The translations under genes and the position numbers were made by a program. Below the pieces are notes generated by a model. The model did no database searches. It saw only the letters and a list, made by a program, of their open reading frames with translations, and was not told the origin of the DNA. From contig CALULT010000033.1 in assembly GCA_944321565.1 (NCBI GenBank), positions 1 through 35,523 of the forward strand: 35,523 nucleotides of DNA. Reading direction: 5' to 3'. Below, piece after piece: positions 1 to 35,523 of the stretch (its first letter is position 1; each line of letters opens with the position of its first letter). Origin of the DNA: an uncultured Paraprevotella sp. (lineage in GTDB: Bacteria; Bacteroidota; Bacteroidia; Bacteroidales; Bacteroidaceae).

Positions 1-75
1 ACGATTCTTCTTTTCCATAATAAAAACACATTTAGTTATTACTTATAAATGTGTCTACCTATGTCAGTAGAAGAC
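1..75. mobile_element. possible end of an insertion sequence at the left edge
   Basis: The reverse strand reads ATG GAA AAG AAG AAT CGT from position 18 outward, which could be the first six codons of a gene leaving the window. Between it and position 69 lies an inverted repeat (cacattta ... taaatgtg) and the motif ACCTATGTCAGTAGA (55-69). A near-identical motif, ACCTAAGTCAGTAGA, occurs at the far right edge. This arrangement fits the promoter end of an insertion sequence, but no transposase is visible, so the call is weak. Confidence 0.25.
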
Positions 76-144
76 AACTGGCTTTGATGGCTCATTCTTT
101 CAGAAAAAGCCCCGCATTATATGTCTTCTTACAATCTAATTTCG

Positions 145-152
145 TACTTTTG
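145..152 (+). promoter_or_regulatory. Bacteroidota -7 promoter element for the left-hand locus
   Basis: TACTTTTG matches the TAnnTTTG -7 consensus of the Bacteroidota primary sigma factor exactly and lies 26 bases before the ATG at 179. No clear -33 TTG is visible. It would start the transcript that includes the two broken regulators and the helicase/methyltransferase genes. Confidence 0.5.
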
Positions 153-178
153 CATTAAGCTATAAGTTTTTTTCCTGT

Positions 179-403
179 ATGAAGCAACTAAATAGAATGA
201 AGGTGCCGCTTGTTGGGCAAAACAGGACGGCAAAATGGACTGTCCGGGCAGATTGGCAAGAATGCCTGTTCTGTGTCCCGCTGTTGTACAACCCATCGCA
301 GCCTGACTTCAAAACGTTTTTCCGCATCGCTGAAGTCCTGAATGTGGATGTAAGGGAGTTGCTTCATGTAGAAAAGCAAAGCGATTCAACCGATTTCCAA
401 TAG
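179..403 (+). pseudogene. XRE-type helix-turn-helix regulator with two compensating frameshifts
   Basis: The first residues (LNRMKV, NRTAKW) and the last third (QPDFKTFFRIAEVLNVDVREL) look like a small XRE-family repressor of the kind that often heads restriction and mobile loci in Bacteroidota. Between them the reading frame gives an implausible stretch. If the extra A at 239 is removed, the neighbouring frame reads WLSGQIGKNACSVSRCCT, which is exactly the expected recognition-helix region. If one A is restored near 290 (acaaccc to acaaaccc) the original frame resumes. The gene therefore carries a +1 and a -1 change that keep it open (74 aa) but scramble the DNA-binding helices. It sits 1 base before the next gene and shares its promoter. 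A sequencing error is the main alternative. Confidence 0.6.
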
Positions 404-404
404 T

Positions 405-815
405 ATGGCAATACCTATCAACATAGAAGACTTGCTTAACAAGCGCAAGATAGAGTCCAATCGTATTGAATTCAAAAAGGGCTGGAATCCGGATAAAATC
501 TATCGGACCATCTGTGCCTTTGCCAATTTTCAGATTGAGATCCCTTGCAGGGAAAGATTTGAAAATGCGAATGAGCCATTAAATGAGGCTATAAATAAAA
601 ATGCATTGACTGTTTTATTGGAAATTTCCAAGTCTCCGTATATAAAGAGAAAAGCATTATTGGAACTGACAGATATTTCAAAGGCGACATTAGAGCGTAT
701 CATAAAACAACTGTCTTCCGAACCTTTGCGTTTGATAGAGTACCAAGGTTCGCTAAAGACAGGTGGGTATGTATTGACTAAAAAGGGTTGGGCATATTTG
801 GATGCGTTGAAATAA
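405..815 (+). pseudogene. AlbA_2/Schlafen-type regulator with internal deletion
   Basis: The first 41 residues ([20 protein letters not shown] and on to ICAFAN) are the start of an AlbA_2 (putative ATP/DNA-binding) domain. The last 90 residues contain the C-terminal winged-helix segment of the same family, with [12 protein letters not shown] as the recognition-helix part and [10 protein letters not shown] at the end. Full-length members are, as I recall, about 400-500 aa. Here only 136 aa remain, and the core of AlbA_2 plus the ATPase-like middle is missing, with an in-frame junction near 521-530. The product could still be made, so the call is a remnant rather than a certain null. It follows the broken XRE gene and precedes the helicase gene, a position typical for a regulator of the locus. 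Confidence 0.6.
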
Positions 816-832
816 CCTTGTATCATGACATT

Positions 833-3800
833 ATGAGCAGCAGTTTTATTACAAATAAAGAGAAATTCTTATCAGACATCATCAATGGCATATTGCCTAA
901 GACAAATGCGGTTGATATATTGGTCGGCTATTTCTATTTCTCCGGCTATGTACAGTTATCGGAGAACCTAAAGGACAAGCAAATAAGAATATTGGTAGGA
1001 TTGGATGTTGATTTACAGATATCCGGTCATATCTGTGAAGTTGAGGCTATTCGGAAAAGATTAATCTCGAGAGGTGCCATAAAAGAAGAATACTATGAGC
1101 AGCTTGTAAAATTAATCAACGAGTCCGATTTTTTAGATACGGCAGAGAAACAGGAGCAATTCAAAATGTTTTATGGGAAAGTTTTGGATGGCACACTTGA
1201 AATACGTAAAACACTTGAGCCTTGTCACTCCAAGATGTATTTGTTCGCCTATAACGATTTAGTGAATGAGGGTGGGGAGTTGCCTGGCGTTTTAATTACA
1301 GGCTCTAGTAATCTGTCCTATCAAGGGCTAAAAGGACGTTTGGAATTAAATGCCCGCTTCAATGACAAACAAGATTATGACGAAGGCAAAAGACTCTTCG
1401 ATGAACTGTGGGAGACTTCTGTAGTGATTGTGAATAAGGATATCTTGGATGATTGGAATAACAAAGTGATGGCTCGTATCTGGTACGATAAAATCTACTC
1501 GCCTTATCTGATGTATATCAGGGTCCTTAAAGAATACTTCAATATCCCTACATCCAATAATATTTTGACTCCGTATGATATAACCGAAGGGAAGTATTCA
1601 AATTTAAGGTATCAGACAGATGCCGTACAAATGGCTCTGAATGCGTTGAATAATCATAATGGGGCTATCATAGCCGATGTTGTCGGTTTGGGTAAAAGTG
1701 TGATAGCTTCTACCATTGCACGCAATTTGAGATTGCGGACCATAATCGTGTGTCCTCCGCATTTGTATAAGCAGTGGGAAAGTTATCGTGATGAATTCGG
1801 GTTTACCGCTACCGTATTCAGTGCAGGGAAAATTGAAGATGCTGTTTTGTATTATCAAGAGTTGGTCAAAGAGGGAGAGCAGTTCCTAATCATCATAGAC
1901 GAGGCTCACCGTTTCCGTAACGAATATACACAGGATTATGCCTTGTTGCATAATCTTTGTTCGGGGAACAAAGTGCTATTGCTTACGGCCACCCCATTCA
2001 ACAATCAACCGGCGGACATTTATGCGATGATCAAGTTGTTCCAGATTCCGTCTTGTTCTACGCTCAAAACCGTTGAAAATCTTGGGGCATCATTCAAGGA
2101 TTTAATGAGCAGGTATAAGACTTTGCGTGATAAACAAAAGGAAGAAAAGATAACCGATGATGAGATTAAGGCAGAGGTTGATGACATAGCAAAAAAAATC
2201 CGTTCAATTATAAGTCCTTTGGTCATACGTCGTTCGCGGTTGGATTTACAGGATATACCGGAATATGCCAATGATTTAAAACTACAGAATATCCAGTTGG
2301 TATTACCGGATGATCCGGAAGAGTTAGAATATGATTTGAGTGAGTTGAAAGAGTTGTACCTTTCAACTCTTGACAGAATTAGTAAATCAGGAGGAGGCAG
2401 TGACTCGGTTTATCATTTTAAGGCAGCCCGTTATTCACCTGTCCTTTATATACGCGAAGAACTGAAAGACAAACTGGCAAAGGAACTTGAAGAAAAGACC
2501 GGTGTCAAGTTCAATCTTCTGCTTGGCCGACAGGCAAACATATCAAGCTTCATGCGCCATTTGTTGGTGGCTCGTTTTGAGAGTTCGGTTGCTGCATTCC
2601 AAGCATCATTGGGGTATATGATCCAATCCTCAGAGCATTTGCTCCGATGGATTGAGAAGCGTCATAAGATTCCGGTATTCAAGAAAGGTAATTTGCCGGA
2701 TGTAGAGGCTTTTTATGAGTCAGATGGTGATGGAACGGAAGAATTCGAGGAGCTTTTCGAGAAATATGAAGAACGAGGATTCTTTGAGATAGATATAAAA
2801 TATGTGAAAGATGATTTCGTGACCGATGTGGAGGCTGATATCCAGTTGTTGAAGAATTTGCGTGTGCGGTGGTTTGGCAAGGACAATGCGGTGAAGTCTG
2901 ACCCGAAGCTGGATTCATTCATTGATATTGTTCGCAAACAGATGAAGAATGAGCCGGACAGAAAGTTGATTGTATTCTCAGAATTTGCTGATACGGTGAA
3001 TTACCTGGGTGAAGCTCTTGCAAAAGCCGGACTCCCTGTAATGAAATATACTTCGGCAGATGCCACTTCTGCCAACAAAGACCGTATTCGTGCCAATTTC
3101 GATGCGGGATTAAAACCCATCTTGCAACGGAATGATTATCACATATTGGTAGCGACAGATGCCATATCCGAGGGATATAACTTGCATCGTGCCGGAGCGA
3201 TATTCAATTACGATATACCATATAACCCGACTCGTGTCATTCAACGTATAGGTCGTATTAACCGTATCAACAAGAAAGTGTTTGATAAACTATACATATA
3301 TAATTATTTCCCGACAGACGTAGGTGAAGCCGAGACCAGGACGAAGGAGATTTCTACGCTTAAGATGGCCATGATCCACGCCATTATGGGAGAAGATACA
3401 AAGGCTCTTACCAAGGAAGAGGATTTGCAAGCCTATTTTAAGGAACGTTACCGCAAGGAGTTCGCCCGTAGTGAGGAAGCATCTTGGGACACTCCTTACC
3501 GTAAATTGCTAAACAGCCTGAAAGGCACTGATGTTTATGTCAAGGCTCTGGAGCTGCCACATCGTGCAAGGACTGCCCGTAATGTGGAGAAACCAAGAAA
3601 AGGGGTATTGATGTTCGGGCGTAAAGGAGACGATTTTGTATTTAAGATGGGAGACACGCTGAATAATCCGGTAATGATTTCAGTTGAAGAGGCGATTTCG
3701 CTTTTTGATGCAGATAAAAACGAACAACCAGCTGATTTCACTCCTGATTTCGATGGGGTGTATCAAAAGGTGAAAGCTTCTTTATTCAGTAGTGATGTAA

Positions 3801-4081
3801 CAGAGCGAAATGAAAAAGAGCTGATAAATGCCTTGGCCAAAGTAAAGGTCTTGATGAAAAATCAGTTGTTGTCTAAAGATTATTTGTCGGATTTGGCTCA
3901 GGTGCTTAAAGCCGATGCATTGTCGGGCTATGAGATAAGATATATCAATCAATTGGCTCCCAAAGATGCCGGAAAATTGCCGTTGAAAATCTCCGCTGAA
4001 TACTTGGCACGTATGATTAATAGCCAAAACAAGGTGGATGAAGGTGAAGAGACATTGATTTTAAGTGAAGAATTACAATAA
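833..4081 (+). CDS. PLD-domain / DEAH helicase fusion, restriction-like
   Basis: Predicted DNA-translocating nuclease of a restriction-like defence system, 1,082 aa from the ATG at 833 (an upstream TTG at 788 is in frame but overlaps the previous gene). Residues 1-190 form a phospholipase D-like nuclease domain with one HxK motif (H132, K134) followed by GSSNLS near 157. Then comes a superfamily 2 helicase core: Walker A DVVGLGKS (282), DEAH (356-359), TATPFNN (385), and in the second lobe ATDAISEGYNLH and QRIGRINRI (about 803). The C-terminal 200 residues are not recognised. Only one HxK half-site is present, so an active PLD nuclease would need a dimer. The gene lies 12 bases before the methyltransferase gene, so the two are almost certainly co-transcribed. 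Domain calls are secure; the defence role is inferred. Confidence 0.88.
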   Translation: MSSSFITNKEKFLSDIINGILPKTNAVDILVGYFYFSGYVQLSENLKDKQIRILVGLDVDLQISGHICEVEAIRKRLISRGAIKEEYYEQLVKLINESDFLDTAEKQEQFKMFYGKVLDGTLEIRKTLEPCHSKMYLFAYNDLVNEGGELPGVLITGSSNLSYQGLKGRLELNARFNDKQDYDEGKRLFDELWETSVVIVNKDILDDWNNKVMARIWYDKIYSPYLMYIRVLKEYFNIPTSNNILTPYDITEGKYSNLRYQTDAVQMALNALNNHNGAIIADVVGLGKSVIASTIARNLRLRTIIVCPPHLYKQWESYRDEFGFTATVFSAGKIEDAVLYYQELVKEGEQFLIIIDEAHRFRNEYTQDYALLHNLCSGNKVLLLTATPFNNQPADIYAMIKLFQIPSCSTLKTVENLGASFKDLMSRYKTLRDKQKEEKITDDEIKAEVDDIAKKIRSIISPLVIRRSRLDLQDIPEYANDLKLQNIQLVLPDDPEELEYDLSELKELYLSTLDRISKSGGGSDSVYHFKAARYSPVLYIREELKDKLAKELEEKTGVKFNLLLGRQANISSFMRHLLVARFESSVAAFQASLGYMIQSSEHLLRWIEKRHKIPVFKKGNLPDVEAFYESDGDGTEEFEELFEKYEERGFFEIDIKYVKDDFVTDVEADIQLLKNLRVRWFGKDNAVKSDPKLDSFIDIVRKQMKNEPDRKLIVFSEFADTVNYLGEALAKAGLPVMKYTSADATSANKDRIRANFDAGLKPILQRNDYHILVATDAISEGYNLHRAGAIFNYDIPYNPTRVIQRIGRINRINKKVFDKLYIYNYFPTDVGEAETRTKEISTLKMAMIHAIMGEDTKALTKEEDLQAYFKERYRKEFARSEEASWDTPYRKLLNSLKGTDVYVKALELPHRARTARNVEKPRKGVLMFGRKGDDFVFKMGDTLNNPVMISVEEAISLFDADKNEQPADFTPDFDGVYQKVKASLFSSDVTERNEKELINALAKVKVLMKNQLLSKDYLSDLAQVLKADALSGYEIRYINQLAPKDAGKLPLKISAEYLARMINSQNKVDEGEETLILSEELQ

Positions 4082-4093
4082 AAAAGACTCAAA

Positions 4094-7000
4094 ATGGAAT
4101 TCAATAAAACATATAATCGACAGGAGTTTATCAACTTCCTACAAAACAGTTTTTTGCCTGAAGATTTCATACCGGTTACAACTTCCGTGGAGTTTAGAAC
4201 CAAAATGAAATATACTACTCAAGCTGTAAAATTAGGTTCATCAGATTCTCTGGATCTAGTGGTCTACGAAGTAAAGCACACTTCAAAAAATGATGCCCGT
4301 GTTTCGCTTTCAAAAGAAGCGTTCCGTATGTTGGCCGACGAAATGGAAGACAGGGCTTTGGTCGTTTTTGTACCTGAAGACAATAGCGAGAACTATCGCT
4401 TTTCCCTTATTGAAATTACGCTTGAAGCGAAAGATAACTCGGCTCGTATCACACGGAATTATAGCAACCCACGCCGATATAGTTATTTCCTCGGGAAAGG
4501 CATTGCCTATTACACACCCAATAAGTACCTGAATGAAAAAGGCCGTGTTGTCAATGCGGAGGATTTGCGTAGCCGTTTCTCCATCGAGGTGCTTACAAAG
4601 GAATTCTATCAGGAGTTGAGTGACTGGTACGCTTGGGCTATTAAAATCATACGTTTTCCAAACGATCTTAACGACAAGACGGATGATGATAAGTTCAATA
4701 ATGAGAGTGCCATCCGCTTGATTACCCGTTTGATATTTGTCTGGTTCTTGAAGCAACGTCACCTTGTGCCCGATGAGTTTTTTGACGAACAATATATTGC
4801 GGCTAATCTGATAGAAGGCTTTAATCCCCATGCCATGGCCGATTTGTTCAGCAAATCCAATGAAAGCAAATACTACAAAGCCATCTTGCAGAATCTCTTC
4901 TTTGCCATGCTTAATAGTCCCATTACGCCGGAAGGAAGTAACGAACTTTCAGAGAGGCATTTCAGAAAAGGCCGTGGGGATTATGACAATAACAAGCTGA
5001 TGCGCTATGAGAATTATTTTATGAACCCGCAGTTGTTCGTTGATTTGGCGAACAAGACTGTTCCGTTCTTGAACGGAGGGCTATTCGATTGTTTAGACGA
5101 GAAGGACAAGGACTTGTATTATGACGGCTTTAGCGACCGCGAAGCTGTAAAAAAAGCGTTGATAGTTCCCGATTATCTTTTCTTTGGCGAGGAGGTCGGG
5201 AAAAACATAGACTTGTCGGAATGGTATGGAGACAAGAAAAAGAAGAAAGTTTCAGCCCGAGGAATAATTGATATACTGAAACGTTATAACTTTACCGTAG
5301 AGGAGAATACGCCGTTCGATCAGGAAGTATCGCTCGACCCGGAATTGTTGGGTAAAGTGTTTGAGAATTTGCTTGCATCCTATAATCCAGAGACGCAGAC
5401 CACAGCCAGAAAACAGACCGGTTCGTTCTATACGCCGCGGGAGATTGTGCAATATATGGTTGATGAAAGTCTGGTTGCTCACCTCAAACGCACTGTGGGC
5501 GATGATTTTGAAGCGCAATACCGTCAATTGATGCAATATACAGACGAGGCTGTTGACCTTACCGAAAATCAGAGGAAACAAATCATGCTGTCGCTCTATA
5601 ACTGCAAAGTTTTTGACCCAGCTTGTGGTTCAGGTGCTTTTCCAATGGGTATGCTGCAACAGATGGTGCATATTCTCAGCCGTATTGACCCCGATAATAC
5701 GCAATGGAAGGAGATGATGCTCAATAAGGCTATTGATGAAACATCGGATGCCTATCGTACGGCATCTTCTGATGAACGCCGGGAAATCATCGCCGACATT
5801 GAACGAAGTTTTGATGAAAGCGTCAATCGTCCGGACTATGCTCGTAAACTTTACTTGATAGAAAATTGCATTTACGGTGTCGATATACAGCCTATTGCTA
5901 TCCAAATCAGTAAGCTCCGCTTTTTTATATCTTTGGTGGTTGATCAGAAATCCAATGATAATCCCGTAGAAAACTTTGGTATTCGTCCGCTTCCGAACCT
6001 TGAAGCAAAATTTGTGGCAGCCAACACGTTGATTGGCTTAAATAAGAAAGATGCATCTTTGTTTGATCGTGCGGAGATAAAGGCGAAAGAAAATGAATTA
6101 AAGATTGCAAAGCACAAAATATTTGGGGCAAAGACCGTACGCACCAAGCGTAAATATCGTCAGATTGTAAATGATTTACGTCTTGAAATAGCCAAAATGT
6201 TGGAAGACTGTGGCGCTGTAGGTAATGCAGAAGCTCAACAATTGGCATCATGGGATATGTTTGACCAAAATGCGTCTTCGCCTTTTTTCGACCCCGAATG
6301 GATGTTCAACGTAAAAGAGGGATTCGATATTGTTATTGGGAATCCGCCGTATATAAGTGCTATAGATTTGAAAAAATCGCTCGGTAATACGAATTACAAA
6401 TATTTAAAAAGTCTTTTTCAAACTTCAAAAGGTGCGGTAGATATTTATGTTTATTTCTTTGAAAAGGGTTTAGGCTTATTGTGTAATGGTGGTACATTAT
6501 CTTTTATAACTCCGAACAAATATCTTTCAGCAAATTACGGAAAAACATTACGTGCTTACTTGATGACTAATGCAAAAATCACAACCGTATTAGACGTTTC
6601 AAGGGATAGCGTTTTTGATGCTGATACATATCCAGTTGTTAGTATTATTCGTAAATCTTCTGATGCTAAAGCTTATGAGTTTACTGCCATTGACAAATAT
6701 AAAATTGAACATAAATTCAATTCTTCTCAACTGTTTGAATTACCAGAATACAATTGGGGATTTATACTTAGCACCAAGTATGAATTAACTAAAAAAGTCC
6801 TTCTTAAAAGTAAATCAATTTTAGATGTTTGTAAAATCAATGCAACATCTACTGCTTCTGAAGCAGACGAATTTCACAATTCATTATATAGTGATGAAAA
6901 AATGGGACTCAAACTTATCAACACAGGAACGATAGATCCGTATTGTAACTTTTGGGGAGTTCGCAATTTGACAGACAAAGGTGAACTGTATTTATACCCA

Positions 7001-7504
7001 ATGCTACCCAATAATGCAAAAATATTAGGGATAAATCGGTATAATCTTTATAATAGTCCCAAAATTGTAATTGCAAAAATGTCACTTCGTCTTGAAGGCT
7101 TTTTTGACGAGAAAGGTGAATATGCATCAATCAATACCAACTGTCTGCATAGCATAAAAGTTAGTCCTTTAAAGTTAATGGGATGGATACATAGTAAATT
7201 ATTTAATTATATATATGAGTGCTATTTCGAGGGATTGAGAATGTCAGGTAATTATTTGCCATTTACAGCACCTTATCTCTCATGTATGTGTGTACCAGTG
7301 AATATAAATTTTTTGGAAATAGATAATTTAGTCATGTCTATACTCTCTGCTAAACGTTTAGCATTAGATACAGACATAACTGCATTAGAACAACAAATTG
7401 ACTTGTTAATTTATCATCTTTATGATCTTACCTATGATGAAGTGTTAATAGTAGATCCTCAAACATCAATAACACGTGAAGAATATGAAGCAGTGGATGA
7501 TTAA
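4094..7504 (+). CDS. Eco57I-type N6-adenine DNA methyltransferase with N-terminal nuclease-like domain
   Basis: 1,136-aa modification subunit, possibly combining modification and restriction. The N-terminus has a PD-(D/E)xK-like pattern, LDLVVYEVKH (D54, E59, K61). The methyltransferase core has motif I DPACGSGAF (from residue 508) and the catalytic NPPY (750-753), both typical of amino-methyltransferases of the type IIG/ISP/PglX kind. Residues after about 760 should be the target recognition domain. GC content falls abruptly there: hand counts give 28/60 for bases 5461-5520, 18/60 for 6421-6480 and 14/60 for 7021-7080. That suggests exchange of the specificity half. There is no separate HsdS-like specificity subunit. 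The partner is the upstream PLD-helicase. The last bases overlap the following membrane-protein gene. A PglX- or DISARM-like methylase is the closest alternative, but the companion genes of those systems are absent. Confidence 0.88.
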   Translation: MEFNKTYNRQEFINFLQNSFLPEDFIPVTTSVEFRTKMKYTTQAVKLGSSDSLDLVVYEVKHTSKNDARVSLSKEAFRMLADEMEDRALVVFVPEDNSENYRFSLIEITLEAKDNSARITRNYSNPRRYSYFLGKGIAYYTPNKYLNEKGRVVNAEDLRSRFSIEVLTKEFYQELSDWYAWAIKIIRFPNDLNDKTDDDKFNNESAIRLITRLIFVWFLKQRHLVPDEFFDEQYIAANLIEGFNPHAMADLFSKSNESKYYKAILQNLFFAMLNSPITPEGSNELSERHFRKGRGDYDNNKLMRYENYFMNPQLFVDLANKTVPFLNGGLFDCLDEKDKDLYYDGFSDREAVKKALIVPDYLFFGEEVGKNIDLSEWYGDKKKKKVSARGIIDILKRYNFTVEENTPFDQEVSLDPELLGKVFENLLASYNPETQTTARKQTGSFYTPREIVQYMVDESLVAHLKRTVGDDFEAQYRQLMQYTDEAVDLTENQRKQIMLSLYNCKVFDPACGSGAFPMGMLQQMVHILSRIDPDNTQWKEMMLNKAIDETSDAYRTASSDERREIIADIERSFDESVNRPDYARKLYLIENCIYGVDIQPIAIQISKLRFFISLVVDQKSNDNPVENFGIRPLPNLEAKFVAANTLIGLNKKDASLFDRAEIKAKENELKIAKHKIFGAKTVRTKRKYRQIVNDLRLEIAKMLEDCGAVGNAEAQQLASWDMFDQNASSPFFDPEWMFNVKEGFDIVIGNPPYISAIDLKKSLGNTNYKYLKSLFQTSKGAVDIYVYFFEKGLGLLCNGGTLSFITPNKYLSANYGKTLRAYLMTNAKITTVLDVSRDSVFDADTYPVVSIIRKSSDAKAYEFTAIDKYKIEHKFNSSQLFELPEYNWGFILSTKYELTKKVLLKSKSILDVCKINATSTASEADEFHNSLYSDEKMGLKLINTGTIDPYCNFWGVRNLTDKGELYLYPMLPNNAKILGINRYNLYNSPKIVIAKMSLRLEGFFDEKGEYASINTNCLHSIKVSPLKLMGWIHSKLFNYIYECYFEGLRMSGNYLPFTAPYLSCMCVPVNINFLEIDNLVMSILSAKRLALDTDITALEQQIDLLIYHLYDLTYDEVLIVDPQTSITREEYEAVDD

Positions 7505-8228
7505 TTTAGTATTGTTATTATTGTCTTTAGTAGCATTATTATTCTCATTATTAAAGGTAACACCATTTGAAATTACAAGTGAAACTTATATTGGAACAAT
7601 TGTTACTTTATTAAGTTTTGCTGCTGCTCTTGTTATTGGATATCAAATATATAATGCTATTGAACTTAGAAAAGAGATAGAAAATCAAAGGAAAAAGTAT
7701 GACGAAATTGTAAAGCGTAATGAGGAAATAGAAGGTAAACTCAAGTGTCATGAATATGCAATGCAGGAAGGATTTGATATTATTTCTTCTCTTATAGCCT
7801 ATAATAGTAGGCAATCTGAACTCGTCTGTGGAATAGCATTTCAAGATATGCACCGAGCATTGTTATCTTCAATAGAAACCGAAAGAACGGACTATGACTG
7901 GATTTTTGGTTGGATGAGAATGTTTATAAGTGAGATGAATAGTCTAACGTTTACTTCAGGATATGCTAAGCTAGCGGATGGAAGCTATCGCATTAATGTA
8001 CCAGGAGATAATAATTATGATAAAACAATACAGGAGGTAATAGATGAGTTTACTAAACCTATAAAAGAAGACGAAACACTAATTCGTTCAAATAAAAATT
8101 TCTGTAAAATTCAATTGGAGTATAATCGGGTAATGAAACTATTCTATAAAAGGTTGTCTAATATAGCGCAAGATCCTATGAAGCAGTTAACAGCCGAAGA
8201 AATAGCTCACATTGTTAATCCAATGTAA
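7485..8228 (+). CDS. membrane-anchored coiled-coil protein of unknown function
   Basis: About 247 aa from the ATG at 7485; a GTG at 7476 and an ATG at 7497 are also in frame. All three starts overlap the end of the methyltransferase gene. Two hydrophobic segments open the protein (LVLLLLSLVALLFSLL and IGTIVTLLSFAAALVIGY), followed by a charged probable coiled coil (ELRKEIENQRKKYDEIVKRN) and about 170 mainly helical soluble residues. I recognise no family. Base composition is very low in GC (11/60 in bases 7501-7560), like the end of the methyltransferase and unlike the next gene. It is therefore likely to have arrived with that segment. A role as a membrane effector or accessory of the restriction system is conceivable but not shown. 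Confidence 0.72.
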   Translation: MKQWMINLVLLLLSLVALLFSLLKVTPFEITSETYIGTIVTLLSFAAALVIGYQIYNAIELRKEIENQRKKYDEIVKRNEEIEGKLKCHEYAMQEGFDIISSLIAYNSRQSELVCGIAFQDMHRALLSSIETERTDYDWIFGWMRMFISEMNSLTFTSGYAKLADGSYRINVPGDNNYDKTIQEVIDEFTKPIKEDETLIRSNKNFCKIQLEYNRVMKLFYKRLSNIAQDPMKQLTAEEIAHIVNPM

Positions 8229-8336
8229 TGGGTAAGCACAATTATGGAAAACTTTAAAAGTGTGAGATGAAATAAATGTGCCAATTAAATTTGAAAATGG
8301 AGCTTGTTGTAATATAATTTTTTATCTAATTGAAAT

Positions 8337-8993
8337 ATGTCCAGATTAAGCAAACTATACGAAGCTATGGAAACTCTTCGCAAAGAAGGACTACCAGTAG
8401 ATGAAAACCTTGAGAAAAAGGCTAATGAATTGGAAGAAGACATCATCAAGAAAGAAATTCTTCCGGTGTTGAGTAAGACCATTGAGCCTGCGTTGCAACC
8501 GGTAAAGCGAGAATTGGTGTTGGTGGTAGATTATGTGCCCGGACAACCATTGAGCGTTCATTTGAGCCGTAAGCGTAACTTTACCGCAGAACTTACAGAT
8601 GCCAAGGAAATGGTACTTGATCCGGAGGTAACTCATCGGAATCGCCTTTCAAGTTCAGAGGGAAAGATAGAGAGAGGTCCGGCAAGAGACATGTCTGTGA
8701 TATTCCCGGACGGAACTGTCATTGCGGAAAAGACTGCTGTGGAAACGCTGGTCGCGGTCGTACAGAAAATCGGGGTGGCACAAGTGCGCCAAGTAGTAGA
8801 GGAGTATAACCTGAAGTTCTGCAAAGTTCCGGTGATTTCAAATCGAAGGGATGCAAAATATGGCAAGAGCCAGCGGGATTTGGGTGGAGGATGGCTGTTG
8901 ATTACCCATAGCAACAATCTCATGAAAAAGGCTTTTATTGAAAAGGTCTCGGAGATTTTGCATCTTGGGCTTAAAGTCATATTAAAGGAATAA
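8337..8993 (+). CDS. uncharacterised accessory protein downstream of the restriction-like genes
   Basis: 218 aa, no signal peptide or membrane segment. The N-terminal 55 residues are charged and helical, perhaps a coiled coil (LRKEGLPVDENLEKKANELE). The middle is a beta-rich region (ELVLVVDYVPGQPLSVHLSR). The C-terminal 90 residues (from TAVETLVAVVQKIG to the end) form a compact alpha/beta segment with a GGGWLLITHS motif. That segment resembles an accessory domain I associate with restriction loci, but I cannot name it. GC content is back to the level of the methyltransferase core (28/60 for 8821-8880), so this gene probably belongs to the ancestral locus and not to the AT-rich insert before it. 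Confidence 0.7.
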   Translation: MSRLSKLYEAMETLRKEGLPVDENLEKKANELEEDIIKKEILPVLSKTIEPALQPVKRELVLVVDYVPGQPLSVHLSRKRNFTAELTDAKEMVLDPEVTHRNRLSSSEGKIERGPARDMSVIFPDGTVIAEKTAVETLVAVVQKIGVAQVRQVVEEYNLKFCKVPVISNRRDAKYGKSQRDLGGGWLLITHSNNLMKKAFIEKVSEILHLGLKVILKE

Positions 8994-9012
8994 TATTTGT
9001 GGAGTAAGAATT

Positions 9013-9186
9013 AGAGCCTGTTTAAATTTTCCAATAAGGTGATATGTCAGGTCTCTTTTGAGTTTGTTTCCGGCCTGTTTCCCCGATTTTATGCGTCAGA
9101 TAGCCCGCTATCCTCCTTATAAAATCAGAAAAACATTCTCAGAAACAATTCTCAAAATAGACCCGAGCAAAATTTAAACAGGCTCT
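9013..9186. mobile_element. MITE-like fold-back element 1
   Basis: A 174-bp non-coding element with perfect 18-bp terminal inverted repeats, agagcctgtttaaatttt at 9013-9030 and its complement at 9169-9186. The interior also folds back: ccgattttat pairs with ataaaatcag around a centre containing cgtcagatagcccgctatc (9094-9112). That 19-bp centre recurs exactly in the element at 11,896-12,090. No transposase is encoded, so it would be non-autonomous, or a structured transcription-related repeat. Confidence 0.75.
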
Positions 9187-9227
9187 TAAAAAAAGTCGTA
9201 TCTTTAACTTTCAACACCCATTCGATT

Positions 9228-9863
9228 ATGACTCAATTAATAAAAACAGATAAGGACTATGCTTCTTGGATTGAGGAGCTTAGTCTGCGGTATAAGAAAA
9301 GCCAGATTAAGGCGGCTACGCATGTCAACAGTGAGATGCTGCGATTCTACTGGTCGTTGGGAAAGGACATTGTTACACTTCATGCAGAAAGCCGATGGGG
9401 TGACAAGTTCATTGCCAGTTTGAGTGCAGACCTAAGGCTTAAACTCCCCGGAGTGAAGGGATTGTCGGAAACCTGCATAGTATATGCAAAACGGTTTTAT
9501 TTGCTTTATAATAAGTATTTTACAATTCACCCACAACTTGTGGGTGAATTACAAAATAATGCAATTTGGCGCATTCCTTGGGGACATCATAGATACATTA
9601 TCGACAAATTCTTCAACGAACCGGAAAAAGCGATGTTTTATGTACAGAAGACATTGGAGAACGGTTGGAGCAGGAATGTGTTGCTGAACTTTATGGATAC
9701 CAATTTGTATGAGCGGCAAGGAAAAGCGGTCAGCAACTTTAAAGCAGCTTTGCCTGCACCGCAGAGCGACCTTGCCCAAGAAATGACCAAGAACCCATAT
9801 CCGGCAGATTTCAGAAGTTCATTGCCCGGCATAGAAGACATAGAAAATGAATATGTTTTGTGA
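9228..9863 (+). CDS. truncated DUF1016 (YhcG-like) protein, N-terminal domain only
   Basis: 211 aa. Residues 10-170 match the DUF1016 N-terminal domain, with landmarks such as NSEMLRFYWSLGKDI, WGDKFIASLSADLR, WGHHRYIIDK and the transition KAALPAPQSDLAQEMTKNPY. In full-length members (about 340-380 aa) this is followed by a PD-(D/E)xK nuclease domain. Here the protein ends about 25 residues later with an unrelated-looking tail, so the nuclease is missing. DUF1016 genes are frequent passengers in type I restriction loci. A near-consensus promoter element TATCTTTA (9199-9206) lies between fold-back element 1 and the ATG. It may survive as a DNA- or protein-binding stub, or be decaying. Confidence 0.8.
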   Translation: MTQLIKTDKDYASWIEELSLRYKKSQIKAATHVNSEMLRFYWSLGKDIVTLHAESRWGDKFIASLSADLRLKLPGVKGLSETCIVYAKRFYLLYNKYFTIHPQLVGELQNNAIWRIPWGHHRYIIDKFFNEPEKAMFYVQKTLENGWSRNVLLNFMDTNLYERQGKAVSNFKAALPAPQSDLAQEMTKNPYPADFRSSLPGIEDIENEYVL

Positions 9864-9912
9864 ACACACAAACAATGCAACAACATAGATTCTTTGTTTT
9901 CATCTATTTTTG

Positions 9913-9920
9913 TACCTTTG
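9913..9920 (+). promoter_or_regulatory. -7 promoter element upstream of the AAA/DUF4276 genes
   Basis: TACCTTTG is an exact TAnnTTTG match, with TTTG at 9893-9896 as a possible, rather close, -33 element. It precedes a broken small gene and then the ATPase gene at 10,144. Confidence 0.55.
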
Positions 9921-9958
9921 CATCAGGCAGATATTAATTAATAGAAGGAGGTAAAGAA

Positions 9959-10137
9959 ATCAATAAGATAAAATTGTCCTCTTGTCAAAAAGGAAAAGAC
10001 AAATGGTGGGTGGCTGAAATCCGACTTGGCTCCAGAGATACGTTTTCGCAAATCGGAACTAGAAAAAGGATGCAAAGATGCTGGCACAAAAGATGGAGCG
10101 GACGGAATTGTTTGCGATTAAATGGAAATTAAAATAA
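9959..10137 (+). pseudogene. small gene with lost start codon and a frameshift
   Basis: A good ribosome-binding sequence, aaggaggt (9946-9952), is followed seven bases later by ATC AAT AAG where ATG AAT AAG would be expected. The frame then reads NKIKLSSCQKGKDKWWVAEI and continues to TFSQIGTRK. After an A-run near 10,061-10,067 the sensible frame shifts to DAKMLAQKMERTELFAIKWK and stops at 10,135-10,137, six bases before the ATPase gene. Together these describe a small protein of about 58 residues broken twice. I do not recognise its family. The position suggests it was the first gene of the ATPase operon. Confidence 0.4.
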
Positions 10138-10143
10138 AGCAAT

Positions 10144-11238
10144 ATGATAGAGCAAGTTATAATTAAAAACTATAAGTCAATAAAAGACTTGGTGTTGCCT
10201 TTAAACAAGTTGAATGTGTTGATTGGTTCAAATGGGGCGGGTAAAAGCAATTTTGTCTCTTTCTTTGAACTGACAAAAGCTATCTATGAACAACGTTTTG
10301 GCAGTTATACATTGGCCAAGGGGGGAATAGACAATTTATTGTATAGAGGGAGAAAGGCTTCTCCTTCCATGCTGGGCTTGCTTGACTTTGACAATACAAA
10401 TGCTTTTTTCTATGAGATAAAGCCTGCACAATCCAATAAAGGATATATTGAGAAAACCGGAGATTATTTCAATAATCATCATCTTGGGGGGAAAAATTAC
10501 GATCAGTGGAATAAGACATTATGGGACAATGCAGTAGAAGAATCCTCGTTGATTCAGAGACCACAATGGCGAGCCGCATATCTGAAAAAGTACCTAAACA
10601 GTTTTACGGTATATCATTTTCACGATACAAGTGCGAGTTCTCCTATGCGTGGGGATTGTAATATAAACGACAATGCTTACTTGCGCGATAACGGGGCAAA
10701 CTTGGCGGCTTATCTCTATGCGTTGATGCAAAATGACGAAAAGACTTTCCACTTGATAGAGGGCGTAATAAGGTCCATCGCTCCTTATTTCAAAGGCTTC
10801 AAGTTACGTCCGGATGCGAATAACAAAGAAAACATCCGGTTGGAATGGGAAGAAAAAGACACCGATATGTATCTTAACGGATACAGTTTCTCAGACGGTA
10901 CATTGCGTTTTATTGCATTGGCCACTTTGCTTTTGCAATCTAATCCTCCGGAAATAATCATAATAGATGAGCCGGAGTTGGGGCTGCATCCGGCAGCCAT
11001 CAACAAATTGGCGGAACTTGCCAAAAGGGCCTCGCATAAAAGCCAGATTATTCTATCCACTCAATCTACTAATCTGCTGAACTGTTTTGATGTAGGGGAT
11101 ATCATTGTGGTGGACAGGGCGGATAATCAATCTGTCTTCCGGCACTTATCCGGCGAAGAGTTAGGAAAATGGATGGATGATTATAATTTGTCCATCAGTG
11201 ACCTGTGGGAGAAGAACATGATAGGAGGGCAATTATGA
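10144..11238 (+). CDS. AAA ATPase (AAA_15/AAA_21, OLD/RecF-like)
   Basis: 364-aa ABC-type/SMC-like ATPase of the kind found in OLD, Septu and PARIS-type phage-defence systems. Walker A is GSNGAGKSNF (from about residue 28) directly after the typical N-terminus KNYKSIKDLVLPL. The signature-like YSFSDGTLRFIALATLL precedes Walker B IIIIDEPELGLHP, followed by a histidine-type switch region (STQSTNLLNCF). There is no coiled coil long enough for true SMC. The stop codon overlaps the next ATG (ATGA at 11,235-11,238), so translation is coupled to a DUF4276 partner. Probable function: ATP-dependent sensing by the ATPase and control of the TOPRIM-like partner; that role is inferred from related two-gene defence systems. 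Confidence 0.88.
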   Translation: MIEQVIIKNYKSIKDLVLPLNKLNVLIGSNGAGKSNFVSFFELTKAIYEQRFGSYTLAKGGIDNLLYRGRKASPSMLGLLDFDNTNAFFYEIKPAQSNKGYIEKTGDYFNNHHLGGKNYDQWNKTLWDNAVEESSLIQRPQWRAAYLKKYLNSFTVYHFHDTSASSPMRGDCNINDNAYLRDNGANLAAYLYALMQNDEKTFHLIEGVIRSIAPYFKGFKLRPDANNKENIRLEWEEKDTDMYLNGYSFSDGTLRFIALATLLLQSNPPEIIIIDEPELGLHPAAINKLAELAKRASHKSQIILSTQSTNLLNCFDVGDIIVVDRADNQSVFRHLSGEELGKWMDDYNLSISDLWEKNMIGGQL

Positions 11239-11891
11239 AACGGGTATATATAGTGGTAGAAGGGCAGACGGAACAAGAGTTTGTCAACAGTATGATAGCT
11301 CCCTATTTTCAGGACTTAGGCATATATAGCGTAACTCCTATATTGATTCGGACAAGCAGGAGCGGAAGGGGAGGTATGGTTAATTACCGGCACTTGTATA
11401 ATACAGTCCAAATGTTGCTGCAATCTTCTCAAACTGATTTTATCGTAACGACTTTCATTGATTTCTTCAGAATTCCCCATACAATGCCTAAATACGAAGA
11501 ATGTATGGCAAAGCCTGATGATGGGCAGCGCATTAAAGCATTGGAGGAAGCTATGAATGAGGATATATCGGACTGCCGTTTTTTCTCTTACATCCAATTG
11601 CACGAATTTGAAGCACTTTTGTTCTCGGACAATAAAGGATTTGAATCTTACTTCGACGGGAAAGAAGCAGAACGAACATCTGCTATTATTGCGACATACG
11701 AGAATCCGGAAAACATAAACTCATCTTCCGAAGGAGCACCCTCCAAACGCCTTTTACGCATAAAGCCTGACTATAATAAGGCTTTGGAAGGCAATTTGAT
11801 CGCTTTGGAAATAGGTATCAATGCAATTTTGGAGAAGTGTCCTCGGTTTGCAGAATGGATAAACAATATAGTGAAGAATTGTAAAGAGTGA
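11235..11891 (+). CDS. DUF4276 protein, TOPRIM-like partner of the AAA ATPase
   Basis: 218 aa from ATG 11,235, which has the ribosome-binding sequence aggaggg 5 bases upstream; an in-frame GTG at 11,205 is less likely. The N-terminus YIVVEGQTEQEFV carries the conserved glutamate of a TOPRIM-like fold. FIDFFRIP (about residue 78) and IQLHEFEALLFSD (about 118) are the other DUF4276 landmarks. The family regularly pairs with AAA ATPases and is thought to supply a nuclease or effector activity. The ATGA overlap with the ATPase gene supports a complex made in fixed ratio. The pair resembles PARIS (AriA/AriB) in design, but AriB belongs to DUF4435, so it should not be called PARIS. Confidence 0.85.
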   Translation: MKRVYIVVEGQTEQEFVNSMIAPYFQDLGIYSVTPILIRTSRSGRGGMVNYRHLYNTVQMLLQSSQTDFIVTTFIDFFRIPHTMPKYEECMAKPDDGQRIKALEEAMNEDISDCRFFSYIQLHEFEALLFSDNKGFESYFDGKEAERTSAIIATYENPENINSSSEGAPSKRLLRIKPDYNKALEGNLIALEIGINAILEKCPRFAEWINNIVKNCKE

Positions 11892-11895
11892 TATA

Positions 11896-12090
11896 AGAAA
11901 CTGTTTTTGAATTTCTACAAAAAGTTTTTCCTGGCTTGATGTATTCGTTTTCGTGTGTGCTTTGGGCGATTTTCCGGCCATCTTAGCTTCTGTTCTTCGT
12001 CAGATAGCCCGCTATCTTCCTCATCACGGAAGCTAAACTGACTCGAAAACTCATCCCAAATCATCGCACGATAAATTCAAAACAGTTTCT
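11896..12090. mobile_element. MITE-like fold-back element 2
   Basis: A 195-bp non-coding element starting 5 bases after the DUF4276 stop codon. Its ends are inverted repeats: agaaactgtttttgaattt at the left and aaattcaaaacagtttct at the right (12,073-12,090), differing by one T. Inner inverted segments include ttagcttc with gaagctaa. The centre contains cgtcagatagcccgctatc (11,998-12,016), identical to the centre of element 1. The rest of the two elements has diverged. It may also act as a transcription terminator for the ATPase operon. Confidence 0.72.
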
Positions 12091-12264
12091 AAGTTTGATG
12101 GCTAATCTTTCACCCGTATAAGCAGGGGCGCGGTTGGAAAACTGACCTCCGCAGGGTGGGCAAAACGTGGCTTTAGGCAGACGGAATAGCGGGAAGACGC
12201 GAAAAAGCATATGCCGGGGCGAAAATTTTCCGGAAAGGTTGCATCCCGTTCCGGAAATTTTTCG

Positions 12265-12272
12265 TAACTTTG
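12265..12272 (+). promoter_or_regulatory. rpoD -7 promoter element
   Basis: TAACTTTG is an exact TAnnTTTG match 23 bases before the rpoD ATG at 12,296. A TTG at 12,239-12,241 may be the -33 element. Its position rules out the longer upstream in-frame starts as the normal start of rpoD. Confidence 0.65.
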
Positions 12273-12295
12273 TGCGTTTAATATGGAGTAGTAGG

Positions 12296-13156
12296 ATGAG
12301 ACAGTTAAAGATTACCAAAAGCATCACCAACCGCGAGAGTGCGTCGCTAGACAAATACTTGCAGGAGATAGGCCGCGAAGACCTGATTTCCGTGGAAGAA
12401 GAGGTCGAGCTGGCGCAGCGCATCCGGAAAGGTGACCGTGTAGCACTTGAAAAACTGACCCGTGCCAATTTGCGCTTCGTGGTTTCTGTGGCCAAGCAGT
12501 ACCAAAACCAAGGATTAAGCCTTCCGGACTTGATTAACGAGGGAAACTTGGGACTGATAAAGGCGGCCGAGAAGTTCGACGAGACGCGCGGGTTCAAGTT
12601 CATCAGCTATGCGGTGTGGTGGATTCGTCAGTCCATTCTGCAAGCCTTGGCAGAACAGAGCCGCATCGTGCGTTTGCCCTTGAACCAGGTAGGTTCGCTG
12701 AACAAAATCAGCAAGGCGTTTAGCAAATTCGAGCAGGAAAACGAACGGCGGCCGAGTCCGGAAGAACTTGCCGATGAGTTGGAGATTCCTGTAGATAAGA
12801 TTTCCGACACTTTGAAAGTAAGTGGGCGCCATATTTCCGTGGACGCGCCTTTCGTGGAAGGCGAGGACAACAGCCTGTTGGACGTGTTGGTGAACGACGA
12901 TTCGCCGATGGCCGACCGTACGCTGGTAAACGAGTCTTTGTCGCGGGAGATAGACCGCGCGCTCTCCACGCTTTCCGAACGCGAGAAGGAAATCATCCAG
13001 ATGTTTTTCGGCATCAACCACCAGGAAATGACGCTGGAAGAAATTGGAGACAAATTTAACCTTACGCGGGAACGGGTGCGCCAGATAAAGGAAAAGGCCA
13101 TTCGCCGTTTGCGTCAGAACGCCAAGAGCAAGCTGCTGAAATCTTATTTGGGTTAA
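12296..13156 (+). CDS. rpoD: primary sigma factor RpoD/SigA
   Basis: 286-aa vegetative sigma-70 factor, the short form typical of Bacteroidota that lacks the long 1.1/non-conserved region of E. coli RpoD. Region 1.2 starts [20 protein letters not shown]; region 2 carries LVPEAN-equivalent [20 protein letters not shown], the -10 recognition segment [17 protein letters not shown] and then RIVRLP. Region 3 is [18 protein letters not shown]. Region 4.2 is the helix-turn-helix [20 protein letters not shown] ending in [17 protein letters not shown]. The ATG at 12,296 follows the -7 element and gives the usual family N-terminus [15 protein letters not shown]. It would read the TAnnTTTG promoters listed in this window. 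Confidence 0.97.
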
Positions 13157-13180
13157 ACAAGGAAATATCTTTATGGGGAA

Positions 13181-13207
13181 GCGAGACGGGTGCCGTCTCG
13201 CTTTTTT
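13181..13207 (+). terminator. intrinsic terminator after rpoD
   Basis: GCGAGACGG, a three-base loop GTG and CCGTCTCGC form a perfect 9-bp GC-rich stem, followed by six T. It lies 25 bases after the rpoD stop codon and separates rpoD from the following operon. Confidence 0.88.
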
Positions 13208-13241
13208 GTTGAAAATACTTTTTTAGTGTTTTCTAAATACT

Positions 13242-13249
13242 TATCTTTG
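13242..13249 (+). promoter_or_regulatory. -7 promoter element of the HprK/S26/PqqD operon
   Basis: TATCTTTG matches TAnnTTTG exactly and lies 22 bases before the ATG at 13,272. With the rpoD terminator just upstream, it gives the five-gene operon its own transcription start. Confidence 0.6.
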
Positions 13250-13271
13250 TAATCTAATAAAAACAGACGAT

Positions 13272-13751
13272 ATGAATATGATGTTGAAGCGTTGGGGCGC
13301 AGTGGCTTTTGCTTTTTTGTGCATGAGCGTGTCCTTGTGTGCCAAGGTGGAGCGCACGACGGTGTACATGTTTGGTTTCTCGGCCTCTTTCACCGATTCC
13401 GTGGCTTATATCACGGATGTGCAGCGAGTGGATAGTGCTTATATCGACACGAAGACCGATTTCTTGTTGGACCGTGTGGTGTATAGCGACCAATTGCAAG
13501 TGTTCATGGAAAGTTTGAATGTCATGAAGGATTGCACTTGTGCCGTGCTTTTCAGTACAAAAAAGAGCAAGTTGGAGGAAGAATACAAGCGGCTCCGTAA
13601 GCGTTACCAGGAAGATGGCGGCATCGTGTTGAAAGATTTGGCTGCCGGACAGTTTAAGTTCCAAGCACCTTCTTATATTCCTGCAGGAGCCGAGGAGGAG
13701 GCACCGGAGGAAACGGAACAGAAAAGCGATAATCCTGGAAAGGAGGAGTGA
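13272..13751 (+). CDS. exported protein of unknown function, first gene of the HprK/S26/PqqD operon
   Basis: 159 aa with a clear signal peptide (LKRWGAVAFAFLCMSVSLCA, cleavage likely before KVE). The mature part begins with beta-strand-like sequence (TTVYMFGFSASFTDSVAYIT), has a pair of cysteines only in MKDCTCAVLF, a short basic helix (EEEYKRLRKRYQEDGG) and ends in a very acidic, probably disordered tail (EEEAPEETEQKSDNPGKEE). I do not recognise the family. The TGA stop shares a base with the ATG of the kinase-like gene (TGATG). It lacks the size and architecture of a peptide precursor. Confidence 0.8.
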   Translation: MNMMLKRWGAVAFAFLCMSVSLCAKVERTTVYMFGFSASFTDSVAYITDVQRVDSAYIDTKTDFLLDRVVYSDQLQVFMESLNVMKDCTCAVLFSTKKSKLEEEYKRLRKRYQEDGGIVLKDLAAGQFKFQAPSYIPAGAEEEAPEETEQKSDNPGKEE

Positions 13752-14629
13752 TGGAAACACACAGATTCAGGATTGGCGGCCATTTGTGTGAGATTGCGTT
13801 CTGCAATGAAGGCGACGGAGCGGATTTGATTCCATCGTTCGCGCCGTTTGCTGTGGAAGACGGTGGAGATTTGCTGTTCCGCCTTGCCGTGGATAAGGAT
13901 TTCCGTTGGGATTTGCGGGGCGACGAAGTAGGTCAGTTCGATTGCGGAGGTAACAATTTTGGCGTTTACCGCATGGCGGATGGCAGTTATCAGTTTGAAA
14001 TATGCAATGAGAGGAAAACTTTGTGTGCCCTGATGGAGGCTAATCCTGACTTTTCCAACTGCATGGTCGTCTTGACCGGCGAAGACAAGCCGGCACGTGA
14101 CTTCGGGCTGAACAACGCCCTGATGCTGGCATACGCTTTTGCTTCGGCTCCGCACTCCACCCTGCTGATGCATGCCTCGGTGGTGCGCAACGACGGGACA
14201 GGCTATCTGTTTTTGGGCAAGAGCGGTACGGGAAAAAGCACACACACGCGTTTGTGGCTGCAATATATTCCCGGTTCGGATTTGATGAACGACGACAATC
14301 CCGTGGTGAGGGTTGAGAACGGAAAGGCGTATGTCTATGGCTCTCCTTGGAGCGGGAAAACGCCTTGTTACCGTAATGTGGTGGCTCCAGTGGGCGGTTT
14401 TGTGCAACTTCAGCAATGTCCGGAAAACGCCATTCGTCGTGAGAATGTGTTGGGAAGCTTTGCTTCGTTGCTTCCTTCCATTTCTACAATGAAGTGGGAC
14501 AAACGGATTTACACGGCTCATTGCGACACGATTTCGGAGCTTATCCGCACCACGCCGCTTTATCATTTGGGGTGCCTGCCCGACGAAGCGGCCGCACGTT
14601 TGAGTTATCACACATTGACAGGAAAATAG
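13751..14629 (+). CDS. HPr-kinase-like protein (HprK-related)
   Basis: 292 aa. A P-loop, FLGKSGTGKSTHTRLW, at residues 154-169 follows the HprK-type lead-in LLMHASVVRNDGTGYL, and DLMNDDNPVVR near residue 183 matches the second HprK motif. The N-terminal 120 residues replace the usual HprK N-terminal domain and are specific to this subgroup. No HPr or carbon-control gene is nearby. The genes beside it are a protease and a PqqD-like protein, as in HPr-rel-A type clusters and in lasso-peptide clusters where HprK homologues phosphorylate the peptide. The substrate here is unknown. The start at ATG 13,751 overlaps the previous stop by one base. Confidence 0.82.
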   Translation: METHRFRIGGHLCEIAFCNEGDGADLIPSFAPFAVEDGGDLLFRLAVDKDFRWDLRGDEVGQFDCGGNNFGVYRMADGSYQFEICNERKTLCALMEANPDFSNCMVVLTGEDKPARDFGLNNALMLAYAFASAPHSTLLMHASVVRNDGTGYLFLGKSGTGKSTHTRLWLQYIPGSDLMNDDNPVVRVENGKAYVYGSPWSGKTPCYRNVVAPVGGFVQLQQCPENAIRRENVLGSFASLLPSISTMKWDKRIYTAHCDTISELIRTTPLYHLGCLPDEAAARLSYHTLTGK

Positions 14630-14641
14630 GAGGATTGCGCG

Positions 14642-15133
14642 ATGGCTGGTATGGATGATTTTGGCGGAGAGATGCGCAGGATGGAAGTGCCTAACGCCAT
14701 TTTGCTGGGACACGTGAAAGAGGCTTTGCAGGTTGGCCACACGGCTACCATCAATGTGAAGGGCTACAGCATGCGTCCTTTTTTGGAGAATAGTAAAGAC
14801 AAGGTGAGGTTGGCGCCTCCGGGCGTGTTGCGGGTAGGAGATGCCGTGTTGGCCGAGATTGCCCGCGACGTGTATGTGCTCCACCGCATTATCATTATCG
14901 ACGGCGATAGCGTCACGTTGATGGGCGATGGCAACCTGTGTGGGACGGAACAGTGCCGGAAAGACGACGTGGTGGGGGTGGTCACGCATTATTACCATCG
15001 TGGACGGATGATAGCGGCTTCCGATCCGCGTTTTCGCCGCCGGGTGAGGTTATGGGGGAAATTGCTCCCGTGGCGACGCTACCTTTTATATATATATAAG
15101 ATAAGACTGAAACTTTCAAACATACTGGGATGA
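14642..15133 (+). CDS. S24/S26-family serine protease, signal-peptidase-like
   Basis: 163 aa. The nucleophile motif is GYSMRPF (Ser43), and YVLHRI (His81) takes the place of the lysine base. That Ser-His arrangement is the one seen in the SipW/eukaryotic (S26B) signal peptidases rather than the Ser-Lys pair of LepB. DGDSVTLMGDGN is the following conserved segment. There is no N-terminal membrane anchor; a short hydrophobic/basic stretch (WRRYLLYIYKIRLK) near the C-terminus could bind the membrane. An AGGAGG ribosome-binding site lies 9 bases before the ATG. The stop overlaps the next ATG by 4 bases (ATGA). It probably cleaves a peptide or leader handled with the PqqD-like protein; this role is inferred from context. 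Confidence 0.82.
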   Translation: MAGMDDFGGEMRRMEVPNAILLGHVKEALQVGHTATINVKGYSMRPFLENSKDKVRLAPPGVLRVGDAVLAEIARDVYVLHRIIIIDGDSVTLMGDGNLCGTEQCRKDDVVGVVTHYYHRGRMIAASDPRFRRRVRLWGKLLPWRRYLLYIYKIRLKLSNILG

Positions 15134-15396
15134 GAATCAAAGACGGATTTGAGTTGCGGGAAATATGCGGCGAGAATGTGATTTTGTCGCATGGCATGGA
15201 AAATATTGATTTCAGCAAGATTATTTCGCTGAACGAAACGGCGGCCTTCTTGTGGAAGGAAGCCGTGGGGAAGGATTTCGACGAACAAAGCCTGTCGGAT
15301 GCCTTGTTGGACGCTTACGATGTGGATGCCGAAACGGCCCGCAAGGACGTGGAGCGCATTCTTTCCGCATGGCGCGAGATTGGCCTGTTGGCATGA
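15130..15396 (+). CDS. PqqD-family peptide-recognition (RRE) protein
   Basis: 88 aa, the normal length for PqqD. The pattern FELREICGENVILSHG, then FSKIISLNETAAFLWKEAVG and LLDAYDVDAETARKDVERIL, is the three-stranded sheet plus winged-helix fold that binds leader peptides in PQQ, lasso, sactipeptide and related pathways. It overlaps the protease gene by 4 bases and the YjbR gene follows 10 bases later. No radical SAM, asparagine synthetase-like or other cyclase gene is present in the window, so the modified peptide and the enzyme it serves must be elsewhere, or the protein works with the kinase-like protein and protease alone. Confidence 0.85.
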   Translation: MRIKDGFELREICGENVILSHGMENIDFSKIISLNETAAFLWKEAVGKDFDEQSLSDALLDAYDVDAETARKDVERILSAWREIGLLA

Positions 15397-15406
15397 TGTC
15401 GGGCGG

Positions 15407-15766
15407 ATGAACGTAGAAGAAATCAGGGCATATTGCCTTTCGAAGCCTGGCGCCACGGAAGATTTCCCGTTTGATGAAACAACGTTGGTGTTCCGGGTGG
15501 AGCACAAGATTTTCGCTTGCATCGGTTTGGACAATGTCGATTGGTTTTGCCTGAAATGCGACCCGGATTATGCCATTGAGCTGCGCGAGCGTTATGCGGG
15601 CATTACCGGTGCATGGCATTGGAACAAACGGCATTGGAACCAGATTGCCATTACCCACGGCGATGTGCCCGATTCGTTGATATGCCACCTGATAGACCAT
15701 TCCTACGATGAGGTGGTGAAGAAGCTTCCCCGCAAGTTGCGCGAACAGCTTGCAGGAAGACTTTGA
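15407..15766 (+). CDS. MmcQ/YjbR family protein
   Basis: 119 aa, full length for the family. Landmarks are the N-terminal KPGATEDFPFD, FRVEHKIFACIGLDN, the ITGAWHWNKRHWNQIAI core and the C-terminal ICHLIDHSYDEVVKKLP. The fold is a double-wing DNA-binding-like domain, but its biochemical role is not established. ATG 15,407 is chosen because upstream in-frame codons overlap pqqD and add no family sequence. It is last in the operon and may be a passenger. It converges with the cytosine methyltransferase gene, 55 bases between stops. Confidence 0.9.
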   Translation: MNVEEIRAYCLSKPGATEDFPFDETTLVFRVEHKIFACIGLDNVDWFCLKCDPDYAIELRERYAGITGAWHWNKRHWNQIAITHGDVPDSLICHLIDHSYDEVVKKLPRKLREQLAGRL

Positions 15767-15821
15767 AAAAAGCTTTGTTTTTGCGAAGCAGGCTATATTT
15801 TCTTTTTCTCCATTTTCTATT

Positions 15822-17033
15822 CTATTGATAAACAGAACGGATAATGGCGCATGCCATCTCGTAGGCCATGACGGGAGGCACGGCATTTCCCACTTGGGTG
15901 AACCGTCTTGACATGGGGCCGGTGAACCGGTAGGTGTCTGGGAAGGTTTGAATCCGTGCACATTCCCGCACGGTCAGCGTACGTGGGATGAAGGGGTGCA
16001 AGTGCGACCTGCCTCCGCCGCCGGTTCCTCCTGCGATGACTGTTTTGGAAGGCAACAATGGGTCAAGCCTGTCCACACGCCCTAGTTTGTCCCGTTGTCC
16101 GAAGTTGAGTTTCATGTAGCGGTCTATGGATGCGGCTTTGTGGTTTCGTGGTGAATGGCTGTCTCCGTCCAAGATGGGAGCTACGAGCGCACTGCCCATC
16201 GAGATGTGATGCTCCACTGGGGCGGGGAAGTCTATGTGTCCGATGCGGCTGCCCATAATGATGGTTCTCATCCGCTTTTGTGGGACACCGAAGTCAGCTG
16301 CGTCCACGATGTGTGGCGGGGTGACGTCATAGCCTGCATGTTCCAGAATCTGACACGCACGGCGGGCTTGGATGCCGCCGTCGATGTTCAGCAGTCCGTC
16401 CACGTTTTCTATCAAGAACGCTTCGGGCATGAAATGGGTGATGGCGGCGATGTAGCAAAACAGCAAGTTGCCGTATTGTTCATGGTCGAAACCTGTGCGT
16501 TTGAAGTTCTCGCCGTTTTTGGAAAAGCGTTGGTTCGCAGCGATGCTGAAAGACTGGCATGGAGGACCGCCATGGAATACGCCTGGAAAGTTCCGTGGGA
16601 TGCCCTCTGCTTCCAGCCGTGCGATGATTTCTTCCGGATGGTTCATGTCGCCGTGATCCGCAGGAGGCCCGATGACCAAGTGTGCCCCGTTCTCGCGCAA
16701 CGTCTCGCAAAAGATGGGATTGATTTCCACATCGGCAAGGTTTTCAAACCCGGCTTGTCCGAAGCCAAGGTCTAATCCGCCGGCTCCGGAGAAAAAACTT
16801 ACGCAGGGAATCCCTTCCGCTAATGCAGGGCGTTCAGTCAAGGGGATGAACGGCGGGCACGGGTAGCGTTCGGGAGAGGCTTCGTCGGAATAGACAAGCC
16901 AATCGTATGTCAACCCCCTTGCATGCAATTCTTCTTCCAGGTCAAGCCCTCTGTTGATGCAACGTTGGATAAGTTCGTATTGTTCTCTATAAGCCATTTC
17001 GTCAGTTGATAATTGTTCTTTTGGCCAGCTCAT
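15822..17033 (-). CDS. DNA cytosine-5 methyltransferase, type II
   Basis: 403-aa C5-cytosine methyltransferase that protects host DNA from the neighbouring HNH endonuclease. Motifs in order: I FSGAGGLDLGFGQAGF (residue about 80), IV with the catalytic cysteine GGPPCQSFSIAANQR, VI FLIENVDGLL, VIII VPQKRMRTIIMG, IX TLTVRECARIQTFPD and X QVGNAVPPVMAYEMA. The region between VIII and IX is the target recognition domain and gives no readable specificity. An 80-residue N-terminal extension before motif I is unusual and might carry a regulatory or interaction function. The ATG at 17,033 lies inside the end of the endonuclease gene (32-base overlap), so both are translated from one transcript. Confidence 0.95.
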   Translation of the reverse strand: MSWPKEQLSTDEMAYREQYELIQRCINRGLDLEEELHARGLTYDWLVYSDEASPERYPCPPFIPLTERPALAEGIPCVSFFSGAGGLDLGFGQAGFENLADVEINPIFCETLRENGAHLVIGPPADHGDMNHPEEIIARLEAEGIPRNFPGVFHGGPPCQSFSIAANQRFSKNGENFKRTGFDHEQYGNLLFCYIAAITHFMPEAFLIENVDGLLNIDGGIQARRACQILEHAGYDVTPPHIVDAADFGVPQKRMRTIIMGSRIGHIDFPAPVEHHISMGSALVAPILDGDSHSPRNHKAASIDRYMKLNFGQRDKLGRVDRLDPLLPSKTVIAGGTGGGGRSHLHPFIPRTLTVRECARIQTFPDTYRFTGPMSRRFTQVGNAVPPVMAYEMACAIIRSVYQ

Positions 17034-18159
17034 ATACGTCGGTGGCCATCTTTTTCGAAGAGAAGTCGGGCAAATCCCATTCGTTCAGCTTATTCTTATA
17101 GAAGATATGGATGCTGCGGTGGCAGGTGGGGCAAAGCGGGCGCAGGTCGTCCAATGTGGTTGTGGTGCCATTCACATTGAGGGTGGCCGAGAGCGGGAGG
17201 ATGTGGTGAAGTTCCAAAATGTTGTGGCTGTCCAGCCAAGGATATTTGTCACGGGGATGCAGGTGGCAGGCATCGCAGGCTGCATCTTGGTGAAGGCGGA
17301 AAAAACGTTCGCGGAGGAGCGGGCTGCGTTCAATTTTGCTGTGGGAGGCAAAGGCTCTTTTCCCTTCCCGCACGGCAAACTCCGAAACATTTCGTTCGGA
17401 AAGTTCGATTTCGAAATTTTCGAGCGAAGGATATGCTTTCAGGGAAGTCAACAGAAAGAATTCTTTGCCGGGGTCTGGATCCCGTGTGGGAGATGCGTAT
17501 GGTGTTGTGGCGCTTAATATGGCATCGAAGTTTTCTGTGTCCAAATAGAGGTGGCGGTCGAACCAACGGATATACGAAGCCTGGCCCATGAACACGAGCA
17601 TCTCCCTGACTTGCCTCTGCTCGTCTCCTAATGGCAGGCGTGGCGTGGGCATGAGGGACTTGTAATAGGAAATGCTTTCTGTGCCGGTGCAGTCATTGCC
17701 AATGACGAAACGGAACACGTCGTCTAATGTGACGGGGCGGCCTTGACGGGCTATCATGAATTTCAAGATGGCCACGAACGGGTAGGCGGGAGTGAGGCCG
17801 GCATCGTAGTCGTTAAAGGCAGGGTATGGCAACCTGAAATGGGAAAACACGAAGTTGAGGTACTCGTCCGGGGTGAAAGGTGCATTGCTTGTCAGTCTGC
17901 GGCATACGTCTGTGACAATCAGTTTCCCGTCTATTTCCGTGGCTAACATGGCGCATTGGAACACACGGGCGTAGTTTCGCCACACTTTGTAATGTGCCGG
18001 GGCGAAAGGTAATTCCGTATAGGTTTCCAACGGCCTGCGCAGGAGGTCTTCCCTTGTGCGTAACGAAATGCCGTCAATGCCACACAGGACATTTGCCATC
18101 CGGCAGATGTTTTCGAATTGAAAATAAGGCAACCTTCCTTGATCCCAACGCCAACGCAT
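17002..18159 (-). CDS. HNH restriction endonuclease, type II
   Basis: 385 aa. The C-terminal 100 residues form an HNH nuclease: ACDACHLHP (first cysteine pair), then LELHHILPLS with the catalytic histidine pair, LDDLRPLCPTCHRSIH (second cysteine pair and last H). The first 270 residues are not recognised and probably give sequence recognition. The gene precedes and overlaps the C5 methyltransferase. Unusually for type II systems without a controller gene, the endonuclease is upstream, so protection depends on translation timing or overlap coupling. The promoter element TAACTTTG on the minus strand (18,199-18,206) is about 40 bases upstream. No C-protein gene is present. Confidence 0.9.
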   Translation of the reverse strand: MRWRWDQGRLPYFQFENICRMANVLCGIDGISLRTREDLLRRPLETYTELPFAPAHYKVWRNYARVFQCAMLATEIDGKLIVTDVCRRLTSNAPFTPDEYLNFVFSHFRLPYPAFNDYDAGLTPAYPFVAILKFMIARQGRPVTLDDVFRFVIGNDCTGTESISYYKSLMPTPRLPLGDEQRQVREMLVFMGQASYIRWFDRHLYLDTENFDAILSATTPYASPTRDPDPGKEFFLLTSLKAYPSLENFEIELSERNVSEFAVREGKRAFASHSKIERSPLLRERFFRLHQDAACDACHLHPRDKYPWLDSHNILELHHILPLSATLNVNGTTTTLDDLRPLCPTCHRSIHIFYKNKLNEWDLPDFSSKKMATDVYELAKRTIIN

Positions 18160-18198
18160 AGCTTAAACCTCTATTTCTCGAGAAATCCGTTTTGTATG

Positions 18199-18206
18199 CA
18201 AAGTTA
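18199..18206 (-). promoter_or_regulatory. -7 promoter element of the type II R-M operon
   Basis: CAAAGTTA on the plus strand reads TAACTTTG on the minus strand, an exact match to TAnnTTTG, about 40 bases before the endonuclease ATG. Confidence 0.6.
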
Positions 18207-18258
18207 AGCATTTCGGGCGACATGTCCTGTTTACATTCCGGGAAAATCCGCAAAGGTC

Positions 18259-19075
18259 TTACAATTCCTTTTCAAGATAGGCGCGGATTTCTTCCGCTGT
18301 GGAATCTTGCGCGATGATGCGTCCGTCTTTGTCGATGAGGAATATGGCACCGGCTCCTGCCGCACCATAGCTTTTCCACACACCATGTGCATCGTCTAGT
18401 TCATAAAGTTGTGTCCACGGATATTTCCTCTAGGGCGAGGGCTTCCGGACTGTATGCGCGTCCGTCGTCAAGCATGGCTTGGATTTCTTCGGCCAATTGC
18501 TTTTTTTGATCTTCATCGTCAGTTTTCTCTTGCTTTTCTCTCAGGGTCTCGAATGTTTCCGAGAAGTAGTTTCCAGCATGGTGAAGTGAGTCCTGTTTTC
18601 GGCGGATGTCTTTAAACAGGTTGTCAATCCAGTGCGCACGGGCATACAGGCTGTCGTTTTGCGGACTGCCGCAGATGATGTTTTCCTCGGCATAATCGTT
18701 TGGATAGAGCGTGGCATGCAGCGTGTCGCCCTCGTTGATGAAGAGAATGCCTCGGAAAGCGGACTTATAATATTCTTCGGCAAAAGCCAGTATGTACATC
18801 CGTTCCACGGTGTCGGTTACTGTGTAGGAGAATTTTCCATTGCGGATGGGGATTTCTGTTGGTTTGGTAAGCCATACGTTTTCATCGTCTTTACACAGCA
18901 ACAGCTTCTTGCTTTGCGGGCGGTCAATGACTTGCCCTTCTAGGTGGGTGGTGAAAGTCCGGGGCGTTTGCGCCCCGGCTGGTTGCCCGCTTGCCAAGAA
19001 GAGCAAGCCGAAAAGGCTGCCTGCGGAAAGATGGACAGGCCTGTTCATCGCTTGTCTGATAAATGAAGGCTTCAT
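18259..19075 (-). pseudogene. DUF4369/thioredoxin-like protein with deleted active site
   Basis: The first open part (224 aa from ATG 19,075 to the stop at 18,401) has a signal peptide (HLSAGSLFGLLFLASGQPAGA) and a DUF4369-type domain (RGILFINEGDTLHATLYPND). These normally precede an AhpC/TlpA-like thioredoxin domain. The open frame ends at SVDTTL. In the next frame, right across that point, the sequence reads WTQLYELDDAHGVWKSYGA and GAIFLIDKDGRIIAQDSTAE and stops at 18,259-18,261. This is the last quarter of a thioredoxin-like domain. The segment with the WCxxC site is missing, so a deletion of several hundred bases plus a frame change has inactivated the gene. It overlaps the MG2 gene by ATGA, indicating translational coupling. 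Confidence 0.72.
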
Positions 19076-21804
19076 TTCGACAGGTTCTCGCTTTTCCACA
19101 CCACGGGTTGCCCTTCCGTCGTGATGCCTTCGGCTTCCACGGAAAGAGTGGTGGGCTTGCTGTTGTTATAAAGGCGCACGGTGGCTTCGCCATTGTTGTC
19201 GAACGGGACATTCGGCATCCAGAGCAGGGTGCGGCGATGGTCTTTCACTTCCGGCAACGGCTTTTGGCTGTAGTCGGGACTGTAGAAATCTGTGCACACG
19301 GCATAGCCGCGCATCACATAACGGCGGTCGCGGTAGGTGTGCCGTTCGCCTTCGCCCGGCAACAGGCGGTAGTTGATGATTACTTCTGGCTGGTCGCTGC
19401 CTTCGTATTTCCAACTGCCCTGTTCGCGGGGCACGTAGTCGGTATAAATATAGAGTTTGTCCAGGTTGCGCAAGTAATGGTATTTCCTGCGTGTGAACTC
19501 TGTCATTTGGTCGATGGCTCCCCTGATGCCTTGTTCTCCCTCCTTCAGGTTGAGCGACTTGCCGTCATAGCGTTCCTGCAGGAAATAGTGGCGGCTTTCG
19601 CCCATGTCGCCGAGGTAGGCCACGGCCACTTGGCGGGAGAAGGTGCGCCAGTCATACATGCCACAGTTCAGCCCGTAGTCCGCTGCGAGGTTGAAGGCAT
19701 CGTAGGCATCCACTACGAGAGTGGGTTTGTTGGGGTCCACTTTGCGCAGTCCGCCGCGTTTGCTTTGCACTACGAGGGTGGACAGCTGTCGGTCGGTGAA
19801 CGAAGCCGTTTCCGGCATTTCGCCTGCGAAACCACCTTCGAAGACGGCATCCTGGTAGTAGCTGTAAGGCTTGGGGAAGACGGGATAGAACGGGTTCAGC
19901 TTGACATAGAAGTCCGGATATTCCGTTTCGTCCATGAAACCTTTTGTTTGCCGGCGTTCCTGGTATCTTGCGCTTTTCGTGGTGTCGGCCGCGCTCAGGA
20001 AGAGCACATAGTTTTCCTTCACCACGGGCGACATCATGTGGAACTTTCCGCCCACTGTGGTCTGTTCGGCTTCCACGATGTCCGTGCCTTGCACGAACGA
20101 GGCACTGACAAGCACTTCTTTTTTCATTTTGCCGATTTCCGTGCCGTAGAGCCTTTGCAGGTTCAGCTCGGGACTGACGGCCGTGGTGTAGAGGGTCATT
20201 TCCCGGCCTTCGCCGCTCACGTAGATGGATTCTCCATAGTCGCCTTCCGGCAACAGGGAGTAGGTGCGGTGTACGCTACCTTCCAATGTTTGCAACCGTT
20301 CGGGGAGGGTGATGGAAGTCTTTTCCTCTGAAACGCCAGCCATCATCTGCCAGTCATATCGGCGCCAGCCTTGCACCATCATCAACAGGTCGAGTGCTTG
20401 GCGGTGGGTGCTGTCGTCTGTTTCAAAATAGTAATCCGGGTCTTCCACGAAACCTTTCAGTTCGCTGGCCAGCAGCATTTCGGTGAGCATGGTGCCGCTG
20501 TCGTAGGTTGGTTCGTCGGTGGCATGGTCGCGCACGGCGAGCGAGAGATTCACACCTTGTGCGGGCGATGTGAGTTTGAGCCTCAGCTCCACAGCCTCGA
20601 ATGGTTCATATTGGTCCTTGATGCCTTCCACGGTGATTTGAGGCAGATAGTCCTCATGCCGGTTTACAAAGACGAGCCGGTCGGCATAGATGCGTCCTTG
20701 TCCATCAAAGAGCGTGATTTGGTTCACGCCAGTGGGTAAGGAGTCCAACGGAATCGTCATTTCGGCCCGGCCTTGTGCATCGGGAGCAAGCTGGTGGAAA
20801 GTTTTGACTATGCCTTCATGTTGGACTTGCAAGCCTAGTGGCAGGCCGTTCGGTTGTGTGCCGGCAATGCGGGCTTGCAATGTTCCGTCTGCCTGCGTCA
20901 CTTGCAGGGCGTAGCCTTCTTCTTCTGTTTCGGGCAACTCGATTTCATATTCTTCTCCTTCATAGTTGAACACGGCTTGGTATTTTTCACCTGCTACGGC
21001 CGGTAGGGTGAACACGCCCCGTCCGCGGTGGAGGGCTTTCGTGCGGGCTATTTCTTTTCCGTTGCTGTCTTGTATGGACAGTTCGGCTTCCAAGTGTTGT
21101 CCGTCTTCATCGTTCAGTTCGAAGGCTATGCGGTTGGACACTCCGGCCACTAGGTGCCCGCCTTCGGGATAGAATTTCAAGTCCAGTTCGGGCTTTCCTT
21201 TGCGGCTTTTGTAGTATCGCCGCATGGGGCGAAGGGTCATGTCCTTGGGGTAGTGCCCGGCTTCTTCCGGTTTGTCAAACACGGGAAACACGCGGGAGTA
21301 GAGTTTGTCATAGTCGCGGAAAAAGTCGCTGGCCATCTGTTCGTTGTAGAACATGTCTTCCGTGTATTCGGAATGCGGGTGTTCGCATTGGCCGAAGTTG
21401 AGCATCCAGCGTGTGTAGGCCCGCAGCTCGTAGTATCCGGCATAGAGAGAGTCGGTGAGCACGAAAGCCCCGTGTGCCGTGCCGTCGGGCATCTCCAATT
21501 GTTGGCGTTCCACGAGGTAGCCGTCCGGTGTGAGCAGTTCCACGTAGAGAATCTTGCTCAGGTCGGTGAGTGTGCCTCGTCCGGTGCGGGTGACATAACC
21601 TTTATACCATATTGTGTCGCCCACGAAATAACAGGTGTTGTCGATGTGCAGATAAACCTTTTCTTGAGGCAGGACGTTGCCAAAACGTTCCACGCGGCGG
21701 GCAAGTGAGTCAATGCCCGGCGTGTTGTCGGAAGGAGTCGTCTGGGCCGTGGCCGTCCCGCACAAGGCAGCCGTCAGCAGGGGTAAGAATAGCCAGCGTT
21801 TCAT
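19072..21804 (-). CDS. exported MG2 (alpha-2-macroglobulin-like) domain protein
   Basis: 910 aa with a signal peptide (MKRWLFLPLLTAALCGTATA). Residues 35-150 are an MG2-type domain: EKVYLHIDNTCYFVGDTIWY, ILYVELLTPDGYLVERQQLE, GAFVLTDSLYAGYYELRAYT. Similar beta-sandwich modules follow (LDLKFYPEGGHLVAGVSNRI near 215). The C-terminal segment ends with the common Bacteroidota closing motif NNNGEATVRLYNNS-like DNNGEATVRLYNNSKPTTLS. There is no thioester (CxEQ) motif, so it is not a protease-trapping macroglobulin. It is probably periplasmic or outer-membrane associated. The downstream thioredoxin-like gene is translationally coupled but broken. No clear promoter was found in the 100 bases upstream. 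Confidence 0.85.
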   Translation of the reverse strand: MKRWLFLPLLTAALCGTATAQTTPSDNTPGIDSLARRVERFGNVLPQEKVYLHIDNTCYFVGDTIWYKGYVTRTGRGTLTDLSKILYVELLTPDGYLVERQQLEMPDGTAHGAFVLTDSLYAGYYELRAYTRWMLNFGQCEHPHSEYTEDMFYNEQMASDFFRDYDKLYSRVFPVFDKPEEAGHYPKDMTLRPMRRYYKSRKGKPELDLKFYPEGGHLVAGVSNRIAFELNDEDGQHLEAELSIQDSNGKEIARTKALHRGRGVFTLPAVAGEKYQAVFNYEGEEYEIELPETEEEGYALQVTQADGTLQARIAGTQPNGLPLGLQVQHEGIVKTFHQLAPDAQGRAEMTIPLDSLPTGVNQITLFDGQGRIYADRLVFVNRHEDYLPQITVEGIKDQYEPFEAVELRLKLTSPAQGVNLSLAVRDHATDEPTYDSGTMLTEMLLASELKGFVEDPDYYFETDDSTHRQALDLLMMVQGWRRYDWQMMAGVSEEKTSITLPERLQTLEGSVHRTYSLLPEGDYGESIYVSGEGREMTLYTTAVSPELNLQRLYGTEIGKMKKEVLVSASFVQGTDIVEAEQTTVGGKFHMMSPVVKENYVLFLSAADTTKSARYQERRQTKGFMDETEYPDFYVKLNPFYPVFPKPYSYYQDAVFEGGFAGEMPETASFTDRQLSTLVVQSKRGGLRKVDPNKPTLVVDAYDAFNLAADYGLNCGMYDWRTFSRQVAVAYLGDMGESRHYFLQERYDGKSLNLKEGEQGIRGAIDQMTEFTRRKYHYLRNLDKLYIYTDYVPREQGSWKYEGSDQPEVIINYRLLPGEGERHTYRDRRYVMRGYAVCTDFYSPDYSQKPLPEVKDHRRTLLWMPNVPFDNNGEATVRLYNNSKPTTLSVEAEGITTEGQPVVWKSENLSK

Positions 21805-21912
21805 AAATCTTCGTATTGTGTATTTTTTACCCCATAAAATAACACAAACTTTTGGAAATGGCCAAACGCTTATGAGGTTTTTTTAAGGAAGGACAAAAAT
21901 GAGCGGCCAACC

Positions 21913-22833
21913 TCACGATGGGGGAAAGCTGATTGTCCGTAAATGGTTGCTCAGATGTTCAGCATCTTTTTTTTCCCGTTCCAAGTCGTTGGCGTCCAGC
22001 GATGGGGTCGGGACGGTGCAAGTTTTGATATAGTCGCCCGGTTGGCAAGTGTAACGGTAATATGGCATCAGTGCTTCCGGAATTTGTGTTTTGGGGATGA
22101 TTTCCCCTTTGAGCGTGAGGAAGTCGTCCATGGACGTGCTGTCGGATTGCTTGATGAAAAGAATCCTGCGCGCGATGGGGTTGCGGTTGTAGTCTAGGCA
22201 GAGGTAAAGGCCCTTCAGCATTTGCGGGAAGTCGTACATGGGCAGCTGCAGGTAGATGGTGAACAGGGCGAGTTCCGGCGTTTCCCGTTCGTTGAACATG
22301 ATGTAGGCGCTGGTGTGGTTGTTGAAAAGGCCGATACCCGTATGGGTGGTGCCGTATGCGCTCATGTGGACAACCCGCACATATTCATAGTTTTCTGAGA
22401 CCGTGATGAGGTAAGGCTCGATTTTCAGCGCGTCGGCGGCAGACGAAAGGCTATAGCTGAGGTAGATGCCGCTGTAGTTGCAGGCTTCCTGGGCGGATGC
22501 CTGCGCGTCCCTGACCAGCATTTCCAGGAATAGGTTTTTCCGTTTTTCCGTGTTTGGTGTAGGCTCCATTTCAAACAAGCGGGTTTTCACGTCTTGCAAG
22601 CTGCCCATCAAGCGCTTTTTGGAAACGTTGTTCACTTGTGAGAGGGCATAGTCCAAGGCTTCTTCTTCCGCCACGCCTTTTTTCACTTCGCCCATGTAAG
22701 CCGGCAACACGCAGGAGTAGAGGGCCGACAGTACGCTGGCAGCCATTTGTGTGTGGTCGGCGATGTCTTTCATCTTCACGCCGTTGTTGCGCAAGTATTC
22801 TATGCGCTTGTAAATTTCCGACAAATCGTCCAT
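21913..22833 (-). CDS. uncharacterised protein with possible N-terminal HTH, divergent to the phosphonate operon
   Basis: 306 aa from ATG 22,833 (an in-frame TTG lies 6 bases upstream). Residues 1-45 (IYKRIEYLRNNGVKMKDIAD, then HTQMAASVLSALY) look like a helix-turn-helix. The middle contains a KRLMGSLQDVKTRL segment, and the rest is a mixed alpha/beta domain with several aromatic motifs (GIYLSYSLSSAADALKIEPY, NNHTSAYIMFNE, GLYLCLDYNRNPIARR). No signal peptide or membrane helix. I do not recognise the family. It is transcribed away from the DUF5690-phnX-phnW operon across a 190-bp promoter region, so a ligand-responsive regulator of that operon is a reasonable but unproven guess. Confidence 0.75.
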   Translation of the reverse strand: MDDLSEIYKRIEYLRNNGVKMKDIADHTQMAASVLSALYSCVLPAYMGEVKKGVAEEEALDYALSQVNNVSKKRLMGSLQDVKTRLFEMEPTPNTEKRKNLFLEMLVRDAQASAQEACNYSGIYLSYSLSSAADALKIEPYLITVSENYEYVRVVHMSAYGTTHTGIGLFNNHTSAYIMFNERETPELALFTIYLQLPMYDFPQMLKGLYLCLDYNRNPIARRILFIKQSDSTSMDDFLTLKGEIIPKTQIPEALMPYYRYTCQPGDYIKTCTVPTPSLDANDLEREKKDAEHLSNHLRTISFPPS

Positions 22834-22861
22834 ACTCAACCTGTTGATGTATTACTGGATG

Positions 22862-22869
22862 CAAAATTA
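22862..22869 (-). promoter_or_regulatory. -7 promoter element of the divergent HTH-like gene
   Basis: CAAAATTA on the plus strand reads TAATTTTG on the minus strand, an exact TAnnTTTG match 28 bases before the ATG at 22,833. Confidence 0.55.
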
Positions 22870-22986
22870 CTACAATCATGTTATATTCCCGTTGCATGAA
22901 TGTGACATTAATGTTACGTCATTGCAGGGGCGAAAAACGACGCTTATTAATCATGGATATTCATTTTTTCGCTCCGCACCGCCTGT

Positions 22987-22994
22987 TAACTTTG
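22987..22994 (+). promoter_or_regulatory. -7 promoter element of the phosphonate operon
   Basis: TAACTTTG, an exact TAnnTTTG match, 28 bases before the transporter ATG. No clear -33 TTG is visible, which is compatible with activator-dependent expression. Confidence 0.6.
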
Positions 22995-23022
22995 CCGTCG
23001 GAAACGAGAAAAAACGGAATAA

Positions 23023-24390
23023 ATGAAAAATGTATTGACTGTGGCAAATCGTAACAAAGCCTTGTCGGACGCATTGTTCGTCTTGTGGGCCGGTGGCGCG
23101 GCGCTATTGTCCTATTCTTTGGTGTATGCCCTGCGCAAGCCTTTCACGGCGGCTTCTTTCGACGGGCTTGATTTTTTCGGGATGGATTATAAGACAGCCA
23201 CCAGCATCGTGCAGATAGCCGGCTATTTCTTGTCTAAGTTGATTGGCATCAAGGTGATTTCCGAGATGCAAAAATCCAGTCGCCTTCCTTTTATAATAGG
23301 CTCTGTGGCCGTGGCCGAACTGTCTTTGGTGTTGTTCGGGTTGCTCCCACGTCCTTTCAATGTCTTTGCCTTGTTTTTCAACGGCCTTTCGCTGGGTTGC
23401 ATGTGGGGCGTGATATTCAGTTTCCTTGAGGGTCGGCGGGTGACCGATTTGTTGGCCGCCCTGATGGGCCTGAGCATAGCCGCCAGTTCGGGCACGGCGA
23501 AGTCATTGGGACTTTTTGTGATGGACGGCTTGCATGTCAGTGAATTCTGGATGCCTGCCCTTATAGGGGCTTTTGCCTTCCCGTTGCTTTCGTTGTTGGG
23601 GTGGGTGATGACCCGCTTGCCGCAGCCCACGCCGGAGGACGTGGCCGTGCGTTCGGAACGGGTGGCTTTGGACGGCAAGGCACGGCGTAAACTTTTCCGG
23701 GCTTTCATGCCCGTCCTGTTGATGCTTTTTTGTGCCAATCTGTTCATCACGGTGCTCCAAGATCTCAAGGAGGATTTCCTGGTGAAAATCATCGATGTAG
23801 AGGCGGCTGGCTTGTCTTCGTGGGCTTTTGCGCGTATTGATGCCGTGGTCACGCTGATTATCCTTGTCATTTTTGCTTTGTTGTCCATGGTGGGCAGCAA
23901 CATCCGTGTGCTTTGCCTGTTGTTGGGACTGGTCACCTGCGGGGCTGCCACGCTGAGTGCCATGGCGTTCAATTACGAGACGTGGCAACTGCCTGTCGCC
24001 ACTTGGCTGTTTTTGCAGAGTCTCTCGTTATATACAGTCTATTTGAGCTTCCAGACTATTTTCTTTGAGCGGTTCATTGCTTGCTTCCATATCCGCGGCA
24101 ATGTGGGCTTTTTCATCATCACGCTGGATTTCGTCGGTTATATGGGCACCGTTTTGGTGTTGGTTTGCAAAGAGTGCTTCGGGCGAGACATCGACTGGCT
24201 GGATTTTTATAATGGCATGTCTGGTTGCGTGGGGTTGGTGTGTGGCGTGGCCTTTGCCGCTTCCGCCTTTTATTTGGTGCGTCGTTACCGCAAGGAACGG
24301 AAAGGCAAAGGACGCCGCGCGGCACTGTTTGTTCCATTGGAGGAATACCTTTCAGGAACGGATGCTTGCGTGTGGGCGGCACAGAAGTAG
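23023..24390 (+). CDS. DUF5690-family MFS transporter, predicted phosphonate uptake
   Basis: 455-aa inner-membrane protein with about 12 predicted helices, e.g. ALFVLWAGGAALLSYSLVYA, ALFFNGLSLGCMWGVIFSFL, LFRAFMPVLLMLFCANLFIT and a C-terminal VGLVCGVAFAASAFYLVRRY. The motif YALRKPFTAASFDG early in helix 1 and GLSLGCMWGVIFSFLEGRR are typical of the DUF5690 subgroup of the major facilitator superfamily. It starts an operon with phnX (34 bases later) and phnW. The context suggests it imports 2-aminoethylphosphonate or a related compound; the substrate is inferred from context only. The ATG at 23,023 follows the -7 element. Confidence 0.85.
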   Translation: MKNVLTVANRNKALSDALFVLWAGGAALLSYSLVYALRKPFTAASFDGLDFFGMDYKTATSIVQIAGYFLSKLIGIKVISEMQKSSRLPFIIGSVAVAELSLVLFGLLPRPFNVFALFFNGLSLGCMWGVIFSFLEGRRVTDLLAALMGLSIAASSGTAKSLGLFVMDGLHVSEFWMPALIGAFAFPLLSLLGWVMTRLPQPTPEDVAVRSERVALDGKARRKLFRAFMPVLLMLFCANLFITVLQDLKEDFLVKIIDVEAAGLSSWAFARIDAVVTLIILVIFALLSMVGSNIRVLCLLLGLVTCGAATLSAMAFNYETWQLPVATWLFLQSLSLYTVYLSFQTIFFERFIACFHIRGNVGFFIITLDFVGYMGTVLVLVCKECFGRDIDWLDFYNGMSGCVGLVCGVAFAASAFYLVRRYRKERKGKGRRAALFVPLEEYLSGTDACVWAAQK

Positions 24391-24424
24391 TGAAGAACAA
24401 ATGAGCTTATATATATAATAAGGT

Positions 24425-25219
24425 ATGAAAAAGATTGAATGTGTTATTTTGGATTGGGCCGGCACGGCTGTTGATTACGGCTGTTTTGCCCCTGTGGCGG
24501 CTTTCGTGGAGAGTTTCAATGAAATCGGTGTTCCTGTGACGGCGGCCGAGACCCGGGCCTATATGGGGCTGACTAAAATAGAAGAAGTGCGCGCTTTGTT
24601 TGCCCTCGACCGCGTACGCCGTGCATTTCGTGAAAAGTTTGGCCGCGATTATGACGACCGCGATGTCGAAGCACGTTATGCGGCTTTCCAACGTGTGATT
24701 TGTGCCATGCTTGCAAATTACGCCGAACCGATTCCCGGCGTGGTGGAAACGATGGAAAGGCTCCGCGCACAGGGCATCAAGGTGGGTTCCACCACGGGTT
24801 ACACACGCGGTATGATGGACATTGTGATTCCGGCGGCGGAAAAGGCAGGCTACTGGGTGGATAATTGTGTGGCATCGGACGAAGTGCCGGCCGGACGCCC
24901 TTTCCCTTACATGATTTACCGCAACATGATTGATTTGGCCGTGCCGTCGGTGGATTGCGTGGTGAAGTGTGGCGACACGATGGCTGATATCAAGGAAGGT
25001 GTCAATGCCAAAGTGTGGACCGTGGGCGTGGTGACGGGGAGCAACGAATTGGCGTTGACCCGGGAGGAAGCCGAAGCGATGCCTGTGCGGGAACTGGATG
25101 CACACAAGCACGATGTGCGCCGTCGCATGTTGGCGGCCGGGGCACATTATGTGATTGACACGATGGCGGAGCTGCCGGAGGTCATCGGGCTGATTAACGA
25201 AAAGATGAAAGTGGAATAA
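24425..25219 (+). CDS. phnX: phosphonoacetaldehyde hydrolase (phosphonatase)
   Basis: 264-aa haloacid-dehalogenase-superfamily enzyme that splits the C-P bond of phosphonoacetaldehyde to acetaldehyde and phosphate. The nucleophile motif is ILDWAGTAVDYG (Asp12 region). The cap domain has the Schiff-base lysine in YMGLTKIEEVRAL. Then VGSTTGYTRGMMD, SDEVPAGRPFPYMIYRNM and the metal-binding VKCGDTMADIKEG follow, all characteristic of PhnX rather than of general HAD phosphatases. Length is normal for the family. It acts in the cytoplasm on the product of PhnW, encoded 38 bases downstream. Together they release phosphate from 2-aminoethylphosphonate. Confidence 0.95.
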   Translation: MKKIECVILDWAGTAVDYGCFAPVAAFVESFNEIGVPVTAAETRAYMGLTKIEEVRALFALDRVRRAFREKFGRDYDDRDVEARYAAFQRVICAMLANYAEPIPGVVETMERLRAQGIKVGSTTGYTRGMMDIVIPAAEKAGYWVDNCVASDEVPAGRPFPYMIYRNMIDLAVPSVDCVVKCGDTMADIKEGVNAKVWTVGVVTGSNELALTREEAEAMPVRELDAHKHDVRRRMLAAGAHYVIDTMAELPEVIGLINEKMKVE

Positions 25220-25257
25220 TCTTATTTGGGACAGACAAACCTTTAAAAAGATAGCAT

Positions 25258-26343
25258 ATGAGACCGTACATTTTGTTGACTCCGGGACCTTTGACCACTT
25301 CGGAGCGAGTGAAAGAAGCCATGTTGAGCGATTGGTGCACATGGGACGAAGATTACAACGTGGGCATTGTGGAGGAAATCCGCAAGTCGCTTGTGGCCTT
25401 GGCCACCAAGCACGTGGAAGAATACACCTCCGTGCTGATGCAGGGCAGCGGCACATATTGCGTGGAAGCAGTGTTGGGAAGTGACCTCAAGCCAGGCGAC
25501 AAACTTGTGATTTTCAGTAATGGGGCATATGGGAACCGCATGGGAGTCATTGCCGACCGCCAGGGAATTGCCTACGACATGATGGCATTCGTCGAGACGA
25601 TGCAGGTGGAGCCTGAAGTGGTGGATTGTTATCTGTCACAACACGGCGACATCACACACGTGGCTTTCGTCCACTGCGAGACAACCACAGGGGTGCTCAA
25701 TCCGCTGGAGCCATTGGCACGTGTGGTGAAAAAGCACGGCAAGAAACTTATCGTGGACGCCATGAGCAGTTTTGGGGGAATCCCCTTGGATGTGTTTGAA
25801 CTGGGGATAGATTTTCTCATCAGCAGTGCCAACAAGTGTATCCAAGGTGTGCCAGGATTTGGCTTCATTATTGCCCGCCGCAGTGAACTGATGCGTTGCA
25901 AGGGAGTGTCCCGTTCGCTTTCGCTTGACATTTACGACCAATGGGACACGATGGAAAAGGGACATGGGAAGTGGCGTTTCACTTCGCCCACTCATGTGGT
26001 GCGCGCATTCAAGGAAGCGTTGGAGGAACTGGAGGCCGAAGGGGGCGTGGAAGCACGTCATGCCCGTTATCGTGAGAACCATGACGTGTTAGTCCGCGGG
26101 ATGGAGGCTTTGGGATTCAGGACGCTTCTTCCGGCAGACATCCAATCGCCTGTCATCACGTCTTTCCTTTATCCCGCTGCGGATTTCGACTTCAAAGGCT
26201 TTTATGCACGGTTGAAGGCAAAAGGTTTCGTGATTTATCCTGGTAAAATCTCCCAAGCCGACACGTTCCGCATTGGCAATATCGGCGATGTGTTTCCCCA
26301 GGATTTCGAACGGTTGGTTATGGCCGTGAAAGCCTGTCTGTGA
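25258..26343 (+). CDS. phnW: 2-aminoethylphosphonate-pyruvate transaminase
   Basis: 361-aa class V PLP-dependent aminotransferase. It starts with the family signature [37 protein letters not shown] is the cofactor phosphate-binding segment, [15 protein letters not shown] and [13 protein letters not shown] carry the PLP-contact aspartate, and [15 protein letters not shown] contains the Schiff-base lysine. It converts 2-aminoethylphosphonate and pyruvate to phosphonoacetaldehyde and alanine for PhnX. Typical loci have phnW before phnX; here the order is transporter-phnX-phnW. No phosphoenolpyruvate mutase or phosphonopyruvate decarboxylase gene is nearby, which favours breakdown over synthesis. 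Confidence 0.95.
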
Positions 26344-26353
26344 CACGGCTGCA

Positions 26354-26800
26354 GTTCCAGGAACAGTTCCTAATCTTGGGGATTTAACAACTGACGAATA
26401 TTCATTTGTAATCAAATGCCCTGCTTCCCGTCACTTGCCCGTGCGGAGAAAAAACTCCTCCGCCTTGCAGGGGAGGTGGCTCGAAGAGCCGGAGGGGTTT
26501 CCCATCCACGTATCATTCCGCATGGCAAACAAAAGGGTCGTTACGACCCCGCATGGCAAACAAAACGGCCATTATGGCCGCCGCAAGGTGAACGGAAGGG
26601 TCGTTACGACCCCGTGGGTGTGAGACCCCCTCCGCCCCTTCAGGGCTCGTCCCCCTGCAAGGCGGGACAGTTCATTCCTGCCGGCTTTGACTGCCGACAT
26701 TCAGAAATTTGTAAAAGCAGGAACTCTGCGCCACCCAATTGCCTCAATTCATTTTCCATTAGTGTTAAATCCCCCAAAATGCGAACTGTTCCCAGTTCCA
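26354..26800. repeat. nested fold-back element in the 800-bp gene-free gap
   Basis: Bases 26,344-27,148 hold no gene. The outer arms are ggaacagttcctaatcttgg (with ggatttaaca following) on the left and, on the opposite strand, gggaacagttcgcattttgg (with ggatttaaca following) near 26,762-26,800. Inner arms 26,455-26,510 and 26,613-26,668 are inverted copies sharing the core cgccttgcaggggga-like sequence and ending in ccacg/cgtgg. Between them are small palindromes gggtcgttacgaccc (twice) and ggccattatggcc, separated by the repeat gcatggcaaacaaaa (twice). The element is far more GC-rich than other intergenic DNA here. It looks like a non-autonomous mobile or structural repeat. Confidence 0.65.
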
Positions 26801-27016
26801 AGCCTTTGAAACAAGGTGTTCCAAGCCTTTGGAACTGGGTGTTCCAGGCTTTGGAACTGGGTGTTCCAGGCCTTTGGAACTAGGTGTTCCAAGCCTTTGG
26901 AACTGGGTGTTTCAGGCTTTGGAACTGGGTGTTTCAGGCTTTGGAACTGGGTGTTCCAGGCTTTGAAACTAGGTGTTTCAGGCTTTGAAACTGGGTGTTT
27001 CAGGCTCTGAAACTTT
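26795..27016. repeat. 22/23-bp tandem repeat array, nine units plus one degenerate
   Basis: Units begin at 26,816, 26,839, 26,861, 26,884, 26,907, 26,929, 26,951, 26,973 and 26,995, with a degenerate first copy at 26,795. The consensus is gtgttccaggctttggaact followed by gg. Lengths are 22 or 23 bp, depending on one extra C in ggcctttgg. Each unit contains two small inverted repeats, ggaac/gttcc and ccaag/ctttgg. There are no unique spacers, so it is not a CRISPR array. An open frame through it is an artefact of the repeat. Confidence 0.9.
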
Positions 27017-27092
27017 CATCGCGGGTACAATTGCAGCGACAATGCGCTGTGGTATTCCTTTGTATGGAGCGGGTAAATGGTTTGGGGAGCCG

Positions 27093-27150
27093 AAAAAAAA
27101 GCGAAGGTTGCCATTGCGGTCATAAAACCGACGGCAACCTTCGCTTTTTT
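27093..27150. terminator. bidirectional terminator at the end of rng
   Basis: GCGAAGGTTGCC (27,101-27,112) pairs with GGCAACCTTCGC (27,133-27,144), with an inner CGGT/ACCG stem in the loop. It is flanked by eight A on the left and six T on the right, so it can stop transcription from either side. The rng stop codon overlaps its edge. Confidence 0.88.
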
Positions 27151-28726
27151 AGTGTTTGATTTCGATTTCTTCTTTCATGTCTATTTCTTGGCCGTCTTTG
27201 TCATAGAACTCATATTGCAGGAAGCCCAACTTCTGGCTGGGTATGACTTTGATGCCAAACCCATATTTCATTTGCCATTTCCTTTTCAGCGAAACCAGCC
27301 CTTGGTTGATATATGCTGCGACGTATGGATGTACGTGTAACGTAAAGTTCTTGATGCCCAATTTGTTGGACATCGTGCTGATTTTGCTTTCCAAAACATC
27401 CGTGAAAAGGAAGCTGGATTTGATGGTTCCCTTTCCGAAGCACGTGGGACAGACTTCGTCCACCATGACATCCATTACGGGACGCACCCTTTGCCGGGTG
27501 ATTTGCATCAGGCCGAATTTACTCAAAGGCAGGATGTTGTGGCGCGCACGGTCTTTCTTCATGTTCTCGCACATGCGTTCGTATAGTTTCTGCCGGTCTT
27601 CCGCCAGGTTCATGTCAATAAAGTCCACGACGATAATCCCTCCCATGTCGCGCAACCGTAGTTGCCGTGCCAGTTCGTCGGCCGCTCCGAGGTTGACGTC
27701 CAGCGCGTTGGCTTCTTGGCCGTCCTTTGATTTAGAGCGGTTTCCGCTGTTCACGTCCACGACGTGCAGTGCCTCCGTGTGTTCGATGATCAGGTATGCC
27801 CCGTGCTTGTAAGAGACGGTTTTCCCGAACGAGGACTTGATTTGCTTGGTGACATCAAAGTTGTCGAAGATGGGAAGCTTTCCGGTGTATTGTTTCACGA
27901 TGCCCACACTCTCCGGGGCAATCAGCGTCACATAGTTTTTCACTTCGTTGAAAATATCCGTGTCGTTGATGTAGATGTTTTCATACGAAGGGTTGAACAG
28001 GTCCCTCAGCATGGCTACGGTCCGGCTGGTCTCCTCATACGCCAGTTCCGGCAGTTTGGTAGCCTTTTGAGCCCTGATAAAAGTCTCTTCACACCTTTTG
28101 AGCAACACTTTGAGTTCGGTGTCCAATTCGGCGACCCGCTTTCCTTCGGCCACCGTCCTTACGATAACCCCGAAGTTTTTGGGCTTGATGCTTTGGATGA
28201 GTTGCTTCAGCCGTGCCCGCTCTTCGCCGGATTTGATTTTGGAGGAAACAGACACCTTGTCTTGGAAAGGCATCAGCACCAGGAAACGTCCGGGAAACGA
28301 CAGTTCGCATGTGAGGCGCGGCCCTTTCGTGGAAATCGGTTCTTTGACGATTTGCACCAGGATTTCCTGTCCCTGCTGGAGGATGTTCTGCACGCTCCCG
28401 TCTTTTTCCAAGTCCGGCTGGATGCTGGCTTTCGAAATGGGCAGGAACTTTTTCTTGTCGCTGATTACCTGCCTGAGGTATTTGTTATAAGTGTTATATT
28501 TCGTGCCAAGATCAAGATAATGCAAGAAAGCATCGCGTTCATAGCCTACATTCACAAAGCAAGCATTCAGCCCCGGCATGAGTTTCCTCACTTTGGCCAG
28601 GTATATGTTGCCCACCACGAAAGAAGCCGACCGGCCTTCTTTCTGAAATTCCACCAGCCGCTTGTCTTCCAACAGGGCGATGGATATTTCTTTGGGTTGA
28701 ACATCTACTATAACTTCGCTTGTCAT
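27149..28726 (-). CDS. rng: ribonuclease E/G family protein
   Basis: 525 aa from the ATG at 28,726 (MTSEVIVDVQPKEISIALLE, the usual Bacteroidota start; upstream in-frame ATGs add only 16 residues). The S1 RNA-binding domain covers about residues 35-130 (VGNIYLAKVRKLMPGLNACF, DAFLHYLDLG). The RNase H-like/DNase I-like catalytic part has the metal-binding aspartates in VVDVNSGNRSKS and GGIIVVDFIDM, and CPTCFGKG is the zinc-link that joins the dimer pairs. There is no long disordered C-terminal scaffold, so it is the RNase G-length form for mRNA turnover and rRNA processing. It lies downstream of a 29-aa gene and the HU gene. Confidence 0.94.
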   Translation of the reverse strand: MTSEVIVDVQPKEISIALLEDKRLVEFQKEGRSASFVVGNIYLAKVRKLMPGLNACFVNVGYERDAFLHYLDLGTKYNTYNKYLRQVISDKKKFLPISKASIQPDLEKDGSVQNILQQGQEILVQIVKEPISTKGPRLTCELSFPGRFLVLMPFQDKVSVSSKIKSGEERARLKQLIQSIKPKNFGVIVRTVAEGKRVAELDTELKVLLKRCEETFIRAQKATKLPELAYEETSRTVAMLRDLFNPSYENIYINDTDIFNEVKNYVTLIAPESVGIVKQYTGKLPIFDNFDVTKQIKSSFGKTVSYKHGAYLIIEHTEALHVVDVNSGNRSKSKDGQEANALDVNLGAADELARQLRLRDMGGIIVVDFIDMNLAEDRQKLYERMCENMKKDRARHNILPLSKFGLMQITRQRVRPVMDVMVDEVCPTCFGKGTIKSSFLFTDVLESKISTMSNKLGIKNFTLHVHPYVAAYINQGLVSLKRKWQMKYGFGIKVIPSQKLGFLQYEFYDKDGQEIDMKEEIEIKH

Positions 28727-28848
28727 TCTTTTGCTTTTACTGATTGATTCTTGATTGCGTTCCATTTTACACAAAGAACAAACTTGGGGGAGCCTCGTAA
28801 GAAAGCCCTCGCAAGTTTGTTCCTATCTTTCCTACAGACAAGCGTCGG

Positions 28849-28938
28849 CTACTTGCTCTTATGTCTGTTCTTTCTCAGTCTTTTTTTACGCTTGTGTGTA
28901 GCCATCTTGTGTCTTTTTTTCTTTTTTCCGCTTGGCAT
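28849..28938 (-). CDS. 29-aa AURKAIP1/COX24-domain small basic protein (bS22-like)
   Basis: The minus strand reads ATG CCA AGC GGA AAA AAG from 28,938 and gives a 29-residue, extremely lysine/arginine-rich peptide (MPSGKKKKRHKMATHKRK, ending RHKSK) with a TAG at 28,849-28,851. Despite its size, this matches the well-conserved Bacteroidota COX24-like small ribosomal protein family nearly residue for residue as I recall it. It lies between the HU gene and rng, a conserved position. Such a gene falls below usual length cut-offs and is easily missed. Its role at the ribosome is inferred from the family. Confidence 0.88.
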   Translation of the reverse strand: MPSGKKKKRHKMATHKRKKRLRKNRHKSK

Positions 28939-28992
28939 AATCAAAATGTTTTTATAAGTTAATAAATCTGTCTATAATCCTCTATGCGGGAT

Positions 28993-29271
28993 TCATTTCT
29001 TGATTGCGTCCACAAATACTTTCGCGGGTTTGAACGCCGGAATGTTGTGCTCATCAATGATGATTGTGGTGTTCTTGGAAATATTCCGGGCTGTCTTTTT
29101 GGCTCTTTTCTTCAGGATGAAGCTGCCAAAACCACGAAGATACACATTCTCTTCCTTTTCAATCAAAGATTCCTTCACTGCTTCCATGAAAGCTTCAACG
29201 GCGGTCAATGCAGTGGATTTGTCAATGCCCGTCTTCTTGGAAATCTCGCTAACAATTTGTGCTTTTGTCAT
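28993..29271 (-). CDS. HU/IHF-family DNA-binding protein
   Basis: 92 aa, normal HU length. N-terminal helices TKAQIVSEISKKTGIDKSTA and VEAFMEAVKESLIEKEENVY, then the saddle segment LRGFGSFILKKRAKKTARNI, a short arm (NTTIIIDEHNIPAFKPAK) and the closing VFVDAIKK. The arm lacks the usual RNPxTG-type proline context seen in canonical HU (here ARNISKNTTI), a feature common in this Bacteroidota subgroup. It compacts and bends DNA. It is divergent to mutY, with back-to-back promoters in the 166-bp gap. Confidence 0.94.
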   Translation of the reverse strand: MTKAQIVSEISKKTGIDKSTALTAVEAFMEAVKESLIEKEENVYLRGFGSFILKKRAKKTARNISKNTTIIIDEHNIPAFKPAKVFVDAIKK

Positions 29272-29324
29272 TGTCTTGTAAAAATTATTGTTCGTAATCG
29301 CTTTGTTCCTAATTTTTTGGAATG

Positions 29325-29332
29325 CAAATATA
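29325..29332 (-). promoter_or_regulatory. -7 promoter element of the HU gene
   Basis: CAAATATA on the plus strand reads TATATTTG on the minus strand, an exact TAnnTTTG match, 54 bases before the HU ATG. Confidence 0.6.
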
Positions 29333-29408
29333 TAGCTTTTTTGCCAAGGAAAGAAGGTCTATCGGGAAAAAAAACTTGTTTCCTTGCTTTTTTCGCTTTA
29401 AAAACAGC

Positions 29409-29416
29409 TATTTTTG
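29409..29416 (+). promoter_or_regulatory. -7 promoter element of mutY
   Basis: TATTTTTG matches TAnnTTTG exactly, with a TTG at 29,384-29,386 as possible -33 element. It lies 21 bases before the mutY ATG. Confidence 0.6.
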
Positions 29417-29437
29417 CATCGTTTATTTGATTAGGGT

Positions 29438-30517
29438 ATGGTGAAAGATTGTAGTTTTGCGCATAAACTGCTGGGGTGGTATCAAGAAAATCGCAGATTT
29501 TTACCCTGGCGTGGCACGAATGACCCATATAGGATTTGGGTTTCGGAGATTATCCTGCAACAGACCCGGGTCAACCAAGGATATGGATATTACCTCCGTT
29601 TCATGGAGCGCTTTCCGGATGTCCATGCGCTGGCTTCAGCTTCCGAGGACGACGTGCTGAAATGTTGGCAGGGGTTGGGTTATTATTCCCGTGCCCGGAA
29701 TCTTCATAAGGCGGCCCGGCAGATCATGGAGGCTGGAGGATTCCCGAAGGACTATGCCGGGATTCGCAGGCTGAAGGGGGTGGGGGATTATACGGCGGCT
29801 GCCATTGCTTCGTTCGCATACGGGTTGCCGTATGCAGTGGTGGACGGCAATGTCTATCGTGTCTTGTCCCGGTATTTTGGCTTGGAAGTCCCGATTGACA
29901 CGGGCGGTGGGAAAAGGTATTTCGCGGCCTTGGCCCAGGAATTGTTGCCGGAAGGGGATGACGGGGCGGATTATAATCAAGCCCTCATGGACTTTGGGGC
30001 GATGCAATGTGTGCCCAAGAATCCGGATTGCGAAGTCTGCCCATTGGCCGGGAGCTGTGTGGCTTCCGCGCAAGGACGAATTGCGGATTTTCCTGTGAAA
30101 TCCCGCAAGTTGAATGTGTCAACACGCTTTTTCCACTACTTTTATATAAGTGTGGGGGGCGAAACCGCTTTGTTCCGTCGCGAAAACAGCGACATTTGGA
30201 AAGGGTTGTATGAGCCGCTGTTGGTGGAGACGGGCGAAGCCTGCGAGCCAGGACGTTTGTTGGTGCATGGGAAAGTGCCGGATTTCATCTTGTCGGAAAA
30301 GGCGGAAAGGACTTTGTTGTGCGGGGAAACGCGCCATCAATTGACCCATCGCACATTGATTGCCGACCTCTATCGTTTGGAACTGCCGGAAAAACCATCC
30401 GACGATGAGCTGGGGCGGCATGCATGTTGGGTGAAACAGGAGGAACTGGCGGATTATGCCTTGCCGCGCCTGGTGGAGGGCTGGTTTGAAAAGGTTGGCC
30501 TGTTGCCTGGAAAATGA
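29438..30517 (+). CDS. mutY: A/G-specific adenine DNA glycosylase
   Basis: 359 aa. MutY removes adenine mispaired with 8-oxoguanine. The catalytic glutamate is in RIWVSEIILQQTRVNQG, the helix-hairpin-helix is RLKGVGDYTAAAIASFAYG, and the catalytic aspartate is in YAVVDGNVYRVLSRY. The 4Fe-4S cluster motif C-x6-C-x2-C-x5-C is complete (CVPKNPDCEVCPLAGSC). The C-terminal 130 residues form the NUDIX-like domain that recognises 8-oxoG (HQLTHRTLIADLYRLELPEK). Length is typical. The ATG at 29,438 lies just after the -7 element; ssb follows 85 bases downstream with its own promoter. Confidence 0.97.
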   Translation: MVKDCSFAHKLLGWYQENRRFLPWRGTNDPYRIWVSEIILQQTRVNQGYGYYLRFMERFPDVHALASASEDDVLKCWQGLGYYSRARNLHKAARQIMEAGGFPKDYAGIRRLKGVGDYTAAAIASFAYGLPYAVVDGNVYRVLSRYFGLEVPIDTGGGKRYFAALAQELLPEGDDGADYNQALMDFGAMQCVPKNPDCEVCPLAGSCVASAQGRIADFPVKSRKLNVSTRFFHYFYISVGGETALFRRENSDIWKGLYEPLLVETGEACEPGRLLVHGKVPDFILSEKAERTLLCGETRHQLTHRTLIADLYRLELPEKPSDDELGRHACWVKQEELADYALPRLVEGWFEKVGLLPGK

Positions 30518-30569
30518 TGGAGGAAATGAAAAAAGGGCTGTCAAACTTGGAGTAATATATTTTATTTAT

Positions 30570-30577
30570 TAATTTTG
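30570..30577 (+). promoter_or_regulatory. promoter of ssb-gldE-PPTase
   Basis: TAATTTTG is an exact -7 match, with TTG at 30,547-30,549 and a 20-base gap, the usual -33/-7 geometry for this phylum. It lies 25 bases before the ssb ATG. Confidence 0.65.
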
Positions 30578-30602
30578 GAGGCAAAATAGAAATTAGATTA
30601 TT

Positions 30603-31028
30603 ATGTCATTGAACAAGGTGATGCTGATAGGCAATGTGGGGAAAGAGCCAGACGTGCGTTATTTAGACAATGGAGTGGCCGTGGCCACGTTTCCGTTGGC
30701 TACAAGCGAGCGGGGATACCGCCTGCAGAACGGCACGGAAGTTCCTGAACGAACGGAATGGCATAACGTTGTCTTATGGCGCGGCTTGGCAGAGACGGCA
30801 GAAAAATATGTCCATAAAGGAGATAAACTTTTCATAGAAGGGAAAATCCGTTCGCGTTCGTATGACGACCAAAACGGGGTGAAGCGTTATGTGACGGAGA
30901 TTTTTGCCGACAGCATGGAAATGCTGACCACCCTGCGAAGCGGTTCGCAAGCATCTGCGCAAACAGGAGAAGCCACATCGGCTGCTTCCAGGAAAACAAC
31001 GAACGGGGACGAAGGTTTGCCGTTTTAA
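30603..31028 (+). CDS. ssb: single-stranded DNA-binding protein
   Basis: 141 aa. The OB-fold spans residues 1-110: LNKVMLIGNVGKEPDVRYLD, VATFPLATSERGY, TEWHNVVLWRGLAETAEKYV, GDKLFIEGKIRSRSYDDQNG. The short glycine/serine-rich linker ends in the acidic tip DEGLPF that binds SSB partner proteins. It coats single-stranded DNA during replication and repair. The gene is upstream of gldE with 22 bases between, in a gene order (mutY-ssb-gldE-PPTase) familiar from Bacteroides. Confidence 0.97.
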   Translation: MSLNKVMLIGNVGKEPDVRYLDNGVAVATFPLATSERGYRLQNGTEVPERTEWHNVVLWRGLAETAEKYVHKGDKLFIEGKIRSRSYDDQNGVKRYVTEIFADSMEMLTTLRSGSQASAQTGEATSAASRKTTNGDEGLPF

Positions 31029-31050
31029 TGTCTAACTAAATTGTTGAATT

Positions 31051-32400
31051 TTGGATTCTGATTCGTTTTTATCTATTTTAGATTCGCTTGATTATCTGAC
31101 GTGGGTGCGCCCCGATGTGCCGGCTGTCGTGGCTTTGGTGCTGGCACTTTTGTTTTTGTTGTGTTCGGCTTTGATTTCCGCGTCTGAAAACGCTTTTTTC
31201 TCGCTTTCGGCTGCAGATTTGGACACGGTGGAAGAAAGCAAGCGGGCGTCGGACAGTAAAATCATCTCGTTGAAGGAAGATTCAGAACGTCTTTTGGCCA
31301 CTTTGTTGATTTCAAACAACTTGATGAACGTGGCGTTTATCGTGTTGCTGAATTTCTTTTTTGCAAAAACGGTAGTGCACGGGGGAGGGGATGTGGCTTT
31401 CCTTGTCGGGTTGACGCTCGTGCTGGTGCTTGTCCTTTTGTTGTTTGGCGAAATCATACCGAAGATTTGTTCTTCGCGCCATCCCTTGGGGGTATGCCGG
31501 ATGATGGCATCGCCAATGATGGCAATGCGGAAATTGTTGTGGCCGGTTTCTTCCTTGTTCGTGCATTCGAAGCATTTGGCAACAAAAGTAGTGCATACGG
31601 AAAAACATGCCATATCGGTGGACGAACTGGAACAGGCATTGGAACTTACGGACAAAAAGGACATCGCGGAAGAACAAAACATGCTGGAAGGCATTATCCG
31701 TTTCGGCGGGGAAATGGCGAAGGAAATCATGACGCCCCGGATGGATATCGTGGACCTTGACATGAACACGGCCTATCCCGAAGTGCTTCGCTGCATTGTG
31801 GAAAGCAATTATTCGCGCATTCCTGTCTATGCAGGTTCGAGGGATAATGTCAAAGGCATATTGTATATCAAGGATTTGTTGCCCCACCTGAACAAACCTG
31901 CCAATTTCCGTTGGCAGTCTCTTATCCGGCCGCCTTATTTCGTGCCGGAAACGAAAATGATTGATGACTTGTTGAGGGACTTCCAAACGAATAAAGTGCA
32001 TATCGCCGTGGTGGTGGATGAATTCGGGGGCACTTCGGGCATCGTGACGATGGAAGACATCATCGAGGAAATCGTGGGCGAAATCAACGACGAATACGAT
32101 GAAGAGGAACGGCAGTATGCGAAAATTGGCGACAACGTGTATGTCTTCGAAGGAAAAGTGCTTCTGACGGATTTCTTCAAGGTCTTGCAGCTGGACGATG
32201 ATGTCTTTGAGGCTGTGGAAGGCGAAGCGGATACATTGGCGGGGCTGTTGTTGGAAATCAAAGGCGAGTTCCCCGAGCTTCACGAAATACTTCGCTATAA
32301 GAATTATGCGTTTGAAGTGTTGGAGATGGATGACCGCAGGATTCTGAAGGTCAAGGTTAGTGTGCTTCCCGAAACGGAAGCCGAAGAGGGGGAATCATAA
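31051..32400 (+). CDS. gldE: GldE-family CNNM/CBS membrane protein
   Basis: 449 aa beginning at TTG 31,051; there is no earlier ATG in frame, and the next internal methionine would delete the first membrane helices. Residues 20-190 are the DUF21/CNNM membrane domain (AVVALVLALLFLLCSALISA, SNNLMNVAFIVLLNFFFAKT, VLVLVLLLFGEIIPKI). A CBS pair follows (IMTPRMDIVDLDMNTAYPEV, SRIPVYAGSRDNVKGILYIK; HIAVVVDEFGGTSGIVTMED). The C-terminal CorC_HlyC domain covers VYVFEGKVLLTDFFKVLQL to the end. The family includes magnesium/cobalt efflux proteins and the gliding protein GldE; non-gliding gut species also keep it. Confidence 0.93.
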   Translation: MDSDSFLSILDSLDYLTWVRPDVPAVVALVLALLFLLCSALISASENAFFSLSAADLDTVEESKRASDSKIISLKEDSERLLATLLISNNLMNVAFIVLLNFFFAKTVVHGGGDVAFLVGLTLVLVLVLLLFGEIIPKICSSRHPLGVCRMMASPMMAMRKLLWPVSSLFVHSKHLATKVVHTEKHAISVDELEQALELTDKKDIAEEQNMLEGIIRFGGEMAKEIMTPRMDIVDLDMNTAYPEVLRCIVESNYSRIPVYAGSRDNVKGILYIKDLLPHLNKPANFRWQSLIRPPYFVPETKMIDDLLRDFQTNKVHIAVVVDEFGGTSGIVTMEDIIEEIVGEINDEYDEEERQYAKIGDNVYVFEGKVLLTDFFKVLQLDDDVFEAVEGEADTLAGLLLEIKGEFPELHEILRYKNYAFEVLEMDDRRILKVKVSVLPETEAEEGES

Positions 32401-32406
32401 GCGCTT

Positions 32407-33057
32407 ATGCCGTTTTTCCGGAAAATAGAAGACGAGAAAGGCTGGGGAGGGATTTGGAAAATAACCGAAACGGTCGAGAGCTTATGCCGCATGTTGCCCA
32501 ATGGGGAAACGTACCGGGCACATGCCTATCGCCGTTTCATGGCCGAGCGGCGGAGGTTGGAATATGTTTCCGTGCGCGCCCTTGTCTATCTGTTGTTGGG
32601 CGAAGAAAAGCAAATTTGTTATTCCCCTACCGGCCATCCTTATTTTTCCGACGGCTGCCTGCAGCTTTCCATATCCCATACGCTCGGTTATGCATCGGTG
32701 TTGTTTTCGAAAGACTATGAAGTGGGTGTGGACATCGAGGCCGTTTCGGAACGGATTTTGCGGCTGAAGGAGCGGCTGATCGGTCCGGAAGAACGTGCGG
32801 AGAGCGTGTACGACATCTTGCTGCATTGGTCGTCCAAGGAAGCGGCTTTTAAGATTTTGGACCAGGAGGGCATAGATTTCCGCAGGAATCTGACGGTTTC
32901 CGGATTGGCCTGTGCAGCTTCGCGCGACCATGCGGAGGCGGATGGCGATTTCCGGTTGGCCTATCATCTCTCGGGCGGAGAGACGGGCGTGTTCCCCATA
33001 CATTATGAAACCACGTCGGATTTCGTGCTGACCTATACTTTCCGGAAACTGGCGTAG
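32407..33057 (+). CDS. 4'-phosphopantetheinyl transferase, Sfp-type
   Basis: 216 aa. The two signature segments are VGVDIEAVSERIL and LHWSSKEAAFKIL, holding the magnesium-binding acids and the catalytic glutamate/lysine, preceded by LQLSISHTLGYASVLFS. It transfers phosphopantetheine to carrier proteins. The subgroup encoded next to gldE is common in Bacteroidota; its carrier-protein target is not visible here, and no polyketide or peptide synthetase is in the window. It starts 7 bases after the gldE stop, in the same operon. A hairpin follows 10 bases after the stop. Confidence 0.93.
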   Translation: MPFFRKIEDEKGWGGIWKITETVESLCRMLPNGETYRAHAYRRFMAERRRLEYVSVRALVYLLLGEEKQICYSPTGHPYFSDGCLQLSISHTLGYASVLFSKDYEVGVDIEAVSERILRLKERLIGPEERAESVYDILLHWSSKEAAFKILDQEGIDFRRNLTVSGLACAASRDHAEADGDFRLAYHLSGGETGVFPIHYETTSDFVLTYTFRKLA

Positions 33058-33066
33058 AGGACGGGG

Positions 33067-33088
33067 AGACGCAATATTTTGCGTCTTT
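33067..33088 (+). terminator. hairpin terminator after the PPTase gene
   Basis: AGACGCAA, loop TATT and TTGCGTCT form a perfect 8-bp stem 10 bases after the stop codon. The T-run is short (TTT), so termination may be incomplete. Confidence 0.55.
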
Positions 33089-33133
33089 ACAAGAATTTTA
33101 ATGCGGAAAACATTGCAGGTCTGTGTTTTTTTT

Positions 33134-33141
33134 TATATTTG
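33134..33141 (+). promoter_or_regulatory. promoter of the thioredoxin-like exported protein gene
   Basis: TATATTTG matches TAnnTTTG exactly, with TTG at 33,113-33,115, an 18-base gap. The ATG at 33,228 lies 86 bases downstream, leaving a long leader. Confidence 0.55.
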
Positions 33142-33227
33142 CGGAACTGTTTGGTGCTTGCGTGTGTGGGATATAAGCAACGCATTTATTGGAATGATTT
33201 TGGATAAGGCTAATTATTATTAACTTA

Positions 33228-35228
33228 ATGGATATTCTGACTATGGGCAAACGAATGATGACATGGACGGCTTTCTGCGTGATGGCGGCAGTGGCTTTCG
33301 GGAAAGGCGAGGTGGCATACACCCGCTTGCAATCCTTGTATTCCAACGCGGAAATGCTGGAAATAGAGAAGGTGGTGCTGTCCGACACGGCCACTGTGGT
33401 GCATTTCACGGCGCGGGGGAAAATCAATTCCTCGTTCCAGTTTGCCACGTCCACATATTTGAGCGATGAGGCAGGGGCGCGATATCCGGTGAAGGGGGCG
33501 TCCGGCCTGGAGGTGGGTAAGCCTTGCTATATTCCCAGAAGCGGCGTGGCGGAGTTCCGGCTTTCTTTTGCCCCGATGCCCAAGGACACGAAAATCTTTG
33601 ATTTGGTGGAAGGGACGGATAAGGACATGTTCCGGATTTTGGGGATTCACGACGCGAAGTCCAAGTTGAGAATCCCTGAGGCAAAGGAGGAAGTTGACCC
33701 GGAAGAAGTGTCGGAGGCTTTGTTCCAAAAAGGAAAGGCCGTGGTTCGTGGCCAAATAGAAGGATATGTGCGTGATTGGAACGCCAGCCTCGTGTTTTTC
33801 AACCTCGGCACGTTTGCACAAGACCTCATTCAGCCTTTTGAGATGTCGCGGACATGTGCTGCCGTGCAGGCTGACGGAAGTTTCTGTGCGACCTTGGACT
33901 TGGACCATCCCGCGTGGGCGGAGTTGGAAATAGGGAAAGACTATCCGGAAATCCCTGTTTACGTGCGTCCGGGCGACACGCTCCGTGTCGTGATAAAGGG
34001 CCTGCAGGAGAATGGCTTGGCATTGGAATATGCCAGCAGCCATCCCAAGGGGTGCTACGACAATCTGTTGAAGCACCAGGACGTGCCTGTCGTGTATTAT
34101 GGCTGGGAGCAGCTGACGGATTTCGGGACTGTCCTGGACAACGATGCTTTCTTGGAGAAAGTGGATGAATGTGTGGCGGAGAACATGCGGATTTGCGATT
34201 ACGTGGCGTGGAAACACAAGTTGTCGCCTTGGGAAACGCATTTGTTGAAAAACCGCCAGCGGTTGCTCCTGACGGAGCACAATTTGCTCATGGCCAGCCG
34301 GCTGTTTGGCGAGAAGGTGACTGTGCCGAAGGGGCGGCAACCCGTGAAGGAGGATTTTGAAGGGTATGATTATTCGGCCTACAAGGTGTTGGACGTGCTG
34401 CCCGCAGACGACCCTTCGTTGGCGATTGTGCCCCATTTCGCGTCGTTCCCTTCTTCTTTGAATTTGATGTGGCCGGTAGCCAACGCTGCGACTTATGCAT
34501 TCTTTGATGGCGCTTCCGGGCGGGACGAATCGTCCAAGGTGCGGGCGGAACTGGAAAAAGACAGCTTGCAGGCAGGTGCTTTGCGCGGACTTGCAGGGGT
34601 GTCTGGCATGCCTTGGGTGCTCCAGGCGTTTTGGGCGGACAAGGTCGGACGCTTGCCCCATGGCTTCACCCCGGCACAACGTGCGGAAGTCGTGGACAGG
34701 CTTTCGGCCGGGCTGACATCTCCTTTTTTCAAACGCAAGATGAGGGAATTGGACTCCCTGTCCGTGCGCTCGGCCTCGTGGGTATATGAAATGCCGGAGG
34801 GGGATGCCCGCAAAAGCATGGAACAATTGCTGAAAGATTACAGAGGCAGGTTTGTGCAGGTCGTTTGCTTTTCTTCTCCCGGGGAGGAGGCCGGATTCTT
34901 CAGGAACCCGGACGTGGAAAACATCCTGATGGATTATGGCCATAATTGCCCGGACGTGCAGTTTGTGGCGATTGCCAACCGGGACGCCTATCCGGACATG
35001 GAGGCCTTCAACGGGCGGACAAATGGAATCGGAATGCCGGCAGTGTGTTGGGTTGACGGGGAGCGGTATCTGGGATTGCAGGAACTGTTCCGTTTCTCGG
35101 CCAGCGGGAAGCAGCTTACTTTCGACCGCAACGGATTGGTGTTCAAACAATCGTTGGACATGAAGGACGAAACTTCGTTCCGCCAGCGGATGCGCCGCAT
35201 ATTGGAAACGGAAAAGGAGTTGAAGTGA
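33228..35228 (+). CDS. exported protein with degenerate C-terminal thioredoxin-like domain
   Basis: 666 aa; a start at ATG 33,243 would give the cleaner signal peptide (MGKRMMTWTAFCVMAAVAFG). Residues 30-150 form a beta-rich domain (DTATVVHFTARGKINSSFQF). Residues 165-270 look like a DUF4369-type segment (KAVVRGQIEGYVRDWNASLV, IPVYVRPGDTLRVVIKG). The last 140 residues follow a thioredoxin-like path: MEQLLKDYRGRFVQVVCFSS (in place of the strand before WCxxC), DVQFVAIANRD, IGMPAVCWVD, LTFDRNGLVF. The CxxC pair is absent (SSPGEE at its place), so no redox activity is expected. It is probably a periplasmic or surface lipid-free protein. Function unknown. Confidence 0.8.
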   Translation: MDILTMGKRMMTWTAFCVMAAVAFGKGEVAYTRLQSLYSNAEMLEIEKVVLSDTATVVHFTARGKINSSFQFATSTYLSDEAGARYPVKGASGLEVGKPCYIPRSGVAEFRLSFAPMPKDTKIFDLVEGTDKDMFRILGIHDAKSKLRIPEAKEEVDPEEVSEALFQKGKAVVRGQIEGYVRDWNASLVFFNLGTFAQDLIQPFEMSRTCAAVQADGSFCATLDLDHPAWAELEIGKDYPEIPVYVRPGDTLRVVIKGLQENGLALEYASSHPKGCYDNLLKHQDVPVVYYGWEQLTDFGTVLDNDAFLEKVDECVAENMRICDYVAWKHKLSPWETHLLKNRQRLLLTEHNLLMASRLFGEKVTVPKGRQPVKEDFEGYDYSAYKVLDVLPADDPSLAIVPHFASFPSSLNLMWPVANAATYAFFDGASGRDESSKVRAELEKDSLQAGALRGLAGVSGMPWVLQAFWADKVGRLPHGFTPAQRAEVVDRLSAGLTSPFFKRKMRELDSLSVRSASWVYEMPEGDARKSMEQLLKDYRGRFVQVVCFSSPGEEAGFFRNPDVENILMDYGHNCPDVQFVAIANRDAYPDMEAFNGRTNGIGMPAVCWVDGERYLGLQELFRFSASGKQLTFDRNGLVFKQSLDMKDETSFRQRMRRILETEKELK

Positions 35229-35354
35229 GAGGGATGACGCATCGCGCGGGTTCCTGCGGCGGATATGCATCGTTTTGATAAATCAGGCGGTTGTCCGCTG
35301 TCAAAGGATGAATGCCCGCTAACCAAAAGAGAGTAACTTCCGAAAAAGAGGATA

Positions 35355-35420
35355 TACTTACTTGGCAAAGTAAGATATCTTCTTTGCCCAAGTAAGATAT
35401 CTTACTTTGCCAAGTAAGTA
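35355..35420. repeat. perfect 27-bp inverted repeat with 12-bp spacer
   Basis: tacttacttggcaaagtaag plus atatctt (35,355-35,381) is repeated exactly in inverted form at 35,394-35,420. The 12-base spacer carries a near-copy of part of the arm (ctttgcccaagt). Each arm also contains the self-complementary aagatatctt. It lies 126 bases after the last gene and is followed by a T-rich run (cttctttttt). It could be a terminator, a protein-binding site or a repeat element. Confidence 0.85.
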
Positions 35421-35464
35421 CTACTTCTTTTTTGCGGCGGTTGGGTTTTGTCTTTTCCTGATTT

Positions 35465-35523
35465 CACTAGACACTTTTTTGTTTTATAACCTAAGTCAGT
35501 AGACACTTCTTTAACAATGGTGC
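35465..35523. mobile_element. possible insertion-sequence end at the right edge
   Basis: cactagacac (35,465-35,474) is followed 16 bases later by ACCTAAGTCAGTAGA (35,491-35,505) and cac. The latter matches the motif at the left edge (ACCTATGTCAGTAGA) in 14 of 15 positions in the same orientation. An ATG at 35,517 follows. This would suit the start of an insertion sequence whose transposase lies outside the window, but nothing coding can be confirmed. Confidence 0.25.

Follow-up and report, generated by a model that had tools for sequence, protein, structure and literature searches.

The window analysed here (35,523 nucleotides from an uncultured Paraprevotella sp.; contig CALULT010000033.1 of assembly GCA_944321565.1) carries an operon behind rpoD with genes for an HprK-like kinase, an S26B-like protease and a PqqD-like protein, and, as a sequence-only reading of the DNA had already remarked, no precursor or cyclase is recognised among its genes. 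What does such a set of peptide-handling enzymes act on? The answer that we consider likely is that the cassette at 13751-15396 encodes the core enzymes of a Bacteroidota system resembling those of the linear polyphosphorylated peptides (LPP), a RiPP family (Popov et al., 2026; PMC13381572). It would act on YxxP precursors encoded in trans and give rise to products that may act at the cell surface.

The operon and its enzymes

The source is Paraprevotella, and the kinase matches CALUFQ010000001.1 at 97%. All five open reading frames of the operon were found in place, in the order ORF1, HprK-like kinase, S26-like protease, PqqD and YjbR (Table 1), with an overlap of one base between ORF1 and the kinase gene and of four bases between the protease and PqqD genes; 14651 is an alternative to 14642 as the start of the protease. 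Neighbourhood genes were called with a codon-usage caller, which still missed YjbR; greedy calling of the longest ORFs was dropped because of the many antisense ORFs that it produced.

Table 1. Features of the operon and its upstream neighbour (window coordinates).
Feature	Position	Strand	Basis
rpoD, primary sigma factor; neighbour of the kit, not a member	12296..13156	+	HMM match; 40/80 related loci
ORF1, 159 aa, exported-looking, no fold assigned; linked, probably not the substrate	13272..13751	+	AlphaFold pLDDT 83
HprK/PEPCK-like kinase (LppK-like); P-loop SGTGKSTHTRLW	13751..14629	+	HMM, alignment, structure model
S26B signal-peptidase-like serine protease (LppS-like), without obvious membrane anchor; Ser in GYSMRPF, His in LHR	14642..15133	+	Weak HMM, alignment
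PqqD-type RRE (lasso B1/LppB-like), expected YxxP-leader binder	15130..15396	+	Pfam, profile vs solved structures
YjbR family protein; passenger	15407..15766	+	Pfam E 3e-30; 8/80 loci

Pfam cut-offs were passed by PqqD (E 2.8e-16) and YjbR (3e-30). The kinase matched HprK_rel_A with an E-value of 6e-6, under the curated cut-off, and the aligned sequences show no variation in its P-loop or in an LMNDDNP stretch. For its structure model (pLDDT 92.1, from a 27-sequence alignment) Foldseek listed PEPCK and HprK structures, at E-values of 1e-6 to 1e-4 and a probability of 1.00, but the TM-scores, taken over the query length, were low (0.25-0.53) and the rmsd was high; the model therefore supports assignment to the PEPCK/HprK fold class, and not a close match. 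The protease fell under the curated cut-offs of both sigpep_I_arch (E 0.001) and S24 (E 0.006). Among 25 aligned sequences SMRPF, HR and GDGN are invariant and an invariant Lys is absent, which bears out the Ser-His pair first read from the window. The usual anchor had also been reported missing, and by eye neither a signal peptide nor an anchor was seen on any of the three window enzymes; the proteases of several relatives are extended at the N-terminus by ~30 residues, which could reach the membrane. Compared with solved structures, PqqD had TfuB1, a lasso RRE, as its sole significant relative (E 3e-5), with weaker matches to TbiB1 (0.066), PbaB1 (0.083) and LppB (9x8z; E 0.37).

Candidate precursor peptides and their partner genes

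Candidate substrates came from distant kinase loci. In 20 distant stretches of the same GTDB family, some holding a second kinase copy and some the sole copy, the kinase is joined by PqqD, an NTP_transf_5-type nucleotidyltransferase, an ABC exporter or a protease in varying combinations, and small ORFs at these loci begin with M and a Lys-rich stretch, followed by YxxP, acidic residues and then Ser. Judged by eye, genes for capsule export or for fimbrillin-like lipoproteins are often close by. A leader profile of 11 such ORFs matched the genome of the window nine times at E<=10, with 0.001 as the best value, and a full-length profile of these nine found 13 at E<=0.00104, nine being the profile's own rows. 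These 13 candidate peptides, dispersed around the genome, support at the sequence level the earlier proposal of a conserved peptide-handling kit that acts on distant substrates.

The own peptides are 46-60 aa long and share M(E)KKxYxxPxVEVxxxExxxMMAxS, followed by a variable middle; most end like ANRDNxWDLW. Ser stands at Tyr+18 to +20 in 13/13 own peptides and at the same spacing in 31/31 aligned rows from several genera, a conservation that is partly built in because the starting profiles bore the Ser and some of the rows were selected with such a profile. One ortholog pair (dN 0.060, dS 0.136) weakly favours a real coding gene. The ten own peptides (of 13) compared with NCBIfam and Pfam had no match over cut-off, nor had five and four peptides of other loci, the best family-model scores among own peptides being an StsA sactipeptide RiPP match for one (E 0.032) and a Cytochrom_B562 match for another (E 0.014). 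The most profile matches in any one genome were 21 (G134) and 20 (G260).

Most of the own peptide genes have a similar kind of neighbour. For eleven of the 13, the start lies between 4 bases before and 48 bases beyond the stop codon of a gene for a larger, exported-looking protein, whose end resembles VYxLxGxxV...GLxKGIYIVDGKKxVK or MSDGTVKKVIVK; the unpaired ones are C16, whose neighbours look capsule-kinase-like and fimbrillin-like by eye, and C36:31413. A profile built from the eleven tails matched 33 places in the own genome, 11 with a peptide (the profile's own rows) and 22 without a detected one, and 42 places in G134, with its 21 peptide matches; it matched none in G009 and G037, two genomes without kinase and peptide matches. 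In other genomes, 15 of the 29 top loci have an upstream gene that matches the tail profile (E<=1), and in several more the upstream gene has a Lys-rich end of similar look (by eye).

The partner proteins resemble T9SS type A cargo (TIGR04183) in their similar short tail and in the presence of SprA, the T9SS translocon, which was found in 5/5 peptide-positive genomes tested (four over cut-off, the fifth, in G134, truncated where its contig stops) and in 0/3 peptide-negative ones. They differ in that three of the 11 (C95, C62 and C50) match TIGR04183 under its cut-off (E about 0.001-0.002) and the other 8 have no match at E<=0.1, whereas the own genome has 20 TIGR04183 places at that threshold, at which 6/14 control genomes were also matched, and 11 over cut-off, none of these 11 with a detected peptide. 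We accordingly use T9SS as a weak label for these tails. In P. clara, a T9SS with PorU is functional, and published work offers both ways of deleting genes and a T9SS phenotype that can be measured, the degradation of trypsin (PMC9477747). No small peptide coupled to T9SS cargo came up in the open-access PMC papers searched.

The gene pairing suggests a role of the peptides together with surface proteins and offers a concrete handle on that role; that a peptide touches its partner protein, or is joined to it, is a guess. A wider scheme, which we offer tentatively and regard as rather doubtful, is a peptide system tied to T9SS-like secretion, in which many surface proteins of Prevotella-like gut bacteria come with a RiPP precursor gene of their own immediately downstream. 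A single central kit would phosphorylate and trim all of these peptides, and each finished peptide would then associate with its cognate cargo on the cell surface, or be attached to it, which would add a second layer, based on peptides, to the modification of cargo.

Co-occurrence and linkage of the kit

Across genomes, peptide and kinase tend to be found together. In a sample of 151 genomes of the family (kinase E<=0.001, peptide E<=0.01), the kinase was present in 122 and the peptide in 92, with both in 89, the kinase only in 33, the peptide only in 3 and neither in 26. The peptide thus occurs in 89/122 kinase-positive vs 3/29 kinase-negative genomes (Fisher 5e-10, phylogeny not corrected for). 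The reversed peptide profile matched 0/151 family genomes, a result that only bounds chance matches because it is an empty answer without a positive control. In a sample of 295 genomes of the order (kinase E<=1e-10, peptide E<=0.01), the kinase was found in 38, the peptide in 16 and both in 13, spread over 10 families, or 13/38 kinase-positive vs 3/257 other genomes with the peptide (1.5e-10, phylogeny not corrected for). Seen from the peptide, 89/92 family genomes and 13/16 order genomes have the kinase, which leaves 3 genomes with a peptide and no kinase in each sample. Among the exceptions in the order is G440, a genome 89% complete whose genus includes two others with both. Kinase-positive genomes without a peptide at E<=0.01 number 33/122 in the family and 25/38 in the order and may reflect low sensitivity of the profile or other substrates.

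Fuller kits exist elsewhere in the order. Of the order's 38 genomes with the kinase, 21 had their neighbourhoods read, six genes either way of the kinase. A protease was near it in 16/21, PqqD in 16/21, an ABC exporter in 17/21 (the test would also match other ABC exporters) and an NTase in 10/21; contig ends truncate some loci, which makes these counts lower bounds. The complete set of five LPP enzyme types is clustered in 6/21 (L210, L212, L214, L216, L217 and L222). The sequence-only reading had proposed to compare neighbourhoods across Bacteroidales for conserved small ORFs, and YxxP ORFs do stand beside the kit in 6/21 (L212, L219, L222, L227, L229 and L230).

These data bear on the reading that the YxxP ORFs have nothing to do with the cassette and encode small proteins that belong to surface-protein loci, the cassette having another, unseen substrate. 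Such a reading would accommodate the kinase-positive genomes without a peptide and the 2/13 own peptides without a tail partner, and T9SS-like tails, kit and peptides could co-occur through shared ancestry or habitat. It fits poorly, however, with the co-occurrence in both samples, the zero matches of the reversed profile and the YxxP ORFs found beside kits in the six order loci, and we judge it improbable.

Linkage in close relatives addresses what belongs to the kit. Across 80 related loci, ORF1, kinase and protease are together in 80/80 and PqqD is present in 79/80; these counts are partly conditional because the loci were picked by their kinase, and some loci end at contig ends. The grouping of these four genes is more than chance, and the view that kinase, protease and PqqD are linked, not scattered, holds. 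YjbR and rpoD are passengers outside the conserved set: YjbR, once thought to complete the operon, is present in 8/80 loci, and of the link to rpoD the adjacency in the window stands, but rpoD is found in 40/80 related loci. A clostripain-family (C11) gene lies between ORF1 and the kinase in one clade (15/80 loci by clustering; Pfam E 8e-41 for one clade member). In the 38/80 loci examined for gaps, protease and PqqD are at most 109 bases apart, and kinase and protease at most 53 except for 251 in L053; gaps this small leave little room for a 50-aa peptide, and a precursor within the operon was therefore rejected for these loci. A phage tblastn match, MT835698, was also set aside: it looks like bacterial chromosome, with a glmM-like gene (by eye) adjoining a kinase-protease-PqqD-ABC row.

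The constant presence of ORF1 invites the reading that the cassette processes this exported first protein of its own operon, as had been suggested earlier, and ORF1 is linked in all 80 close loci, including the 40 in which rpoD was not found. Its N-terminus, however, is Sec-like (by eye) and lacks a YxxP leader, no export signal was seen on the three enzymes, and in loci of other families of the order the ORF1 profile gave 0/21 matches within six genes of the kinase. We therefore think it quite unlikely to be the substrate; a search of its fold against the PDB gave no match at E<=0.001.

Relation to LPP and other known systems

In the main text of Popov et al. (2026; PMC13381572), LPP systems are defined by a SpI-like protease, an RRE, an HprK-like kinase, an NTP transferase and an MsbA-like exporter, and each cluster encodes one to three precursors. 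In B. subtilis, kinase-dependent phosphates are placed on core Ser3 and processing is lost without the protease, which in a translation assay cuts only with the RRE. The authors restrict LPP to Bacillota, the source of most of their SpI hits, and call LPP roles unknown; "bacteroid" as a word-start has 0 occurrences in that main text. No such system in Bacteroidota was found described in the open-access PMC literature, Popov et al. being covered by the main text, and their supplement shows non-Bacillota SpI hits.

Measured against that account, the kit shares with LPP an SpI-like (S26) leader protease, a discrete RRE of lasso-B1 type and an HprK-like kinase, the protease and kinase falling under the cut-offs of their sequence models, and no macrolactam cyclase was recognised beside it among the operon genes scanned. 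The candidate peptides share a YxxP leader and a Ser ~18 residues after Tyr (Tyr+18 in the LPP motif, by our own count), and elsewhere in the order NTase and ABC exporter are shared as well, with several related loci near capsule genes. The differences are a Paraprevotella, hence Bacteroidota, host instead of Bacillota, a window operon without NTP transferase and MsbA-like exporter, and precursors that are scattered over the genome, 13 in number, most of them paired with a T9SS-like-tail gene. The LPP leader reads YxxPxVLxHQxIxFETxxS; the peptides here have its YxxP and Ser without HQ and FET, and they have a Trp-bearing C-terminal end. The window cassette is not filed as an LPP member because its operon has no NTase or exporter and its peptides carry the leader motif only in part. 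As judged from gene content, the five-gene clusters of the order are LPP-like, and the window cassette appears to be a reduced LPP-like form with its putative precursors in trans.

Paeninodin-like lasso peptides, as presented in the same main text, also have an HprK kinase, RRE, NTase, exporter and [Y/W]xxP leader, and this shared accessory set could point to a lasso pathway with its cyclase elsewhere in the genome. Set against this, no macrolactam synthetase (C; asparagine-synthetase-like) or B2 cysteine protease was recognised among the operon genes scanned, none was seen in the neighbourhoods inspected by eye, and the S26 protease occupies the place of B2, which makes a lasso product very improbable. 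That these are housekeeping genes sharing transcription with rpoD, which does adjoin them in the window, and forming no joint pathway is scarcely credible, since kinase, protease and PqqD stay together in the 40/80 loci without rpoD found (some of them truncated at a contig end) and other families have the set too. HprK-rel-A and SynChlorMet systems (NCBIfam) likewise pair HprK-like with PqqD-like proteins, with weak matches here; they differ in that scores are far under the cut-offs and no radical SAM gene adjoins the window cassette among the genes called.

Under the favoured LPP-like reading, and by analogy with the LPP precedent, the PqqD protein (RRE) would bind the YxxP leader of 46-60-aa precursors encoded elsewhere, the HprK-like kinase would phosphorylate the conserved Ser 18-20 residues after Tyr, and the S26-type protease, aided by the RRE, would cut the leader off near that Ser. 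A signal-peptidase-like alternative, in which the conserved Ser would be the last residue before the cut (AxS), was ranked below the LPP phospho-Ser alignment. As guesses, the products may be exported by an unlinked ABC transporter, an unlinked NTase may carry out nucleotidyl transfer, and the products may act at the cell surface, since most own precursor genes directly follow genes for large T9SS-like-tail proteins and others lie by fimbrillin-like or capsule genes.

If this is true, the LPP kind extends beyond Bacillota into gut Bacteroidales, and miners looking beside the enzymes would miss such precursors because they are dispersed around the genome. As for a nucleotidyltransferase, PF14907 (NTP_transf_5), a broad family also found in 3/14 control genomes, has 5 matches outside the operon in the window's genome. 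Two of these, on contigs C27 and C103, have identical positions and are perhaps one gene.

Further copies of the kinase and longer leader-bearing ORFs

A single kinase match was found in the window's own genome, and the nearest relative (G103) carries a second kinase, 34% identical, beside capsule/EPS-like genes. A kinase-protease-PqqD-ABC row is also held by MT835698.1 (locus L232), an unannotated record titled 'Bacteriophage sp.' that looks like bacterial chromosome. In loci L122 and L125, Cys-bearing ORFs of 133-150 aa, longer than the candidate precursor peptides but with their YxxP leader, lie close to PqqD and the kinase. A radical-SAM-like ORF, with CxxxCxxC recognized by eye, is also present in L125. 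Two further radical-SAM-like ORFs were noted by eye in the own genome, one behind an NTP_transf_5 gene unlinked to the kit (contig C18) and the other behind a peptide gene (contig C36). One nucleotidyltransferase match in this genome has identical coordinates on contigs C27 and C103, which are probably an assembly duplicate there.

Genes within and around the operon

In one clade, a clostripain-family (C11) gene sits between ORF1 and the kinase gene, an arrangement seen in 15 of the 80 loci (e.g., L042, L053, L058, L067, L075, L079, and L109); C11 and the T9SS sortase PorU belong to a common protease clan. Antisense to ORF1, the kinase, and the protease runs a 441-aa ORF, likely a shadow ORF. 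In the window, rpoD and the operon are bordered on both sides by defence-like genes (833-11891 and 15822-18159).

Coordinates of the features discussed
Feature	Sequence	Position
Second kinase	L111 (G103:C19)	2942-3844
Cys-bearing YxxP ORFs	L122	8763-9215, 10018-10440, 14060-14461
Cys-bearing YxxP ORF	L125	7586-8032
Radical-SAM-like ORF	L125	8051-9163
Radical-SAM-like ORF	L206 (C18)	7265-8335
Radical-SAM-like ORF	L192 (C36)	5134-6426
Antisense ORF	window, - strand	13673-14998
PLD-helicase, defence-like	window	833-4081
DUF1016, defence-like	window	9228
AAA_21 ATPase and DUF4276, defence-like	window	10144-11891
C-5 cytosine methylase and HNH protein, defence-like	window	15822-18159
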